Assembly (NCBI GenBank): GCA_018806915.1
Contig: JAGKQI010000087.1
Span: 1-64,000, forward strand
From: Phytophthora colocasiae
Taxonomy: Eukaryota; Oomycota; Peronosporomycetes; Peronosporales; Peronosporaceae
Reading direction: 5' to 3'
DNA: 64,000 bases
Positions 1 through 64,000 of this stretch are shown one piece after another. The notes under the pieces are model-generated. The model saw nothing but the letters and a program-made list of their open reading frames with translations. It ran no database searches and was not told the DNA's origin. The translations under genes were made by a program, and so were the position numbers. Each line of letters begins with the position of its first letter. Within the stretch, counting starts at the first letter, position 1.

Positions 1-466
1 AAACTCCTAAACCCTAAACCCTAAACCCTAAACCCTAAACCCTAAACCCTAAACCCTAAACCCTAAACCCTAAAACCCTAAACCCTAAACCCTAAACCCT
101 AAACCCTAAACCCTAAACCCTAAACCCTAAACCCTAAACCCAAAACCCTAAACCCTAAACCCTAAACCCTAAACCCTAAACCCTAAACCCTAAACCCTAA
201 ACCCTAAACCCTAAACCCTAAACCCTAAACCCTAAACCCTAAACCCTAAACCCTAAACCCTAAACCCTAAACCCTAAACCCTAAACCCTAAACCCTAAAC
301 CCTAAACCCTAAACCCTAAACCCTAAACCCTAAACCCTAAACCCTAAACCCTAAACCCTAAACCCTAAACCCTAAACCCTAAACCCTAAACCCTAAACCC
401 TAAACCCTAAACCCTAAACCCTAAACCCTAAACCCTAAACCCTAAACCCTAAACCCTAAACCCTAC
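1..466 (-). repeat. Telomere repeat array (CCCTAAA)n
   Basis: About 65 uninterrupted copies of the 7-bp unit CCCTAAA (TTTAGGG on the other strand) run from the first base, with a few variants: one TAAAAC near 74, one CCCAAAA near 139, and a damaged first unit. The C-rich strand reads 5-prime to 3-prime from base 1, which is the orientation of a left chromosome end. TTTAGGG is the plant-type repeat also used by oomycetes. The array stops sharply at CCCTACCAGC. Confidence 0.97.
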
Positions 467-1110
467 CAGCGGTTTAACCCTACAAAAACCCTAATTCGTA
501 CTTAGTCGGGTTTGTTCGGTACTTCAATTTTGCTATTTTATACTTAAAATTTTACCTTTAGAAAATTATAAAATATAAAATTATAAAGGTGGTACAATGT
601 ACCCACTTATTTTATTTAAATTACAATAATTACTTTAAACAATTATTGTATTGTTATTTTAATTCCATTATTGCGAATTATTTATGAAAATGACTCTTAC
701 ACTTTTGCTATTCTAACTTCGGCTAATCTTGCACTAAGGCGACGCTTCTTTCATGTCTCTAACGTAGTTCCAGACGCTCTACACGACCATTTTTGGTAGC
801 ACTCCTAAATCTTATTTTTGACAAAGTTATTAACTGTCAAAGTGAATTTTCAAAATTTCACCTTTAACTGAGCATAACTATACTTAGACTTGAAGTCTCC
901 TCGTTCTACTTAGGTGGATTCAACGTAGAATTTTACGCGCTATACGATCATACTAAGTAGCATTTCCATATGTTAAGTCTTCGCAAAGTTATTCAAGTTT
1001 AAAGGCAAACTCACTCAAACTTACTACACATTGACACCACCAAACGCCCACTAATCTCGTCATAAGTTTGGCTGTACTCACACGTTATCAAAATTTCTTA
1101 GGTGGATTTA
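467..1110. other. AT-rich subtelomeric DNA without genes
   Basis: AT-rich sequence with no ORF of substance and no recognisable element. A few loose CCCTA echoes follow the telomere to about 495. The segment 841-1001 recurs at 2533-2693. Confidence 0.7.
841..1001 (+). repeat. Subtelomeric repeat, copy 1
   Basis: This block of about 160 bp is repeated in the same orientation at 2533-2693. Shared landmarks include CTCCTCGTTCTACTTAG, GCTATACGATC, TACTAAGTAGCATTTCCATA and CGCAAAGTTATTCAAGTTTA. The copies differ by scattered substitutions, so the duplication is not recent. No coding potential is visible. Confidence 0.75.
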
Positions 1111-1120
1111 ACGTACTTTT

Positions 1121-1550
1121 TCATGCTCTTTTCGATGGTACTTCGTGTGTCTTCCAGATTTAATATCTCAAGTCATTATTAGCTTATACAGGCATTTTTC
1201 AAAACCAAGACGTTTCTTGCTCTATTATTGGCTATATCTACAGTGTCCCTTTCTTTCGCACATGGAAACAATTTATTTTTTCATGCTCTTTCCGATGGTA
1301 TCTCGTCCATCAACCAAATTTAATATCTTAAGTCAGTATTAGCTTATACAGGCGTTTTTTTTTAAAAATAAGACGTTTCTTACTCTATCATTGGCTATAC
1401 CTACAGTGTCCCTTTCTTACGCACATAGAAACAATGTACTTTTTCATGCTCTTTCCAATGGTACTTCGTGCGTCCGCCGGATCTTATATCTCAAGCCAGT
1501 ATTTGCTTTTCCAAGGAGGTTTTATCGTGGAGATGTTATACGTGTGTTCG
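1121..1550 (+). repeat. Tandem repeat, about 160-bp period, nearly 3 copies
   Basis: Units start at TCATGCTCTT at 1121, 1281 and 1444. Each contains a TTTAATATCT-like block, AGCTTATACAGGC and CAGTGTCCCTTTC. The copies are diverged and the third is cut short near 1530. The small ORFs here arise from the repeat and do not look like proteins. Confidence 0.75.
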
Positions 1551-1551
1551 T

Positions 1552-1920
1552 CCCGTCTATGTCACATTGGGATACCACCATCATCTTCCCCGTATCGAAA
1601 TACCCCACCTCACAAGTTTTCGTATACTGAAGTGCAATATTGAGAAAGTTTTGAAAACTGGCTAATTGGCCCGTCTATGTCTCATGGGGATACCACCATC
1701 ATCTTCCCCGTATCGAAATACCCCACCTCACAAGTTTTCGTATACTGAAGTGCAATATTGAGAAAGTTTTGAATACTGGCTGAATGGCCCGTCTATGTCG
1801 CATGCGAATCCCACCATCATCTTCCTCGTATCAAAATACCCCACCTCACAAATTTTCGTATAGTGAAGTGAAGTATTGACGAAGTTTTAAAAATTGTCTG
1901 ATTGGCCCGTCTATATGACA
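1552..1920 (+). repeat. Tandem repeat, 118-bp period, 3 copies plus a partial fourth
   Basis: The motif CCCGTCTATGT starts at 1552, 1670 and 1788, with a fourth, altered start at 1906, giving an exact 118-bp spacing. Each unit holds CCACCATCATCTTCC, ATACCCCACCTCACAA and a run ending in GAAAGTTTTGAA. Identity between the first two units is high and falls in the third. Confidence 0.85.
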
Positions 1921-2210
1921 TGAAAGTACAGTCATACATTTTCAGACCAATTATTTTTTTCACTCTCCAATTTTCCGCCGAGTTCACGCTGTTTGGGCTT
2001 CGGAATTGACGAAAACCCAAAATTAATAATTTTAGGTAGCTCCAGACTTACTAGTTTAGGTCCGCGACACGTCTTTCCGAAAACTCAAACCCTCGGACAC
2101 GTCCGTACCGAGCCCCTATATTAACAGTATGGGAAAAGTCACGTCCCTGACATTCTGGGGGGAGTGTATTTTTTGTATCGGATTTTAACCCAGGGACGTG
2201 TCGGTTTAGG
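1921..2210. other. Subtelomeric spacer, nothing recognised
   Basis: No gene or known repeat is visible. The short phrase GACACGTC recurs twice and GGGACGTG occurs near 2190, but nothing identifies them. Confidence 0.5.
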
Positions 2211-2255
2211 AACCCTAAACCCTAGGCCAAAACCCTAGGCCAAAACCCTAGGCCA
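2211..2255 (-). repeat. Degenerate interstitial telomere tract
   Basis: One clean AACCCTAAACCCTA is followed by three spaced copies of CCCTAGGCCAAAA, a 13-bp unit that looks like a telomere repeat with a GGCC insertion. It lies about 1.7 kb inside the end, as expected of a former chromosome end or a telomere-derived subtelomeric satellite. Confidence 0.7.
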
Positions 2256-2323
2256 GTCGCTCAACTGCAGTGACTGTTTGCTTGATCAATTGAGGGCGCA
2301 CACTAAAGCCAGGAGAGCGCAGC

Positions 2324-2421
2324 TCGGGTTCGTTGGTAGAGCGATTGACTGTAGTGTTCTATACTGTGTTTCAGTATACTCGGAAATCAATTGGTCGCTG
2401 GTTCGATTCCGGCCACTCGAA
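2324..2421 (+). tRNA. tRNA-Tyr(GTA)-like gene with intron, D arm defective
   Basis: The anticodon stem ATTGA (2344-2348) pairs with TCAAT (2387-2391), and GTA sits at 2351-2353 in the loop. About 31 bases (2355-2385) interrupt the loop just after position 37, the canonical intron site of eukaryotic tRNA-Tyr. The intron folds as TATACTG/CAGTATA. A 5-base variable loop, a T arm (GCTGG-TTCGATT-CCGGC), CACTCGA and a TTTT Pol III terminator follow. TCGGGT (2324-2329) pairs with the 3-prime acceptor strand, but the left half of the D stem is then missing. Using GCTC at 2322 as the D stem instead ruins the acceptor. It is therefore probably a tRNA-Tyr pseudogene or a diverged gene. Confidence 0.6.
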
Positions 2422-2532
2422 TTTTACTTCAGCACCGTCGCAACCGGTTTGTTGCTATTTTGCGTTTTTGTTTCTCAGCTATAGAGATGTTTGTACCATA
2501 CGAACGTCATGTAGTTCCATTATTCATTGTTG

Positions 2533-2693
2533 AAGTGAATGATCTTAAATTTCGCGTTTCATTAGCCATAACTGTACTCGGCCTTGCAGTCTCCTCGTTC
2601 TACTTAGCTGGATTGAATGTAGAATTTGACGAGCTATACGATCGTACTAAGTAGCATTTCCATACGCTAAGTATTCGCAAAGTTATTCAAGTT
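2533..2693 (+). repeat. Subtelomeric repeat, copy 2
   Basis: Second copy of the block at 841-1001, ending just before the Gypsy-A LTR. The retrotransposon therefore landed at the edge of older subtelomeric sequence. Confidence 0.75.
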
Positions 2694-2704
2694 TACAGTC
2701 GATA

Positions 2705-3164
2705 TGTAATGGGTCTACCTAGACCTATTAGATGGCGTACACGTGCGCTTACGTGTATGAGGAAGCGTGCAATTAGAATAGACTTAATTTAAGTATACTT
2801 ATTTAAATAAGTATAATTAAATCAAATATAACTAAATTAAACTGCAAAATACCGTAAAATGAGAACTGTTATTGAATTTGGCATAAGCCAATTATGGACC
2901 TCCTAAAACTGTTTGTTATCTATTTCTAAAGGGTCTGCCAACGTGTGGTTGGCAGAAACTCTGCTCAGTAATTGGAAGAAATCCGTTACTTTCTACCAAT
3001 AATATGCACAAATGCACACGAACCATCCAATAATGTGGTTCGCCCATGTATCCATTGGTGTGTACAGCACACCAAGGTCTGAGGCTCATTTCCAACCTCT
3101 AACAGTTATCCTAACTGTTAGAGTTACAAGTGGTACAACCACTTGTACGTGTAACCCCGTTACA
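2705..3164 (-). repeat. Gypsy-A 3-prime LTR
   Basis: A 460-bp LTR with TG...CA ends (TGTAATGG...GTTACA as read on the plus strand). It is nearly identical to 15614-16073. It is rich in perfect dyads, for example 3097-3123 (12-bp arms, 3-base loop) and 3125-3147 (9-bp arms). Relative to the element this is the downstream LTR. Confidence 0.95.
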
Positions 3165-3180
3165 CCATCCCCCCGTTAAG
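3165..3180 (-). promoter_or_regulatory. Gypsy-A polypurine tract
   Basis: On the minus strand the bases just before the 3-prime LTR read CGGGGGGATGG, a purine-rich run adjoining TGTAAC. This is where the plus-strand primer is expected and it confirms minus orientation. Confidence 0.65.
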
Positions 3181-3265
3181 ATTCGACGCATCGGTCTCGA
3201 TACGTCAATCAACAGAACTTGACAAGACCGTCAAGTTCCCGAGAGAAATCCGAGTTCATTTCGCA

Positions 3266-4624
3266 ATGGACTCGCCAACGCCCACGTCTCCGTCCGCTTC
3301 TGCGGACGCGCAAGCCTCACCTGCTGCCTCTGCAGCAGGAACAACGACCTCAGCAGTGCCCACTAGCACTGCTGCTTCCAGCGGTCTGACAGAGAAGCTC
3401 TCTGTCACCAAGTACCATGCTCTCCATAAGGAGAAGCATGAGAAGAAGAAGAAGTCTTCTTCTCTAGCAGGGATTAAGAATCCTGCTGTCCCTCTCAAAG
3501 AACTCTTTGGAGAGGACTACGAAAACATCCTCGACTACGAGGAGGATGTCGAGGAGGGGGAGGTTGATGTCAAGACTCCCGCTCCCGTGTCTTCGTCTGA
3601 AGACACGTCAGACCCACCCGTGGGTTCTAGACGACCTCGTGATGAGGCCTCGGACGCTTCAAGCTCGAAGCGTCCGCGCAGTGATGACGAAGCGTCCCCC
3701 ATGTCGAGGGCGCTCACTGCCCCGCGCACTGATCCGCCAGTGCGCACACCATGGATGCCTACTGAGGCAGAAATCCATGGCCGGTTCGGTGCTAGTTCAC
3801 CACCGAACCCGATACTGTTGTACTCATGCAACAGTATCAACGACGACGACGTCGCCGCTAAGGTTGTCTTTGAGTCCGAGACTCAAAGACGCGACTACTA
3901 TATCGGACTCTTCCACGAGCTCCGATACTATGCAGCGAAGAAGACTTCGCGCAAGAGCAAAGTGCCAGAGTGGCAGGCACTTTGTCAGTCGTGGAATGCC
4001 TTTGTTGATAACTTCAACAAAGACCCGAAGGCGTATCGCGAGCGTGTTGCTGCGGCTCGCGATCGCTACTACACTTACACTACGCGTGGTAAGTGTGAAC
4101 GCCTCCATGATCAGTCCATGGAAGCGGGAATCCCATGTGCCGTTCCCTTTGGCACACCCTGTCCGTGTTGCCAACCTTTGGCAACACGCCTCACCGAAAG
4201 TGATCTCCTGGGGTACACGGTCGTCCGTGTACCCGATCACATCAAGGAGCTCCGTGGTCGTATTGTGCCACGCGAAGCTCCGAGTGCTGTGGCTAACCGC
4301 AGCACTCCTCGTGCAGGGCTTACCCCTGCAAGTTATGGTGGGCTTCGTACGCCCTCACCATTTCCGGAACGTCCTCCATCAGGACGTTCCGCGGCTCCCA
4401 TGTATCTCGATGGGGAGGAAATCCTCTCCAACGAATACGAAAACGAACCCCTTGAGAGTTCGTTCTCTTATGAGCCACTATCCGCTCAACAATCCAGCGG
4501 ATCGCTCCACGCGCGTCGCGCAACGGCGGCGGAGGGGGTGGGAACACTCCCTCCGCATGGTCAACGCTATGACCATGACGATCGTGCCCTGCACGATCGA
4601 GTTGCTGCGCTGACAGAGCGCTGA
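3266..4624 (+). CDS. Antisense accessory ORF of Gypsy-A, function unknown
   Basis: A 452-residue ORF lies on the strand opposite to gag-pol, starting about 100 bp inside the 3-prime LTR and overlapping the chromodomain-end ORF by about 300 bp. The N-terminal third is Ser/Ala/Pro-rich, followed by a Lys-rich patch (residues 55-64), an acidic stretch (about 85-100), and basic KRPR near residue 131. The middle (about 165-330) looks globular, with aromatic and charged residues and a CPCC cysteine cluster near residue 300. I recognise no family. It lacks a zinc knuckle and protease or RT motifs. Its length, ATG start and lack of stops argue for a real product, presumably transcribed from the LTR in antisense. 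The reading could also be a by-product of constraint on the opposite strand only in its last 300 bp. Confidence 0.6.
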   Translation: MDSPTPTSPSASADAQASPAASAAGTTTSAVPTSTAASSGLTEKLSVTKYHALHKEKHEKKKKSSSLAGIKNPAVPLKELFGEDYENILDYEEDVEEGEVDVKTPAPVSSSEDTSDPPVGSRRPRDEASDASSSKRPRSDDEASPMSRALTAPRTDPPVRTPWMPTEAEIHGRFGASSPPNPILLYSCNSINDDDVAAKVVFESETQRRDYYIGLFHELRYYAAKKTSRKSKVPEWQALCQSWNAFVDNFNKDPKAYRERVAAARDRYYTYTTRGKCERLHDQSMEAGIPCAVPFGTPCPCCQPLATRLTESDLLGYTVVRVPDHIKELRGRIVPREAPSAVANRSTPRAGLTPASYGGLRTPSPFPERPPSGRSAAPMYLDGEEILSNEYENEPLESSFSYEPLSAQQSSGSLHARRATAAEGVGTLPPHGQRYDHDDRALHDRVAALTER

Positions 4625-5048
4625 GATAGCGGCTCTGAAGCAGGAGGTTCGTGTCCTCCGTGCTGAGGTCTGCGAGGCAGCTCAGACTGCCTCGAACCTC
4701 TCGTCCGGTCTTGGGACGAGAGTGAGCCGGTTGATCGACCGTGTCGGCGGTCTCGAGAGGCCTTCCAGGCCTCTCGCACTGCTCAGTCGGACTACCAACC
4801 CTAGGTAGTCCGTGCTGCACGTACGGCTTCAACCGCCCGACGTAGAAGGTCGGGTGGAGCCTCATACTGGACGGTATGTCCAGCCGGTACGCGTTGCCGT
4901 GCCGTTCAAGTACTTTGAACGGCCCAATGAATCTTGGAGCAAGCTTGCTTGCTCCAAAGTCAGACACTGCATGTTTAGGCAGGTTTTGTGTAGCTAACAA
5001 AACTAATGAACCCACTTTGAATTCATTTATGTTGCCCCCTACCAACAT
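4320..5048 (-). CDS. Gypsy-A pol C-terminal part: integrase tail and chromodomain
   Basis: This 242-residue segment continues the integrase ORF after a frameshift near 5034-5040. It begins with the SH3-like integrase C-terminal region (FKVGSLVLLAT, then FIGPFKVLERHGNAYRLDIP and HPTFYVGRLKPY). It ends with a chromodomain (VERIVAHKR...FRIRWRGFPPHRDTWEP...). In chromoviruses this domain guides integration toward marked chromatin. The linker has a run of six prolines. The upstream frame break (GGGGG run) lies in a dyad, ATGTTG/CAACAT, at 5029-5048. Confidence 0.88.
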   Translation of the reverse strand: MLVGGNINEFKVGSLVLLATQNLPKHAVSDFGASKLAPRFIGPFKVLERHGNAYRLDIPSSMRLHPTFYVGRLKPYVQHGLPRVGSPTEQCERPGRPLETADTVDQPAHSRPKTGREVRGSLSCLADLSTEDTNLLLQSRYLSALSAQQLDRAGHDRHGHSVDHAEGVFPPPPPPLRDARGAIRWIVERIVAHKRTNSQGVRFRIRWRGFPPHRDTWEPRNVLMEDVPEMVRAYEAHHNLQG

Positions 5049-6309
5049 TGTCAGCGTTCAGCTTCTGTCGATCGACAGAAGCTGCGATAGCATCCTGGAC
5101 AAACCGTATGACGGCTTGTCTTCGCTGGACAAAGTCTAGCGCACCCGAGCTGAATCCATTCAGCTTGTCGCCCTTGTCAGCAGCAGGCCCTGCCTGCTCG
5201 CTATCATCTCTCATGTCTGTGCCCGGCACAGACATCGCGCGCTCGTTCCTGCTCGAACGAGACGTCGCACGCGTCACCGCAGCTGATAGTGTGCTGCTAT
5301 CAGTTGCATTCTGCGGTTGTTCGGACGCAACCGTAGATCCTCCCCCACTTAAGGAGGAAGCTACCCCGCCGAGCATGCTCGGCAATCGTGGATGCCTCAT
5401 GGCATTCACGTAGAACGGTGTATGCCCTGTCGAGGCATGCACCGAGTTGTTGATGGCAAACTCTGCCATCGGCAAGCACTCGCTCCAATGCGGGAACGAG
5501 TGAGCGTAGCTCTTCAGCGTGTCACCCAGTACGCGGTTGACACGTTCGGTCTGTCCGTCCGTCTGCGGATGATCCGCAGTCGACATTGACAATTGTGAAC
5601 CAAGAAGTGTAAACACTTCTTGCCAGAACCGCGCTGTGAAGCGTGGATCACGGTCCGACACAATGTCGAGCGGCATGCCATGGTGTTTGAACACCATGTC
5701 AACAAACAGTCGCGCAGTCTGCGCGGCTGTAACAGTAGCCGGGACGGCAGCAAGATGAACCATCTTGCTGAATCTGTCCACAAAGACAACGATGCCCGTC
5801 CTCCGCTTGCTGTCAGGCGGAAGACCGAAGACAAAGTCCATGGACATGGACTGCCAACACTCCGACGGAGTCGGTAGTGATTGAAGAGGAGCCTGCGAGA
5901 ACTGCGCAGGCTTCACGCGTTGACAAACCTCGCAAGCACGGACGTACTTGCGCACCCACTTGTACTGGTGGTGCCAGTAGAAGTCACGCGTGAGAAGAGT
6001 GTATGTCTTCTCACGACCCGGATGCCCTGTCGTGGGGGCATCGTGATACTCGAACATGATCCTCAACCGGAGGTCATGATCATTCGGAACGACAATGCGA
6101 TCCGCATTGTCGTCGACTGCACTGTACAACAGTAGGCCTTCGTGTACACGATAGCGGTGTACACGAGCTCGAAGATGAGGGGTTAGCTTCCGACGTGCCA
6201 CGTCGGAAGGTGCTGCGAGGAACTCCAGCAGCCCCTTCGCGTCTGCATCCCTTGCATACGCGTTCTTCACGTCGTCAATCAACGTTGACGACGGCACACT
6301 TGTCCTCAC
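5023..6309 (-). CDS. Gypsy-A integrase
   Basis: Integrase of a Ty3/Gypsy pol. The HHCC zinc domain is visible (HDAPTTGHPGREK...CEVCQRVK). The catalytic triad is D in SMDFVFGLPP, D in DIVSDRDPRF and E in HPQTDGQTERVNRV. Further upstream on the minus strand (to 6442) the RNase H tether ending in VADALSRR is readable in another frame, so a frameshift lies near 6340, in a GTCGACC/GGTCGAC dyad region. The downstream end runs into the frameshift at about 5038. The nucleotide sequence is full of inverted repeats, for example 5060-5083 (24-bp perfect palindrome), 5679-5698 and 5748-5770. Confidence 0.92.
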   Translation of the reverse strand: MRTSVPSSTLIDDVKNAYARDADAKGLLEFLAAPSDVARRKLTPHLRARVHRYRVHEGLLLYSAVDDNADRIVVPNDHDLRLRIMFEYHDAPTTGHPGREKTYTLLTRDFYWHHQYKWVRKYVRACEVCQRVKPAQFSQAPLQSLPTPSECWQSMSMDFVFGLPPDSKRRTGIVVFVDRFSKMVHLAAVPATVTAAQTARLFVDMVFKHHGMPLDIVSDRDPRFTARFWQEVFTLLGSQLSMSTADHPQTDGQTERVNRVLGDTLKSYAHSFPHWSECLPMAEFAINNSVHASTGHTPFYVNAMRHPRLPSMLGGVASSLSGGGSTVASEQPQNATDSSTLSAAVTRATSRSSRNERAMSVPGTDMRDDSEQAGPAADKGDKLNGFSSGALDFVQRRQAVIRFVQDAIAASVDRQKLNADNVGRGQHK

Positions 6310-6438
6310 GACGCCAACTGCGTTGGCGTCGACCGTCTCCGCAGTCAGGTCGACGCGATAACGCGTCGGCCACTACGTTGAGTCTTTCGGGTTTGTACTC
6401 CACCCGGAAGTTGTACTCCGCAAAGAAGGACAACCATC

Positions 6439-6442
6439 TCGC
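6439..6442. repeat. Target duplication TCGC, left copy
   Basis: TCGC precedes the nested LTR element and recurs at 11530-11533 directly after it, a 4-bp target-site duplication inside the Gypsy-A pol gene. Confidence 0.75.
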
Positions 6443-7860
6443 TGTGGTGAAGCGGACGAAAAAATTTTCCCGGAGAGGCGATGTCAGCCACGAACCCGAA
6501 TAGAGTCGGAACGAGCGACAGGGGGGACCTGTGATCGCCAGATCTGGGTCGAATCAGACGAAGGTACGATGGGTCCCGCCGGGAACAGGCAACGGAGACA
6601 CCGGCGAAGAAGCAGGTGGAGCGGTGTTCGTGGGTGATCCGAATCCTGCCGTGGTGTTCGTGGGTGATCCGAATCCTGCCGGAGGAAGAATGGGGAAATC
6701 AAGGATGTTCTCGCGCGATCAACGATGACGGGGCCCCAAGCGAGCATGATCAGCTTACCCTGGCGCCCCGAAGCCTCTAACAGCACGATCCAACTTCCCC
6801 GGGCGGCGACGAAGCGAGATCACGCAAGATCGCGCAATGATCCTCTCCCGTATAAGTACGAGATCAGCTCCGGATCAAGGTCAACCCCAGGCGCGACGCA
6901 GACTCTTCTTGTGGCCTGATCCGGATTCTTTGAAGGATCACCAAGCGGGATCAGGCAGTGATCAAGTCCCGATTAAGTACGAGATCAAGCTCCGGTTAAG
7001 TGCGAGATCAAGCTTCGGTTAAGTGCGAGATCAAGCTTCGGTTAAGTGCGAGATCAAGCTTCGGTTAAGTGCGAGATCAAGCTTCGGTTAAGTGCGAGAT
7101 CAAGCTTCGGTTAAGTACGGAATCGGCTCAAGATCAGGGTTAGGGGAACCAAGCTAGGGATCAGCTCTGTAGCCAGTGTCATGTGGTCGTAGGATAGTAA
7201 ATCAGGATGGGATTAGTAGGCATAGGAATAACCATAAACGGACTCGAATTTGCCCTGAACCACTCAAGTGTCTTCGCTACGCCTGGAACCGGGAACTACA
7301 TTGGCCCTACAAGCGTCAGGAAGGTAAGGATACGTGACCTAGTATAGCGGTTAAGTCTGGATAATATATTGGCCAGCTTTGCCTATCTAGTGAACTATCC
7401 TTTAAGTGCATACATCGGATCGGAAGGAATTGGTTGTTTAGCCTAAGGATCCCGTCGAATCTCGCCCCCTCAAGACCCCCGCTATCGGAAGCGGAAAACA
7501 ACGAAAGGAAGGGACTGAATCCCGAACATTGGACTATTGGAAGACCTGGATCAAGAACCAGGCACCCGGATCAAGGCTCGAGAACTCGCCTACGACCGGG
7601 ATCAAGTACCCCGAGGTGGAGTGAAGAACTTCCACGCCGCCTCAAACCCCTGCGTCACCCAAGACCTTCTTCTCGTCCCAAGACATCTTCAGAAGTTACC
7701 TGGAAGAGCGTAACCCGCCTACCGACGGGTACACAAGGTGAACACTACACGCAACAAGATCACGGATCATCGGGGGACCCCCTCCGTTAGTCGGTGTCTG
7801 GGCGCAAGTGGCGATCGCGATCGGCCTCAACCGGATTTTGGCCAGATCCGCTCCACCACA
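6443..7860 (+). repeat. Nested element 5-prime LTR (1418 bp)
   Basis: Begins TGTGGTGAAGCGG and ends CCGCTCCACCACA (terminal inverted TGTGGTG/CACCACA). It contains TATAAG at 6851 and a minisatellite at about 6972-7110 of 23-bp units (GTTAAGTGCGAGATCAAGCT core): one variant plus five standard units, against one plus three in the other LTR. Several short ORFs cross it, but they look like chance readings. Confidence 0.93.
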
Positions 7861-8566
7861 ATGGTGCGCGTGCCCGGATCTTCTGGTGACTTCGGATATC
7901 ACCGTGAGTCCCAAGAAGATGTCAAGATAAAAGAAGAACAAGGGGAAGAAGTGCCTACGAATGTTGGATCGACGGAGGCACCACTGAAAACAGAAAGATC
8001 CACAGATCAGCAGAGTTCTGGGAGGATCTCTACTGACTGGGCACGAGGCAGACCTGGATCGCAATCCAGATCTCGAAGAAAAACCTCGAATTCCTCCCAA
8101 GGCCCCTTCGAGGGCCATTGCGGATCTCGATGAGAATCGAGATCCGCACACGAGCGATAAGGAATCAGCAAAGCTGAAACCTAACCTGCTCACCAAGTCC
8201 ACTGTTGCCTCAAGATCGACCAAGAAAAAGAAGATCAAGAGCACCCGGACGAAATTGAAAGCTCCAGACTCAGAGCCAGAAGATGTGATCAACCCAGGAT
8301 CAACGATCACCAAGGACGCGATCGAGCAGGCCTACTACAGGAAGAGGCTAAGCGAGACCTTGCTTAACAATCCTGTTCTTACGATCATACAAGTCCGCCA
8401 GATCGGTAACCTCACAGGCCCAGTGTCGAAGCCCCGGACTAGCTCTGACCGCCTGAACGCGGTGAAGATCCTACTTGATCTGCTCCAAGAAGCTGGTTTG
8501 GTGGCTGGAGAGTTCGAACCAAACTCTCTATTTGACTTGGAACTGCAAGCGATTCAATCTGCTTGA
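7861..8566 (+). CDS. Nested element sense ORF region, unknown, probably frameshifted
   Basis: Two overlapping frames are open. Frame one runs from ATG 7861 (inside the primer-binding site) to 8133, about 90 residues, Ser- and charge-rich. Frame two is open from about 7989 to 8566 without an early ATG. It includes a basic patch (KKKKIK) and a C-terminal part that looks folded (residues from DAIEQAYYRKRL through LLDLLQEAGLV). Together they could be a gag-like protein of about 230 residues joined by a +1 shift. No zinc knuckle is present, and I recognise no family. It ends where the convergent antisense ORF ends. Confidence 0.4.
7862..7880 (+). promoter_or_regulatory. Nested element primer-binding site
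   Basis: One base after the LTR, TGGTGCGCGTGCCCGGATC would pair with a tRNA 3-prime end. Its complement parses correctly as a T-stem strand CCGGG, a 7-base acceptor strand CACGCGC, discriminator A and CCA. The tRNA identity was not established. Confidence 0.75.
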
Positions 8567-10137
8567 TCCGCCAACAGATCCAGCGGACTCGCCGTTGATC
8601 CTGCCGGGGTCGGGACCACCGTGGGTGTGACAGGCTGGGTTGACCCGGGAGCTTCGGTAGCTGCAGGTTTTAGATCACGGGGAGCTGAGGTGCTCCGAGC
8701 CGGACGCTTGCGAGAGGAAGGAGGAACGGCCGGGGAAGCGGAGGCGCTTCGAGATCTTTTGGTGGCACGAGCCGCCCGTCGATCCGCGATCCACGAGGAC
8801 AACCGAGCAGAGGAATCCTCGGCGTGGTGCAGCTGTTGCTCGGCTTCGGCATAATCAGCGTCCAGCTCTTGGTGAGCCTGTCGAAGCTCCGCGTTCTGTC
8901 GCTGGAGTTGGTCGAGTTCCTGTGTCGCCGCATCCCGGGCGGAACGAGCCACGTCAAGGTCTGCGAGGGCAGACAAACGATCTTGGGTGGCATCGTCCAG
9001 GTCGACCTGGATTCGATCACGGTCTGCCGTTACTCGATTGAGATCTTGCATTGCCTGATCCCGGTCGAGGCGGGCCTGATCCAGGTCTGCGACGGCCTGA
9101 TCCCGCTCGGCAATGGCGGCACGATGCTGGACGGAGAGCTGGTCCCGGTCGTGCTGGATTATTTCCAGATTTCCCAAGGCGTCTGCCAGATCTTGCTCCA
9201 AGCTGGATACGGCGGCGGCATCGGCGGTTGCACCCAGAGGCGGAGCGCGAGAATCCGGGGCGGATACGTCCTCCAAGGCGAGGTGTGCCCGAGCCAGTTC
9301 AACCTGGTGATCCTCTGCCTCGCGTTCCAGATACGCGACTTCGGCTCGAGCGGCGAGCAACTCCGCTTGGGTCCGCGTCAACTCCAACCTCAACCGAGCT
9401 TCCTCTGCTGTCGGGCGAGCCTGATCAGCAGGCATGGCCATAGCCGCTTGTGGACCTTGGGAGGAATCGTTCCTCTGCCAGCGATCAAGGCTACGCTGAG
9501 TGAGGGTCAGGTCATGACGCACGGCGGCGAGCTCCCGTTCGCGATCCTGAAGCTCATCCCGGAGTTCAATCTCCGTCTCCCCGGCTATGCGAAGTTCGGC
9601 CAGCCGGAAGTCGAGATCCTCGAGCGCAGAGTCTAGCCGCGCCTGGATCCGGGCCAGTCGCTGCTCAGACTCCCGTCGTTCGGCGTCGTGCTGGGCCCGC
9701 TGATCCTGCAAGGCGGCGATCGCGTCCCCACCGATAGCATCTCCGGTTCCCGATCGCAGATGAGCGATTTCGGCGTTCAGCCGCAAAATCTCCTCCGCTT
9801 GGTCGTCCCGGAAGCGCTCCATATCCTCCATGTCGGATCGCAACCGGCGAACGGTGTCGTCCAGGTGGTCCCGATCGCGACTCAAGGTCTCGCGCATCCG
9901 TTGGCTATGGGCCAGCCTCGCTTGCAAGGTGACCAGCTCAGGGTTTACCCCGGGGGTTGAGAAGCGGGAGGCCGTGGATCGGGCGGATCGGAGCGAGTGT
10001 TCGCTTGAGGGCGTTCTCGGCGTCAAGGGGGGCGAGGAAGGCGGATCGGACATTTCGAGAGAGTGGTGGCGCTTGAACGACTTGTGTTCCAGGTGGTGAA
10101 TGTGGAAATAAACCCGAAGTGAGCTGCGGCAGCTCAA
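8554..10137 (-). CDS. Long coiled-coil protein, antisense in the nested element
   Basis: An uninterrupted 527-residue ORF (ATG 10137; a second in-frame ATG at 10053 begins MSDPPSSPP). After a Ser/Pro-rich N-terminus, residues of about 70-440 are dense heptad-like coiled coil rich in Asp, Glu, Arg, Leu and Gln. The tail is basic and Ser/Pro-rich (KRSRSASASP...). It is clearly homologous to the N-terminal region of Gypsy-B at 16690-17930, sharing for example AEQQLHHAEDSSARLSSWIA. Here it runs opposite to the LTR orientation set by primer site and polypurine tract, so it looks like captured sequence from the Gypsy-B family. Unlike the Gypsy-B copy it has no frameshifts. Confidence 0.8.
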   Translation of the reverse strand: MSCRSSLRVYFHIHHLEHKSFKRHHSLEMSDPPSSPPLTPRTPSSEHSLRSARSTASRFSTPGVNPELVTLQARLAHSQRMRETLSRDRDHLDDTVRRLRSDMEDMERFRDDQAEEILRLNAEIAHLRSGTGDAIGGDAIAALQDQRAQHDAERRESEQRLARIQARLDSALEDLDFRLAELRIAGETEIELRDELQDRERELAAVRHDLTLTQRSLDRWQRNDSSQGPQAAMAMPADQARPTAEEARLRLELTRTQAELLAARAEVAYLEREAEDHQVELARAHLALEDVSAPDSRAPPLGATADAAAVSSLEQDLADALGNLEIIQHDRDQLSVQHRAAIAERDQAVADLDQARLDRDQAMQDLNRVTADRDRIQVDLDDATQDRLSALADLDVARSARDAATQELDQLQRQNAELRQAHQELDADYAEAEQQLHHAEDSSARLSSWIADRRAARATKRSRSASASPAVPPSSRKRPARSTSAPRDLKPAATEAPGSTQPVTPTVVPTPAGSTASPLDLLADQAD

Positions 10138-10146
10138 CTTACGTGC

Positions 10147-10156
10147 TGGGGGCGGA
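10147..10156 (+). promoter_or_regulatory. Nested element polypurine tract
   Basis: GGGGGCGGA directly precedes the right LTR (TGTGGTG), as expected for a plus-oriented element. Confidence 0.6.
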
Positions 10157-11529
10157 TGTGGTGAAGCGGACGAAAAAATTTTCCCGGAGAGGCGATGTCA
10201 GCCACGAACCCGAATAGAGTCGGAACGAGCGACAGGGGGGACCTGTGATCGCCAGATCTGGGTCGAATCAGACGAAGGTACGATGGGTCCCGCCGGGAAC
10301 AGGCAACGGAGACACCGGCGAAGAAGCAGGTGGAGCGGTGTTCGTGGGTGATCCGAATCCTGCCGTGGTGTTCGTGGGTGATCCGAATCCTGCCGGAGGA
10401 AGAATGGGGAAATCAAGGATGTTCTCGCGCGATCAACGATGACGGGGCCCCAAGCGAGCATGATCAGCTTACCCTGGCGCCCCGAAGCCTCTAACAGCAC
10501 GATCCAACTTCCCCGGGCGGCGACGAAGCGAGATCACGCAAGATCGCGCAATGATCCTCTCCCGTATAAGTACGAGATCAGCTCCGGATCAAGGTCAACC
10601 CCAGGCGCGACGCAGACTCTTCTTGTGGCCTGATCCGGATTCTTTGAAGGATCACCAAGCGGGATCAGGCAGTGATCAAGTCCCGATTAAGTACGAGATC
10701 AAGCTCCGGTTAAGTGCGAGATCAAGCTTCGGTTAAGTGCGAGATCAAGCTTCGGTTAAGTGCGAGATCAAGCTTCGGTTAAGTACGGAATCGGCTCAAG
10801 ATCAGGGTTAGGGGAACCAAGCTAGGGATCAGCTCTGTAGCCAGTGTCATGTGGTCGTAGGATAGTAAATCAGGATGGGATTAGTAGGCATAGGAATAAC
10901 CATAAACGGACTCGAATTTGCCCTGAACCACTCAAGTGTCTTCGCTACGCCTGGAACCGGGAACTACATTGGCCCTACAAGCGTCAGGAAGGTAAGGATA
11001 CGTGACCTAGTATAGCGGTTAAGTCTGGATAATATATTGGTCAGCTTTGCCCTATCTAGTGAACTATCCTTTAAGTGCATACATCGGATCGGAAGGAATT
11101 GGTTGTTTAGCCTAAGGATCCCGTCGAATCTCGCCCCCTCAAGACCCCCGCTATCGGAAGCGGAAAACAACGAAAGGAAGGGACTGAATCCCGAACATTG
11201 GACTATTGGAAGACCTGGATCAAGAACCAGGCACCCGGATCAAGGCTCGAGAACTCGCCTACGACCGGGATCAAGTACCCCGAGGTGGAGTGAAGAACTT
11301 CCACGCCGCCTCAAACCCCTGCGTCACCCAAGACCTTCTTCTCGTCCCAAGACATCTTCAGAAGTTACCTGGAAGAGCGTAACCCGCCTACCGACGGGTA
11401 CACAAGGTGAACACTACACGCAACAAGATCACGGATCATCGGGGGACCCCCTCCGTTAGTCGGTGTCTGGGCGCAAGTGGCGATCGCGATCGGCCTCAAC
11501 CGGATTTTGGCCAGATCCGCTCCACCACA
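10157..11529 (+). repeat. Nested element 3-prime LTR (1373 bp)
   Basis: Same sequence as 6443-7860, except for two fewer 23-bp minisatellite units (-46) and a one-base insertion (+1), which account exactly for the 45-bp length difference, plus about one substitution. The flanking TCGC at 11530-11533 is the target duplication. Confidence 0.93.
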
Positions 11530-12364
11530 TCGCCATACGTTGCGAGATGTGCGGCGACTTAATCGCCGTACGCAATGATGCGTGGTCTGTATAGACCACG
11601 AACGGTCTACTCTCAAGTAGATACACTCGGAACTTTGCGAGTGCATACTTCATGGCAAGGAGCTCCTTGTCATGTACGGGATAGTTACGCTCAGCTGGCT
11701 TCAGCTGACGCGATTGATAGTAGACTACACGATCACGCCCTTCGTGATCGTGTTGCATCAATGCACATCCGATTGCAAAGTCGGATGCATCGCACACTAC
11801 GTGGAATGGACGATCTTGGTCCGCTACGGCCAATATCGGCGCTTCAGTCAAGCCCTGCTTGACTGCACCGAATGCATCCTCGCACTCGGACGTCCAAATC
11901 CACTCAGCTTCTTTCTTGAGAAGCTGTGACAACGGGCGAATCTTGCCCGCATAGTTCTCCACGTACTTGCACAAGTACGTGGCAAGCCCAAGGAACTGCC
12001 TCAGTTCCTTCACATTGGATGGCGTGGGCCATTCATTGATCACTCTGGCCTTCTCTGGGTCAGGGCGCACGCCGTCTTGCCCCACGAGACACCCCAGCAC
12101 GGGTATCTCGCTCGCCCCGAAGATACACTTCTTCAGGTTCGCATAGAGCTTATGTTTCCTCATAAGCTCTAGCAGCTTCCGGAGATGCACCTTGTGCATC
12201 TCAATGTCCGTCTTCCCGTTCACAGCCCGGCTGTGGACGAACCCGTCGTCGAAGTAGCTCGGTGCGAAGTCGGACACCGAGCGCAATAGATGTGTCACGC
12301 ATCTATTGAACGTCGCAGGGGCGTTCTTAAGCCCCTGTGGCATGACGAGCCACTCCCAAAGCAT
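11530..12364 (-). CDS. Gypsy-A reverse transcriptase (palm onward) and RNase H
   Basis: Begins at MLWEWLVMPQGLKNAPATFNR, the RT segment before the active site. The active site is YFDD (in SYFDDGFVHSR), followed by the thumb (ECEDAF and neighbours) and RNase H (VVCDASDFAIGCALMQ, DKELLAMKYALAKFR, YTDHASL). The ORF runs on into the nested LTR for a few codons (stop at 11456); the true protein resumes at 6442. It is out of frame with the preceding RT part because of a one-base defect near 12393, inside a perfect 21-bp dyad at 12387-12407. Confidence 0.9.
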
Positions 12365-12378
12365 ACCGCTTGGAGTGC

Positions 12379-13350
12379 TTACCGCAGTGAGAGGGATTCC
12401 CTCTCACGCATGAGGATCTGATAGAATCCATCACGCAGATCTAGAGCACTGAAGATAGTGCTCAAGGCCATCGAATCGATGATGACATCTTTTCGCGGTA
12501 TCGGCGTCTGCGCCGGTATCGTCGCATCGTTCAGCTTGTTATACGCATGAACGATGCGCCAGCCGCCATGTGGTTTCTTAACACAGAACGTTGGAGCACT
12601 GTGCGGGGACTTTGACTCCCGCACTTGACCTGCAAGACGACGACTTTCAAAGAAGTCGTCGATCGCTTGCACTTGTTCACGCGGCAGTGGCCACTGCCGT
12701 GTAACACAGTACTTCGTGCCCGGCACGAGATCAATCTCGTGCTGTACGCCCTTATCCTTCGGAAGTTCCGAAGGAATCTCGTCCGGGAGTACATCCTTGT
12801 ACTCCCGCAGAACTTCGTAGTAGGGACTCGACCTCAACGAGTCCCAACTCTGCTCTTCGAAGCGCTGCTTCTTAGTCTTCGCACTGAGGGAGTCATCACC
12901 CTCAGTGATCCCATCGACGACGAGCTGCTTCAGCTCTTCGGCCTCGCGCTCCACTCTCTCGATATCCGAGAGAATGCAAATTTGTTCGATGCGTCCATCG
13001 TACAAGTCTCGTGCGAAGCGCTTCCAACTCATCGTTGGAAGTGCGGTCAACGCCGACGCACTCGTCGGCGGATTCTCCAACCGCATCCTCTGGTACTGTA
13101 ACCCAGTACCAGTACGTGTCAAGACGTTCAACGTCTCGACACTCGGTGTCTGCACTGCAGATACACCCGTCTCAGTCCCGGACTGAGACTCGCGCAGCTC
13201 CCTGAGCTTGCGCCGCGAAGATCTACCATGGAGCCCGGCTCCAGGTGCTCCACGTCCAAGGCATCGCACCTTGGACGGGACGTTATCGCAATCGTCAGCG
13301 GATTCCTTCCGCTGACTCGCACTATCAAGCCCTGCTTGAGTGCCGCTCAT
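12379..13350 (-). CDS. Gypsy-A reverse transcriptase, N-terminal part
   Basis: A linker rich in charged residues leads into the RT fingers and palm: PSELPKDKGVQHEIDLVPG, then APTFCVKKPHGGWRIVHAYNKLNDATIP and FSALDLRDGFYQI (motif with the first catalytic Asp). It terminates four codons after the lesion at about 12393, whereas the other frame continues with IPLTAVSTPSG and the rest of RT. So the domain is intact in content but split. Confidence 0.9.
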   Translation of the reverse strand: MSGTQAGLDSASQRKESADDCDNVPSKVRCLGRGAPGAGLHGRSSRRKLRELRESQSGTETGVSAVQTPSVETLNVLTRTGTGLQYQRMRLENPPTSASALTALPTMSWKRFARDLYDGRIEQICILSDIERVEREAEELKQLVVDGITEGDDSLSAKTKKQRFEEQSWDSLRSSPYYEVLREYKDVLPDEIPSELPKDKGVQHEIDLVPGTKYCVTRQWPLPREQVQAIDDFFESRRLAGQVRESKSPHSAPTFCVKKPHGGWRIVHAYNKLNDATIPAQTPIPRKDVIIDSMALSTIFSALDLRDGFYQILMRERESLSLR

Positions 13351-13991
13351 CGCGTGCAGCGCTGCTGCACGTGAGCACGCAGGTTGTTCGGGTGCTGGGC
13401 GTTTGCAACCGCCAGCACCTCCTGCCGCGCAGTCGGTTCCCTGAACCGCTGCGCTTCATCCGCTCCCGGAGCGGATGAAGCAACCGCATCGTCGACTCCC
13501 GGAGTCGACGTGCTCTCGCTAGCTTCCTGCGCTAGCGAGTGTTCGCTTATACACATGTCGTCAGCTCCCAAAGCTGACGCACGTTCGCTAGTTCCCGGAA
13601 CTAGCAGCGAACGTTCGCCTGTACACGCATCATCAGCTCCCGGAGCTGATGCACGATCGCTAGTTCCCAGAACTAGCAGCGACGCGCCAGTGGCGTCAGC
13701 TCCCAAAGCTGACGCACGCCTTTCGGTTCCCCGAATATTATTTGCTTCGTCAACTCCCAGAGTTGACGCGACGTCGTCGGCGCGACCCTTGGAGGCTTGA
13801 ACTACCTCCAAGGATACCGGTAATACCGGTATTTTACCTTCTCTCAGGTGAATTGCATTCACCTGACCATCACTCATGTGACAAACATCATTCAGATGTT
13901 TACGCGTCAGGTGATTCACATTCACCTGACCATCACTCATGTGACCGCGACCCTTCGGCTCAGATTTCTGAGTCGACACACATTTTCTCAC
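13347..13991 (-). CDS. Gypsy-A protease-RT spacer with repeats
   Basis: A 214-residue low-complexity segment between protease and RT, in a different frame from both. It contains a loose protein repeat of about 20-25 residues (variants of SALGADDA, LLVPGTSERA) and two HMSDGQVN boxes. The DNA at 13454-13768 is a string of at least nine perfect dyads, for example 13454-13480 (13-bp arms, 1-base loop), 13491-13509, 13581-13614, 13631-13651, 13693-13715 and 13748-13768. This part of pol is variable in the family, so its function is unclear. Confidence 0.6.
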   Translation of the reverse strand: MRKCVSTQKSEPKGRGHMSDGQVNVNHLTRKHLNDVCHMSDGQVNAIHLREGKIPVLPVSLEVVQASKGRADDVASTLGVDEANNIRGTERRASALGADATGASLLVLGTSDRASAPGADDACTGERSLLVPGTSERASALGADDMCISEHSLAQEASESTSTPGVDDAVASSAPGADEAQRFREPTARQEVLAVANAQHPNNLRAHVQQRCTR

Positions 13992-14137
13992 AACGACTCC
14001 CGGAGTCGTTGATGGTCGCCGGCGGCCGCTGCTGCCTCAACTGGGGATTCACATGCACCGGCCGGTGCATGTGCAGCACTGACAGGGCCATCGCTCTCTG
14101 TCGCGCATGTGTTGTTGAAGCGTACGAGCGTACGCTT

Positions 14138-14620
14138 CTACCAGTTGATCACCGGGTCATGCCGTGCAAGCCACGGCATGCCTAATACCAAGTCGAACTT
14201 ATCGTCTAGATCCAAGACGATAAGATCTTCTACAAACGTCCTTCGTTTGTAAGAGAAGCGCACACGGACTACGCGCTTCTCAGTCCTCACGGTGGCACCT
14301 GTTGCCAACCGCACCTCCAACACGCCGCGAGGCGTGTCGGCCTCTTCGAAGTCAAGCCTTCGAAGACTTCCCTGTCGAACAAAGTTGTTCGACGCGCCCG
14401 AGTCCACTAGGGCACGAAGAGAGTTCACTCTCTTCGACATCACGTTCAGGATGACAAGGCCTGGCTTGTCATCTTGCATCTCGCAGCGAGAAACCTTCTC
14501 GCTGGGGGCAGCAGCCTTCAACGTCGCGTGTCCAAGCTCGACACGCGAGACTGCATCACCAGTAGGACGCCCCGCGCCTACTGGTCCTTGGCGTTTTTTG
14601 AACGCCCGCCCGCTGTGCAC
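14138..14620 (-). CDS. Gypsy-A aspartic protease
   Basis: Retropepsin-like domain with the catalytic triplet in LRALVDSGASNNFVRQ and a later hydrophobic LVLGMPWLARHDPVI segment, as in Gypsy proteases. It is in the -1 frame relative to gag and overlaps the gag end by 43 bases; a frameshift signal at 14558-14599 joins them. The ORF stops at TAG 14138 where a family protein would continue (W then basic KRTLVRF), so a nonsense change is likely. Confidence 0.88.
   Translation of the reverse strand: MHSGRAFKKRQGPVGAGRPTGDAVSRVELGHATLKAAAPSEKVSRCEMQDDKPGLVILNVMSKRVNSLRALVDSGASNNFVRQGSLRRLDFEEADTPRGVLEVRLATGATVRTEKRVVRVRFSYKRRTFVEDLIVLDLDDKFDLVLGMPWLARHDPVINW
14558..14599 (-). promoter_or_regulatory. 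-1 ribosomal frameshift signal between gag and protease
   Basis: On the minus strand the canonical slippery heptamer A-AAA-AAC (14593-14599) sits exactly in gag register (TCA AAA AAC). After a 7-base spacer (GCCAAGG) comes a perfect 9-bp stem, ACCAGTAGG/CCTACTGGT, with a 10-base loop. Slipping back one base enters the protease ORF and avoids the gag stop four codons later. Confidence 0.8.
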
Positions 14621-15564
14621 TCGCGTGCATAGTGACCGATGTTACTGCACTTGTAACATCGAACCTTGCCGTATCTACGCTGCTGTTGACCAGCAGTCGT
14701 AGCACTCGAGAGGTCCATAGGTTCCGGACCTCCCGTCTTCACAACAGGACGCGCCGGCTTCGGCGCGTTCGCATGGAGTTTAGCTTGACGCCGGCTAAAC
14801 TCCTCTTGCATTGCAAGGCTGATCGCCTCCTCGAGAGTATTCGGATACTCTCGGAAGAGATACGTCTTGACGGGACCATCTCTTAGTCCCTTCATGAACG
14901 TGACGACCTTGGTCGCCTCGTCGATCGGGTTCGCCACTATGTTCGATACCAAGTATCGAGCACGCTGGGCAAAGGTGTGAACATCATCCTTGCCCTGCTG
15001 CAGATCGAGAAACTCCGCTCTCGATCTGAACTCGTTCTTCGGGGGCTCAAATGCAAGCTTGAGCTCTTCTTTGAACACCTCGTACGTGCCGAAGCACGTA
15101 GGATCCGAGAGTCGGTGCCCATAGGCCCAACTCCTCGCACGTTCGCCAAGACATGACATGGCGAACGCGACCTTCGACATCGGATCGACGATACGTCGAG
15201 CCGCAACGGCTGTGTCGAGTTCGACAAGCCACCGAAGGAGGGTCTCGTCCTCCTTCCCCGTGTAGGTACTCACGTGGAGTTTCAACGACTCCACGCGTGG
15301 CTTAGGGGAAGCCACCGAGGCAGCAACATCTCGTTGCTCCTTAACAATGTACCCCAGAGCAACACCGTGTTGCTCTGTCGGCGATAGCGTACGAAGCATC
15401 GTAGCTACCGCTGCCTCTCCAATGACTCGCGAGAGTCTTTGGAGAGCCTCCCACTCTGGATCAGACAGGTAGGCACAGTCCGTGCGCGTCACGGACATTT
15501 GAGGGGTCCCAGCAGATCCCTCATCCATTGGGGAGTTCTCTACCCCGCGTTCGTATGACTCCAT
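14578..15564 (-). CDS. Gypsy-A Gag polyprotein
   Basis: A 328-residue Gag, starting at ATG 15564 about 50 bp inside the 5-prime LTR. The central part matches retrotransposon Gag capsid (LRWLVELDTAVAARRI, then AFAMSCLGERARSWAYGH and LEAEF-type FRSRAEFLDLQQG). Near the C-terminus is a zinc knuckle CYKCSNIGHYAREC (CX2CX4HX4C). It forms the particle and packages RNA. The stop is preceded by the A-AAA-AAC slippery site. Dyads continue through the gene, for example 15548-15571 (10-bp arms) over the start codon region. Confidence 0.92.
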   Translation of the reverse strand: MESYERGVENSPMDEGSAGTPQMSVTRTDCAYLSDPEWEALQRLSRVIGEAAVATMLRTLSPTEQHGVALGYIVKEQRDVAASVASPKPRVESLKLHVSTYTGKEDETLLRWLVELDTAVAARRIVDPMSKVAFAMSCLGERARSWAYGHRLSDPTCFGTYEVFKEELKLAFEPPKNEFRSRAEFLDLQQGKDDVHTFAQRARYLVSNIVANPIDEATKVVTFMKGLRDGPVKTYLFREYPNTLEEAISLAMQEEFSRRQAKLHANAPKPARPVVKTGGPEPMDLSSATTAGQQQRRYGKVRCYKCSNIGHYARECTAGGRSKNAKDQ

Positions 15565-15593
15565 ACGAACGAACAGCAGTCGGTCGTGGGACG

Positions 15594-15611
15594 GACTACA
15601 AAGTGCTACCA
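15594..15611 (-). promoter_or_regulatory. Gypsy-A primer-binding site (candidate)
   Basis: Two bases inside the 5-prime LTR the minus strand reads TGGTAGCACTTTGTAGTC. It begins with TGG, as primer sites do. Only the first 8 bases resemble a common initiator-tRNA complement, so the primer tRNA is uncertain. Confidence 0.5.
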
Positions 15612-15613
15612 GG

Positions 15614-16073
15614 TGTAATGGGTCTACCTAGACCTATTAGGTGGCGTACACGTGCGCTTACGTATATGAGGAAGCGTGCAATTAGAATAGACTTAATTTA
15701 AGTATACTTATTTAAATAAGTATAATTAAATCAAATATAACTAAATTAAACTGCAAAATACCGTAAAATGAGAACTGTTATTGAATTTGGCATAAGCCAA
15801 TTATGGACCTCCTAAAACTGTTTGTTATCTATTTCTAAAGGGTCTGCCAACGTGTGGTTGGCAGAAACTCTGCTCAGTGATTGGTAGAAATCCGTTACTT
15901 TCTACCAATAATATGCACAAATGCACACGAACCATCCAATAATGTGATTCGCCCATGTATCCATTGGTGTGTACAGCACACCAAGGTCTGAGGCCCATTT
16001 CCAACCTCTAACAGTTATCCTAACTGTTAGAGTTACAAGTGGTACAACCACTTGTACGTGTAACCCCGTTACA
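15614..16073 (-). repeat. Gypsy-A 5-prime LTR
   Basis: 460 bp, about 98-99 percent identical to 2705-3164. The few differences include A/G in the ATTAGGTGG block and T/C in GAGGCCCATT. It is the upstream LTR of the minus-oriented element. Confidence 0.95.
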
Positions 16074-16689
16074 ATTGAAGCCTCATTCGCCCCACGCCAC
16101 GTTAAGCTCCCAGCCCCCGCGAGGACCCAAACACACTCGTCTCGAGTGCGTCCTCGAACCCCTCACTCCGCTCTTTGGTCAGCGATGCTTGAGAGGCTTC
16201 GAGCTTGTCCATCCGGTCGGCCATCCCCTTGAGTAGGTCCACGATCAGCTCGTACTTGTCCGGGGAGTGCGCCACAGCCACCTTGACTTCCGCTTCTTCT
16301 ACCTCCGTTGAGCTGACCCTTCCGCGGTCAGACGTGCTGCTCGGGGAGCCAGGCTCGTGGCGGTTGTCGGTGGTAACGTCGGTAGTTGGGCTCATAACCT
16401 ATTGGTTGATGTCGAGACGGCTTGTGCACTAGAAGTAAAAGTAGAAGTGATTGAGATTAAGGTCTTAGCGCTAGCTCTTCCTTCCTGCAGACCCTTGGTC
16501 TTCCCAGTGCTAGTTCGATCTCCTCACGTGCACGATGGCGATGCAGCCGCCACCACCAGAGTTCAGATCTCGTTCCTGCTCCCGTCTGCTGCAACTCACA
16601 GCTCTTCGGAAAGCCTGCGCTCCGATGGAAACTCGTCACTCGACTGCAACTTGCAGCTCGAGCAGCAACCCGAAACGTCGTTTCTAACA
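16074..16689. other. Spacer between Gypsy-A and Gypsy-B
   Basis: Holds a 97-residue minus ORF (16102-16395) that is acidic and Ser-rich, with LIVDLLKGMADRMDKLEASQ near its end. It could be the start of a Gag-like protein but I cannot assign it. No LTR is visible, although the start of Gypsy-B should lie here. Confidence 0.4.
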
Positions 16690-18288
16690 GTTTGTACCAG
16701 GCAGATGAGATCCTTCGTCTAAACACTGAAATCGCTCGTCTGCGGTCGGGAACGGGAGGTACCGTCAGTGAAGACGCAGTCGCCGCCTTGCAAGATCAGC
16801 GAACCCAGCACAACGCGAGCGACGAGATTCCGAGCGGCGAATGGCTCGAATCCAGGCACAGCTAGACTCTGCGCTCGGGGATCTCGACTCCCGACTGGCC
16901 GAACTCCGCGAAGCAGGGGAGGCCGAGATCGAACTCCGGGATAAGCTCCAGGATCGCGAACGGGAGCTCGCTGCAGTGCGTTACGATCTCGCTCTCGCTC
17001 AGCGCAGCCTCGATCGCCGGCAGAGGGATGATCCTCTCCCAGGTCAGCAAGCTGCCACGGCCGTACCTGGCGGTCAGGTCCACGCCTCTATAGGGGGAGC
17101 CCGGTTGAGGTTGGAGCTGACCAAGCCCCAAGCGGAATTGCTCACGGCCCGAGCTGAGATCGCGTATCTGGAACGCGAGGCGGAGGATCGTAAGGCTGAG
17201 CTGGCTCGGGAACGTCTCGCCCAGAAGGATACACCTGCATCGGGTCCTCCTGTTCCGTCCTCGGATGTGACCGCCGATGCCGCCGCCATCTCTAGTTTGG
17301 AGCAAGATCTGGCGGATGCCTTGGGGAACCTGGAGATCGTCCAGCACGACCGGGATCAACTCTCCGTCAAGCATCGTATCGCGATCGCCGAACGGGATCA
17401 AGCTGTCACTGATCGGGACCAGGCAGCGCAGGATCTCGATCGGGTTACGGGGATCGGGATCGGATCCAGGCCGACCTGGACGCCGCCACCCAAGATCGCT
17501 TAACGGCTCTCGCGGACTGTGACGTAGCTCGTTCTGCTCGGGACGCGGCCACACAGGAACTGAACCAACTCCAGCAGCAGAACGCAGAGCTCCGACAGGC
17601 TCATCAGGAGCTAGACGCCGATTATGTGAAAGCTGAACAGCAACTGCATCATGCTGAAGATTCTTCTGCTCGGTTGTCCTCATGGATCGCGGATCGGCGG
17701 GTGGCCCATGATACTAAAAGATCTCGCCGCGCCTCCGTCTCTCCTGCTGTCCCTCCGTCGGCGCGCAAACGTCCAGTTCGGAGTTCCTCGGCCCCCCATG
17801 CTCCAGGTGCCGCTGCCGGCGGAGTCGCCGGGACGACCAAGCCCTCCTCGCCCGCGACACCAGCTCCTGCAGGATCAACGGCGAGCCCTCTGGATCTGTT
17901 GGCGAATCAAGCTTCCGGGCAGACTGGAGGGGAGGGAACCGACGTTCCGATCCCCGATCAGGCCTCGATGCCGGCTGATCAGCCAGGATCTGGCCCGCCT
18001 AGCGGCGATCCTCAGGACGAAGAAGAGGATGACTCCGACTACGATCCCAACCACCCGTTCTCGTCGCCGTCCGAAGATGAGAGTCCTGAACGCGGCAGTG
18101 GAGCGAGTCCTGAGACTGGATCGGAACATTCCAGTGAGGCGGAGGAATCAGAGGATGACGACGCCCTACGTATGGCTCGTCAACGGTCTATCTCGTCGGC
18201 TCCTGTTTTCTCCGGTGGTCGCGCCTCGAATTTCGTCTACCGCCCACTCTGCGTTGATCAAGTGGAAGAAGGCTCGTGCAGAGTATGA
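16690..18288 (+). pseudogene. Gypsy-B N-terminal coiled-coil region, frameshifted
   Basis: Homologous to the 527-residue coiled-coil ORF of the nested element. It reads ADEILRLNTEIARLRSG near 16705, breaks near 16830, is open at 16841-17503, breaks near 17448, and is open again at 17626-18288. The last part adds an acidic Ser/Asp/Glu-rich tail (EDEEEDDSDYDP-like) absent from the nested copy. A further shift near 18240 would connect it with the Gag/pol frame (ALIKWKKARAEYEES). The parent protein probably had this extension fused ahead of Gag. It is now inactive. Confidence 0.75.
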
Positions 18289-21082
18289 AGAGAGTGTGAA
18301 GGCTCGTAGTAAAGGTGATCAAGAGCTCTACGACAGGCTGCTCGAGAGCGTTAAGAGCACTTTTGACGACAAGCTCCTGGACGCACTTTGCACGTATCGA
18401 TGGAACGTAACGAAGGAAGACGTGACTGATGCTCACATCATGTCCGAGATTGATGCTATCATCAAGAGCGTCAAGAATCAAACTCTTCCCGACATCGACC
18501 AGCTTTTCGCGAAGGAACTCCGGTTTGACATGAAGGAAACTGATGTTCATGAGAGAGTGCTAAAGTACTTCATGAGCTGCAACCAGATTATCGATGATCA
18601 TGGTTTGAAGACCTGCTTTGAAGGTAACAATGGTCCCAAGGAGAAATGCAAGCTCCTACTCGAATCTTTGGCTCCCAATGAGCTAAAAACGGAGGTGAAA
18701 AACGCGATACGGTTTCAGATCCCCGTCGCTCGTAGCGACGAGAAAAAACTCCACGACTTGATACTGGAAAAAGCGCTTGAGCAAGACCGCGACTTTCGTC
18801 GTCGTAAACGCTCTCGCTACGACGAGCAATTTACCAAGCCTGATAAAGCTCAACGGGTGCAAGGTAAACCTCGCGCAAAAGACCAACGCGGCCGTTCTCA
18901 ACGTGGAGCGAAAGGTGAACACGATTCACGCAGCAGTGCTGCTGATCATGTGGTGGCGAAACCTGCTGCAGATGAAAAGAAATCTGCCGCGCCGCGTGAT
19001 GGCTGCTCGAAGTGCGGTGGACCGCACTACATCTCTTCATGTTCTGCCGCTACAGACGAAGAGAAAAAGGAGCTACCAAAGAAATTCCACCGGCCTCGGC
19101 CTGAGAAGAGCCGTATGAAGCGAATCAAAGAGCGCTTGGGTGGAATCAACAGCGTGATGCTGAACGATGTACTGGAGCTTCAGTACTGTGCCGACACGGG
19201 TTCAGATCGATGTCTAATCAGTCGAACCAACTACAACGAGCTCACGCAACGGGATACCAGTGTGACTTGCGTTCAGTTGGATGTGCCTGTGATCGGAAAA
19301 ACTGTTGGAGGTCACGAAGTCCAGGCTTATGCGTCAGTTGACGTTCGACTTCGACTTCATACCGCTGCCGGTCCAGTGGAACCGGCTAAACCTGTGACCT
19401 GCTTGATCATCGACCAAGATGATGATGAATTCATTGTTGGCAACGACGTGTTGGTGTCCCTGGGTATCGATGTAGACCGCCAACTTGAGCAACTTGCGGG
19501 TAAAAATCGCGACTCAGAAGATGATCCCTTTAAGAGCGATGACGATTTTCGTCCTGGACACCTGAATGATGAAGCCATTCGGGAAGGCATCGACAACTTG
19601 CTAACAAATGCTCTCGAAAATGGATTTCCGAAGGAATTACTTGATGAACTCAGTCGTATCACTACTAAACACGATATCTGGCGCGTAGTGCTATGTGATG
19701 ATCCCCCTGCGAAGGTCCCACCGTACAAACTCCGCCTGAAGCCAGACGCCCAGCCGTACAGATGCCGAGCTCGGCAGTACGCACCACTGCAAACGAAATT
19801 CCTTCACGAGTTTAACCAGACGCTGGTCGATCTTGGGTGGGTGTACAAGAACCCAAGCAGCCGCTGGGCATGCGCTGCTTTGCCCGTACGCAAACCGAAG
19901 GCTGATGAATTTCGACAAGCTGTCGACTACAAGCCACTTAACTCGATGACTGAGCCCATTTCTGGTGTGATGCCAAACTTGAAGACAAAGTTGGAACAGC
20001 TCAGAGGCAAGAAACACTATGGTCTCTTTGATTTCATTCGCAGTTTCTGGCAACTTGGCGTGCATCCCGACAGCAGAGAGATGCTATCGTACATGACCGA
20101 CGAAGGTGTGTTCACACCCACTCGAGTCGTGCAAGGCAGTTGTGATTCAGCGCTCCATTTCCAGGTTTCGATGGAAGATTGCTTCGCTGAGCTATTGAAC
20201 GAGCACTTGCTCATATGGATAGATGACTTGCTGTTCTACTCTGACACGATCCACGACTACTTGATTGCTCTAGAACGGCTATTTGATCTCGTTCATGAAT
20301 TCCAGTTGAAACTGAGTCTGAAGAAATCGGTCCTTTACCAAACGTCAGTGACGTGGTGTGGAGAAGTGATTGACGCTGCCGGCGTCCGCCATGACCCCAA
20401 GCGTATTGAGAGTCTTTATACAATGCCGCCACCTACTACTGCGGGGCAGCTACAGCAATTTATCTGCGCAACAAATTGGATGCGTGATAGTCTCGTTGAC
20501 TACGCACGTACGATCCGGCCGCTTCAAGCCCTACTGGACAAAGTGTTGACTGGGAAGCGGAAGACTAAGCGAGTAGCGTCGGGTATCACAATTTCGATGG
20601 CGAATGACGAGCTGTCGTGCTTTGAACAAGTCAAAGAGCTACTTCAACGCTCCGCAACCATGGTGCACCCCAACAATGACGCGACGTTCTGCTTGTTCAC
20701 AGATGCAAGCGACTACGGGTGGGCCTCGATCGTAACTCAGGTGGCTTCCTGGCAAGCAAACAAGCCAATTACTCAGCAAGCACATGAACTACTGGTATGC
20801 AAAGGAGGTACTTTCAGTGGCGCCCAGTTGAATTGGAGCGTTATTGAAAAGAGGCGTACCCGATCATTTTTTCGTGTGATGACTTGGACTACTTGCTTCT
20901 TCGACCGTGTGGTTTCAAAATATTCTGTGATCACCGCAATCTCGTGCACGTTTTCGCGCCTGGACATGAGCTCAAAAAGCACATCCGAGGTAAACTGCTC
21001 CGTTGGGCAGTCAAGCTCATGGAATACCGCTATACTATCGTGCATATTGAGGGTGCAAGCAACCTGTGGGCTGATATGGTGA
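17651..21082 (+). CDS. Gypsy-B Gag-protease-RT-RNase H polyprotein (frame-broken)
   Basis: The meaningful protein starts near 18240. Gag-like region; zinc knuckle CSKCGGPHYISSC near 19013; protease YCADTGSDRCLIS near 19186; RT with SSRWACAALPVRKP, FDFIRSFWQLGV and active site WIDD at 20216-20227; RNase H starting CLFTDASDYGWASI. Gag and pol share one frame. A one-base loss near 20853 (GAAAAGAGG) shifts the frame; the rest continues in the ORF from 20884. Codons before 18240 are read out of frame over the coiled-coil region. The Trp in place of Tyr/Phe in the RT box, and FWQ rather than YHQ, mark a distinct lineage. Confidence 0.85.
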   Translation: MLKILLLGCPHGSRIGGWPMILKDLAAPPSLLLSLRRRANVQFGVPRPPMLQVPLPAESPGRPSPPRPRHQLLQDQRRALWICWRIKLPGRLEGREPTFRSPIRPRCRLISQDLARLAAILRTKKRMTPTTIPTTRSRRRPKMRVLNAAVERVLRLDRNIPVRRRNQRMTTPYVWLVNGLSRRLLFSPVVAPRISSTAHSALIKWKKARAEYEESVKARSKGDQELYDRLLESVKSTFDDKLLDALCTYRWNVTKEDVTDAHIMSEIDAIIKSVKNQTLPDIDQLFAKELRFDMKETDVHERVLKYFMSCNQIIDDHGLKTCFEGNNGPKEKCKLLLESLAPNELKTEVKNAIRFQIPVARSDEKKLHDLILEKALEQDRDFRRRKRSRYDEQFTKPDKAQRVQGKPRAKDQRGRSQRGAKGEHDSRSSAADHVVAKPAADEKKSAAPRDGCSKCGGPHYISSCSAATDEEKKELPKKFHRPRPEKSRMKRIKERLGGINSVMLNDVLELQYCADTGSDRCLISRTNYNELTQRDTSVTCVQLDVPVIGKTVGGHEVQAYASVDVRLRLHTAAGPVEPAKPVTCLIIDQDDDEFIVGNDVLVSLGIDVDRQLEQLAGKNRDSEDDPFKSDDDFRPGHLNDEAIREGIDNLLTNALENGFPKELLDELSRITTKHDIWRVVLCDDPPAKVPPYKLRLKPDAQPYRCRARQYAPLQTKFLHEFNQTLVDLGWVYKNPSSRWACAALPVRKPKADEFRQAVDYKPLNSMTEPISGVMPNLKTKLEQLRGKKHYGLFDFIRSFWQLGVHPDSREMLSYMTDEGVFTPTRVVQGSCDSALHFQVSMEDCFAELLNEHLLIWIDDLLFYSDTIHDYLIALERLFDLVHEFQLKLSLKKSVLYQTSVTWCGEVIDAAGVRHDPKRIESLYTMPPPTTAGQLQQFICATNWMRDSLVDYARTIRPLQALLDKVLTGKRKTKRVASGITISMANDELSCFEQVKELLQRSATMVHPNNDATFCLFTDASDYGWASIVTQVASWQANKPITQQAHELLVCKGGTFSGAQLNWSVIEKRRTRSFFRVMTWTTCFFDRVVSKYSVITAISCTFSRLDMSSKSTSEVNCSVGQSSSWNTAILSCILRVQATCGLIW

Positions 21083-22659
21083 GCCGTTGGGGTGGTGCGG
21101 GATCAGGTACATCTACAATCCATTTCAAACGAGTGACACGCTCACAGACACGGGCAGCACAGCAACCCATCTTGCGTCCACTTGACCAAGAAGGCTTCAT
21201 CTGGCCATCTTTGGCAGAAATTGCAACGATCCAGAAGGCTCATAAAAGGTCAGCTCCTCGTGCATCTGCAATTGACCAACGTGGTGTGCGCTGTGTCGGC
21301 AACAAAATTTGGATTCCCTCCGCAGCTTCGAATTTCATTCAGCGTCTCTTGATCATTGCACACTGTGGTGCACAGGGACATCGTGGTGAGGCTGTGGTTT
21401 TGAACCACATACAGCGACTGTTCTCGGTTGGTCAGCTCACACAACTTGTGAGGCGTTTTCTCCGCTCCTGTTTGCTGTGTCAGCATGTAAAAGGAGGTAG
21501 GGTGGTCCCGCGACCTTGGGGTGAGCTATACCGTGCTGACATTCGCAATGGAGCCATCCATTTTGATTTTCTCTACCTCGGTGATGGATTTGGAAGTTCG
21601 AAGTATCTACTTGTGCTGAAAGACAACTTCAGCCATTTTTGTGAGTTGGTGCCTTGCGACACGCCTACTAGTGAGGTGACAGTTGAAGCCTTGCTGGACT
21701 GGCATAGCCGCTTTGGCATAGCTCCTGTATGGGTCAGTGATAACGGATCACATTTCAAGAACCAGGTAGTGGCCGAATTATGCAGACGGTTGAAGTGTGA
21801 CCAGAATTTTGTGGTTGCATACAGTCCCTGGATCAATGGCTCAGTGGAGCGCGCCAACAGGGATATTTTGCAAGTTTTACGTGTTATGATTATGGAGTAC
21901 AAGATTTCGCACAACGACTGGATCTACTTAATCCCACTGGTCCAAGCCAACATGAACCATTCTCCCGTGGTTTCTCTTGCTAACAGAGCTCCAGTTGAAG
22001 TGTTCACTGGTTTGCCATGTCCGGCTCCTGCGTACGTGTTGTACCTGCCCGAACAGCAACTTAAGGAAGTCTCGGTTTCTAGTGATGCTATCGAGAAGTC
22101 TCTCGAGAAACTGCGCTCTAGTATCGAGCACATCCACCGTGAGGTTACCGACAAGCGTGAGAAGATAACACTTCTGAACAAGAGAAAGTCCAGAGGGGCA
22201 CAAGTCGTCAACTTTTCTGTCGGTGATTACGTCCTAAGATCACGTGTCGATGAGCGACGACACAGTAAGTTGCTCGTGACATGGGTTGGTCCGTACGTTA
22301 TCACGCGTGCAGACTCTCACTCATTTCGAGTCCGCCACCTCATTACGGGCGCCGAACAAGATGTGCACGCCTCACGCCTAAAGTTCTATGCAGACAGTGA
22401 CTTGGAAGTGACTGAAGAGCTTTTAGAGCATGTTGCTGCCCAAGGCATCGTGCTTAAGGTCCAGCAGCTTATCAAGCACCGATGGAATGAGGATACCCGG
22501 AGCTTCGAGTTGCTAGTGAGCTGGTGTGGGTTGGAAGAGATTGAGGACTCTTGGGAACCACTTCAGGCGATGACTAAGGACGTCCCTGCTCTGGTCCGTG
22601 ACTACGTTGTTGCAGTCAAGGATGACAAGTTGGCCGCTGCTTTTGAGCTATTGGTCTAA
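20884..22659 (+). CDS. Gypsy-B RNase H end, integrase and chromodomain
   Basis: Continuation of Gypsy-B pol: RNase H end (FKIFCDHRNLVHVFAP, VEGASNLWADMVSRW-type tether); integrase zinc region (HCGAQGHRGE...CLLCQHVK); core triad D in HFDFLYLGDGF, D in VSDNGSHFKN, E in NGSVERANRD; and a C-terminal chromodomain (VLKVQQLIKHRWNED...LLVSWCGLEEIEDSWEP). Stop at 22659. No LTR or polypurine tract was found in the next 600 bp. Its relative is at 50186-54190. Confidence 0.9.
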   Translation: MDYLLLRPCGFKIFCDHRNLVHVFAPGHELKKHIRGKLLRWAVKLMEYRYTIVHIEGASNLWADMVSRWGGAGSGTSTIHFKRVTRSQTRAAQQPILRPLDQEGFIWPSLAEIATIQKAHKRSAPRASAIDQRGVRCVGNKIWIPSAASNFIQRLLIIAHCGAQGHRGEAVVLNHIQRLFSVGQLTQLVRRFLRSCLLCQHVKGGRVVPRPWGELYRADIRNGAIHFDFLYLGDGFGSSKYLLVLKDNFSHFCELVPCDTPTSEVTVEALLDWHSRFGIAPVWVSDNGSHFKNQVVAELCRRLKCDQNFVVAYSPWINGSVERANRDILQVLRVMIMEYKISHNDWIYLIPLVQANMNHSPVVSLANRAPVEVFTGLPCPAPAYVLYLPEQQLKEVSVSSDAIEKSLEKLRSSIEHIHREVTDKREKITLLNKRKSRGAQVVNFSVGDYVLRSRVDERRHSKLLVTWVGPYVITRADSHSFRVRHLITGAEQDVHASRLKFYADSDLEVTEELLEHVAAQGIVLKVQQLIKHRWNEDTRSFELLVSWCGLEEIEDSWEPLQAMTKDVPALVRDYVVAVKDDKLAAAFELLV

Positions 22660-23287
22660 GTGCACAATGTGTGGGTGCAGGTGTGGTGGAAGCGTTGCTG
22701 TTGCAGCATTTCTGCCCTACCGGCAACGTATCCAGTGGATACACGTCCGTTTGCGACAGCAGTGCTGTTGCGACAACAATCACAGTGTGATTCGGTGCTA
22801 ATGTAGCGAATGCTATTTGGTAACGTTGGGTTGTGGTAGTATCACTCCCTGTGTACAACTATGGCAGTAGCCATGGATACACTGTATGGTGAAAAAGTGA
22901 TGACACAATTGTGACGTAATTGTTGAGTCAGATGGTGTCACTGACATTTATTATGACTGAAGTTCAGTACATTTTAAATTGGTACCGTGTACCATAATGA
23001 TTGTCAAGGCTCTTCCAAGTGCTGCGTTCGCTGTGCGAGTGTGTGCAAGTCTTGGGGGGAATTGTAGCGTGGGGCTCAGGTTGAAAGCCTTACCCTCTCG
23101 CACATCGATCGGTGTATGCGGTTGCAGTACGATCGGCTGGTACAGGTTGCAGTTGCAGTTGCAACTGCAGCAACAAGGACTGACTTCATAAGGACGTCCG
23201 TTTAGCTCGCAGTAGCGAGTAGTTTAGCAGAACAGGACTTTAGACACTTTCCTTTTTGCTTCCAAGCAAGCAATACAATCGGCAAGA
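22660..23287. other. Intergenic, nothing recognised
   Basis: No gene seen. There are short self-complementary stretches around 23150 (GTTGCAGTTGCAGTTGCAAC). This should contain the 3-prime end of Gypsy-B and whatever joined it to the CRN fragment. Confidence 0.4.
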
Positions 23288-23869
23288 ACTTGTTACCGGA
23301 AGTGCCAGCTTCCCCAACTGTGTGTTTACCGTCTTCGTCTCGTGGACGTACTACATGCCCCCAAAACTCTTCCAGAAATGGTCGCTCGAGTGATGCGATC
23401 GATCGATTACAATAGCATCCGCCAGACGCTTGGCAGAAGTTTGTCGAGCGATATTCCTCTGGAAAGAGCGTGGCAAATGGAATTTTACAAGGCTGCGTAC
23501 CGCAGCACACCAAGCACTTTTGTGACGTCTGCCGACGTGGGTGCGTTGTTCGGGTCCAGTGGGTTCGTTGATTTTACAATTGATGGAGGTGACATCTTTT
23601 GGGGCATCGAGTTACTGAGAGAAGCCAGCAACTTGAAGGAACACATCGAACGATTTTCCCCTGGTGGTAGCTACTCCTCACTTGAGTTGAGTGATTTCTG
23701 TCTAATTGACTTCAGGCGTGTTGCTTCGATTGACCATGTGCCGATCAAACGTATAACGGCAGATATGCTCGTCTGCAACAAGCTCTTCGTCGTATGTTAT
23801 GACGCACAAGTGGCAGATGTTGTGGCGTTTAATTCTGCCATGGATGTCGTCTACAAGAGACGTTTTTGA
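23288..23869 (+). pseudogene. CRN effector C-terminal nuclease-like domain fragment
   Basis: An open frame of about 190 residues without its own convincing ATG. The block ERAWQMEFYKAA, ADVGALFGSSGFVDFTI, FWGIELLREASNLKEHIERF, GGSYSSL and DFCLIDFRR matches the conserved C-terminal domain of many Crinkler proteins. That domain has been proposed to have a restriction-endonuclease-like fold. The LFLAK and HVLVVVP N-terminus is missing. It is most likely a 5-prime-truncated CRN gene, since nothing resembling a signal or header precedes it. Confidence 0.6.
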
Positions 23870-24715
23870 GATTAGTCTGCTTCAACATGAAATGATGATC
23901 TTACCAATGTGTTGAAAGCTTGATGCCGTTGATGCAGAAAATAAAGGTGAACATTTTAAGGCAGCACAGAAGCGCTAATACCAGCGCACACGCGACGCTC
24001 GCTTCGCCTTGTAGGAGAAGAACCGGATGTCGATCTTCGGTCGAAAGCTTCGCTATCTTAAGCTGCTAGTGTGCGCGGGAAAGAAAGAAGGTTGGAGAAT
24101 TCGAGGCGACAAGAGCATTGGGTTGCGTGTGTATTGATACAATGCTTACGACTCGATCGAGGGGCGAGAAGTGCAGGAGTGAGACACCCTCAGACTGTAG
24201 GGACAGAAGATAAGGCAAGGTGACAAAGGGTTTGTACATATATTCGCTGATCTTCCGCTGCTAACGCACTATACACGTATACATTATATATTAGTCCGTT
24301 TTTAATTCAAAAACAATATATTTACATATTGTAGTTTTTAAAATTAAAATTTATTTTAGTAATATTTTGTAAAACAAAATTAACATCAAAAAATTATAAA
24401 TTTTCAAAGGTTTCTCACCGCAGCTCTCGATGTAGTGCGCTTCCGGGGCCAGAACTTGGCACGAGCATGTACTGTAGAACCAATTGGTGCACTTTGTGGC
24501 ATCTTCTCCGTGTGTGTACGGCGCATATGCCAGGTATCTCTTCTACCGCAACTACCGACGCCACGTTAGCATCGCCGGATCGGCGCTGGGACCCATCCGG
24601 CGGCCAATCACAGTGTCCGACAAATAGGTCAAAAAGTGTGACCCATAGGTGTGATACACACAATTGTGATTTGGTACCCAAGTGGAGCCACTCAAAGAGA
24701 AGATCACCCTAGGAA
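23870..24715. other. Intergenic, AT-rich
   Basis: Contains AT-rich DNA at 24285-24410 and no convincing ORF. A possible first exon of the next gene would lie near the 3-prime end but cannot be placed. Confidence 0.4.
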
Positions 24716-25220
24716 TCATGTGGCTACGACCCCCAGAAGTCCCGCGTGGCGGAGGACACGCTCGCCGACTTCCTGCGTGCGCCTCTCACTGGCGATCTGA
24801 ATGAGGTGCCTGGCATCGGTAAGGCGGCAGTGGCTAAGCTCGGCTCTTCGGACGACGGTGAAGACGCAGTAACGAACACGTTCCAGCTCATCGGCAAGTT
24901 CCTCATGCTCAAGGTGCGTCATCTGGTGGGGAAGGGGTCGTTGCTATACTAATGAGGTTTGCATACTTTGTTTAGGCCAACTCGGAGGAGGACGAGGACG
25001 ATGTGATCGACTGTGCGGCCCACTGCGACGCCTTTTGGTTTTGGCTCAAAACCAAGGGCATTACGGCCTACAGAAGGTGGGAGACTGGTAATATGACATG
25101 TTATCGACTGGATAGCTTACCAATTTTGTTGCTTATGTTTACAGTGGTATTGTCATGGCCATTGCCGAGAAAGTAAACACGATGCTGCCTGGTATTTATG
25201 ACGCGGCAGAGTTCCAGTAA
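24716..25220 (+). CDS. Small helix-hairpin-helix protein, BAF-like, three visible exons
   Basis: Exons 24716-24913, 24976-25076 and 25145-25220. Introns of 62 and 68 bp have GT...AG ends, with a CTAAT branch-like site in the first. The product, about 120 residues, has an HhH motif (EVPGIGKAAVAKLG), then FQLIGKFLML, CDAFWFWLKTKGI and MAIAEKVNTMLPG. The order and spacing resemble barrier-to-autointegration factor (AGIGxxLGxxL...LGQFLxLK...FxxWL), a DNA-bridging chromatin protein; this is a tentative fold-level call. A stop lies in frame just upstream (TAG 24712), preceded by an AG, so the true start is probably in an unseen short upstream exon. Confidence 0.6.
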
Positions 25221-25457
25221 TCTCCAAGAGGAAAGAATGCAAAGATGAGCTGAAGGACTTGAGGACACTGCTAAGGGGCTACTGCCAAGCAGCTAGTTCT
25301 TTGCATTGATCACTCACAGGAGCAGAAACGGAGAAGCAAATAAAGGAAATGGAATTGTGATCCTAACACTGTGCTGATTCACTGACGTTGATTGAAAAAT
25401 TGCCAAAAGACGATAACTACTTCTCTAAACTACAGGTTGCGGTCGTTGGCTGCTACG

Positions 25458-26444
25458 TCAATGTAATCTCCATGTGCTGCGGTCCTGCTCAGTGTGCGTG
25501 CGGCCGACAGGAGCGAAAAAGGAGTCCGTGTCCCACGAATATGGGAGTGAGGGGAAGAGCTCGCTGCCCGCAGGGTTTGAGGCGGTGTACAGCGTCCCAG
25601 TCGTCCCGAAATCCAGACACTCATTCAGCATGCGTATCTCGAGCATTTTATCCGTGGATCGGCTTTCGCGGCGCTCCGGCATCGGGGCAACCGGTAAGAT
25701 GAGGTCGTGCAGCTCCTCCACCGAGAAATTGAACGCCTGTTCCGACGACGCGCTCGTAGGAGTTCCATTTGTCTCCTCGCTGGCCTTCAAGAAGCCAACG
25801 GGGTCTGTAATCCATCGCGGAGCACTTTTGGCTAGAGGGGAGTTCGTGGCAATGGCGAAGTTGTTACGTTCTGTCAACTGCGATGCCCGATTATAACTCT
25901 CGTTCTCGCGCTTGATCGTCTTTGCCGGCGTAGTAGTGGGAGTCCCATCAGATGATCGCATTAGCTCTGTGAACGTGCGTTTACGTTTGGTAGCGGAAGT
26001 AGCGTCGATCATCGATCGTACACCGTTGGCTGGAGGACGTCGACTGATGAAATCAGCCAATTGCTGCGGATGACAGCGCACGAGGTGGTGGTGACTGAAC
26101 GTGCAGACACTGGACTGGGTCTTAGTCCACTTGCGGAATCCAAAGTTGTTGAGCTGGCGCTGGAAGCTGGCGAACTTGCCGTGCTTGAAGTACTTGGGTA
26201 GAACGACGAGTTCAAGTCGTTTGGTGTCGAAGATTTGGAAGTAGGCGCCGTCCTTGGACCACGTCAGGATCGACTGGTCCTCGTAGTGGAGGATATCGTA
26301 GAGACTACGCAAGAACTTGGGCACCCTCATCGCTCGAAGTGTACTCGCCTTGGAGGCTGTGGAGGGGACTACGACACCAACAACATTGCGCTCCGGGTGG
26401 CTGCTGAGCTGCTGCATGGGCGGCATCCTCATTCTGTGCATCAT
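25458..26444 (-). CDS. HSF-type transcription factor
   Basis: A 328-residue protein from ATG 26444, in good context (TTCGCCATGATG). Residues of about 41-125 are a heat-shock-factor DNA-binding domain: VPKFLRSLYDILHYED, ILTWSKDGAYFQIFD, LPKYFKHGKFASFQRQLNNFGFRKW (recognition helix) and FSHHHLVR. A basic KRKR near residue 155 may be a nuclear signal. The rest is low-complexity, with no clear HR-A/B coiled coil, typical of the expanded HSF-like family of stramenopiles. It binds DNA in the nucleus; targets are unknown. The upstream TTG extension to 26498 was not used. A core promoter lies at 26496-26510. Confidence 0.9.
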   Translation of the reverse strand: MMHRMRMPPMQQLSSHPERNVVGVVVPSTASKASTLRAMRVPKFLRSLYDILHYEDQSILTWSKDGAYFQIFDTKRLELVVLPKYFKHGKFASFQRQLNNFGFRKWTKTQSSVCTFSHHHLVRCHPQQLADFISRRPPANGVRSMIDATSATKRKRTFTELMRSSDGTPTTTPAKTIKRENESYNRASQLTERNNFAIATNSPLAKSAPRWITDPVGFLKASEETNGTPTSASSEQAFNFSVEELHDLILPVAPMPERRESRSTDKMLEIRMLNECLDFGTTGTLYTASNPAGSELFPSLPYSWDTDSFFAPVGRTHTEQDRSTWRLH

Positions 26445-26495
26445 GGCGAAAAGCGGGGACGATGAACAGACAGAAAGAACTGCTTCGAGGAGATC

Positions 26496-26510
26496 CAATT
26501 GCGAAGTGAG
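26496..26510 (-). promoter_or_regulatory. Oomycete initiator plus flanking promoter region, HSF gene
   Basis: The minus strand reads CTCACTTCGCAATTG. TCACTTC (26503-26509) matches the oomycete initiator consensus TCAYTYY, and CAATTG sits where the flanking CAWTTT element is expected. It lies about 60 bases upstream of the ATG. Confidence 0.6.
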
Positions 26511-27759
26511 GCATGTGCGACGGCGAACTTGTGCCGCCGTTTTGCCCTGTGTTTCAGTGGATCATTGCAACTGGCTGCACGTGAAGCGCCCGCTGTGGCC
26601 CCGCCGTCGACAACAACACGGGCGAAGAACGTCTGCGTTGCATGTTGCTTCGCGCGTGGGGTCAGCGCGACCGCAGCGCTACTGAACTGCACGGTTCGCT
26701 CCCTTCAGCTGGGTGCAGCCTTCGCTCGCTTCGTCCGCCGCCCAGCAGGAAGGTTCCGACTGACGTACGTCTTACTTTCGGCTGTCGCTCCTGAACAGAT
26801 CTCGTCTCGAACTGACCAGCAAATCTTCTTTGGATCCATAGTTGAGTCAAGTAACTTGACCCACATGTAACACTGCAGTCACAGTACTTGTCTAGCGTTG
26901 CACCTGGCTGCGAGGTTGCTGCCCATGTAAAACCAGCTTGGCCATGACTCAACAGACCAACTGCCTGGACATTGAGCTCGTCACCGCACGTCTGGATATT
27001 ATAGTTCGGTAAGGGCTGCGGACAATTTGCAGAGTTGACTCAACTCGGCTGCGGAGCACCAATAAGCAAGAATCACCTCCCTCTCCTGGAGCTGTTTGTG
27101 CTGCAACGAGTGGATCGTTACGAGTCACTACATGTACTAGCTGCTTGGTATAGAGACTTTGCTTGGTTGTGGCTATGCGAAGCACAATGCGGCGATGGTG
27201 TTGCTCATCTTCGCGGCGAACGAGCTGGCACCTTTAGCTTCGGGGCTCTGTAGTGTTGGTATGTTCAGGACCTGAACCTCCGGTAACACGTCGTCAAGAA
27301 AGCAGCAAGCTGGACTGACGGCAACTAGTGAAACCTAGAAACGTGGCTTAAGGATGGAGTTCAGCACTGTGGTGACATCGCGTCGCCAGTGGTCGCTGGA
27401 CGCTGCTGCGCAGTGAATCTCATTGCTGGTAGCGCGCACGTCCTAGTCCGCATTACCGCACCGGAAGTCGATTGCATGGGTGTACATGTACGTTACCAAT
27501 AGTCCGCAGCTCCGGTGTGGCGAGGACGACGCGAGCATCTTGGGACGACGCGAAGACCGGATTTTCTGCTTCCGTCCAGGGCGATCTCCAATGGAGACCA
27601 CGCAGAGAGGACACATGCGCGACGCGTCATGTAAAGTCCACCACACCACCAGTGCCGCTGCACTAAAAACCTTGGCAAAACTGCGGTGGATAGAGTTGAC
27701 AGCAACGAACATGCAGGCGCCTTGGTGCGCTTGAACAATTTCCCGCGTTAATTGGGTTA
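26511..27759. other. Intergenic region between HSF and CRN cluster
   Basis: No supported gene. Several short ORFs on both strands look like chance readings in GC-rich DNA. The last bases lead into the CRN tandem duplication, which starts near 27760. Confidence 0.5.
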
Positions 27760-27893
27760 ACGGAGTTGTCTCGTAGTATCTTTGAAGTAAACGTGTGTTC
27801 TTCATTCAAATTGACTACTCCAATCAGAAAATAAAATACGAAGAACTATAGTACTACGTCCTAGAAATGGTAGTGCCATAGCTCTGTAAATAA

Positions 27894-29771
27894 TCAGGCA
27901 TGCCTTTGTTTCTTGCGCAGACCTTCGCCCCGTGACTCACTAGCTTCACGTTCAAAACGTGACACAAGCTGTAAGGCTTCGTGTGCCGTCGGCCGAGCAG
28001 TCGGCTCTGTGTCCATCAACCGATTTAGGAAACGTGCTCTTTGGGGTTCCGCAATCCATTCCTTCTCAATCTTACTTTTCTTCACCAGGTATCCCACGGC
28101 CCATAAGTCAACCGCAATCGTGTGGGTTCCACCTTCCACAAAAATTTCAGAAGCGTGTTCCTCGCGATTCAAGTGATCGCCGCTGGGATATTTCTGCGGA
28201 CTTTGAGCTGCATCAGCAAAGTCGATCAAATACCATTCAGTGCAATCGATACGCTTGATCACATTAGACCAGCGGATGTCTCTGTGCATCCACCCGTTGC
28301 GATGGAGGACTACAAGAGCCTCGAGAACGTTCCGGAGAGCGACGAACAGCTCACTCAAACTGCATGGCTTCACCTCAATGCCGCGGGGCTTAAGTGTCAA
28401 TCTCATTTGGTCGGAATCCACCGTAGCAACTGCATCGGCACAAGGAACCTTAAAAGGCTTCAAAGACTCGTAGATCAGCTTCACACGATGATACTCTTTT
28501 TTTGTAGGAAAGATCTTATCGACGAAAGACGGACTCAATCGTATCTTGACGCCATTGTCGCGATGGATGTCCATGAACTCGATCTCTGCCGAGGCCGGAC
28601 AGTTTCGCACAATTACCGGGAAAAGTAGACACAAATTCAAAAGTGCCAGTACAAGTCGAAAACGCTCCGGCGATTGCTGCAAGTTAAAACCTCCAATTCG
28701 GTAGGTTTTAACGATGCTTTTTGTATTTTTGTCGTCACGCATCTCCACATCTTGCTCCATGTCGTCACTCATCTCCACATATTGCCCCATGACGTTACGT
28801 TTTAGTAAAACTCGATAGATAGCAAATAATTCTAGCTCGAAGCCCGACGCCGCATAGCCAAACAAATACGGCACTCCAGCGTAAGACCACCTCAACTTTT
28901 CAGAGAGCTCCTCACGAGGCACAGTGACAGGAGTACGAGGTTGTTTCTCCTCACCACGAAAGACACAGACAGAATTCAAAATAAACGTAAAGTCGGGTCG
29001 CTTCAAACCTGAGGAGGACTTCCTGCTCGAATCCCGGTTGACGTAAGCACGCTTAAACACAAACAAGAGCACCACACGGATAATTGAATCCCAGAAATAA
29101 TGGAATGCACTCTCTGTGGCGTCTCCATCCACCATCGGGTGCAAGAACGCATGGCTAAACACCGCATCTTTCAAAAGTGTGCAAGGCGAAACGTCGTTCA
29201 TCTCGAACAACTTATCTCGAAGGACTTGTCCTAGTATCAATGGACTCGCCCAATCTTGAAACACGGACTTTGGTAACCCAATCTTCACAGGGAGAGGTCG
29301 CCCAATAAATTCTTCTAGACTTCCCCGTGTCGGCAGTGAGTCGATTTCCGCAACTTCGTTATTATGAAATCTCGATAACCATACGTCCGTCCCATCCGAA
29401 ATAGGCGCACTACTCGTCCCAGCAGGCACCACCACCAACACGTGAACCACGTCCTCTCCAAGACACACGTTTGGCCCAAACAACGACGGGTCTTTTTCTC
29501 TGTTCAACTTCCATGACGGGCGCAGCTTCTGCAGTTTTGAAATGTCAACTGGGTTATGCAGCATCTCGTCCAGGTCATCATCATCTGGCAACCACCCGCC
29601 ACCCCCCGTCTTCGCCAGGAAGAGCTGCAGGTCCTTAGCGTCACATGTGACTGTTGCTGGGTTGTTGTCCTTGATCGAACTCTTCAACGCGAACACCGAA
29701 GCGTCTTCAGCGATGTTTACCTCGAACGCGCTGCCCGCCGCACCAACGATCGCACAGAAAAGCTTCACCAT
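27894..29771 (-). CDS. CRN effector 1 with kinase-like C-terminal domain
   Basis: A 625-residue Crinkler effector from ATG 29771. The header has LQLFLAK at residues 48-54, an acidic DDDD patch, and HVLVVVP at 110-116, the boundary where CRN C-terminal domains are exchanged. No classical hydrophobic signal peptide is obvious. The C-terminal domain has a kinase catalytic loop HRDIRWSNVI (496-505) and IDF (516-518) in the DFG position, as in the kinase-type (CRN8-like) class. The end is basic (RKKQR). CRNs enter plant cells and act in the nucleus; kinase activity here is inferred. A short acidic repeat (variants of MSDDMEQDVEMRDDK) lies mid-protein. The frame is intact. Confidence 0.92.
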   Translation of the reverse strand: MVKLFCAIVGAAGSAFEVNIAEDASVFALKSSIKDNNPATVTCDAKDLQLFLAKTGGGGWLPDDDDLDEMLHNPVDISKLQKLRPSWKLNREKDPSLFGPNVCLGEDVVHVLVVVPAGTSSAPISDGTDVWLSRFHNNEVAEIDSLPTRGSLEEFIGRPLPVKIGLPKSVFQDWASPLILGQVLRDKLFEMNDVSPCTLLKDAVFSHAFLHPMVDGDATESAFHYFWDSIIRVVLLFVFKRAYVNRDSSRKSSSGLKRPDFTFILNSVCVFRGEEKQPRTPVTVPREELSEKLRWSYAGVPYLFGYAASGFELELFAIYRVLLKRNVMGQYVEMSDDMEQDVEMRDDKNTKSIVKTYRIGGFNLQQSPERFRLVLALLNLCLLFPVIVRNCPASAEIEFMDIHRDNGVKIRLSPSFVDKIFPTKKEYHRVKLIYESLKPFKVPCADAVATVDSDQMRLTLKPRGIEVKPCSLSELFVALRNVLEALVVLHRNGWMHRDIRWSNVIKRIDCTEWYLIDFADAAQSPQKYPSGDHLNREEHASEIFVEGGTHTIAVDLWAVGYLVKKSKIEKEWIAEPQRARFLNRLMDTEPTARPTAHEALQLVSRFEREASESRGEGLRKKQRHA

Positions 29772-29787
29772 CTTTCCTCGAGCCAGC

Positions 29788-29802
29788 AAATTCTGGAATG
29801 AG
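29788..29802 (-). promoter_or_regulatory. Oomycete core promoter, CRN 1
   Basis: The minus strand reads CTCATTCCAGAATTT. TCATTCC (29795-29801) matches the initiator TCAYTYY and GAATTT matches the flanking element, about 24 bases upstream of the ATG. In CRN 2 the same spot reads TCACATTCC, so its initiator is altered. Confidence 0.65.
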
Positions 29803-29837
29803 GCGCACTTCAGCGGACACGAAGGTGCGTGTGACTT

Positions 29838-29960
29838 TCAACCAATGATGAGACGCAACGGTGTTGAAGTAAACATACAGGATGCGGCTGTCGTTGTAAC
29901 GCAACGTCTCATCATTGGTTAAAACTCGAGTCCGCTTAAGTACGCCAATCTGCCGGATCG
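29838..29960. repeat. Inverted repeat upstream of CRN 1
   Basis: CAACCAATGATGAGACG (29839) and CGTCTCATCATTGGTT (29905) form arms about 50 bp apart. The outer arm, followed by CCGCTTAAGTACGCC, matches the promoter side of the inverted CRN pseudogene at 32160-32215. A plus-oriented CRN promoter relic therefore sits between the two genes. Confidence 0.7.
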
Positions 29961-30153
29961 AGGATCGATGGTGCGTTCCGAGGTGGACATGCTGCTTGTG
30001 CCAACGAATTCACTCGTTTACGGAGTTGTCTCGTAGTATCTTTGAAGTAAACGTGTGTTCTTCATTCAAATTGACTACTCCAATCAGAAAATAAAATACG
30101 AAGAACTATAGTACTACGTCCTAGAAATGGTAGTGCCATAGCTCTGTAAATAA

Positions 30154-32019
30154 TCAGGCATGCCTTTGTTTCTTGCGCAGACCTTCGCCCCGTGACTCAC
30201 TAGCTTCACGTTCAAAACGTGACACAAGCTGTAAGGCTTCGTGTGCCGTCGGCCGAGCAATCGGGTCTGTGTTCGTCAACCGATTTAGGAAAAGTGCTCT
30301 TTGGGGGTCCGCAATCCATTCCTCCTCAATCTTACTTTTCTTCACCAGGTATCCCACGGCCCATAAGTCAACCGCAATCGTGTGGGTTCCACCTTCTACA
30401 AAAATTTCAGAAGCGTGTTCCTCGCGATTCAAGTGATCGCCGCTGGGATATTTCTGCGGACTTTGAGCTGCATCAGCAAAGTCGATCAAATACCATTCAG
30501 TGCAATCGATACGCTTGATCACATTAGACCAGCGGATGTCTCTGTGCATCCACCCGTTGCGATGGAGGACTACAAGAGCCTCGAGAACGTTCCGGAGAGC
30601 GACGAACAGCTCACTCAAACTGCATGGCTTCACCTCAATGCCGCGGGGCGTAAGTGTCAATCTCATTTGGTCCGAATCCACCGTGACAACTGCATCGGCA
30701 CAAGGAACCTTAAAAGGCTTCAAAGACTCGTAGATCAGCTTCACACGACGATACTCTTTTTTCGTAGGAAAGATCTTATCGACGAAAGTCGGACTCAATC
30801 GTATCTTGACGCCATTGTCGCGATGGATGTCCATGAACTCGATCTCTGCCGAGGCCGGACAGTTTCGCACAATTGCCGGGAAAAGTAGACACAAATTCAA
30901 AAGTGCCAGTACAAGTCGAAAACGCTCCGACGGTTGCTGCAAGTTAAAACCTCCAATAGGGTGGGTTTTAACGATGCTTTTTTTACGCTTCTCCACGACA
31001 TCTTGCCCCATGTCGTTACGCACCACATCTTGCCCCATGTCGTCATGCACCACATCTTGATAAATAGCAAATAATGCTAGCTCGAAGCCCGACGCAGCAT
31101 AGCCAAACAAATACGGCACTCCACCGTAAGACCACACCAGCTTTTTAGATAGCTCCTCACGAGGCACAGTGACAGGAGTACGAGGTTCTTTCTCCTCACC
31201 ACGAAAGACACAGACATGATTCAAAACAAACAAAAAGTCGGGTCGCTTCAAACCTGACGAGGACTTTCTGCTCGAATCCCGGTTGACGTAAGCACGCTTA
31301 AACACAAACAAGAGCACCACACGGATAATTGAATCCCAGAAATAATGGAATGCACTCTCTGTGGCGTCTCCATCCACCATCGGGTGCAAGAACGCATGGC
31401 TAAACACCGCATCTTTCAAAAGTGTGCAAGGCGAAACGTCGTTCACCTCGAACAACTTATCTCGAAGGACTTGTCCTAGTATCAATGGATTCGACCAAGC
31501 TTGAAACACGGACTTTGGTAACCCAATCTTCACAGGGAGAGGTCGCCCAATAAATTCTTCTAGACTTCCCCGTGTCGGCAGTGAGTCGATTTCCGCAACT
31601 TCGTTATTATGAAATCTCGATAACCATACGTCCGTCCCATCCGAAATAGGCGCACTACTCGTCCCAGCAGGCACCACCACCAACACGTGAACCACGTCCT
31701 CTCCAAGACACACGTTTGGCCCAAACAACGACGGGTCTTTTTCTCTGTTCAACTTCCATGACGGGCGCAGCTTCTGCAGTTTTGAAATGTCAACTGGGTT
31801 ATGCAGCATCTCGTCCAGGTCATCATCATCTGGCAACCACCCGCCACCCCCCGTCTTCGCCAGGAAGAGCTCCAGATTGTCAGGGTCGACACCATCCAAG
31901 TCATTCTCCTTTTTTTTCTTGATCGCGTCCTTCAAGTCGTCCACTGAGTCGCTATCATCTACCCTCACCGAGAACACGCTGCCATACGCACCAACGATCG
32001 CACAGAAAAGCTTCACCAT
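30154..32019 (-). CDS. CRN effector 2 with kinase-like C-terminal domain
   Basis: A 621-residue paralogue of CRN 1, in tandem 2.26 kb away, from ATG 32019. LELFLAK is at residues 49-55 and HVLVVVP near 111. The same catalytic loop (HRDIRWSNVI) and IDF are present. From LFLAK onward it is nearly identical to CRN 1, and the 3-prime flank is also identical. Residues of about 12-47, however, are clearly different (Lys/Asp-rich here), which points to exchange at the LFLAK region. A short repeat (DDMGQDVV, twice) replaces the acidic repeat of CRN 1. The frame is intact. Confidence 0.92.
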   Translation of the reverse strand: MVKLFCAIVGAYGSVFSVRVDDSDSVDDLKDAIKKKKENDLDGVDPDNLELFLAKTGGGGWLPDDDDLDEMLHNPVDISKLQKLRPSWKLNREKDPSLFGPNVCLGEDVVHVLVVVPAGTSSAPISDGTDVWLSRFHNNEVAEIDSLPTRGSLEEFIGRPLPVKIGLPKSVFQAWSNPLILGQVLRDKLFEVNDVSPCTLLKDAVFSHAFLHPMVDGDATESAFHYFWDSIIRVVLLFVFKRAYVNRDSSRKSSSGLKRPDFLFVLNHVCVFRGEEKEPRTPVTVPREELSKKLVWSYGGVPYLFGYAASGFELALFAIYQDVVHDDMGQDVVRNDMGQDVVEKRKKSIVKTHPIGGFNLQQPSERFRLVLALLNLCLLFPAIVRNCPASAEIEFMDIHRDNGVKIRLSPTFVDKIFPTKKEYRRVKLIYESLKPFKVPCADAVVTVDSDQMRLTLTPRGIEVKPCSLSELFVALRNVLEALVVLHRNGWMHRDIRWSNVIKRIDCTEWYLIDFADAAQSPQKYPSGDHLNREEHASEIFVEGGTHTIAVDLWAVGYLVKKSKIEEEWIADPQRALFLNRLTNTDPIARPTAHEALQLVSRFEREASESRGEGLRKKQRHA

Positions 32020-32054
32020 CTTTGCTCGAGCCGGCAGATTCTGGAATGTGAGGA

Positions 32055-32215
32055 AGTACGGAGGAGAATTTTCAGCGGACACGAAGGTGTGTCTTAGATT
32101 TTCAACCAATGTTGAGACGCCACGGACACGGGCTGTTGTAACGCCCCTTCACCTCAACGACGTACAGCGCCTCATCATTGGTTGAAACTCTCCTTCGTGT
32201 CCGCTTAAGTACGCC
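32055..32215. promoter_or_regulatory. Divergent promoter region between CRN 2 and CRN pseudogene
   Basis: Inverted arms of about 40 bp: CAGCGGACACGAAGG...TTTTCAACCAATGTTGAGACG on one side and CCTCATCATTGGTTGAAA...CCTTCGTGTCCGCTT on the other. The two halves are head-to-head copies of the same CRN upstream region. Confidence 0.65.
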
Positions 32216-33002
32216 AAAAAAATTCCGGCTCGAGGAGAAAGAACCTCGTACTCCTGTCACTGTGTCTCGCGAGGAGCTCTCTGAAAAGTTGGAGTGGTCT
32301 TTAGTGCCCTATTTTTTTGGCTATGCTGCGTCGGGCTTCGAGCTAGAATTATTTGCTCTCTACCGAGATGTGAAGCGTGACGACACGGGGCAAGATATCG
32401 TGGAGAAGGAGATCATTGAAACCGACCCTATTGGAGGTTTTAACTTGCAGCAATCGTCGGAGCGTTTTCGACTTGTACTAGCACTTTTGAATTTGTGTCT
32501 ACTTTTCCTGGTAAACTCAGAAGGGGTCGAGTTCATGGACATCCATCGCGATTCGCGACAACGGCGTCAAGATACGATTGAGTCCGTCTTTCGTCGATAA
32601 GATCTTTCCTACAAAAGAAGAGTATCGTCAAAAGAAGAGTATCGTCGTGTGAAGCTGATCTACGAGTCTTTGAAGCCTTTTAAGTGCTGATGCAGTTGCC
32701 ACGGTGGATTCCGACCAAATGAGATTGACACTTAAGCCCCGCGGCATTGAGGTGAAGCCATGCAGTTTGAGTGAGCTGTTCGTCGCTCTCCGGAACGTTC
32801 TCGAGGCTCTTGTAGTCCTCCATCGCAACGGGTGGATGCACAGAGACATCCGCTGGTCTAATGTGATCAAGCGTGCTGATTGCACTGAATGGTATTTGAT
32901 CGACTTTGCTGGTGCAGCTCAAAGTCCGCAGAAATATCCCAGCGGCGATCACTTGAATCGCGAGGAACACGCTTCTGAAATTTTTGTGGAAGGTGGAACC
33001 CG
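32178..33002 (+). pseudogene. CRN pseudogene (inverted third copy)
   Basis: Homologous to CRN 1 and 2, but the header with LFLAK and HVLVVVP is deleted: the upstream region runs straight into the KEPRTPVTV...EELSEKL segment. Frameshifts follow near 32555 and 32640. Kinase-loop coding sequence (MHRDIRWSNVI, LIDFAGA) remains at about 32830-32910. Homology stops at the VEGGT codons near 33000, where unrelated GAF-gene sequence begins. It cannot make a CRN product. Confidence 0.85.
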
Positions 33003-35394
33003 ATCTCAGCTCATACAAAGAAAAAAACGAGATCAAAAACTCCCTCAAGTGCTCCAGTTAGCAGCTCACCAACGTTACCAACTTCTGCTCCAGTTGTCTA
33101 CGAGGAAAATGAAGAAGATGGTCCACAGTGTGAAGAACAGGCCGTTAGTGATCACTCTACAATCAAGAAGAATCGTGCAATGGAGCTCTCGATACTGAAT
33201 CGATGTGGCTCCTCTCCTGATCTACCGGGATATAGTCCTCTCAGTTCCTGTGTATACAGTTCGTCCAAGAAACGAGCGCTTCAGGGCTTTTCAAACGGCA
33301 CTACTCCTCATCTAGCAGCCTTACAGCGCAATCGACTGACCCCATTACCTGCTAATACCCGGTCAGTTGTCAATCCTGATCCTCTACTCAACGTTGAAAG
33401 GGTTGAAGAAGATACTGAAGCTGTTCCCTTGTGACCAAAAGACCCACTTATCCAGGAGAAAATGCTGCACGACGCGCAGACGATTTCATCGTTGAAGCAG
33501 CGACTGGTAGTTCTCGAAAGGGAGGTCTCAGCTAGTACCAAGTACCGCCACTCGGCTGAGAAGAAAATTACCAAACTCAATCATGAGAATCAGCAATTTC
33601 AAGTCCAGACGGCGCAGCAGCAAGCTCAAATCGACGAATTGGACAAAGCGGTGCTTAGACAGCGGCGTCAATATGACAAACTTGCTGCCCGCTATGCAGC
33701 TGTGTACACTAATCTGCAGAAACTGGTGGACCAGCAGCACAACTCCTCGGATTCTTCGGCTAAACAGAGTGCACTCCAAGCGCTTGCACGGGAGAACCAG
33801 GACTCCTCCGAAAACTTCGGGTACTCGAGGCTCGACATACTGAAGATAGAGCCCTGACGTCCAACCAGGAGAAGAAGATCAAGCGCCTGAAAGCAGAGAT
33901 CGAAGCTTTGCACCATATGCATGAACCAAAGCTCGAGAAGAAGACTACGACGAAGTATCCAGTGATACAGATCATGTCTCGCCTTTATCCAAGCAGAAGA
34001 AGGGTGACAATAACCACGGAGGCCGCCCAAACAGTGCCTCGTCACCTGTATCCATCACGTCGTCAACTCCAAGAAGAATGGGTTCGTCCGCGAGGATGCA
34101 GGTGGTTCGGGAAGTTACTGCTCTAGGCGCTGCTAGCCACGTAGTGACGGCCGAAGCGTATCAGTACATCGACCCCAGCATCTTGAAAGTGTTGGAGAAA
34201 GTGGACTCACAGTTCAGCATCACCAACGCTATCAACTTGTCTGTTGTACTGAAGAAATGGCTCAATAGCTGCGTTCACGTCGTCTGCTCCACACATCTTC
34301 CCACCGTGTTGCAGACGCTGTTAAAGCGGATATGTGAGCTGCTGCACTGCGAGCACGCAGCGCTCTTCACAGTCGACCACGCAGCTCGTAAACTGGTCGC
34401 CACTTGTTCCGAACGCGGCGTTGAACGTTGGGAATTGCCTCTGGACAAGGGAATTTCCGGCTATGCAGCACGTCACAATTTGCTCTGCAATGTACACTGC
34501 GCCAACGACGATCCACGCTTCTACAGCTCCACAGACTCGGTCATTGGAACGACATCACGGGAAGTCCTGGCACTTCCGCTCGTGCATGAGCTGCAGCTTT
34601 ATCTCGAGGCCCACGTAGGAGGCAAGGATAGCAAGACGAACAATCTCGGTGTCTTCGCAGTGCTTCGAGCTTGGAACACGACCCATCAGAAACCCTTCTC
34701 AGCCAACGACCAGATTCTTGGATCTCTGCTAGCTATTCAAGCAGGCATCATCCTTCGTCAAACAGCTGTAACCAAGACGCTGCAGAAGATCAATCACAAA
34801 ATGCACCAGGTTTTGCAAATGCCGAGCGAGATAGTCGTCAAGGCCTCAACATCACACCATGCACCAAGCCCAGAATCGCCGGAGTCCTCGATCCCATCGG
34901 TAGTGCAGCTTGTAGCTGTAGCTGAGAAGCTAGCAGAGTGTCTGGGTGTCAAGCAGCTTCGCATCTTCCTTCATCCTGATCGCTGCTGCTCGTAAGCTGT
35001 GGCATGTGGGCGAGAACTCATCGACTGACGATTCTCCAACTGTAGTGCGTTGCTACGTCAGCAGTCAAGCTTCTCTCTGCTCGCTGCTGCTACGCTCGGA
35101 CGCAGAATCGATCGTCCTGCCCCAACCTACAGCTGATGCAGCTTTCAACGACACAGTGGATATCCCTGGAGGAGCTCGTGGTTTGTATCTTGTGCCGATT
35201 CTTTCACCGTGGGGGAACAGCTCGCTACCTTTTGGGATGATCCAAGTCTCTCGTGTTGCCAAAGCTCGCTTGTCAGCTTCTCCTTTCACACTAACAGTCT
35301 CCGAGGGGCAGGGAATGAATCTGCTGCTGACATCGTGGTGAATAACGAACGTGAAGCAGCACAAAAGACTGAAGACCGACTCATGCTGGAGTAG
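33003..35394 (+). pseudogene. GAF-domain protein, 5-prime truncated and disrupted
   Basis: Open from the CRN junction in the frame of 33180. A Ser/Pro-rich region is followed by TGA at 33432 and a coiled coil (33462-33857). The frame shifts near 33845 and 33940, then a GAF domain is read at 34078-34995 (LLKRICELLHCEHAALFTVD, LDKGISGYAAR, DDPRFY, VLALPL). Another shift near 34985 leads into a second GAF-like part to 35340 and a short tail in a third frame ending at 35394. GAF domains bind small molecules such as cyclic nucleotides. The protein family is not identified beyond that. At least four lesions make it a pseudogene. Confidence 0.7.
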
Positions 35395-35399
35395 TGTGA

Positions 35400-35445
35400 G
35401 CAATCTACATGTTGGAAGAATTTAGTACACATCAACACTACGTTG
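35400..35445 (+). repeat. Direct repeat flanking hAT remnant, left copy
   Basis: GCAATCTACATGTTG and about 30 further bases (TTAGTACACA-CAACA-TACG) recur at 38324-38351, continuing at 39999-40020 across the mariner insertion. This copy is uninterrupted at the TA (35426-35427), so it serves as a paralogous empty site for the mariner. Confidence 0.7.
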
Positions 35446-35496
35446 GTACACTGGTGGTATACTGTTGGTCTACATGGACACAAAACCTGGTAAATT

Positions 35497-35896
35497 TTAT
35501 AGCCAACATTCAACTGTGTTGGCGTTCTTGTCGTCTTCATGATCACCACCTGCAGGTATATGCTTGGTCTCTAGGTCCTCGAAGTGCTCCACCTCGTCTG
35601 CAAAGTAATCGTACGGATCTTTTGTGTCGAGAAGACCATGATTTATGTAAATGAATGCCAGCTTTTCCATCGTGGTTGCATTCATTCGGTTGCGACGCTT
35701 GGTCCACAGAAATGAGTACGCGCTCCACACACGCTCCGCTGCCGCAGAAGATGTCGGAACACTCAAGACTTGGACTGCGATGTGGGGAAAGTCTTCTCTA
35801 CTATACTGGATCCAATGTTGAAGTGATCGGGGATTTTTGTGGACCTCTAGTAGAATGTATCTGCTCAGCTCTGCGTAGCACTCCCTAGTCTTGACG
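35497..35896 (-). pseudogene. hAT transposase C-terminal fragment
   Basis: Reads ECYAELSRYILLEVHKNP, then HWIQYSREDFPHIAVQVLSV, PTSSAAAERVWSAYSFLWTKRRNRM and KLAFIYIN. This is the hAT C-terminal dimerisation region (PTSSAxxERVWS signature). It ends with an acidic tail. Its N-terminal side is cut by a MULE. Removing the MULE and one 9-bp duplication joins it in frame with the fragment at 37738-38300. Confidence 0.82.
35888..35896. repeat. MULE target duplication GTCTTGACG
   Basis: The 9-bp sequence occurs here and at 37729-37737, flanking the MULE on both sides. Nine bp is the usual size for this superfamily. Confidence 0.8.
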
Positions 35897-37728
35897 GTAA
35901 AACGTCGTTGGGATCATATACGGTACAGATCTGTTTTTGGTACATATCTCGTTTTTGCAGGATCAGCAATGAGATCTGGAAATGGACGGTTAGAAGAAGC
36001 ATAAATCAGTGGCGTACATGCAGACAAAGGCTCACTTGGGATTATGGAGGCTCTCCCAGACACACCAGAGACCTCACGTAGCGTCATACCAGGTCGTCCT
36101 CGAGGCCAAGTTCGTCAGGAGACCACGACGTGCTTTTTCCGCGGCTATAAGTACACGCGTGCTTGGGCGTCCTCACGAAAAATCGCGTACCGGTGCAGCC
36201 ATTGGCGCCAAGGCTGCTCTGGCACCATGGCGTTCTTCACCAGCACAATGGGCTACACAGTTGGATGGCCCCACACCTGTCGTAATGTAGATGCTTCGGC
36301 CGCTAGCCTGACGGACGTGACGGGTGCCATGAAGGACAGAGTAGATGTATTGGCTATTGAACAAGTCGCTGTTCCAGCGCGGGTGATTTGGGATGGTGTG
36401 AGGGACGAGTTCTACGGTGCTAACAACGAGCACGTCGTGCGTGGGCTATCCGAGCCCCAAGTCCTTCGACGTGTGTACCAAAGAAACCGACACTTCAGCG
36501 GGGAAATACATGGTGCGGTCGAAATTCCCCCGCTTTCCACAGCACTGAATGAATCAGTGTCATTCTTCCAGTTCCATCATGTCACGGCGAACCGAGAAAA
36601 TCTCAATCGACCTACACGACTAATCGGTTGGGCGCACCCTTCGCTAATTAACCTACTGCGCTACCACGGGACGACTATTTTTATCGACGGTACATTCCGT
36701 TGTGTTCCGCGCAGCTACAAGCAGTGTGTGATTATCATGGTTCACGACCGTGCTTCAGGGCTATACGTACCGGTGTACTATGTATTGAGCACCTCGCGAA
36801 GCGGGGATTCGTTTTGGGACATCATGCACTTCATTGTGCAAGGTACAGACCAGCAGCTCGAGCCTGCAGAAGTCGTGTGCGACTTTGAGAGTGCTTTGAT
36901 CCAGGCCGTACAGACACAGTTCCCGAACGCAATCATAATCGGCTGCCTATTTCACCTGAAGCAGGCCATTAGACGCGCTATGAAGCGGTTCGCTATCCCT
37001 GCGGAAGAGTGTGCTATTGCAATGAGCCGTGGGGTTTTTGACATGCTGACCTTCGTCAGCCACAGTCTCATTGAGCGCTGCATTAAGTGGGTAAAGCATG
37101 AGATTCGTAAGCGTTGCACCGAGTCTGGCACATCGTACTCTAAAGCGAAGTGGAGAGGGTTCTGGGGCTATTTCCAGCGGACGTGGGTGGACCATTACGA
37201 CGTGAGTGTGTGGAACGTGGCTGGCCTGAACAATGAACTAGTTGCTCGCACGAATAATCCTCTGGAAAGGTTTAACCGGGAGCTAAATAACCGCTTTCTG
37301 AAGCCTCGCCCTAGCATGGCAACTTCTGTAGGCGTGATTAAGTCTCTCTCGGCAGAGTATGTTCAGCGCCTCACTGACATTCCTCGTGGACGCGCTCGCC
37401 GCCCACCTTGTGAGCTGATTTAGCTGCCCGTACCCGTTGAACTGCCCGAAGACATCTCCGACGAGTCAGAAGATGAAGAGCCGGCCGCTGAAGAACAGTC
37501 GTCCGGGTGCTCATCGGACGAGGAGGCCGTGGATATGGCGATATGATAGCAAGAGCAAAGTGTTGAGCAATAAGCACGTAGCTTGGTGATGTCATTTTAA
37601 TTGGGAGAGACGAATAAACCATTTACCTCTTTGGCATGTTCCTGTCCAGCTATCAGATCTCTATCAAAGTAGATGGGCCAGATCCTTTATCAGATCTGTA
37701 CCGTATATGATCCCAACGCGAGGTTATC
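35897..37728 (+). mobile_element. MULE (Mutator-like) DNA transposon inserted in hAT
   Basis: 1832 bp with 9-bp target duplications and terminal inverted repeats. The perfect core is 28 bp (35906-35933 against 37691-37718, CGTTGGGATCATATACGG...). The outermost bases are imperfect and start with G. It encodes a Mutator transposase. Confidence 0.88.
36044..37423 (+). CDS. MULE transposase
   Basis: 459 residues. The N-terminus has a FLYWCH/WRKY-like zinc region (YRCSHWRQGCSG...H). The core is the MULE transposase domain: first Asp in TIFIDGTFRCVP, second Asp in VVCDFESALIQAV, CLFHLKQAIRR, and a Glu downstream in the helical part. NNPLERFNRELNNRF resembles the region near the third acidic residue. 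The ORF ends at TAG 37421-37423, but the same frame stays open for about 40 acidic codons to TGA near 37546, so the TAG may be a nonsense mutation cutting off an acidic tail. Confidence 0.88.
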   Translation: MEALPDTPETSRSVIPGRPRGQVRQETTTCFFRGYKYTRAWASSRKIAYRCSHWRQGCSGTMAFFTSTMGYTVGWPHTCRNVDASAASLTDVTGAMKDRVDVLAIEQVAVPARVIWDGVRDEFYGANNEHVVRGLSEPQVLRRVYQRNRHFSGEIHGAVEIPPLSTALNESVSFFQFHHVTANRENLNRPTRLIGWAHPSLINLLRYHGTTIFIDGTFRCVPRSYKQCVIIMVHDRASGLYVPVYYVLSTSRSGDSFWDIMHFIVQGTDQQLEPAEVVCDFESALIQAVQTQFPNAIIIGCLFHLKQAIRRAMKRFAIPAEECAIAMSRGVFDMLTFVSHSLIERCIKWVKHEIRKRCTESGTSYSKAKWRGFWGYFQRTWVDHYDVSVWNVAGLNNELVARTNNPLERFNRELNNRFLKPRPSMATSVGVIKSLSAEYVQRLTDIPRGRARRPPCELI

Positions 37729-37737
37729 GTCTTGACG

Positions 37738-38300
37738 TCGTACGGGTAATACAACAAAATGAAATCGCGTAATTAGTTCATAGTCTCAGCCTTGTCGATG
37801 GCATCCCACGAAAGTGTCTTTAGTTTTGGGAGTAGGAAGTAGGCGAACCCCATTGAAGACGTATGAAGGAAGTACCAACGCGAGAGCACTATCTTCTTCA
37901 ATCGGTCGCCGAAGTCATCACCATGCGACAGCCTCGCGTTTTGCACCCAGTTTTCTTTGAGGCGAATGAAGCAGTAGTAGACTTGAAAGAGGTCCCCCTA
38001 TCGCTCCCAAGTGCTCCGATCTGCTTGGATGGAAACTTCAGAAGACATCGGAGCTGGTTAAGATTTTTCCAGAATACAGGACTTCCTCACACGACATTTG
38101 CCGTTCTTAGCGTCCAGCTTGGACAGGTACGAGTTGATGTCGAAGCGGAGTGGGTCTACAGGCGGCGCTGAGCTCATCAACTCGAATGCGTTAGTCCGTA
38201 CCATAGTGAGAGAGCAGGAGTCTTGAGGAAAACGAATCCAGAATGGCAGAAAGATTAATATAGATTTTACCTTCAGCATCTTATCATGGCTCAAAATGGC
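37738..38300 (-). pseudogene. hAT transposase upstream fragment
   Basis: Continues the hAT on the other side of the MULE. Minus-strand readings include LSRWYFLHTSSMGFAYFLLP, which fits the hAT region before the dimerisation domain, and earlier pieces separated by stops and shifts (for example PLRFDINSYLSKLDAKNG). It is degenerate. Confidence 0.65.
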
Positions 38301-38351
38301 ATTCGGCGGCTATAGCTTTGTGTGCAATCTACATGTTGATAAATGTTAGTA

Positions 38352-39998
38352 CACTCAGCGACAAATTATTCCGGCCACCCCTACTTTTGGCCGCTACTCA
38401 GTCAATTTTTATGGTATCGGGTTGCTGTTTGAGTATGATCTGTCTGATGTACGACAGAGCCCAGGACTTGTGTTAACAACCGCAGTTTTGCGGTTTGAAG
38501 CATACCTCACATACAACAAACTAAACAGCACATCCGTCCCAACTTCCGGCCACCTGTCACCATACAAACTTTCATATATATGTATCACAATGATAGCTGC
38601 ATTTGTGATTTTGTAGACGTGCAAGCTCGTCCAACCGTTGAGAATTCCACAGCGGCGGTGGGGAGCGCGTGGCAGCTTGGTGCTGAGGACATTTTGCAAT
38701 TTGGCCGTATGGCACCGTGGTTGACAGACGAAGAGCGTGGGCGCATTCAAGGATTGAGAGAAGGCGGACTATCTATTCGGGCAATTGCGAAAAAAGTTAA
38801 GCGTTCTCGTGACGCTATCGAGCGTGCGCTGAGTCCTCATCGTGTTCGTAGTCGCCCTGGCCGTAAGCCAGCCGTGTCCGAGAGACTCGCGCGACGGCTT
38901 CTCCGCAAGGCTGCCACTGGGGACAAGACGGCGGTCCAACTGAAGGACGAGTGCCATTGCAAGTGCTCACACCGGACCGTGCAGCGGATCCTTTCTGGCG
39001 TAGACTGGCTAGTCTACACCAAAATGGAGAATACTCTGCCTTTAACTGCTGCTCACAAAGCGCACCGTTTGTCTTGGGCCAAGGAAATGGTAGTGACGCC
39101 AAGGACACAGTGGGAGAGCATAATCTTTTCGGACGAAAAGAAATTCAATCTAGATGGACCTGATGGAATGCAACACTACTGGCATGACGTGCGTCGTCCC
39201 GCACGAACGACGGTCAGACGACAAAATGGAGGGGGTTCGGTGATGATTTGGGGGGCATTTAGCGTCAAAGGTAAGTCCAAGCTTGCGGTGCTTGTTGGAC
39301 GGCAGGCCTCTGCGCACTACATCAATACTGTGTCAGAGTTTTTGCTGCCTTATGCGCACCTACACTACGGTGTTGACTACATCTACAAACAAGACAATGC
39401 AGCCATTCACACCTCCATGGAAACTAGAGACTTCTTCGACGAGCAGGGCATTCACGTCCTCGATTGGCCTGCACAATCGCCGGATCTAAACCCGATAGAA
39501 AACTTGTGGGCACTGATGGCTCGTAAAGTCTATCCCAATGGACTCCAGTATGCATCTGTGCCGGAACTAACAGCAGCGATATTAGACTCCAGTATGCATC
39601 TGTGCCGGAACTAACAGCAGCGATATTATGCTTGGGACTCTATTGAAGTGTCGACACTTGAGAAGCTCATTGCGTCCATGCCGCGACGCTGCATCGAGGT
39701 GATCGAGAAGAAAGGAGCGAAAACTCACTACTAATACACAAATGCAGCTATCATTGTGATATATATATATATATATGAAAGTTTGTATGGTGACAGGTGG
39801 CCGGAAGTTGGGACGGATGTGCTGTTTAGTTTGTTGTATGTGAGGTATGCTTCAAACCGCAAAACTGCGGTTGTTAACACAAGTCCTGGGCTCTGTCGTA
39901 CATCAGACAGATCATACTCAAACAGCAACCCGATACCATAAAAATTGACTGAGTAGCGGCCAAAAGTAGGGGTGGCCGGAATAATTTGTCGCTGAGTG
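38352..39998 (+). mobile_element. Tc1/mariner element with long inverted repeats
   Basis: 1647 bp with TA target duplications (38350-38351, 39999-40000). The terminal inverted repeats are about 256 and 262 bp (38352-38607 and 39737-39998), nearly identical apart from a TA microsatellite at 39760-39776. They begin CACTCAGCGACAAATT. Such long repeats are unusual for Tc1/mariner, which mostly has short ones. Confidence 0.92.
38709..39721 (+). CDS. Tc1/mariner transposase, C-terminus disrupted
   Basis: From the ATG at 38709 (MAPWLTDEERGRIQ), 302 codons are open to TAA 39612. Two helix-turn-helix parts (IRAIAKKVKRSRDAIERAL, then RTVQRIL) bind the inverted repeats. The catalytic motifs are FSDEKKFNLDGPDG, YKQDNAAIH and PDLNPIENLW (DDE). 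A 44-bp tandem duplication (39541-39584 and 39585-39628) brings a TAA before the conserved tail YAWDSIEVSTLEKL, which is still readable to 39733. The copy may be defective. Confidence 0.87.
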
Positions 39999-40064
39999 TA
40001 CACACCAACATTACGTATTCCTACGTACACACCAATATACGTAGACGTGTATAGTGCGCACACT

Positions 40065-40400
40065 ATGCTGGAGCTGCTTGGTCATTTCTGCATTGTCTTC
40101 GCTGGTTTACTGCACCACATCACAGCTCAGCAGCTCTATGATACCTGTCCACCAGAGATCATGCAGGCTCAATTGGCCACCCTAACAGATCATCTTGAAA
40201 GCCTACGGAAGTGGAAAAGTGAAGATGAAGACAACGACACGACGGCAGCTCCTACCGTTGGGATAACGACTCCACAGTACGAACGAACTGTAAATTCATG
40301 CAAATCTGGAAGGCATGCTTCCATTAGAGAGGTTTCTGTGTGGCGTTTCCCGGTCCGTTCAAGATTATTGAGCGAAAAACGTGCATTTAGGCATGTTTAG
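40065..40400 (+). CDS. Small ORF with predicted signal peptide, unknown
   Basis: 111 residues from ATG 40065. The first 20 residues are hydrophobic (LLGHFCIVFAGLL) and resemble a secretion signal. The remainder has only two further cysteines and no RxLR motif. It may be a secreted protein or chance. I recognise no family. Confidence 0.3.
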   Translation: MLELLGHFCIVFAGLLHHITAQQLYDTCPPEIMQAQLATLTDHLESLRKWKSEDEDNDTTAAPTVGITTPQYERTVNSCKSGRHASIREVSVWRFPVRSRLLSEKRAFRHV

Positions 40401-41050
40401 GGTAATCTACCAGGAATTCAGTCTCAACTTGTCCTGAGAATTACAGATTCTCAGGAATGTATTCCCGGTTGAGTGCATTGCCAAAATCGATTTTTCCGTG
40501 CAGTGCCTTCCAATCGATGTCCCAGCGCCATGGTTAACCAAGTCGAGCTACATGTACTGCAGTGGTATATCGTGACACACAGAGGGTTCAGCCGCAAGAA
40601 CAAGCTACGCTACTTGAACCTGATCATCTACGTTGAGCGCACTCTGGTTGTGTTTGATCTATCGACCTACTCTAACGCTGCAGCAGCAGCAGAAGCGGTT
40701 GCATTGGCTGTAGGCCACGATATGAAGTCGTCGCGTTCCTACAGCACGCGTGGTCCGCACCAACTCGCCCTTTATCAACAGCGTTGGCGCAAAGGCGCCT
40801 ACAAATAGACGCTCTGGAAGCCGAAGGGGGGGGCGCCAGACATCAACGCTGCTCTGGAGCTTGGCAGCACCCGCTTGAGGGCGCCTTGTCGTCCTTGCAT
40901 AACGCCACCTGGTAAACTTTATACGATAGTGAACGGGAACTAGACAGCAACAGAAACCTGGTTTTGTGTTTTCCTGTTCCTTTCCCTGTCCCGGTTGTGG
41001 AACAGGAACGGACCGGGAATTACTCGCTCAGAAACCTCTCTATTGCCACT
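40401..41050. other. Region with unrecognised ORF fragments
   Basis: A 111-residue plus ORF (40473-40808) with no recognised domain and a CAG-type alanine run near 40680. The rest has dyad-like repeats of CGGGAACAGG type near 40980. No assignment. Confidence 0.3.
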
Positions 41051-41051
41051 T

Positions 41052-42331
41052 CTGGCGAGTAGCGTAAGTAGTGTAGAAAGAAGAGATGTTTGTTGTACTC
41101 AGTGAAAGGCGCAGTGATAGATTTAGCAGATAGAGTTCCTGGCGTGTGCACTGGCAGAACTGTTGGATCTGGCATTACTGTACTAGTAGATACTATAACT
41201 ATAGTGGAATCCATAGTTATCTACTTACAGAGGGTGGATCGTAATACAGACCTGGCCAAAAGGATAGGACACCCCATAAATTTTAGGTTTTCTCAGCCAA
41301 TCCGCAGTCTTTCTTATCGCCAATTGCACCAATAAAAGCGTATTTCGTGCTGATCGGGCCTATCAAATTTGAGCTTCATCGGAGAAAAATTGAGTGACTT
41401 TCAATACAACAGTCCGATTTTGTGCCTGGTCAAAAGGATAAGACAATTTTTATACTTGAATTTTGTATGGGAGGAGGAGTGGTCACAGTGCAGACTACGC
41501 TCAAATTCAGCTTCCTCCCACAGCACTTGGAGTTGTCCCGCTCAAAATAGCTCGACAGCAGCTGCTAACGAAGTTCGAGAAAGGTCAGATAACAGCGCTA
41601 TCAGGTCAAGGATGCAGTGTGAAGCAAATTGCAGATTGCAGTCTCTAAAGCGCTCAAGGACTGTCGTGACAAACCTTTTAAAAGATCCGGGTAGTTATGG
41701 CCAGTGATTTAAGAAAGGTCGCCCTAGTAAGCTCACTGGTCGCGACTGCCGTAGTATTGCTCGCGCGACGCGGCAGGGGACGCTAAGCTCATCAAAGCGC
41801 GCAGAACAGCAGAAGCTTGGCGTCTCCAGTCGCACAGTGGAGCTGTTTAAGTACGTCAAGATAACAAGGTGCCTAAGCTCACAGAGACTCGCATGGAGGC
41901 ACGAATCAAGTGGCGTCTCATGACTGGGGTGAACAAAACTGGAGGAAAACAGTTTTTCTGATGAAAAGAAATGGAATTTAGATGGACCTGACGGCCTTAA
42001 ATGCTACTGGCGCTGCCTGGAAGACGAGCCGAAGGTGAGGTTCAGCCGTTTGCAGGTGCGGCTAGTAGTTCAACTTCAACTCAAGCTATACAAAATTCAA
42101 GTATAAAAAATTGTCTTTTCCTTTTGACCAGGCATAAAATCGTATTGAAAGTCACTCAATTTTTCTCCGATGAAGCTCAAATTTGATAGGCCCGATCAGC
42201 ACGAAATACGCTTTTATTGGTGCAATTGGCGATAAGAAAGACTGCGGATTGGCTGAGAAAACCTAAAATTTATGGGGTGTCCTATCCTTTTGGCCAGGTC
42301 TGTATGGTATGACAAAGAGCATACTGCAACA
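41052..42331 (-). mobile_element. Copia 5-prime fragment interrupted by a mariner-like element
   Basis: 41052-41246 plus 42303-42331 match the 5-prime end of copia-1 (48840-49063): the leader, ATG and first roughly 55 codons (MDSTIVIVSTSTVMP...). Both copies end at the same outer base run GCATACTGCAACA, suggesting a defined element end. The mariner-like insertion at TA is absent from the copia-1 copy, which provides the empty site. Confidence 0.85.
41247..42302 (+). mobile_element. Tc1/mariner-like deletion derivative
   Basis: 1056 bp with TA duplications (41245-41246, 42303-42304) and inverted repeats of about 215 bp starting CAGACCTGGCCAAAAGGATA. Inside the repeats a second, similar motif (CCTGGTCAAAAGGATAAGACA near 41428 and its complement near 42115) looks like an inner pair of ends. 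Between them are transposase remnants: a helix-turn-helix region (ITALSGQGCSVKQIA) and FSDEKKWNLDGPDG with the first catalytic Asp. The later catalytic part is deleted. Non-autonomous. Confidence 0.85.
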
Positions 42332-42773
42332 GCCTCCCTGCATCTTTGCATATTATGTGATAAATCAAAACACAGAGGTATATCAAGACTGTACAGGTGA
42401 CTGTGCACAAAAGTTTTGGAGTGAGGAAACGGAGGCTCGCTGATCGAACTTCGCCCCGACAGCTAGCTGTTCAGGGGAAGGGAGACACCTTCTTACGCCA
42501 TGCTCCGAAATTGCTAGACTGTCAAGGGCAGTGGAGGAGGCAAGCCGTCTCTCTCCGGGAAAAGGAAGCCTCCTTCCACTGCAGCCAAGGAGAGGGCCAA
42601 GAAGGCAAGGAGGAAAGCGGGCAGCTCGGACGGCAGGAGCAGCTGAGATCGACGCAGCAGCTACGCTCCTTAGCGTCTCTGTAGGAGGCTCGAGAAGCGT
42701 AGCCGGTGGATCCGAGCGTCGAGAGGATGTTGCCGCTCCATGGGCTGATCGAGAGCGCGCACCGGAGCCAGTA

Positions 42774-43769
42774 ATGAGTGATGTCACTAACACGAGGGAA
42801 TATAGTGACAATTCTTGTGCCGCCGATGTTACTAGTGCTGTCACAGAAACCCTAGATTCCGCCACCAATCGCACACCTAATGTCACAGTGCAGTTTGTGA
42901 CCGCCATCCATGACACTCCTGCAACCGACCAGGAGGCTGGAGCTACAGACCAAGGCACTGCTGTGTTGTCTGAGCTAAACTACTGGTACATTTATGACCA
43001 GAATTATGGTCGCGAGCGGCTCACGGTCAAGTCTGACTATGTATCGACTACGCAAACGTGGAATATTGCTCGGATTATCCAGCGAAAACCCTGTCGATCT
43101 GGCTTCATGTACCGAGTTCTGTGGTGTCGCAAGAAGAGCGTGGGTGGGCGATACTATCAACGGACATGGGAGCCTGGACGAGTGCTTTTAGAAGACGGGT
43201 TCGCGAAGGAGCTAGATCTCGTGGACCGGTGGAAAACCACGGAGATTGGCAGGTTTGACGACTTCTGCAGGGACGACGAATTCGGGAAGTTCACGATTGG
43301 TGCTGACATGTCAGGTTTGTGTCTGTTCAATGCGTTCAAGCGTGCTGCAGAGCTAGCAGGGCGTCCCGACATTGTGTCACAGAAAGACATTTATGACTTT
43401 GTTGTTGACGAGTTGTCTGAACGTGGGCTGGATCTTACAAAAGGGACTTCGTGGAAGGTGTTTTGTGTGTTCCTGAAGCGTCTGCGAGATGCTGGTCGAG
43501 ATTGTCTCTACAAGGCCATGGTCAAGGTGAATTTCAGTATTGCGGGTCGACGTGGAGCTCGCGTATTGGAAGAGATCGTCTTGGAGAATGGCTTGTATCT
43601 CGTGGCTGCTTATAACCACGAATTTGTCGGTCACGCGTTTGTGCTCTCTGTTCATGGTCCCAATCGACTTATATTTGATTTGGAAAGAGGTGAGCTAGTG
43701 TCATCAGCAGAAAACTGGATTAACTTCACTTCGTTTGTTCGTCCGTTCATCATCTTCGAGAAGGAATAG
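42774..43769 (+). CDS. Chromodomain plus Cys/His/Asp hydrolase-like protein
   Basis: 331 residues from the first ATG (42774); the frame is open upstream to about 42443, so the N-terminus may be longer. Residues of about 95-155 form a chromodomain-like fold (WNIARIIQRK, MYRVLW, RTWEPGRVLL, ELDLVDRWK). Residues of about 175-331 show a plausible cysteine-hydrolase triad: Cys183 in MSGLCLFNAFKRA, His287 in FVGHAFVLSV, Asp302 in RLIFDLERGE. This resembles OTU/papain-type folds but no family is established. The frame is intact and an AATAAA follows at 43809. It could be a domesticated retroelement end or an element-borne gene. Confidence 0.7.
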   Translation: MSDVTNTREYSDNSCAADVTSAVTETLDSATNRTPNVTVQFVTAIHDTPATDQEAGATDQGTAVLSELNYWYIYDQNYGRERLTVKSDYVSTTQTWNIARIIQRKPCRSGFMYRVLWCRKKSVGGRYYQRTWEPGRVLLEDGFAKELDLVDRWKTTEIGRFDDFCRDDEFGKFTIGADMSGLCLFNAFKRAAELAGRPDIVSQKDIYDFVVDELSERGLDLTKGTSWKVFCVFLKRLRDAGRDCLYKAMVKVNFSIAGRRGARVLEEIVLENGLYLVAAYNHEFVGHAFVLSVHGPNRLIFDLERGELVSSAENWINFTSFVRPFIIFEKE

Positions 43770-44014
43770 GTGAAGGAATTGGTAGGGATTTCCGCGGGTT
43801 TGCCTTATCAATAAAGAACTTTCCCAGCAGTTAATTTCTTTGTGCATGGTTTGTTGTATATAAACTCATGTGCCTAGATAATTCGGTACTTGACCAGGGA
43901 AACCTCAACGAGGGAAAACCTTAAGCGAACAAAAAGATAAAACCCAGTGGGAAAAAAAACTAAAAGGACGCAGGAGGTAGGCACGCTGCATGCAGTTGTA
44001 TTATCAGCGTATTT
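43770..44014. other. Spacer with polyadenylation signal, copia-1 3-prime end
   Basis: Contains CAATAAAG about 40 bp after the upstream gene stop and a TATATAAAC motif near 43857. No LTR of copia-1 could be recognised here, though its 3-prime end must lie in this interval. Confidence 0.4.
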
Positions 44015-45487
44015 CTATACTGAGTGGCCGAATCCAGCTTCCAGGGATTCTACCCTGAGCTTGGCCCTTAGTTCTCTGAACTGGTGCTTGTCTAAAGCTT
44101 TAGTGAAGATGTCAGCTATCATCTCTTTCGTATTGCAGTAGGTGACGTTGAATTCATGCCTCTCTACCTTTTCTTGTACGAAACAGTATCGTACGTGTAT
44201 ATGCTTTGATCGTCCGTGAAGTTCGGGGTTGTAGCAGATTTTGATGCAGCTTTGGTTGTCCTCATAAATGATGTTAGCCTGCGTTGTAGCAAAGCCAAGC
44301 TCTTTGAGGAGAAGATTGAAGAAAATCATCTCTTGCATGCAGTGACACAGGGCGATATATTCTGCCTCTGTAGTTGAGAGAACCACAGTGTGGTGCTTCC
44401 GGGAGAGCCATGAGATTGGACTGCTTGCGAGCATAGTCACATATCCACCGACGGAGCGTCTCGTGTCGGGGCAGTTAGCATAGTCAGAGTCACTGTAGGC
44501 AAGTAGCTTGTCGGCTAGGTTCTCCGAGGTAACGTCGGACGAGCCTCCCAGAAGGAGACCATATTCTTTCGTTCCTGACAGATATTTTAGTCCACGAATG
44601 ACTGCTTTCCAATGTTCCATGCCTGGATTGGCTAGGAATTGACTGACCTCACGCATGTAGAATGCCATGTCGGGTCGTGTCCCGACCATTAGATACATGA
44701 CACTGCCTACTGCTTGGCGATACGGAATAGATTTCATCGCATCTTTCTCTTGCTCACTGCTAGGTTGGCTGCTTACGGAGAGGTTGGCGTTCCGTTCTGC
44801 TGGTGTTGCAATGGGGTACGGAATGTAGTCGCTGAAGCGGTCGATGACCTTCGTAGCGTACTTGTGTTGGTGGATAAACATCGTTCGGTTCTTACGGTCA
44901 CGTTGAATGGACCAGCCGAGTAAGTACTTCACCTCCCCTATATCTGACATGGAAAATCGTTTTTTCAGGGCTGATTTCAGCTCACTGACGAGTGCTGGTG
45001 TAGGCGCAATGATCAGTAAGTCGTCAACGTACACTGCAATATAACAAGTGACGTTGTCAACAGTGCGTCGAAAGACACATCGATCTTTAATGAGTTTCAG
45101 AAACCCAAGGCTCTCTAAAAAGGCAGACAAGGTTTGGTACCAGACACGGGGTGCTTGTTTTAATCCGTGTAAGCTCTTAAGAAGTTTGCACACTAGATGC
45201 TCCTTGCCCGGGATTTTGAAGCCTTCCGGTTGAGCCATGTAGATCTCTTCTTCCAAATAGCCATTAAGGGATGCTGTTTTGACATCCATTTGGTGGACTT
45301 CAAGGTCGAGAAGAGCTGCAATAGTAAGCAGTAGTCTGAGTACCTCCATCCTGATGACAGGTGAGAAAATCTCATTGTAGTCGATGCCAAATTCCTGTAG
45401 GAACCCTTTAAACACCAGACGCGCCTTAAAGCGGTCAATTTCGCCAGTGCCGGTATACTTCACTACGAAGACCCATCGGCTACTCAA
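44015..45487 (-). CDS. Copia-1 reverse transcriptase and RNase H
   Basis: 490 residues. RT motifs: SSRWVFVVKY...IDRFKARLV, VHQMDVKTASLNG, LKSLHGLKQAPRVWYQ and the active site YVDDLLII. RNase H: AYSDSDYANCPDTRRSVGGY, LSTTEAEYIAL and YEDNQSCI. It is in the same frame as the upstream 45500-46231 ORF and separated from it only by TAA 45500-45502. That TAA sits in the perfect dyad CCTCCTTAAAGGAGG (45494-45508). Confidence 0.93.
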   Translation of the reverse strand: MSSRWVFVVKYTGTGEIDRFKARLVFKGFLQEFGIDYNEIFSPVIRMEVLRLLLTIAALLDLEVHQMDVKTASLNGYLEEEIYMAQPEGFKIPGKEHLVCKLLKSLHGLKQAPRVWYQTLSAFLESLGFLKLIKDRCVFRRTVDNVTCYIAVYVDDLLIIAPTPALVSELKSALKKRFSMSDIGEVKYLLGWSIQRDRKNRTMFIHQHKYATKVIDRFSDYIPYPIATPAERNANLSVSSQPSSEQEKDAMKSIPYRQAVGSVMYLMVGTRPDMAFYMREVSQFLANPGMEHWKAVIRGLKYLSGTKEYGLLLGGSSDVTSENLADKLLAYSDSDYANCPDTRRSVGGYVTMLASSPISWLSRKHHTVVLSTTEAEYIALCHCMQEMIFFNLLLKELGFATTQANIIYEDNQSCIKICYNPELHGRSKHIHVRYCFVQEKVERHEFNVTYCNTKEMIADIFTKALDKHQFRELRAKLRVESLEAGFGHSV

Positions 45488-45499
45488 AATCTTCCTCCT

Positions 45500-46231
45500 T
45501 TAAGGAGGGGTTACCAACACCCAAGTGTTATTGTCCATGAGCGACTTATATTCTGATGTAGCTGCTGACTGCCACTGGTTAGCGTGGAAAGACTTCATTG
45601 CTTCTCGATACGTAGTGGGCTCTGACACATACCGAATAGCTAGTAATGTGTACAGTAAATGCTGACGTTGCTCCTGTTCGTGGCTGTCTTCCTCAGAGTT
45701 GAGGGTTACGTCACAGGCTTTCTCAGTGTTGAGTCGTGCGTTAGTGGCTTCCGCAGTGAGGCGGGGTCGCTTAGGAGCTGAAGGGTGCGGAGGATCAGAG
45801 TCCGTCTCCGTTCGAAATGAGTAATGAATGGCTGTTCGATCAATAGCCTCCCTCAAAGAGGGTAGTACCCGTTTGTTGGCTGTACCTGGTACGGTTCCCG
45901 TTGCAGGACCTGAAGTGGGTAATGGTGTCGTCACTGGTTCTGATTCAGGCTCGGTTTCATGCTCTTGTGGTGGCAGAACAGCAGGTGCAGGTGATGCAGG
46001 TACAGGTACAGGTTCAGCAGGTTGCTGCCTGTTGGTGGGTTGTGTGGGCTCTGGTGTAGACGTCAGGCCTGTGAGAGGGAGAAATTCGTCCTCTTTAAAA
46101 ACTACATCACGACTATACACAGTGGCATGTGTGTTAATGTCCATCAGACGATATCCTTTCTTGTGGTCAGGTACGCCGAGATACATGCACAAACGGGCTC
46201 TAGCGTCGAGTTTGTCTCGGTATTGCTCCAT
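45500..46231 (-). CDS. Copia-1 integrase C-terminal and linker region
   Basis: 243 residues between integrase core and RT: the copia GKGY-like segment CMYLGVPDHKKGYRLMDI, a Pro/Glu-rich linker, then the start of the RT domain (TYREAMKSFHANQWQSAATSEYKSLMDNNTWVLV). It is in frame with the preceding integrase ORF across TAA 46271-46273, which lies in the dyad GATGTA-A-TACATC (46265-46277). Confidence 0.88.
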   Translation of the reverse strand: MEQYRDKLDARARLCMYLGVPDHKKGYRLMDINTHATVYSRDVVFKEDEFLPLTGLTSTPEPTQPTNRQQPAEPVPVPASPAPAVLPPQEHETEPESEPVTTPLPTSGPATGTVPGTANKRVLPSLREAIDRTAIHYSFRTETDSDPPHPSAPKRPRLTAEATNARLNTEKACDVTLNSEEDSHEQEQRQHLLYTLLAIRYVSEPTTYREAMKSFHANQWQSAATSEYKSLMDNNTWVLVTPP

Positions 46232-46270
46232 GATGTGGACATATCCACTACATCCAAAGACTTTGATGTA

Positions 46271-47548
46271 TTACATCGAGGGGATTCGGTTGTACCAAAG
46301 CTCGTACGGGGCTCGACCGTCCGTCTTAGAGCTAGGCGTCATGTTGATGAGAGTTGTCACATGACAGACACACTCGGCCCACAATCTCTTGGAGAGTTTG
46401 CCGTCAAGTAGAAGGGCTCGGACACGCTCCATGATAGTACGCATGCGGCGTTCAGCAACTCCATTCTGCTGAGGAGTGTACGCGTTGGTGAATTGTGCAT
46501 GACTCCCATACTTTTTAAAGATGATTCGACCCAGCTTCTCGTACTCTTTCGCATTGTCTGCTTGGAGACGTTGAATCTCGAAATTTTCGTGAGACTTATC
46601 GTCTTCAGCACTGAACGTGTACTCAATGACAGAGATGTCTTGTCTAAAGATGTTCAGGGCTTTCTTCCTGAAGTCTTCGCAGCAGTCGTACAACTCGCTA
46701 CGGTTCTTAATTGCATAAGTAAACATGAATCGAGAAAAGTCATCGATAAAGATCAAGAAGTAACGACAACCAGTAAGGCTAAGCACAGGAAGTGGACCAC
46801 AGATATCAGAATGGACTTTTGACAAAGGTCTTGTGGCACGTTTAACAACTCTATTAGAGTAAAAGGGTGAGCGGTGTGACTTCGCTAACGTGCATGCAAC
46901 ACAGAAGAAATCTGTCTTAGAACCTAGAGGTACAGATTCATCGAGTCCATGTATGGCTTGGCTCCTAGATAGGTCATTCAAGACACGAACGTTAGGATGT
47001 CTAAGGCGTTTATGTAAAAGCAGAAATGAACGTTGCTTACCTGAGGCAATAAGTGCCGCTGGTGGTGCCGCTGGTGGTGCCGCTGGTTTGGCTTGGAACT
47101 GATACAGGTCCGTGTTGTTAGCCATGAGTGCCTTGATCTTGAAGCGCTGGTCGGTTTGCATAGCGCACTGCTTGCGGTCAAAGCTGAAGCGAAAGTCGTG
47201 CTTCACGGCTGCTGGAATTGACAGCAGGCTGAATTGGAGCTGGGGAGCGTACAGGACACCATGAAGGATAAGCTTCTGCATGTTGCCCTTGGAGTCAGAG
47301 ACTTGCAGTTCGACCCGTCCAATGCCTTCAATGGGGATCTGGTTGTTTCCACCAACCGTGATCGATCCACCACTAGTGGTGATGTCAGTAAACCACTGGG
47401 ATTCATGGGATACATGGCGTATGCAGCCAGAGTCGATAGTCCAGGTGGGGTCAGATTCAACCTTGGCTTGAGCGGTAAGGCTAAACTGGGGATTGACTGT
47501 GGTGGCGACAGCAATGAGACCGGTATCACGACGTCCTTGGCAAGACAC
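46271..47548 (-). CDS. Copia-1 protease and integrase
   Basis: 425 residues. Protease active site TWTIDSGCIRHVS; GAG-pre-integrase zinc region (LLHKRLRHPNVRVL...CVACTLAKSHRSPF); integrase triad D in KVHSDICGPL, D in QRLQADNAKEY, E in NGVAERRMRTI. The Gag frame connects to it through a shift near 47630 (the correct frame reads a D/N-rich stretch before NRKVSCQGRRD). Confidence 0.92.
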   Translation of the reverse strand: MSCQGRRDTGLIAVATTVNPQFSLTAQAKVESDPTWTIDSGCIRHVSHESQWFTDITTSGGSITVGGNNQIPIEGIGRVELQVSDSKGNMQKLILHGVLYAPQLQFSLLSIPAAVKHDFRFSFDRKQCAMQTDQRFKIKALMANNTDLYQFQAKPAAPPAAPPAALIASGKQRSFLLLHKRLRHPNVRVLNDLSRSQAIHGLDESVPLGSKTDFFCVACTLAKSHRSPFYSNRVVKRATRPLSKVHSDICGPLPVLSLTGCRYFLIFIDDFSRFMFTYAIKNRSELYDCCEDFRKKALNIFRQDISVIEYTFSAEDDKSHENFEIQRLQADNAKEYEKLGRIIFKKYGSHAQFTNAYTPQQNGVAERRMRTIMERVRALLLDGKLSKRLWAECVCHVTTLINMTPSSKTDGRAPYELWYNRIPSM

Positions 47549-47601
47549 CTTACGGTTGCCAGATTCACTGTCGTTGTCATCATCGTCGTCATTGTCTGAC
47601 T

Positions 47602-48216
47602 CTAGAGGGCGGCCCTTGTAGCGCTCTTGACCCGTTGTTTGGCACCGTTCCCGTGTTTCTTGTTGTTGCCACCGTTGTTGCCCTTGAAGTCTCGGTTGTT
47701 ATTTCCCTTGTAGCTGCGCCCGTTGTTCGAGTTCCGATACGGATGATCGCGCTTCGAGTTATCCTTGAAAGCAAAATTAGCAGGGAGTACCGTTCCAGCC
47801 TTCACTCGTCCATCACGCAGGTCTTTTTGGAGACCGCGGCACTGGCGAATGTTGTGGCGTGGGCGATCACAGTACGAGCAGATATTAGTATTGCCGCGCT
47901 CTGGAGCATGCGATGCAGAAGGCCCAGTTGCCACAAGAGCTCGCTCACCCTTGGTTGAAGGAGTCTCAGGGGTACCCTTGGCCAAGGTGTAGCGCTCCTG
48001 AGCTTGGAGGTCGCGAACCTTGCCTTCGATACTCTGCTTGAGATCTTCATACGGGATATACTTCCGTTGGCCCTTCCAAATGCGGAGATCATCCTTCCAC
48101 GACTTGGGCATCGAATGGAACAGGTAGATGGACTTCTGTCCCTCGGTCATCACCGACTCCGTGGCTTCTGACGCGGCTTTCATCACATTCTCGAGTTTGA
48201 GAAAGAATTCAGTCAA
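47602..48216 (-). CDS. Copia-1 Gag, C-terminal part with zinc knuckle
   Basis: 204 residues of Gag: TEFFLKLENVMKAASEA, MPKSWKDDLRIWKGQRKYI, then the zinc knuckle CSYCDRPRHNIRQC (CX2CX4HX4C) and an Asn/Gly/Arg-rich basic tail. It is in the same frame as the N-terminal Gag ORF, separated by TAG 48223-48225. Confidence 0.88.
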   Translation of the reverse strand: MTEFFLKLENVMKAASEATESVMTEGQKSIYLFHSMPKSWKDDLRIWKGQRKYIPYEDLKQSIEGKVRDLQAQERYTLAKGTPETPSTKGERALVATGPSASHAPERGNTNICSYCDRPRHNIRQCRGLQKDLRDGRVKAGTVLPANFAFKDNSKRDHPYRNSNNGRSYKGNNNRDFKGNNGGNNKKHGNGAKQRVKSATRAAL

Positions 48217-48218
48217 GT

Positions 48219-48248
48219 AACACTACTTGATCTCCATCAAGTAGTGTT
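48219..48248. repeat. Perfect 13-bp-arm inverted repeat containing a stop codon
   Basis: AACACTACTTGAT and ATCAAGTAGTGTT with a 4-base loop. The right arm encodes YLMEIK codons of Gag; the left arm repeats them in reverse complement and introduces TAG. Confidence 0.9.
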
Positions 48249-49005
48249 GGATGAAGTACAGGTCACCGTGAAAGGCTGCTCCCTCGTACTTCTGGCAGAT
48301 GTAGTTGAAAATCTCGTAGGAAGTCTTGAGATTCTTGACCAGCCGCACGTGCATGTTGTCCATCGTCTTCATCAAGAAGGCTTTGGTCTTGGCTTCTTGG
48401 CGACGGCGCTCACGCTGGCTAAGAGGCCGAGGCTTCTCTTTCTTCAGGTGCTTACGTGCTCGGCGAGCTTCACGCGAGTTGAACGGTCGGACGGCTGGAA
48501 GGTCCTTGCGTTTGATCGATCCATCTGAGCTGGCACCAGAGTCATTATCAGAGTCCGAGGGTGGTTTAAGCTCGTCGTCGCTTTCCTCGTAGTCAACAGC
48601 GTCAGACTCGACTTCAGCGTCCTTGGGGGCCTTGGCTGGAGGATCATCATCGTCGGACATGTCACTAGCGCTCTCTTCACTCTCTTCTTCTGACACACCA
48701 TCGTAGTCGAGCTGATTCACGTAGCCGAGCAGGTGCTTGCCATCGAGTGCTGCGCACACGCGAGCCTTCCACACGTCGAAGTTCTCAGCGCCGATGAGTC
48801 GTGGGAAGTCGTCGCTTGAGGCTTGTCTTGGGCTCATAACCTCTGGCGAGTAGCGTAAGTAGTGTAGAAAGAAGAGATGTTTGTTGTACTCAGTGAAAGG
48901 CGAAGTGATAGATTTAGCAGTTAGAGTTCCTGGCGTGTGCACTGGCAGAACTGTTGGTTCTGGCATATCTGTACTAGTAGATACTATAACTATAGTGGAA
49001 TCCAT
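48223..49005 (-). CDS. Copia-1 Gag, N-terminal part
   Basis: 260 residues from ATG 49005: Ser/Thr/Pro-rich start, RLIGAENFDVWKARVCAAL (copia Gag entry motif), an acidic linker with DDDD, a basic RRARKHLKKEK patch, and the KNLKTSYEIFNYICQKYEG Gag segment. Translation then meets TAG inside a 30-bp perfect dyad (48219-48248; 13-bp arms). Confidence 0.9.
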   Translation of the reverse strand: MDSTIVIVSTSTDMPEPTVLPVHTPGTLTAKSITSPFTEYNKHLFFLHYLRYSPEVMSPRQASSDDFPRLIGAENFDVWKARVCAALDGKHLLGYVNQLDYDGVSEEESEESASDMSDDDDPPAKAPKDAEVESDAVDYEESDDELKPPSDSDNDSGASSDGSIKRKDLPAVRPFNSREARRARKHLKKEKPRPLSQRERRRQEAKTKAFLMKTMDNMHVRLVKNLKTSYEIFNYICQKYEGAAFHGDLYFIQHYLMEIK

Positions 49006-49063
49006 AGTTATCTACTTACAGAGGGTGGATCATAATATTGTATGACAAAGAGCATACTGCAAC

Positions 49064-49316
49064 ACCACTGTCCTCAGCATAGCTCCATCTGTATACAACC
49101 TTCGGCGCGTGGCCTCTGTGGATCCTAAGCACAGAGCACCACCTGAACCTCGTCCCGTTTAACTTAGCAAGTTGCACCAAAACCCCTGCCGCTAACCGTA
49201 ATCAGCGTCCACGCGTGACGGCGCCAAGGCGCCGAGGACAACACCCCGTAGCAGAAAACTTACCAGCATTTTGTTGCTATCCTCACCGTTACTAACTGCA
49301 CACAGTGAAACTAGCT
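49064..49316. other. Spacer, nothing recognised
   Basis: No gene or repeat identified between the copia-1 end and the transportin-like pseudogene. Confidence 0.4.
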
Positions 49317-49850
49317 TCACACGTGAATCTCCAGCCTGTGACTCCACGCACATTGCTCCAGAAAGCACAACACTGCCTTATTAGCGTCGTTGTGCGAGAT
49401 AGCGAGTGCTGACACGGCACAAGAAAAAATACTTGTCATAAGTGGCCGCTGGCCTCCAGACACCGGCGCCGCAAGGACTTGCGGCACGCATCGAACTGCC
49501 CTCTCCATTAGGAAAAATTACTCTTCCACCACGTCAGGACGCGCCTGCATCTAGTCAACACTCGCAAAAATAGGTGTAGTCGTCTGAATCAGCGTGAAAA
49601 GCATACGTGCAAACAAAGCATCCGTCTCGGCGTGGGCGAAGAACTTGAGCACCATACTGGCAGTGTACAGATACGAAGACTTCGGCTCTGCTTGGTAAAA
49701 CAGCAAATTGTCCACTAGCTGCGGCAGCAACGGAATGATCTGATCGCCACACGTACGCAGAATACGCTTGTAGTAGCGGCACACGCGTTCAACAAGTTCG
49801 TGTGGTGCATGTCTGTGGACTTGCGGTGCTGGTTAGATGTGCCAGGCGCC
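49317..49850 (-). pseudogene. Transportin-3/importin-13-like pseudogene fragment
   Basis: One minus frame reads HELVERVCRYYKRILRTCGD, LLPQLVDNLLFYQ, SSYLYTASMVLKFFA, then after two in-frame stops (TAG, TAA between 49509 and 49553) RPDVVEE, LMTSIFSCAVSALAISHNDANKAVLCFLEQC. The pattern ERVCR...RPDVVEEFF...CA..AL...H..ANKAVL.FLE matches the C-terminal HEAT region of the TNPO3/Mtr10 nuclear import receptor family. Upstream exons are absent. It is a relic of a gene duplicate. Confidence 0.65.
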
Positions 49851-50185
49851 GCAGGCTACAGTGACAAGAACTCAATGGATGGCAGGAGCAAGAGGATGAT
49901 GGGACAGCAGTCTGAGGACACAACGACACTAAGGCAACGACGGCAACAATGCAGTCGACGTGGTTGCTGTTGAAGGAGCACGAGCAGGATCGGCAGCGCG
50001 TGGCGCCCCACAGCTCGTGGCTTTGGGACTAAGGGCGTAGCTCCTGGAGGAGAAGACGTTCACCTACCGTAGATGAGCTGTAGTTAGTTGAGTTCGGGTC
50101 TTTTGAATCAATTCACTTCGCAATTTGCTACTTATCGATCGAGTTAGCACAAAGAATTCTTTGCAAACAAGAAACAACGTACAAG
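49851..50185. other. Upstream region of Gypsy-C
   Basis: No LTR was recognised. TGGCGCCCCA at 50001 resembles a primer-binding site start, but the preceding bases do not end in CA. Confidence 0.35.
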
Positions 50186-52906
50186 ATGGCTTCCAGTGGC
50201 ACTACCGATGGTGATGTGGAGATGCCTTCGGCGCAGCCAACGTATGAGTACATCCGCGCTCCCAGGTTGACCGAGTGGAGTCAGCCGGCACTCATGGAGT
50301 ACCAGAGACAGAGACGTCGCTACGAGGAAAAGATCCAAGAGCGCTGTTCACCAACAGGCGAAGCCGCTTATTCGGTTGCTGTCAGCATCAAGGCGTCTAT
50401 GGAGCCCAGGGTGTTGGATCACCTGGCGTTCTACATTTTGAGGAAAACCGTGATGGAGGTAACGGATGAGGATTTGATCAGAGCCATCCAAGCCAAAGCC
50501 GGTAACATGATGAACGACTATGTGCCGGACCTAGAGAAATTATTCGAACGACTGAAGATGAACATGCAGCAACCTGACATTGAGGCTCGGGTCGCCCAGT
50601 ACTTCATCGACTTCGAAAAGATTGTTGAAGAAAATGGCCTAGTGGGTGTTCTGGGCCGTCAAGGTGCGGAATCTCCGGCGCATGCAAAGATGCGTTACCG
50701 TTTTTTGGTTCGTCGACTACAACCAGAAGTGCTACGTCGTGAGGTTGAGCGGTTGGCTGAAATCACTCACCGACACATAAAGACGGATGGCATCGCGCTG
50801 TATGAGCTCGTCGTAGATAGAGCTAAGCGTCAGCACCAGGCACACCTCCTCCAGTTAGAATTGAAGGGGTCGCGTGGAGCTATGGGTGGGGTTGACCAGC
50901 ATACTAAAGGGCGAGGTGGTGCTGCATCCAAATCAGCTAGTGGGGGTAGCCATGGCAACGGCAGCCAGGAGAGACCTGGTGGCACTCCGAAAGGACAACG
51001 ACACATACAGGAAAATGAAGGTGATCGGGCCCGCGTGCAGGAGCCCCCAAGGAACGGCTGTCTATTCTGTAAAGGTAGCCAGTGGCTAAAAGACTGTCCC
51101 GCGGCCACAGAGGCTCAGAAGGACGAGGCCAGGCAAAAATTTGCGCAGGAGCGTAAGCAAAAGCGCGTTAAACACCTCAACGACGGTACCCAAGCGAACA
51201 TGCAGGTGGTATTTGGTGACATGATCGAAGTACCACTTTGTCTCGACACGGGTTCAGACTATAACGTGGTACCTCGCCACGTGCTTGAACAAGTCAACGA
51301 GTTGGACATTGAGGTGATCGTGAGTCAGTTGGACCCACCAATTACTGTGACTACTGTTGGAGGATCTCAGATAATCTGTGCTGAGATGGCATGTTTGGAT
51401 GTTTCCGTACGCACGGCTGCAGGACCCGTGATGTTACGATCTTTAGAGTGTCTAGTGCTGGATGTCGATGAACCTGAGTTTCTCCTGGGCCAACGCACTA
51501 TGCAGTCATTGGGTATTGACGTCCAGCGTCAAATGGAGCAACTCGCTGGACGCGACCATGTTGTTGAGCAGGATGCCGATGGTGACTTGCCAGACGAACC
51601 AGAAGTGGTATTCGATCATGATCGGAGCCAGGTCACTGCCAACCTCGAGCGCATGATCGATAAAGCAGCTCAAGAGGTTAATGATGACGAGTGGACGGAA
51701 GAACTACGTGTGTTGACGATGCGGTTTGAAGACGTGTGGCGTGTTAATGTTGGATCAGACCCACCAGCGACTGTGGAGCCTATGCGGGTTGAGCTGATAG
51801 ATAACGCTCGCCCATACCGAGCCGGAACCCGGCGCTATTCGCCGGATCAGCGAAAATTTCTGAGTGAATATGTGAGAGAGCTTGAACAACATGGTCTCGT
51901 TCGGCGCAATAATGAGAGCCGGTGGGCCTCGCCAGCTTTACCTGTACGCAAGCCAGGCACTGATCGGTTCAGGATTACAGTTGACTACAGGGCAGTGAAT
52001 AAGATGACGGTGCCAATCGTTAGGGCGACGCCCAGTCTTACGTCAGCAATGAGCAATGTTGAAGGAGCAGTAGGCTTTGGTCAATTCGATTTCTTCAAGG
52101 GTTTCTGGCAATTGCCATTGCACGAAGACAGCCAGGAAATGTTCAGTTTCGTGACAGAGGACGGTGTTTTTACTCCTACGCGAGTACCCCAAGGTGCGTG
52201 CGATTCTGCGTTACACTTCAAACTCCAGATGCATACGTGTTTCCAGGAGATGCTATACAACGCGGTGCTGATCTGGATTGATGACATATTGCTTTACGAC
52301 AGGTCTAAAGCCGAGTATCTCCAGCGACTAGAACAGTTCTTTTTGATTTTACGAGAGCGGGGTTTGAAGCTCAACGCCCTCAAGTGTCGACTGTTTGCTC
52401 GTAGCGTGCGCTGGTGTGGAAAGATCGTGACTGGCCAGGAGGTGAAACACGATCCGTCTCGCCTCTCAGCGCTGGTAAACATGGAACTACCCCCAACAGC
52501 AGCAGCACTACAACAATTTTTGTGCGCTGCGAACTGGGTTCGTGATACAGTTGTGGATTTTGCTCGAGTATTCTCCCCATTACAAGCGAAGCTGGAGGCA
52601 GTGATGGCTACGCGAGGACGTCGACGCCGACAATTGACAGGGGTCAACTTGACCTGGGATGAGGTAGAGCGAGGCGCATTTAAGGACGCAACCACGTCTC
52701 TTGCTCACTCATCACCACTACAGTATCCGTCGGAGACAGCCACTATCAATCTCTTTAGTGATGCGAGTGCTACTGGTTGGGCTGTGGTGCTCACTCAGGT
52801 GGCTGAATGGGATCCATCCCTTCGACGTCGTGGAACAGGCACATCAGTTACTCGTGTGTCAGGGCGGTACATTCACACACAGCGAATTGAACTGGAGCGT
52901 AGCTGA
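50186..52906 (+). CDS. Gypsy-C Gag-protease-RT polyprotein
   Basis: 906 residues from ATG 50186, same family as Gypsy-B. Gag-like N-terminus without the coiled-coil extension; a degenerate knuckle (CLFCKGSQWLKDC, no His); protease LCLDTGSDYNVVP; RT with ESRWASPALPVRKP, FDFFKGFWQLPL and active site WIDD at 52274-52285; RNase H start NLFSDASATGWAVVLTQV. The frame is lost near 52820; RNase H continues in the ORF at 52701-53120. Confidence 0.88.
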   Translation: MASSGTTDGDVEMPSAQPTYEYIRAPRLTEWSQPALMEYQRQRRRYEEKIQERCSPTGEAAYSVAVSIKASMEPRVLDHLAFYILRKTVMEVTDEDLIRAIQAKAGNMMNDYVPDLEKLFERLKMNMQQPDIEARVAQYFIDFEKIVEENGLVGVLGRQGAESPAHAKMRYRFLVRRLQPEVLRREVERLAEITHRHIKTDGIALYELVVDRAKRQHQAHLLQLELKGSRGAMGGVDQHTKGRGGAASKSASGGSHGNGSQERPGGTPKGQRHIQENEGDRARVQEPPRNGCLFCKGSQWLKDCPAATEAQKDEARQKFAQERKQKRVKHLNDGTQANMQVVFGDMIEVPLCLDTGSDYNVVPRHVLEQVNELDIEVIVSQLDPPITVTTVGGSQIICAEMACLDVSVRTAAGPVMLRSLECLVLDVDEPEFLLGQRTMQSLGIDVQRQMEQLAGRDHVVEQDADGDLPDEPEVVFDHDRSQVTANLERMIDKAAQEVNDDEWTEELRVLTMRFEDVWRVNVGSDPPATVEPMRVELIDNARPYRAGTRRYSPDQRKFLSEYVRELEQHGLVRRNNESRWASPALPVRKPGTDRFRITVDYRAVNKMTVPIVRATPSLTSAMSNVEGAVGFGQFDFFKGFWQLPLHEDSQEMFSFVTEDGVFTPTRVPQGACDSALHFKLQMHTCFQEMLYNAVLIWIDDILLYDRSKAEYLQRLEQFFLILRERGLKLNALKCRLFARSVRWCGKIVTGQEVKHDPSRLSALVNMELPPTAAALQQFLCAANWVRDTVVDFARVFSPLQAKLEAVMATRGRRRRQLTGVNLTWDEVERGAFKDATTSLAHSSPLQYPSETATINLFSDASATGWAVVLTQVAEWDPSLRRRGTGTSVTRVSGRYIHTQRIELERS

Positions 52907-54190
52907 GAAAGAGGCATACCCTATCGTTGCGTCGTGCTCCAACCTCGCTTACATACTCGAACACCCGGCAGGTTTCCGGATTTTTTGTGATCACGCCAAT
53001 TTAATTAACATCTTCGCTCCACACCGAGAGATTCGCCAGCACATTCGAGGCAAGCTACAACGCTGGGCATTACGTCTCTCGGGTTTTCGGTATTCGATTG
53101 AGCATGTGAGTGGTGAATGAAACGTGTGGGCTGATTTAGTTTCGCGGTGGGCGCAACCTACTATAGTGAACACGTCAGTTCGACGGGTGGAAACTCGCAA
53201 AGCCATTGAGCTATCTCTACTACGGCCTCTAGAAGATGGAGAGTTTGTTTGGCCGAGCCTTGGCGAACTAAAGCATGTGCAACAAGAGCATCGCGTGCTG
53301 ACACAACGACACGGGATGGCGTTTTTCGAGTCAACGACCGTCCTTGGGTTCCTGGTAACGCTACTGATTTTGTGGTACGACTGCTGGTCGTGGCCCACTG
53401 CGGACTCCATGGACATCGTGGGGAGGACGTGGTAGCAGAGCTTCTACGGCAGAGATTCGAAATACCACAGCTCCGCCAGCACGTGCAAGCATTCAGCAGG
53501 AAGTTACTGTTATGCAAGCATGTGGCACCTCTTGATGAGAAAATGGCAAGAACACGAGAGGGCTACGAAGAGAAACGAATGTCTACATGTTGACTATCTC
53601 TTCCTGGGCGACAGCTATGGCGAGGCACGCTATGTATTGGGCTGAAGGATGAGCTGACCCATTACGTTGAGCTTGTGGCATGTGATCCACCAACGGGTCT
53701 AGTTGCAGCAACAGCTATCCTCGACTGGCACAAACGTTTCGGACTACCTGAGACTTGGATTTCAGATAACGGCACGCACTTCAAGAACGAACTCATGCGT
53801 GAGTTAGCCACTCGGTTGAAGGCAACTCACAAGTTTGTCCCCGTGTATACCCCGTGGATCAATGGAACCGTGGAAAGAGTGAACAGGGACCTTCTTCAAG
53901 GCCTGAGGGTCATGCTACTAGAACTACAGGTGGATACAAGGGCCTGGACTACTTTTCTACCAATTATGCAAGCGAATTTGAACCACACTCCCGTGCGCTC
54001 GCTGGGCGGGCATGCTCCGATTGAGTTGTTTACAGGACTACCGCTTTCATCTCCGTTGGATCGGGTGGTGCAGCCATTGGAAGGACCTCCTCGTGTGCTA
54101 CCCGCCGAAAGTCAAGAACTCGGTGCTGCGCTGGGCAAGCTACGAGAGCAACATTACCGAAGTTTTACGCCTCTTCGAGCGACGTTTTAG
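52820..54190 (+). pseudogene. Gypsy-C RNase H and integrase, multiply broken
   Basis: Continues pol in several frames. RNase H end (QAHQLLVCQGGTFTHSELNW, FRIFCDHANLINIFAP) stops at TGA 53118, then WADLVSRW; integrase zinc region in the frame of 53249 (AHCGLHGHRGED, CKHV); stop and shifts near 53590 and 53645; core in the frame of 53675 with WISDNGTHFKN and NGTVERVNRD. It ends at 54190 before any chromodomain. Not functional. Confidence 0.88.
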
Positions 54191-55214
54191 CGACGATCTG
54201 CTGCAAAACAATGCTTCGTTTCAGCCAATGAATCAAGGAGATTGCGAGGAGATTTCGTGGCATTTTGAGAGACTCTATGGAGACGCGGATCCACACGATC
54301 TCAACAACGGAGACAATCTCTAGAGATTCCTTTTCATCTCCAAGTTTTGTGAGATTTCGGGTACAAGACTGAAACAGCAAAACTGCCGTCTTCATTTTCG
54401 GTTGTAAATCGGTAAAACCGGTAATACTATCTCCGACGACCGAAACTCGTCGGAGGCGTGGTGTGACCTATCCGTGACCTATTGTTATCCATGGGATGTG
54501 ACCAAGAATGATACATGACCTGTAATAGGCTCCTCGGGTGGATCTCCTGCTGGATTGTGTGAGCTACCCGGACGCTGAGATCGCAGATGTAACGATACCG
54601 ACCTGGTTTAAGTTGTTGGGTGAGTTACAGCACCACAATGTTGGTACAGTACAAGTATCGACTGGAGAGATTGGCTGATGTTGCAGTTCCGAGACGAGTT
54701 TCCGAGTCTGCCGACAGACAAGCAACATGACTGTAAGGCCTTCAAATGGACTGAATCAGATTTTCCAGGCTCCAGCAGAGTCGCGTAGTTGGGAGGCGGT
54801 GGAAGCGCATTTGTATTGCTTCCGATCGATCGCAGTGGATGTGTCTGTAGCTCCAATTGGTACCTCTGCGCATGAAAGAAGTAGCTTAGTTTAGCCACTA
54901 CCTGAGGTTGATACCAACCTGCCATTCTTCTTCTTCTTCTTCTTCTTCTGCTAGGAAAGTCTGAATTTCTCTAAGTGACGCTTGATGCATCACCAGTCGC
55001 TAGGTTGAATGCACTATCACAGTGTCCTAATTGAATCAAGTGCACTGCTCATGTTCATTCTGCAAGTGTAAATGTACATGTAGCATTAGAGTGACCACAC
55101 CGGTGGTTGCTATTGCTATCCTATATTTGGCAGCGAAACCACATGTTCTCTGGCTGTTAGCATCAGCCAAGTGCCAATTTCTCACCGGTGCGGCTAATAA
55201 CTTCGTTGAAGCTA
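54191..55214. other. Intergenic with (TTC)n microsatellite
   Basis: No gene supported. A short TTC repeat lies at 54925-54949. A GGTAAAACCGGTAATAC stretch near 54410 is weakly palindromic. Confidence 0.4.
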
Positions 55215-55612
55215 TGCCTGGTCGATCTTCGTCGTCTTGGTTGATGAACTTACTTGACGAGGGGGATGAAGAGGAAGCTTTTGTTCTGAATTTGGTGTTG
55301 TCAAAACCTCGAGGATTGGATTTGTCGTCGCATCCTGGTGGTTCGAGGCCAGGCAGAGCCGAAAACAAGAATCGTCGAGCGGCCGAACGTCATTTACGCC
55401 TTCTGCAGCAGTATTTCGGACCAAAACCAGTCTATGACGCTTCAGTGTTCCGAAAGCACTTTCGAATGACCCAACGCTTGTTCACGAAAGTGCTGATAGG
55501 AGTCGTTGAGACCGATGACTACTTTGAAAAGAAAGCTGACGCTACCGGTAAGCTAGGCATCTCGAGTTTGCTTAAAGTTACTGCAGCACTACGACAACGC
55601 TCGCTGCTGACC
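55215..55612 (+). pseudogene. PIF/Harbinger transposase N-terminal fragment
   Basis: From ATG 55215 (MPGRSSSSWLMNLLDE): RRAAERHLRLLQQYFGPKP, FRKHFRMTQRLFTKVLIGV, YFEKKADATGKLGISSLLK, TAALRQ. This is the conserved N-terminal half of plant-type Harbinger transposases. The sequence then jumps into the 3-prime end of the convergent accessory ORF, so the catalytic half is deleted. Confidence 0.78.
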
Positions 55613-56145
55613 GACAGGGCGCTTATCTTCCCCTTCTGTTTCTGCTGTTGATGCACCTTCGGATACGCTATCCCCGATACCTTCACCAGGTTGCAGTTTG
55701 GCCAAGCATTCAGCTGCCGTCCTCTTCCTGAGAGCGGTCTTCTTAGCATTTCCGTCTCGCCACGCACCCCACTTTGGCGAGTCTTTTAAGATGCTCCAGC
55801 ACTGCAAGAACCGGAATTTTCCGTTTTCCGCTTCGTACAGCTCTACAGCTTGATGAATCACGTCCGTAGGAGATCTACCACTAACATCCAGACGTTCCAC
55901 CTGCTTTAAGCAACCGACAAACTTCGACACAGATCGCGAAATTGACTGGAAGCGCGACTTGAGCGAGCCAGGATTCTCGTAGTAGGAGTCCCTTGAATTT
56001 CTTCGAACACCTTTCTCACGTTGTGATACATGTCGTCTCCGGTCTGATTGGTCCCCGTTGCGGGATCACAGCTAGCATTCAGCCATGCATCACACAGAGC
56101 CTTGTCCTCTGCAGCGCTGTAGTTTGCTCCTCGTTTCTCGGACAT
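55589..56145 (-). pseudogene. PIF/Harbinger accessory Myb/SANT-like ORF, frameshifted
   Basis: From ATG 56145: GANYSAAEDKALCDAWLN, then DDMYHNVRKVFEEIQG, a one-base shift near 55985, then LKSRFQSISRSVSKFVGC, DVIHQAVELYEAENGKFRF and CWSILKDSPKWGAW. This matches the SANT/NAM-like second protein of Harbinger elements, which works with the transposase in DNA binding and nuclear import. It converges on the truncated transposase. Confidence 0.72.
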
Positions 56146-56316
56146 CTTGCAGACTGTTCACCACTCTGCTGGTGCTATTTTCAGAGCCAAATTTAGCTCC
56201 AGATGTGGCCCCGATGGCCTCAAAGCTAAATTTGTTTAGCTTTTAGCCGCCCCGGTGGCGCTGTGCAATTCTATCCTGCTGCCAAATCTGGCATTTGAGG
56301 GCGCTAATAGCACCCC

Positions 56317-56361
56317 GGTGTGGACACTCTTAGAGTGTCCACACCTTAGAGTGTCCACACC
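56317..56361. repeat. Stacked Harbinger-type ends separated by TTA
   Basis: GGTGTGGACACTC, TTA, GAGTGTCCACACC, TTA, GAGTGTCCACACC. The 13-mers are inverted and direct copies of one terminus. TTA is the usual 3-bp Harbinger target. It marks the right end of this element and one or two insertions into the same target. Confidence 0.75.
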
Positions 56362-56982
56362 AGTAATTACGCAGCTCCAGCAAACACTAACAATTGATCC
56401 ATCAGTAGTCGCTTCTAGGCAATTGACATGATCAAAGTGACATGATCATCTTCCTGCACAAAACAATCAATAACGCTATAGTTTAACACCCCCACTGCAA
56501 GAGCCGCACGTATTCAATCAACTCCAGCTCCTTTAGCGCTGCCTCCACTTTTGTTCGAAGCCGAGTCCAGTATTCAGGGTCCGTTGCCGCTTCACAACAA
56601 AATATCAAAGTCAGGCTTCCAGAGCTCCGCAGTACCTGCATCACGCTCACTCACCCAAGTCAAGAACATCTCCTTGTTGTTCTGCTAATCTGCGTTTCGT
56701 TGACTCGTTGGGCGGTGAAGGCTTGTGCAGGTGGGAGTTTGTTGGAAACCGTATCATCTTTTGTCACAACGAAGTGAAGTTGAAGTCAGCTTCTGGAACT
56801 AGAAGCAGAATGATGGTAGAAAGGCATAGGGAGTCCGCACGCGGACGTGCGTCCTCAGTCCGAAAGTTACCCTAAGAGTAACTAGTTGTTTGTGAGTGAG
56901 TTCGATCCGCGCTCCGTTAGGGTTACGAGCCCAAGTACCTCGCGCTGCGCTACACGTTGGTGAACTGCACTACAACGACAAG
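56362..56982. other. Spacer before copia-2
   Basis: The minus strand near 56470-56600 reads ATDPEYWTRLRTKVEAALKE, possibly a fragment of a host protein that I cannot name. The copia-2 leader begins somewhere near 56800; no LTR recognised. Confidence 0.4.
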
Positions 56983-58641
56983 ATGTCATCCGCGTCTGAC
57001 TCCGATGACGATCGTCGCAAGAGCAAGACGGGCAAGACGTTCCGGATCAACTATTCCGGCAATCCAGTCAACTGGGACGGCGAGAACTGGCTGTTTTACA
57101 AGAAAAGCATGAAAATCGTGTTCCAGAAGAGCTTGCTGCTGGACATAGCAGAAGGCAAGATCAAGACCGACGCAAACTGGAGTGAAGACAAGAAGGATGA
57201 ACACACCAAGAAGCAAGCGAAGATCCAGATGTTGATCATGGGTTCGCTGACGAAGAGACTCGTCCAGCACCGGATAGACAAGGAGTCTGGAACAGACATG
57301 TGGGCTGAGCTCTGCAATATCTACGAAGGCAAGAAGAATGATGCCACCAAGGCGCAGAAAGTGTATCGCTTACAAGGTGAGCTGCACCGGACTCATCTGC
57401 GCGCCAACGGAGACGTTCGTGGACACTTGTACACGATGTTTCGGATCAAGAACGAGCTGAAGGAGCTTGGATCTCCGTTGAGTGACCTCCAGATGGTAGA
57501 CATGTTGTTGCGCAGCCTGCCGCAGCAGGTTTGCTACAACGAACTTCGTAGAAAAGTGTTATTTAGCTCCAACATGAGCAAATACACACCAGATCTTGTG
57601 CGAGAATTGATACTCACGGCTGAGACGCGCAGCAAGGACTGGGAGAAGAACGCCTTTGGCAGCAACCAAGGCAGAAAGAAGAAGCAAGGCAACGCTTCAG
57701 GAGGCCCGAAGGGCAAGGCATCTGGTGATGGATCAAAGAAGAAGTCGAAGGCCGACATCAAGTGCTTCAACTGTGGTGACATGGGTCACTACAAGAGCGA
57801 TTGTCCCGACTTGGGAGAGAAACCAAGTGCGGAGAAGAAGGCAAGCGCGAAGATGGCACGCTCGAGGGAGAAACCCACGAAGATGATCGCATCAGAGCAG
57901 AAGGACGACGACGACGAAAGCTGCGGGAACAAGCGTGACGTGGTTGTGGGCGAAGTTGTCAAGAAAGTCGCAAAGGATTACGACGCAGGCCGTTGGTATT
58001 TCGACAGCGGAACCAACGTGCACATCGTGGCGTGCAAGGAATACTTCACGGTGCTGAACAGCATGGAGGACAGCGACTGGAACCCAAGTATCTCGGGATT
58101 CGCAGACGGTGCTGACGCCAAGGCTGAGGGTTTTGGTACCATTGTGCTCGCTACAGTGATAGATGAAGAGATGGTTCTCGTGTACCTCGAAGACGTGCTA
58201 TACGTACCAAAAGCTGGATGTAACCTCTTCTCACCTGGACAAGCACTGGAGCATGGCTTCAAGATGTCGTGGGACCAGGAAACCTCGATGTTTGGTATAA
58301 TGTTTGATGGCATCGAAGTGCTTCGTGCTGTGCATGAACATCGACTGTGGGCTTTTACCGCGCACAACGTTGGTGGCAACAAAGTCGACAGGAAGACCAC
58401 TGTTGTGAAGAGACAAGTAGTGGCAAATTTTGCGGTGACAGACGGAGTCGAGGACATCGATGTGTGGCACGCGCGTCTAGGGCACACCTGCCCAGAATAT
58501 ATTCGCCTGATGGTCGATCGTGGAATGGCCAAGGGCATCATGCTGAAGAAGCGTGACAAGATGGATTGCGCTGACTGTCATTTCGGCAAGCAGAGACGCA
58601 AGACATCAAGAAGAGTCTCGAACGGAATATTGCGAAGGTGA
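56983..58641 (+). CDS. Copia-2 Gag, protease and start of integrase
   Basis: From ATG 56983 (MSSASDSDDDRRK; the upstream extension from 56896 is less likely). Gag (NWDGENWLFYKKSMKIVFQ, LHRTHLRANGDVRGHLYTMF), zinc knuckle CFNCGDMGHYKSDC, protease WYFDSGTNVHIVA, then the pre-integrase domain (DVWHARLGHTCPEYI...CADCHFGKQRRK). The frame shifts near 58610; integrase continues at 58638. Confidence 0.9.
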   Translation: MSSASDSDDDRRKSKTGKTFRINYSGNPVNWDGENWLFYKKSMKIVFQKSLLLDIAEGKIKTDANWSEDKKDEHTKKQAKIQMLIMGSLTKRLVQHRIDKESGTDMWAELCNIYEGKKNDATKAQKVYRLQGELHRTHLRANGDVRGHLYTMFRIKNELKELGSPLSDLQMVDMLLRSLPQQVCYNELRRKVLFSSNMSKYTPDLVRELILTAETRSKDWEKNAFGSNQGRKKKQGNASGGPKGKASGDGSKKKSKADIKCFNCGDMGHYKSDCPDLGEKPSAEKKASAKMARSREKPTKMIASEQKDDDDESCGNKRDVVVGEVVKKVAKDYDAGRWYFDSGTNVHIVACKEYFTVLNSMEDSDWNPSISGFADGADAKAEGFGTIVLATVIDEEMVLVYLEDVLYVPKAGCNLFSPGQALEHGFKMSWDQETSMFGIMFDGIEVLRAVHEHRLWAFTAHNVGGNKVDRKTTVVKRQVVANFAVTDGVEDIDVWHARLGHTCPEYIRLMVDRGMAKGIMLKKRDKMDCADCHFGKQRRKTSRRVSNGILRR

Positions 58642-60063
58642 ACGACATGATTTTCGCCGACTTACTGATTCCTGGGCTACACAATGGTACGCAGTACAGT
58701 GCAGTGTTAGTCGTGATGGACGGATTTTCGCGTTTCGTGACTACGTATCTGCTCGAGTCTAAGTCTGAAGACGAGGTTAACGGATACATGAAGCAGTACG
58801 TCGCGTGGGCTGAGCGGCAACACGGACGCAGAGTTGACACTGTAGCGGTGGAACGCAGAGGAGTCCAGTGATGAGCACGATGAGGTTGTCGGACCGGTGT
58901 AGCAAGTGCTAACGGACAAGGGTGCAGAGTTCTGCAACAACACCATCGAGCGGTGGTATGCCAAGAAGGGCATTGTCCACACCAAGGTTGGTCCAAAGTC
59001 ATCCCAACTAAATCTTGTAGAGCGCACACACCAGACTTTAATTGGTATGGTAAAGACAATGATGCACGACTCGGGGCTACCGAGATCATTTTGGATGCAT
59101 GCATTGCAGACGGCAGTCTACATCAAGAACCGAGTTTTCTGCAAAGGCGGAGGGCGGACTCCATACGAGATGATGAACGGTGCCAAGCCGGATATTCATC
59201 ACATCCGAATGTTTGGATCGTTAGTGTACTGTCACACGCCACTCGCCAAGCGCAAGAAACTGGAAGTAAACTGCAAGGTGGGCTTTCTCATCGGCTATCA
59301 AGAAGACGTTGTCGGATGCCAGGTATACTTTCCTACTGAGCACCAGAAGGGTTTCGTGGCTGATGTGAAGGTGAACGAGTCCATCAAGTACAAGGACCGC
59401 TACGGCAGCGAGTTCAAGACTAAGGTAAACAAATGGCTGCAGACTTTCGACGAGTATATTCAGGATGGAGATCTCGACGACGAAGAAAGTGACAGTGAAG
59501 ACAGTAATATCGAGATGCAGACTGCAGATGATCTCGACGAAGATGAGCAAGAGCTGTGGGACGACATGGTGCGCAATAGCGTGGTTCCCAAGGTTGACGG
59601 GAGCGGTTCTAGCAGTGACTTAGCGGATGAAGACCACCAATTGTGGGATGATATACTGCGAAACAGCTCACTGCCCGACTATGGTGCGTGTGAAACGCAG
59701 GAGGGCGTGGATGTAGAAGCTGTTGGTGTCGATGATGATGCTGCAAGTAATCTGGCGCAAGCAGAGAGTGATGCTGGTGGTGAAGCAGATAGTGAAACTG
59801 ATGAACATGACGATTACTGTGGTGATGCAGTTGATGAACAGCCCGGAGTAACTAGTCACGGGTCGGATTTGGCTTCTTTCCCTGAGGAAACTGATGGTGG
59901 CCTAGAAGTGGACGAGGAATACGACTATCTGTTTGATCCGAGTGACGCTCATGAGGCACAATGTGATAGCGGGGCAAGTGATGACGGAAGTGAACTACAT
60001 CATCACAGCTACAGAGAAGTGTCAGCACATTCGGATTATCGTTCCCAAGCAGGCCTCCGTTGA
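58638..60063 (+). pseudogene. Copia-2 integrase and acidic linker, truncated
   Basis: Integrase core with D in MIFADLLIPGL, an in-frame TAG at 58900-58902, then D in LTDKGAEFCNN and E in NLVERTHQTL. The region between 58871 and 58906 stays readable in frame around the TAG. A long acidic linker (many Asp/Glu/Ser) follows to TGA 60061. No RT or RNase H follows: the element is cut and ABCG sequence comes next. The TAG is in the dyad TAGCA-AG-TGCTA (58900-58911). Confidence 0.85.
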
Positions 60064-60169
60064 CAAGACGGTGCTGGCCATGGAGCAGAACGTCTAGCAC
60101 GACTGTACTCGGCTTTTGCAGAACGAACGTTCACCAAGTCGGTGGCAGGAACGCGCTAACGTTAGCGCC

Positions 60170-60736
60170 TCACGCATCGTCGATGCCTCCAAAATAAACA
60201 TCCATCTGCTCGCAGTAGCCCGCCGCACGACGAATGGTCAGGTCGTTCGCCTCGTAGCCGTTCAAGTAGATCTTGCCCAGGTAGATCTTGCCCTGGATCG
60301 TGCCCTCCGTCTTACGCCCGGCGACCACATCCATCGACGTCGTCTTGCCAGCACCAATGGGTCCCATCAGCACCGTCAACGTACCGCTCGTCGCGTAGCC
60401 GCTGATGCCGTTCAGCAAGTCCAAAGTCTCCTTCGTGTTGGTTGGGTTCGGCACCAAGTACCACAGATCCGTAAAAGCGATGGACACAGGAGTGAAGTTC
60501 TTCTCGCGGCACGGAACGGCCACCATAACATCGTCGTGAGATGTGTCCGAGTTGTTTGAGTCGTCTGTGTTCTTCGACTTGGACGTCATGGCCAGCGCGT
60601 AGTCTTCGTTCGCCTCGTCCTCAATCTCTTTCGGCATCAACTGCATGTTCGTTGGTGCCAAATACCGACGGTATTCAAGGAGGTAAGCCCTGGCGGCCAG
60701 TAGCAACACGTAGAAGAAGAACAGGCACCAGTCCAC
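60170..60736 (-). pseudogene. ABCG/PDR transporter fragment (second nucleotide-binding domain)
   Basis: A transmembrane-like segment (LFFFYVLLLAARAYLLEYRR), a linker, then the start of the second nucleotide-binding domain: IAFTDLWYLVPNP, Walker A GPIGAGKTTSMDVVAGRKT, LNGYEANDLTIRRAAGYCEQMDV. It stops before the signature motif and Walker B. Full PDR proteins have about 1300-1400 residues, so this is a piece of a drug-efflux pump gene. The KIYLGKIYL repeat (two copies of GKIYL) is a small in-frame duplication. Confidence 0.78.
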
Positions 60737-61707
60737 AGCAGGGATAGGAAAAATACAATGTCATACGGATTGGAGGCCTTCACCCAAGCCAATAAATAAT
60801 TGAGTTATTGCCACATTTTTCGACAATGTCAACCAAGTCAGTAGGTCATATGAATTGTGACACTATGTCGTCTTTTCTCATGAGTACTTTTGAACGAGTT
60901 GGTTGCTGTCGATGCGCCAGTATTCAAGAGGGGGGGGTACCTCGAGAACCCTCCCACCGCGTCCAACCTCTCCAACCAACACACACAAGTCATAGTCCGA
61001 TTTCCTCGACATCATACATACAACACACAAATCAACTGATATAATATATTTCAGTTAGGAAATGACAAGCAACTGTAATAACCCGTGTGCCCTGTGTGCA
61101 AAACGTGGCCACACCACCCGTTTAACGATAGTTCTCGCTACCATCCATTGCCAAAACAAGTACACATGTCAACGACTCATTTGGCTATAGCCAAGATTGA
61201 CCTGTATAAAAAATTGCATGTTATTGGGGTTGAGAAGCAATCAATATGGCAATATGACATTGCAAATATCGGCAATAGTTACGGAAAATTACCAAACCCT
61301 GGTCCACAGCCACGCACGACTGAAAAACGGATCCACTTTCTCCTCCATTTCCACCTCAGCAACGTCTGCTTTTTTTTTCTTTTCAGCAGGATAAGGAGAA
61401 AAAGAAGGAACAATTTCCTTCTGCGTCTTCTTGCCTTCCTCCTCGTCCTCCTTTGACTTGCTCGCTTCCCCTTTTTTTCTTCTCGGGTGTCACTACTACT
61501 TTCTTCTCAACAATTTCCACGGCTGATACTCCATCTTTCTGGACAACCTTCTCTTTAGATGCGAGTGGGGTATGCATTGCATCTTGCTACATCGAGCAGC
61601 GCTAAAGTCAACTTTTTGTTCGTGGAATGGCATGTATACAACAAAGTAACATGTATTGCCCTGTCAAGAAGGTGGCCTTGAACTGAACGTGGTCTGGACT
61701 CGCTATT
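60737..61707. other. Low-complexity intergenic region
   Basis: AT-rich and homopurine stretches. A minus Lys/Glu-rich reading (61383-61577 and neighbouring frames, EKKVVVTPEKK...) may be part of an eroded gene but is broken by homopolymers. Nothing firm. Confidence 0.35.
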
Positions 61708-62217
61708 TTACGTGTTCCGTGGCTGGTTGTAAAGCTCGTTGTCAACTACACATAGGTTGTCAACAACACATAGGACGTCTGGTACACGTCTGTGAAATTG
61801 TTTGGGAAGAAGTGCTACAGACGTCTTGCCGATGAGCTTTTCCTCCAACTCGTCTTGGTTCTTGTGGTGGCCGCACGTCTTGCACAGCCACTCCATGTCT
61901 TGCACAGAGATGATAACGTACTGCATAACTTTCATAGCCATGCTAAGGTAGACCATATTGTAGTTTTTCTCCTCCAAGAAACCTTCATAGCCGTGGCCAT
62001 ATAACTCTTCAGCATCGATGGTCTTGTTAGCTTTCATCGCCACGTGCTCTTCAACATGCTGGTCCAGTAATTGACGTTTGTGTTTTAGAAATGCATTCAG
62101 AAAGAGGCGTCGTTTTTGGAGGTGTTCACCACGGATATATAAAAAGATATGCTGATAGAGCGAGTTTATCGCCTCTACGAGGACGTTCACAGCGCAATCC
62201 ACGTCGAGTGCAGCCTT
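61708..62217 (-). CDS. Hypothetical ORF, unknown
   Basis: The C-terminal 160 or so residues of a 233-residue minus ORF look protein-like (ALDVDCAVNVLVEAINSLY, KRRLFLNAFLKHKRQLL, MEWLCKTCGHHKNQDELEEK with a CxxC...HH pattern). The N-terminal extension to 62409 overlaps a plus-strand Ser/Pro/Arg-rich ORF and is doubtful. A direct repeat at the end encodes LCVVDN twice. No family recognised. Confidence 0.35.
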   Translation of the reverse strand, partial: KAALDVDCAVNVLVEAINSLYQHIFLYIRGEHLQKRRLFLNAFLKHKRQLLDQHVEEHVAMKANKTIDAEELYGHGYEGFLEEKNYNMVYLSMAMKVMQYVIISVQDMEWLCKTCGHHKNQDELEEKLIGKTSVALLPKQFHRRVPDVLCVVDNLCVVDNELYNQPRNT

Positions 62218-62887
62218 ATTACGCACGGCCATCTGCAAGAAGATCGCTGAATGTATCGTCGAGCCAGGAAGACATCCGACCGGTACAGACTCCGAGCCAA
62301 GTGGACATCCAGCTAGCCCAAGATACCCCCGAGTTTTCACTGGCCTCGCCTGATGGAGGTACTGGGACGGAATCTTCCCATCTAGCGTGCTCGCCAAGCA
62401 GCACGTCAACCCCAGATCGAGTTCCTACTGTGAGGAGGTCACCAAAAACCGCTTCTTTGACATCACCTCCGCGTAGTCATGATACACCGTTGCGGCGTCC
62501 GGCAGGAAGCCTCGAGAGCGAGCGCACGGTCAGAAGATCTCCAAGATTGGCTAGTCAAGGTGATAGTACGTCACCTCCCAACAGAAGCGCGCCACAAGTT
62601 CTAATTTGTATCGCCTTCTCGTGACCCCCATCATAAAGGCATCTCTCAGCCAGAGTGACACTTCAGGGGAACTACTAGATGTCTGCGCACTGGAAGGATC
62701 GTCCTTCAATGTAATTCTCAAACAGCTTTGGGACAGATACAGTGAACATGTGCATGGGGTTGCCGTCAAAACGCGTGACAAGTGGGCTGTGGAGTCAGCT
62801 AATATTGAGACGTGGAGTAAAGTGATTCAGTTTAAGTTTAAGTGCCACGTTATTGACAGCACGAAGCGCAGTGAAATACGGTATTAG
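62200..62887 (+). CDS. Hypothetical plus-strand ORF pair, unknown
   Basis: A Ser/Pro/Arg-rich reading (to 62624, with repeated RRSPRLAS- and RRSPKTAS-like boxes) overlaps by a few codons a second frame (62606-62887: ELLDVCALEGSSFNVILKQL, DRYSEHVHGVAVKTRDKW). They could be one gene split by a frameshift or a short intron. I recognise no domain. Confidence 0.35.
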
Positions 62888-64000
62888 GGTGCGCGTGCTG
62901 TGTTGTTACTGCAATCTCCATCGGTAGAGGGGGCCAAGGATCTTTTGTGGTGTGCGGCAAACTGCGAGGTCGATTGAAGGTCGATTGGGCGAAAAGGCCC
63001 GATTCTGGAAATTTGACCGAAAAGCACAATAACGCCTGCGTTTCCGTATATGTTCTTGCCATCCGAAGCTACTGTCACCGTTGGTAGTTGTAGCTAGCAA
63101 GTTATTAGATAATAGCTTATTATGCGAGTAACAAAAGCAAAACCCAACTGTCGCGAAGTCGGTGCAACTTTTACCGCGTTGCAGGGGCGTACAGTGAACC
63201 TGGAAGTGTGACTACCGGTAGTGATACCAGAGTCGCACAGCAAGGTGGGCGTGTGTTACCTTGTGCTGTCCTCGTAGGTTCGTTGTCTTGGTAATGAGAC
63301 CCTCGCCGGGGTCGTGAGAGTGTTGATGAGAGTGAGGGTTCCTTGCGTAGACCGTCGGATGTCCTTCTGGTCCTCACAGGAGCGCTTGGGAGTCGAACGT
63401 TTTCCGTTGAACACTTGTGTACGCCGGAGATTTCTGGAGTCAAAAGAGAAATTAATACAACGGGAAGTCCTGTCACTAGACTTCCGAGATAACCGCAATA
63501 TAGAGTTCCGATATACAAATATGTAGCTGCTCTTATTCTTTCCTGGCCCTTGAGCAGTGGGCTAGTTCTCCAGGTCAGGGAAATGTTCACCAGACACCTG
63601 GTCTGTCTGGTATTCCCGTAACTTTCGCGCACCACCCTCTAATATATAGAGTGAAAATAAACCAATACACTATCAGTTATATAACAGTCTACCGAGCGTC
63701 TTGAGAGCGACTGTCTAGCTCCCAAAAACCTGTCCAAACGTACAATATGAAATGGGCTACCGCTAGAGACAAGGCAAACGACCCAACTAGTAAATGGAAT
63801 AGGTGGGTCCTCTCAGGTCTCTTCGTTACGCTGATCTCCACCTAAAGGGGCTTGATAGGTGAGAGATCACACAACTCAAAGCTTTATTGTGGCCTAATAC
63901 TTACAAGAAGCAGCAGGCAGATAGACTTGTTTGTGACAAGGTAAATTGAACTCTGGTTACATATCTCGTATCTCTCTGTCTTCTATCTTCCATATTCTCA
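62888..64000. other. Unassigned end of window, possible LTR at the right edge
   Basis: No supported gene. From about 63640 the sequence is AT-richer. Read on the minus strand from 64000 it starts TGAGAATATGG and contains an AATAAAGCTTTGAG polyadenylation-like signal near 63885, which would suit a copia-type LTR running off the window. There is no second copy here to prove it. Confidence 0.3.

Follow-up and report, generated by a model that had tools for sequence, protein, structure and literature searches.

Why should an LTR retrotransposon carry short inverted repeats from end to end, through its coding sequence as well as its LTRs? The question is raised by Gypsy-A, an element in the window analysed here, a stretch of 64,000 nucleotides from the oomycete Phytophthora colocasiae (contig JAGKQI010000087.1). 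Gypsy-A occupies 2705-6442 and 11530-16073 and is split by a nested LTR element, whose repeats of ~1.4 kb each (6443-7860 and 10157-11529) are 96.6% identical (Table 1). With gag, RT-RNaseH and integrase between two LTRs, it is a Ty3/gypsy-type LTR retrotransposon, and the Pfam families on its minus strand follow the order Retrotrans_gag, Ty3_capsid, RVT_1, RT_RNaseH, Integrase_H2C2, rve. The RT/RNaseH open frame extends to 11456, within the nested element, and no target-site duplication was seen at the ends of Gypsy-A. An antisense ORF is conserved in Phytophthora (at E≤1e-3, 562 proteins are homologous to it, of which 120 are listed), and the interval between gag and pol holds several CCGGG-centred triloop hairpins and an imperfect local repeat at 13534-13682.

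Table 1. Features of Gypsy-A and of individual hairpins, in window coordinates
Feature	Position	Strand	Details
Gypsy-A 3' LTR	2705..3164	-	460 bp; 98.7% identity to 15614-16073
3' LTR hairpins	at 2738, 2794, 2934, 3019, 3055, 3097, 3125, 3149
Inverted-loop hairpin	3097..3123	-	TCC/GGA in another copy; 12-bp arms
Antisense ORF	3155..4621	+	489 aa; without Pfam family; 31 dyads (arm ≥7)
Inverted-loop hairpin, weakest case	3440..3464	-	AGAAG/CTTCT in another copy; 10-bp arms; GAA-type low-complexity stretch
Inverted-loop hairpin	3866..3890	-	CGA/TCG in another copy; 11-bp arms
NGG triloop example hairpin	4164..4188	-	gag-pol-strand loop AGG here, GGG in 27/29 other copies
Integrase ORF	5026..6372	-	H2C2 zinc finger and rve core (PF17921, PF00665); 25 dyads (arm ≥7)
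Inverted-loop hairpin	6089..6113	-	ATC/GAT in other copies; 11-bp arms
Inverted-loop hairpin	6309..6331	-	loop forms TGC/GCA and AGC/GCT in family; 10-bp arms
Nested LTR element	6443..11529	.	without hairpin tiling; internal control
RT/RNaseH part	11530..12403	-	Pfam RT_RNaseH_2, RT_RNaseH, RVT_1
Inverted-loop hairpin	11727..11753	-	CCCTT/AAGGG in another copy; 11-bp arms
Upstream pol frame	12379..13455	-	358 aa; Pfam search negative at 1e-3; tiled with hairpins
gag-pol interval	13456..14577	-	maximal hairpin density, 23/kb at arm ≥8
gag ORF	14578..15627	-	Retrotrans_gag, Ty3_capsid, one CCHC zinc knuckle
Gypsy-A 5' LTR	15614..16073	-

The tiling, first described in an earlier note on this DNA, is real and very strong, its density being far above that of shuffled sequence and of the rest of the window. 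At arms of ≥7 bp and loops of ≤15 nt, successive 1-kb bins held 23, 19 and 16 dyads across 3001-6000 and 19, 24, 20 and 13 across 12001-16000; interior Gypsy-A bins thus carried 13-24 dyads/kb against 0.5-1.1 in shuffles of the same bins, while bins beyond the element mostly held 0-4, with the exception of 39001-40000 (8 dyads). All ten dyads that the note gave as examples were present where it had placed them, although some arms are longer than claimed (10 bp instead of 9 at 3125-3147) and the palindrome described as a perfect 24-mer at 5060-5083 has a maximal form of 26 nucleotides, 5059-5084. Its count of about eighteen dyads in 4840-5500 was too high at these thresholds, which yield 11; arms shorter than 7 bp had presumably been included.

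Codon-preserving shuffles (arm ≥7, loop ≤13; 60 shuffles for the integrase ORF) bore out the claim that neither codon usage nor one protein repeat explains the dyads: 25 were found in the integrase ORF compared with 1.7 after shuffling (6 in the highest shuffle), 15 compared with 0.9 both in the RT/RNaseH frame 11456-12403 and in the gag ORF, and 31 compared with 2.7 in the antisense ORF. Chance or composition is ruled out by the dinucleotide and codon shuffles, and a protein repeat or codon bias is excluded because the dyads run across four ORFs, the LTRs and the gaps. Tandem repetition was likewise rejected as the cause, direct repeats showing no clear enrichment (a local repeat lies at 13534-13682), as was long-range folding, inverted repeats not being clearly enriched past ~15-nt loops. 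As had been claimed, the nested element and Gypsy-B lack the tiling, in dyad density and in folding energy alike. Copies of Gypsy-A examined elsewhere in the genome also carry it; of 20 other integrase loci, 19 are free of it and the twentieth contains a Gypsy-A fragment. A search of viral and prokaryote contigs returned no relatives, and plasmid records gave three remote integrase matches only.

Folding of 120-nt windows on both strands, each set against shuffled sequence, gave the same partition of the window. Relative to shuffles, the energy of Gypsy-A was lower by 34-35% on the gag-pol strand and by 42-46% on its complement (mean z -3.7 to -4.8, with z<-2 in 88-94% of windows), whereas the nested element, Gypsy-B, a copia element, a third Gypsy and host genes deviated by -1 to +4%. 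The analysed copy contains 142 non-overlapping hairpins at a median spacing of 42 nt, with stems mostly of 8-10 bp (commonest 9 bp), loops mostly of 3-7 nt, and no arm above 14 bp in the dyad list. Base pairs whose formation would leave a loop of 0 nt occur at chance level, and those leaving 1 nt are close to chance (14/35, p=0.05, in one of four conditions), whereas closure of 3- and 4-nt loops is far above chance. The dyads therefore behave as single-strand hairpins, in which pairing ends near the 3-nt loop limit. An apparent fixed hairpin span of small-RNA size was dropped, since the arm-loop anticorrelation of -0.35 falls to -0.12 once loops <3 nt are opened.

The stems are mostly perfect Watson-Crick helices, with a ratio of perfect to one-mismatch stems of 115:30 compared with 3:12 in MS2 RNA. 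Stems of ≥8 pairs with G.U occur at 3.0-3.8/kb and those with A.C at 5.7-5.9/kb, both above shuffles. Taking MS2 as a yardstick of structured coding RNA, pure Watson-Crick stems number 0.56/kb there and 12-15/kb in Gypsy-A, while those with G.U (3.1/kb in MS2) are about equally dense. No preference for G.U over A.C was seen on the gag-pol strand (7 and 12 single-mismatch stems, respectively), the arms are strand-symmetric (356 G and 336 C in the 5' arm), and the non-coding strand folds at least as well as the coding one. That G.U is not favoured and that the opposite strand folds as well argue against RNA-level selection alone.

The loops do distinguish the strands. Read on the gag-pol strand, 18 of 38 triloops are NGG and none is CCN, and GG is present in 22 of 38 and CC in none. 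The bias remains when 13450-14577, which includes the local repeat at 13534-13682, is dropped (n=28, 11 NGG and no CCN; p=1.6e-6 against spacer 3-mers). It is absent from 4-nt loops, among which GG and CC occur four times each in 29.

Variation among copies was followed within one genome, in 29 of 40 scored copies drawn from 669 candidates of one DNA query, together with six copies picked for divergence and a Gypsy-A fragment at a further locus (L033); copy coverage of the A2 part of the element is thin (3627 sites are represented in at least ten copies). Loop inversions segregate within the family at six hairpins, whose arms are all 10-12 bp long. In 79 clusters of control families, which hold few dyads, no spacer inversion was found. 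In arms, low-frequency variants common to at least two copies are depleted relative to spacers (odds ratio 0.55, p=0.003). The depletion is seen at third codon positions as well (0.49, p=0.02), and loops are enriched in such variants relative to spacers (2.9); the depletion was not significant for first and second codon positions alone (0.68, p=0.25) or for non-coding sites alone (0.33, p=0.11). Singletons, some of which may be common to copies outside the sample, also tend to avoid arms (0.82, p=0.05). This test, restricted to low frequencies, supersedes a version that took in intermediate frequencies as well, and arm conservation from pairwise comparison with divergent copies was set aside as biased because the dyads had been called in one member of each pair or from the majority. 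The co-variation of arms that the earlier note had suggested looking for was scarcely to be found, with few compensatory changes (at nine positions of stems across the 66 usable dyads) and, in divergent copies, none of 56 changed stem pairs compensated. Variants that would mend a mismatch were not in excess among present copies, either internally (4, with 4.4-5.7 expected) or at the outer end (7, with 7.6 expected), and the variant list revealed no obvious left/right asymmetry of shared arm variants. Beyond two changes at 5477-5506 that match the arms and occur together in a single copy, possibly a case of arm homogenisation, no excess of homogenised arms or of compensatory multi-base changes was detected in the copies.

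Selection on a folded RNA and hairpin-templated copying had both been proposed as causes; both leave traces here. The hairpin-size limit on pairing, the gag-pol-strand loop motif and the depletion of shared variants in arms speak for folding; the mostly perfect stems and the segregating loop inversions speak for templated copying; and the lack of a mismatch-fixing excess together with the 56 uncompensated pairs speaks against frequent templated repair today. Our tentative preference, which we rate somewhat short of an even chance, is that short-range template switching made the hairpins of the Gypsy-A RNA and that selection on the folded RNA has kept them. The whole transcript could adopt a chain of local hairpins; template switching would create or extend them, a single event giving perfect arms and occasionally flipping the loop; and they would be retained because the element RNA works better folded, with packaging or silencing evasion as the putative function. 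The strand-specific loop signature, with hairpins running through coding parts, suggests that the folded message itself is under selection. The G displayed in the loops could give the Gag zinc knuckle a series of candidate binding sites for use in packaging. A narrower version, in which the ~140 perfect hairpins across ORFs, LTRs and the antisense gene are putative dispersed Gag-recognition sites (the NGG triloops) with stems derived from template switching, seems to us rather unlikely.

It may instead be that mutation suffices, the Gypsy-A RT or host repair of the cDNA switching template in short quasi-palindromes so often that perfect, functionless hairpins accumulate. We regard this as somewhat unlikely, even though the mostly perfect arms, the similarity of the two strands and a loop limit equal to that of nascent-strand snap-back are all as it predicts. 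Template switching homogenises arms and inverts spacers, according to the available parts of two studies (PMC8604942, PMC8794818), and the loop inversions, the paired changes at 5477-5506 and the changes of inner loop positions to the complementary base (15, compared with 6.0-11.5 expected) can be read in the same sense. Several of these 15 are the inversions themselves, a known by-product of template switching between arms. Spacer inversions may simply follow from arms that are long and perfect. Copying repair should, by our reasoning, spread about half of all arm mutations to both arms, yet no pair was compensated and mismatch-fixing variants were not in excess; 205 low-frequency arm variants stand against 13 minority dyads; and a mutational origin leaves the NGG strand bias unaccounted for.

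Two further readings place the benefit elsewhere. Transcripts of both strands might be folded into hairpins that resist sense-antisense annealing or copying by RdRP and are too short for Dicer, which would explain the missing G.U preference, since hairpins would be needed on both strands. The conserved antisense ORF and the absence of longer arms accord with such a shield, and in Phytophthora, as far as the available part of PMC3804510 describes it, small RNAs of 25/26 nt derive chiefly from transposable elements, and those of 21 nt from inverted repeats and certain gene families. We nevertheless think it unlikely, as the 19 other sampled integrase loci persist without tiling and a one-strand NGG bias is not predicted. 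More improbable still is a role at the DNA level, with hairpins acting in single-stranded cDNA (in protection or strand transfer) or as chromatin cruciforms: Watson-Crick pairing, the likeness of the strands and the symmetric arms agree with it, but the triloop motif is strand-specific, arms of 9 bp are short for cruciforms, and we know of no need for such hairpins in DNA.

As the earlier note had supposed, no described retroelement with hairpin tiling was found in open-licence PMC papers, among the matches listed. The genomes of RNA viruses with genome-scale ordered RNA structure fold with energies far below shuffles along their whole length; Gypsy-A resembles them in this, and differs in being a retroelement whose two strands fold alike. 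Dispersed RNA packaging signals have reportedly been studied in MS2, HBV and parechovirus. Hairpins that share a strand-specific loop motif would be a mark of such signals, and Gypsy-A has them among its triloops; in the accessible part of PMC6281560 the signals are, like the Gypsy-A hairpins, numerous stem-loops whose stems vary and whose short loop motif is shared, whereas Gypsy-A has 142 hairpins with mostly perfect stems and carries its motif mainly in triloops. Coding palindromes of nematomorph mitochondrial genes, for which template switching has been proposed as the source, are similar in that perfect repeats occur in many coding genes, imperfect ones are not in excess and arms lie in conserved codons; 110 were counted, from ≥15 up to 142 bp long (mean 43) and on average 37 bp apart, in the available portion of that report (PMC6649704). 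Gypsy-A departs from them in its arms of 7-14 bp, its loops mostly of 3-7 nt, its strand-specific loop motif and its place in a nuclear LTR retrotransposon, LTRs included; the third-with-third codon register, whose depletion would mark palindromes of the nematomorph type, is found in 17 of 62 dyads. Template-switch mutations at short inverted repeats invert loops between arms of ≥10 bp, as in Gypsy-A, but the sections available to us concern ten spacer inversions across yeast coding genes, not one saturated element (PMC8604942, PMC8794818); the yeast requirement for arms longer than 9 bp (PMC8604942, likewise in part) agrees with the inversions seen here.

Gypsy-A is a clear-cut natural example in which nucleic-acid structure outweighs codon choice over an entire mobile element. 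With it, three questions become open to experiment: can template switching over short distances build structure into genomes, do Ty3/gypsy particles rely on numerous dispersed packaging hairpins in the manner of some RNA viruses, and does structure offer a route past RNA silencing in organisms whose transposons yield small RNAs? Its gag, RT/RNaseH, integrase and LTRs are shared with other Phytophthora Ty3/gypsy elements, compared here as proteins, from which the conserved antisense ORF and perhaps the tiling set it apart; the best 120 integrase homologues listed are mostly from Phytophthora and 51-89% identical. Dyad-compatible residues are hardly kept at the same places in other species (p=0.02 for the integrase, p=0.34 for the antisense ORF), a weak result that we do not take as proof. 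Integrase residues coded wholly by arms are private to the Gypsy-A family in 4.8% as against 15%, and the antisense ORF shows a weaker difference in the same direction (19% as against 25%).

All ten of the short inverted repeats (dyads) cited in the earlier note for Gypsy-A, a minus-strand Ty3/gypsy retrotransposon, are present, and the extreme density claimed for them withstood comparison with shuffled sequence. Inside Gypsy-A, dyads (arms >=7 bp, loops <=15 nt) number 13-24/kb in interior bins, against 0.5-1.1 in the same bins after dinucleotide shuffling, and in four ORFs the observed counts were never approached by codon-preserving shuffles (60 each); elsewhere in the 64-kb window nearly all bins have 0-4 per kb. 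Local folding energy in Gypsy-A lies 34-46% below that of shuffles on both strands. The nested element and Gypsy-B, which the earlier note had named as lacking the dyads, show no such folding, their difference from shuffles being between -1 and +4%, and likewise in copia, the third Gypsy and host genes.

The tiling is shared by the family copies examined. Counted with arms of at least 8 and loops of up to 12 over 3.6-kb stretches that partly extend past the element, 29 further Gypsy-A copies from the same genome (L002-L030) carry 9.4-14.7 dyads/kb, against 0-0.57 in 19 of 20 loci from other integrase hits; the exception, locus L033 (2.57 dyads/kb), holds Gypsy-A pieces at 88-92% identity. Six copies picked for divergence have 6.7-11 dyads/kb. 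The family comprises at least 150 copies of the integrase region, since 150 matches of 3238 first-look candidates were scored, at 92-100% identity. At E<=1e-3 there are 1862 homologues of the integrase, mostly Phytophthora among the 120 listed, and 562 of the antisense ORF product, the 120 listed nearly all named Phytophthora. This ORF encodes a conserved protein with no Pfam match.

Features of Gypsy-A and of the rest of the window
Feature	Position	Strand	Remarks
Gypsy-A LTRs	2705-3164 and 15614-16073	-	98.7% identical to each other
gag, RT/RNaseH, integrase of Gypsy-A	between both LTRs	-	domain matches
Nested LTR element, 5.1 kb	6443-11529		inside Gypsy-A
Antisense ORF, 489 aa	3155-4621	+	starts at LTR border, 3' end of Gypsy-A
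Telomeric CCCTAAA array	1-465		window begins at contig end
Two Crinkler-type ORFs	27894-32148	-	adjacent, similar; Crinkler N-terminus plus protein-kinase-like domain in the one scanned
MULE transposase domain	36005-37420	+	
Tc1/mariner-like DDE_3 transposase	38499-39611		adjoins bin 39001-40000, where inverted repeats reach 8/kb, a clear rise seen in no other bin outside Gypsy-A
Segment in common, ~1.2 kb	8561-9803 (nested element) and 16696-17912 (Gypsy-B start)	opposite orientation	77.5% identity

On the inner side of the stems, bases placed to close a 0-nt loop pair at chance frequency (0.26-0.31), and for a 1-nt loop the figure is 0.11-0.40, varying with condition; 2-nt loops are intermediate (0.35-0.52), and pairs closing 3- and 4-nt loops reach 0.48-0.60. 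The inner limit of pairing is thus about the steric rule for a single-strand hairpin. With impossible inner pairs opened (arms of at least 8 beforehand), loops are most often 3 and 4 nt and stems most often 9 bp. On the gag-pol (minus) strand, stems of at least 8 bp number 12-15/kb when purely Watson-Crick (shuffles 0.1), 3.0-3.8 with G.U (1.5-1.6) and 5.7-5.9 with A.C (1.0-1.1). MS2 RNA, computed as a yardstick, has 0.56 pure stems/kb and 3.1 with G.U, at an energy difference of 25-28%; perfect and one-mismatch stems stand at 115:30 in Gypsy-A and 3:12 in MS2. Such perfectness, with no preference for G.U, does not fit ordinary selection on RNA structure.

The stems are strand-symmetric, whereas the loops are not. 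When the 38 triloops are read along the gag-pol strand, GG occurs in 22 and CC in none (NGG 18, CCN 0), against 12.4% GG and 8.9% CC in spacer 3-mers. Some triloops, CGG ones included, were produced by opening an impossible 1-nt loop. Leaving out the locally repetitive 13450-14577, 28 triloops give GG 14 and CC 0, and NGG 11 (p=1.6e-6) and CCN 0. Loops of 5 nt show it less strongly (GG 7, CC 1; n=20), and it is absent from 4-nt loops (4 each; n=29). The first base of NGG varies between copies, hairpin 4164 having GGG in 27 of 29 and AGG in two. Gypsy-A Gag has one CCHC knuckle, a motif that can bind exposed G in loops.

Four of 99 multi-base difference clusters relative to the window copy are exact loop inversions between kept arms (3109, 3450, 3877, 6319), matching the local reverse complement across 23-27 bases (mirror control at most 9, complement at most 13); that at 3450 sits in a GAA-type low-complexity stem. 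Comparison of all pairs of copies brought two more inversions, at 6100-6102 and 11738-11742, as well as another allele pair at 6319. The six inversion hairpins all have 10-12-bp arms. Of 928 distinct clusters, 26 agree with a local reverse complement for 12 bases or more, and many of these 26 represent one event in variant forms; none agrees with a mirror or complement at that length. In control families none of 79 clusters does so, but these families have few dyads and so little chance of showing inversions. As the loop inversions demonstrate, Gypsy-A hairpins are subject to strand switching.

Low-frequency shared variants, carried by at least two and at most 20% of copies, are depleted in arms relative to spacers (odds ratio 0.55, p=0.003), also at third codon positions (0.49, p=0.02); depletion at first and second positions (0.68) and non-coding sites (0.33) is not significant. 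They are commoner in loops (2.9), and singletons differ less between arms and spacers (0.82, p=0.05). Residues encoded wholly by arms are private to the family in 4.8% of cases in the integrase (15% elsewhere) and 19% in the antisense ORF (25% elsewhere). Co-variation of arms, which the earlier note had raised as a check, is scarce: two Watson-Crick types occur at just nine stem positions in 66 usable dyads, and none of 56 changed stem pairs in divergent copies is compensated. Stem mismatches show no excess of repair inside (4 vs 4.4-5.7 expected) or at the outer end (7 vs 7.6). Loop-side pairing mutations number 15 against 6.0-11.5 expected, several being loop inversions.

Template switching is described in PMC8794818 as a route to perfect arms in one go. 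We tentatively favour, as possible rather than probable, a mixed account in which switching would write hairpins into Gypsy-A and selection would retain those useful to it, because the loop inversions show switching, albeit with no present stem repair by this route seen among copies, and because shared variants are depleted in arms and the loops are strand-specific, both of which suggest that the folded strand is under selection. The missing G.U preference is the strongest open objection to this mixed account. It would be answered if both strands must fold, which the antisense gene makes plausible, and would also be met if the stems are recent switching products.

Among open-licence PMC papers on retrotransposon palindromes or quasipalindromes, on ordered RNA structure and on perfect inverted repeats, judged by title and abstract opening and in one case from 15 of 276 matching papers, no element of this kind came up; the nearest case described there, coding palindromes of nematomorph mitochondria (PMC6649704), has arms far longer than those of Gypsy-A. 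Protein P0035, labelled 'Aeromonas veronii' and encoded on a contig of 1189 bp, shares 77% identity with the Gypsy-A integrase and is probably oomycete contamination in a bacterial assembly.
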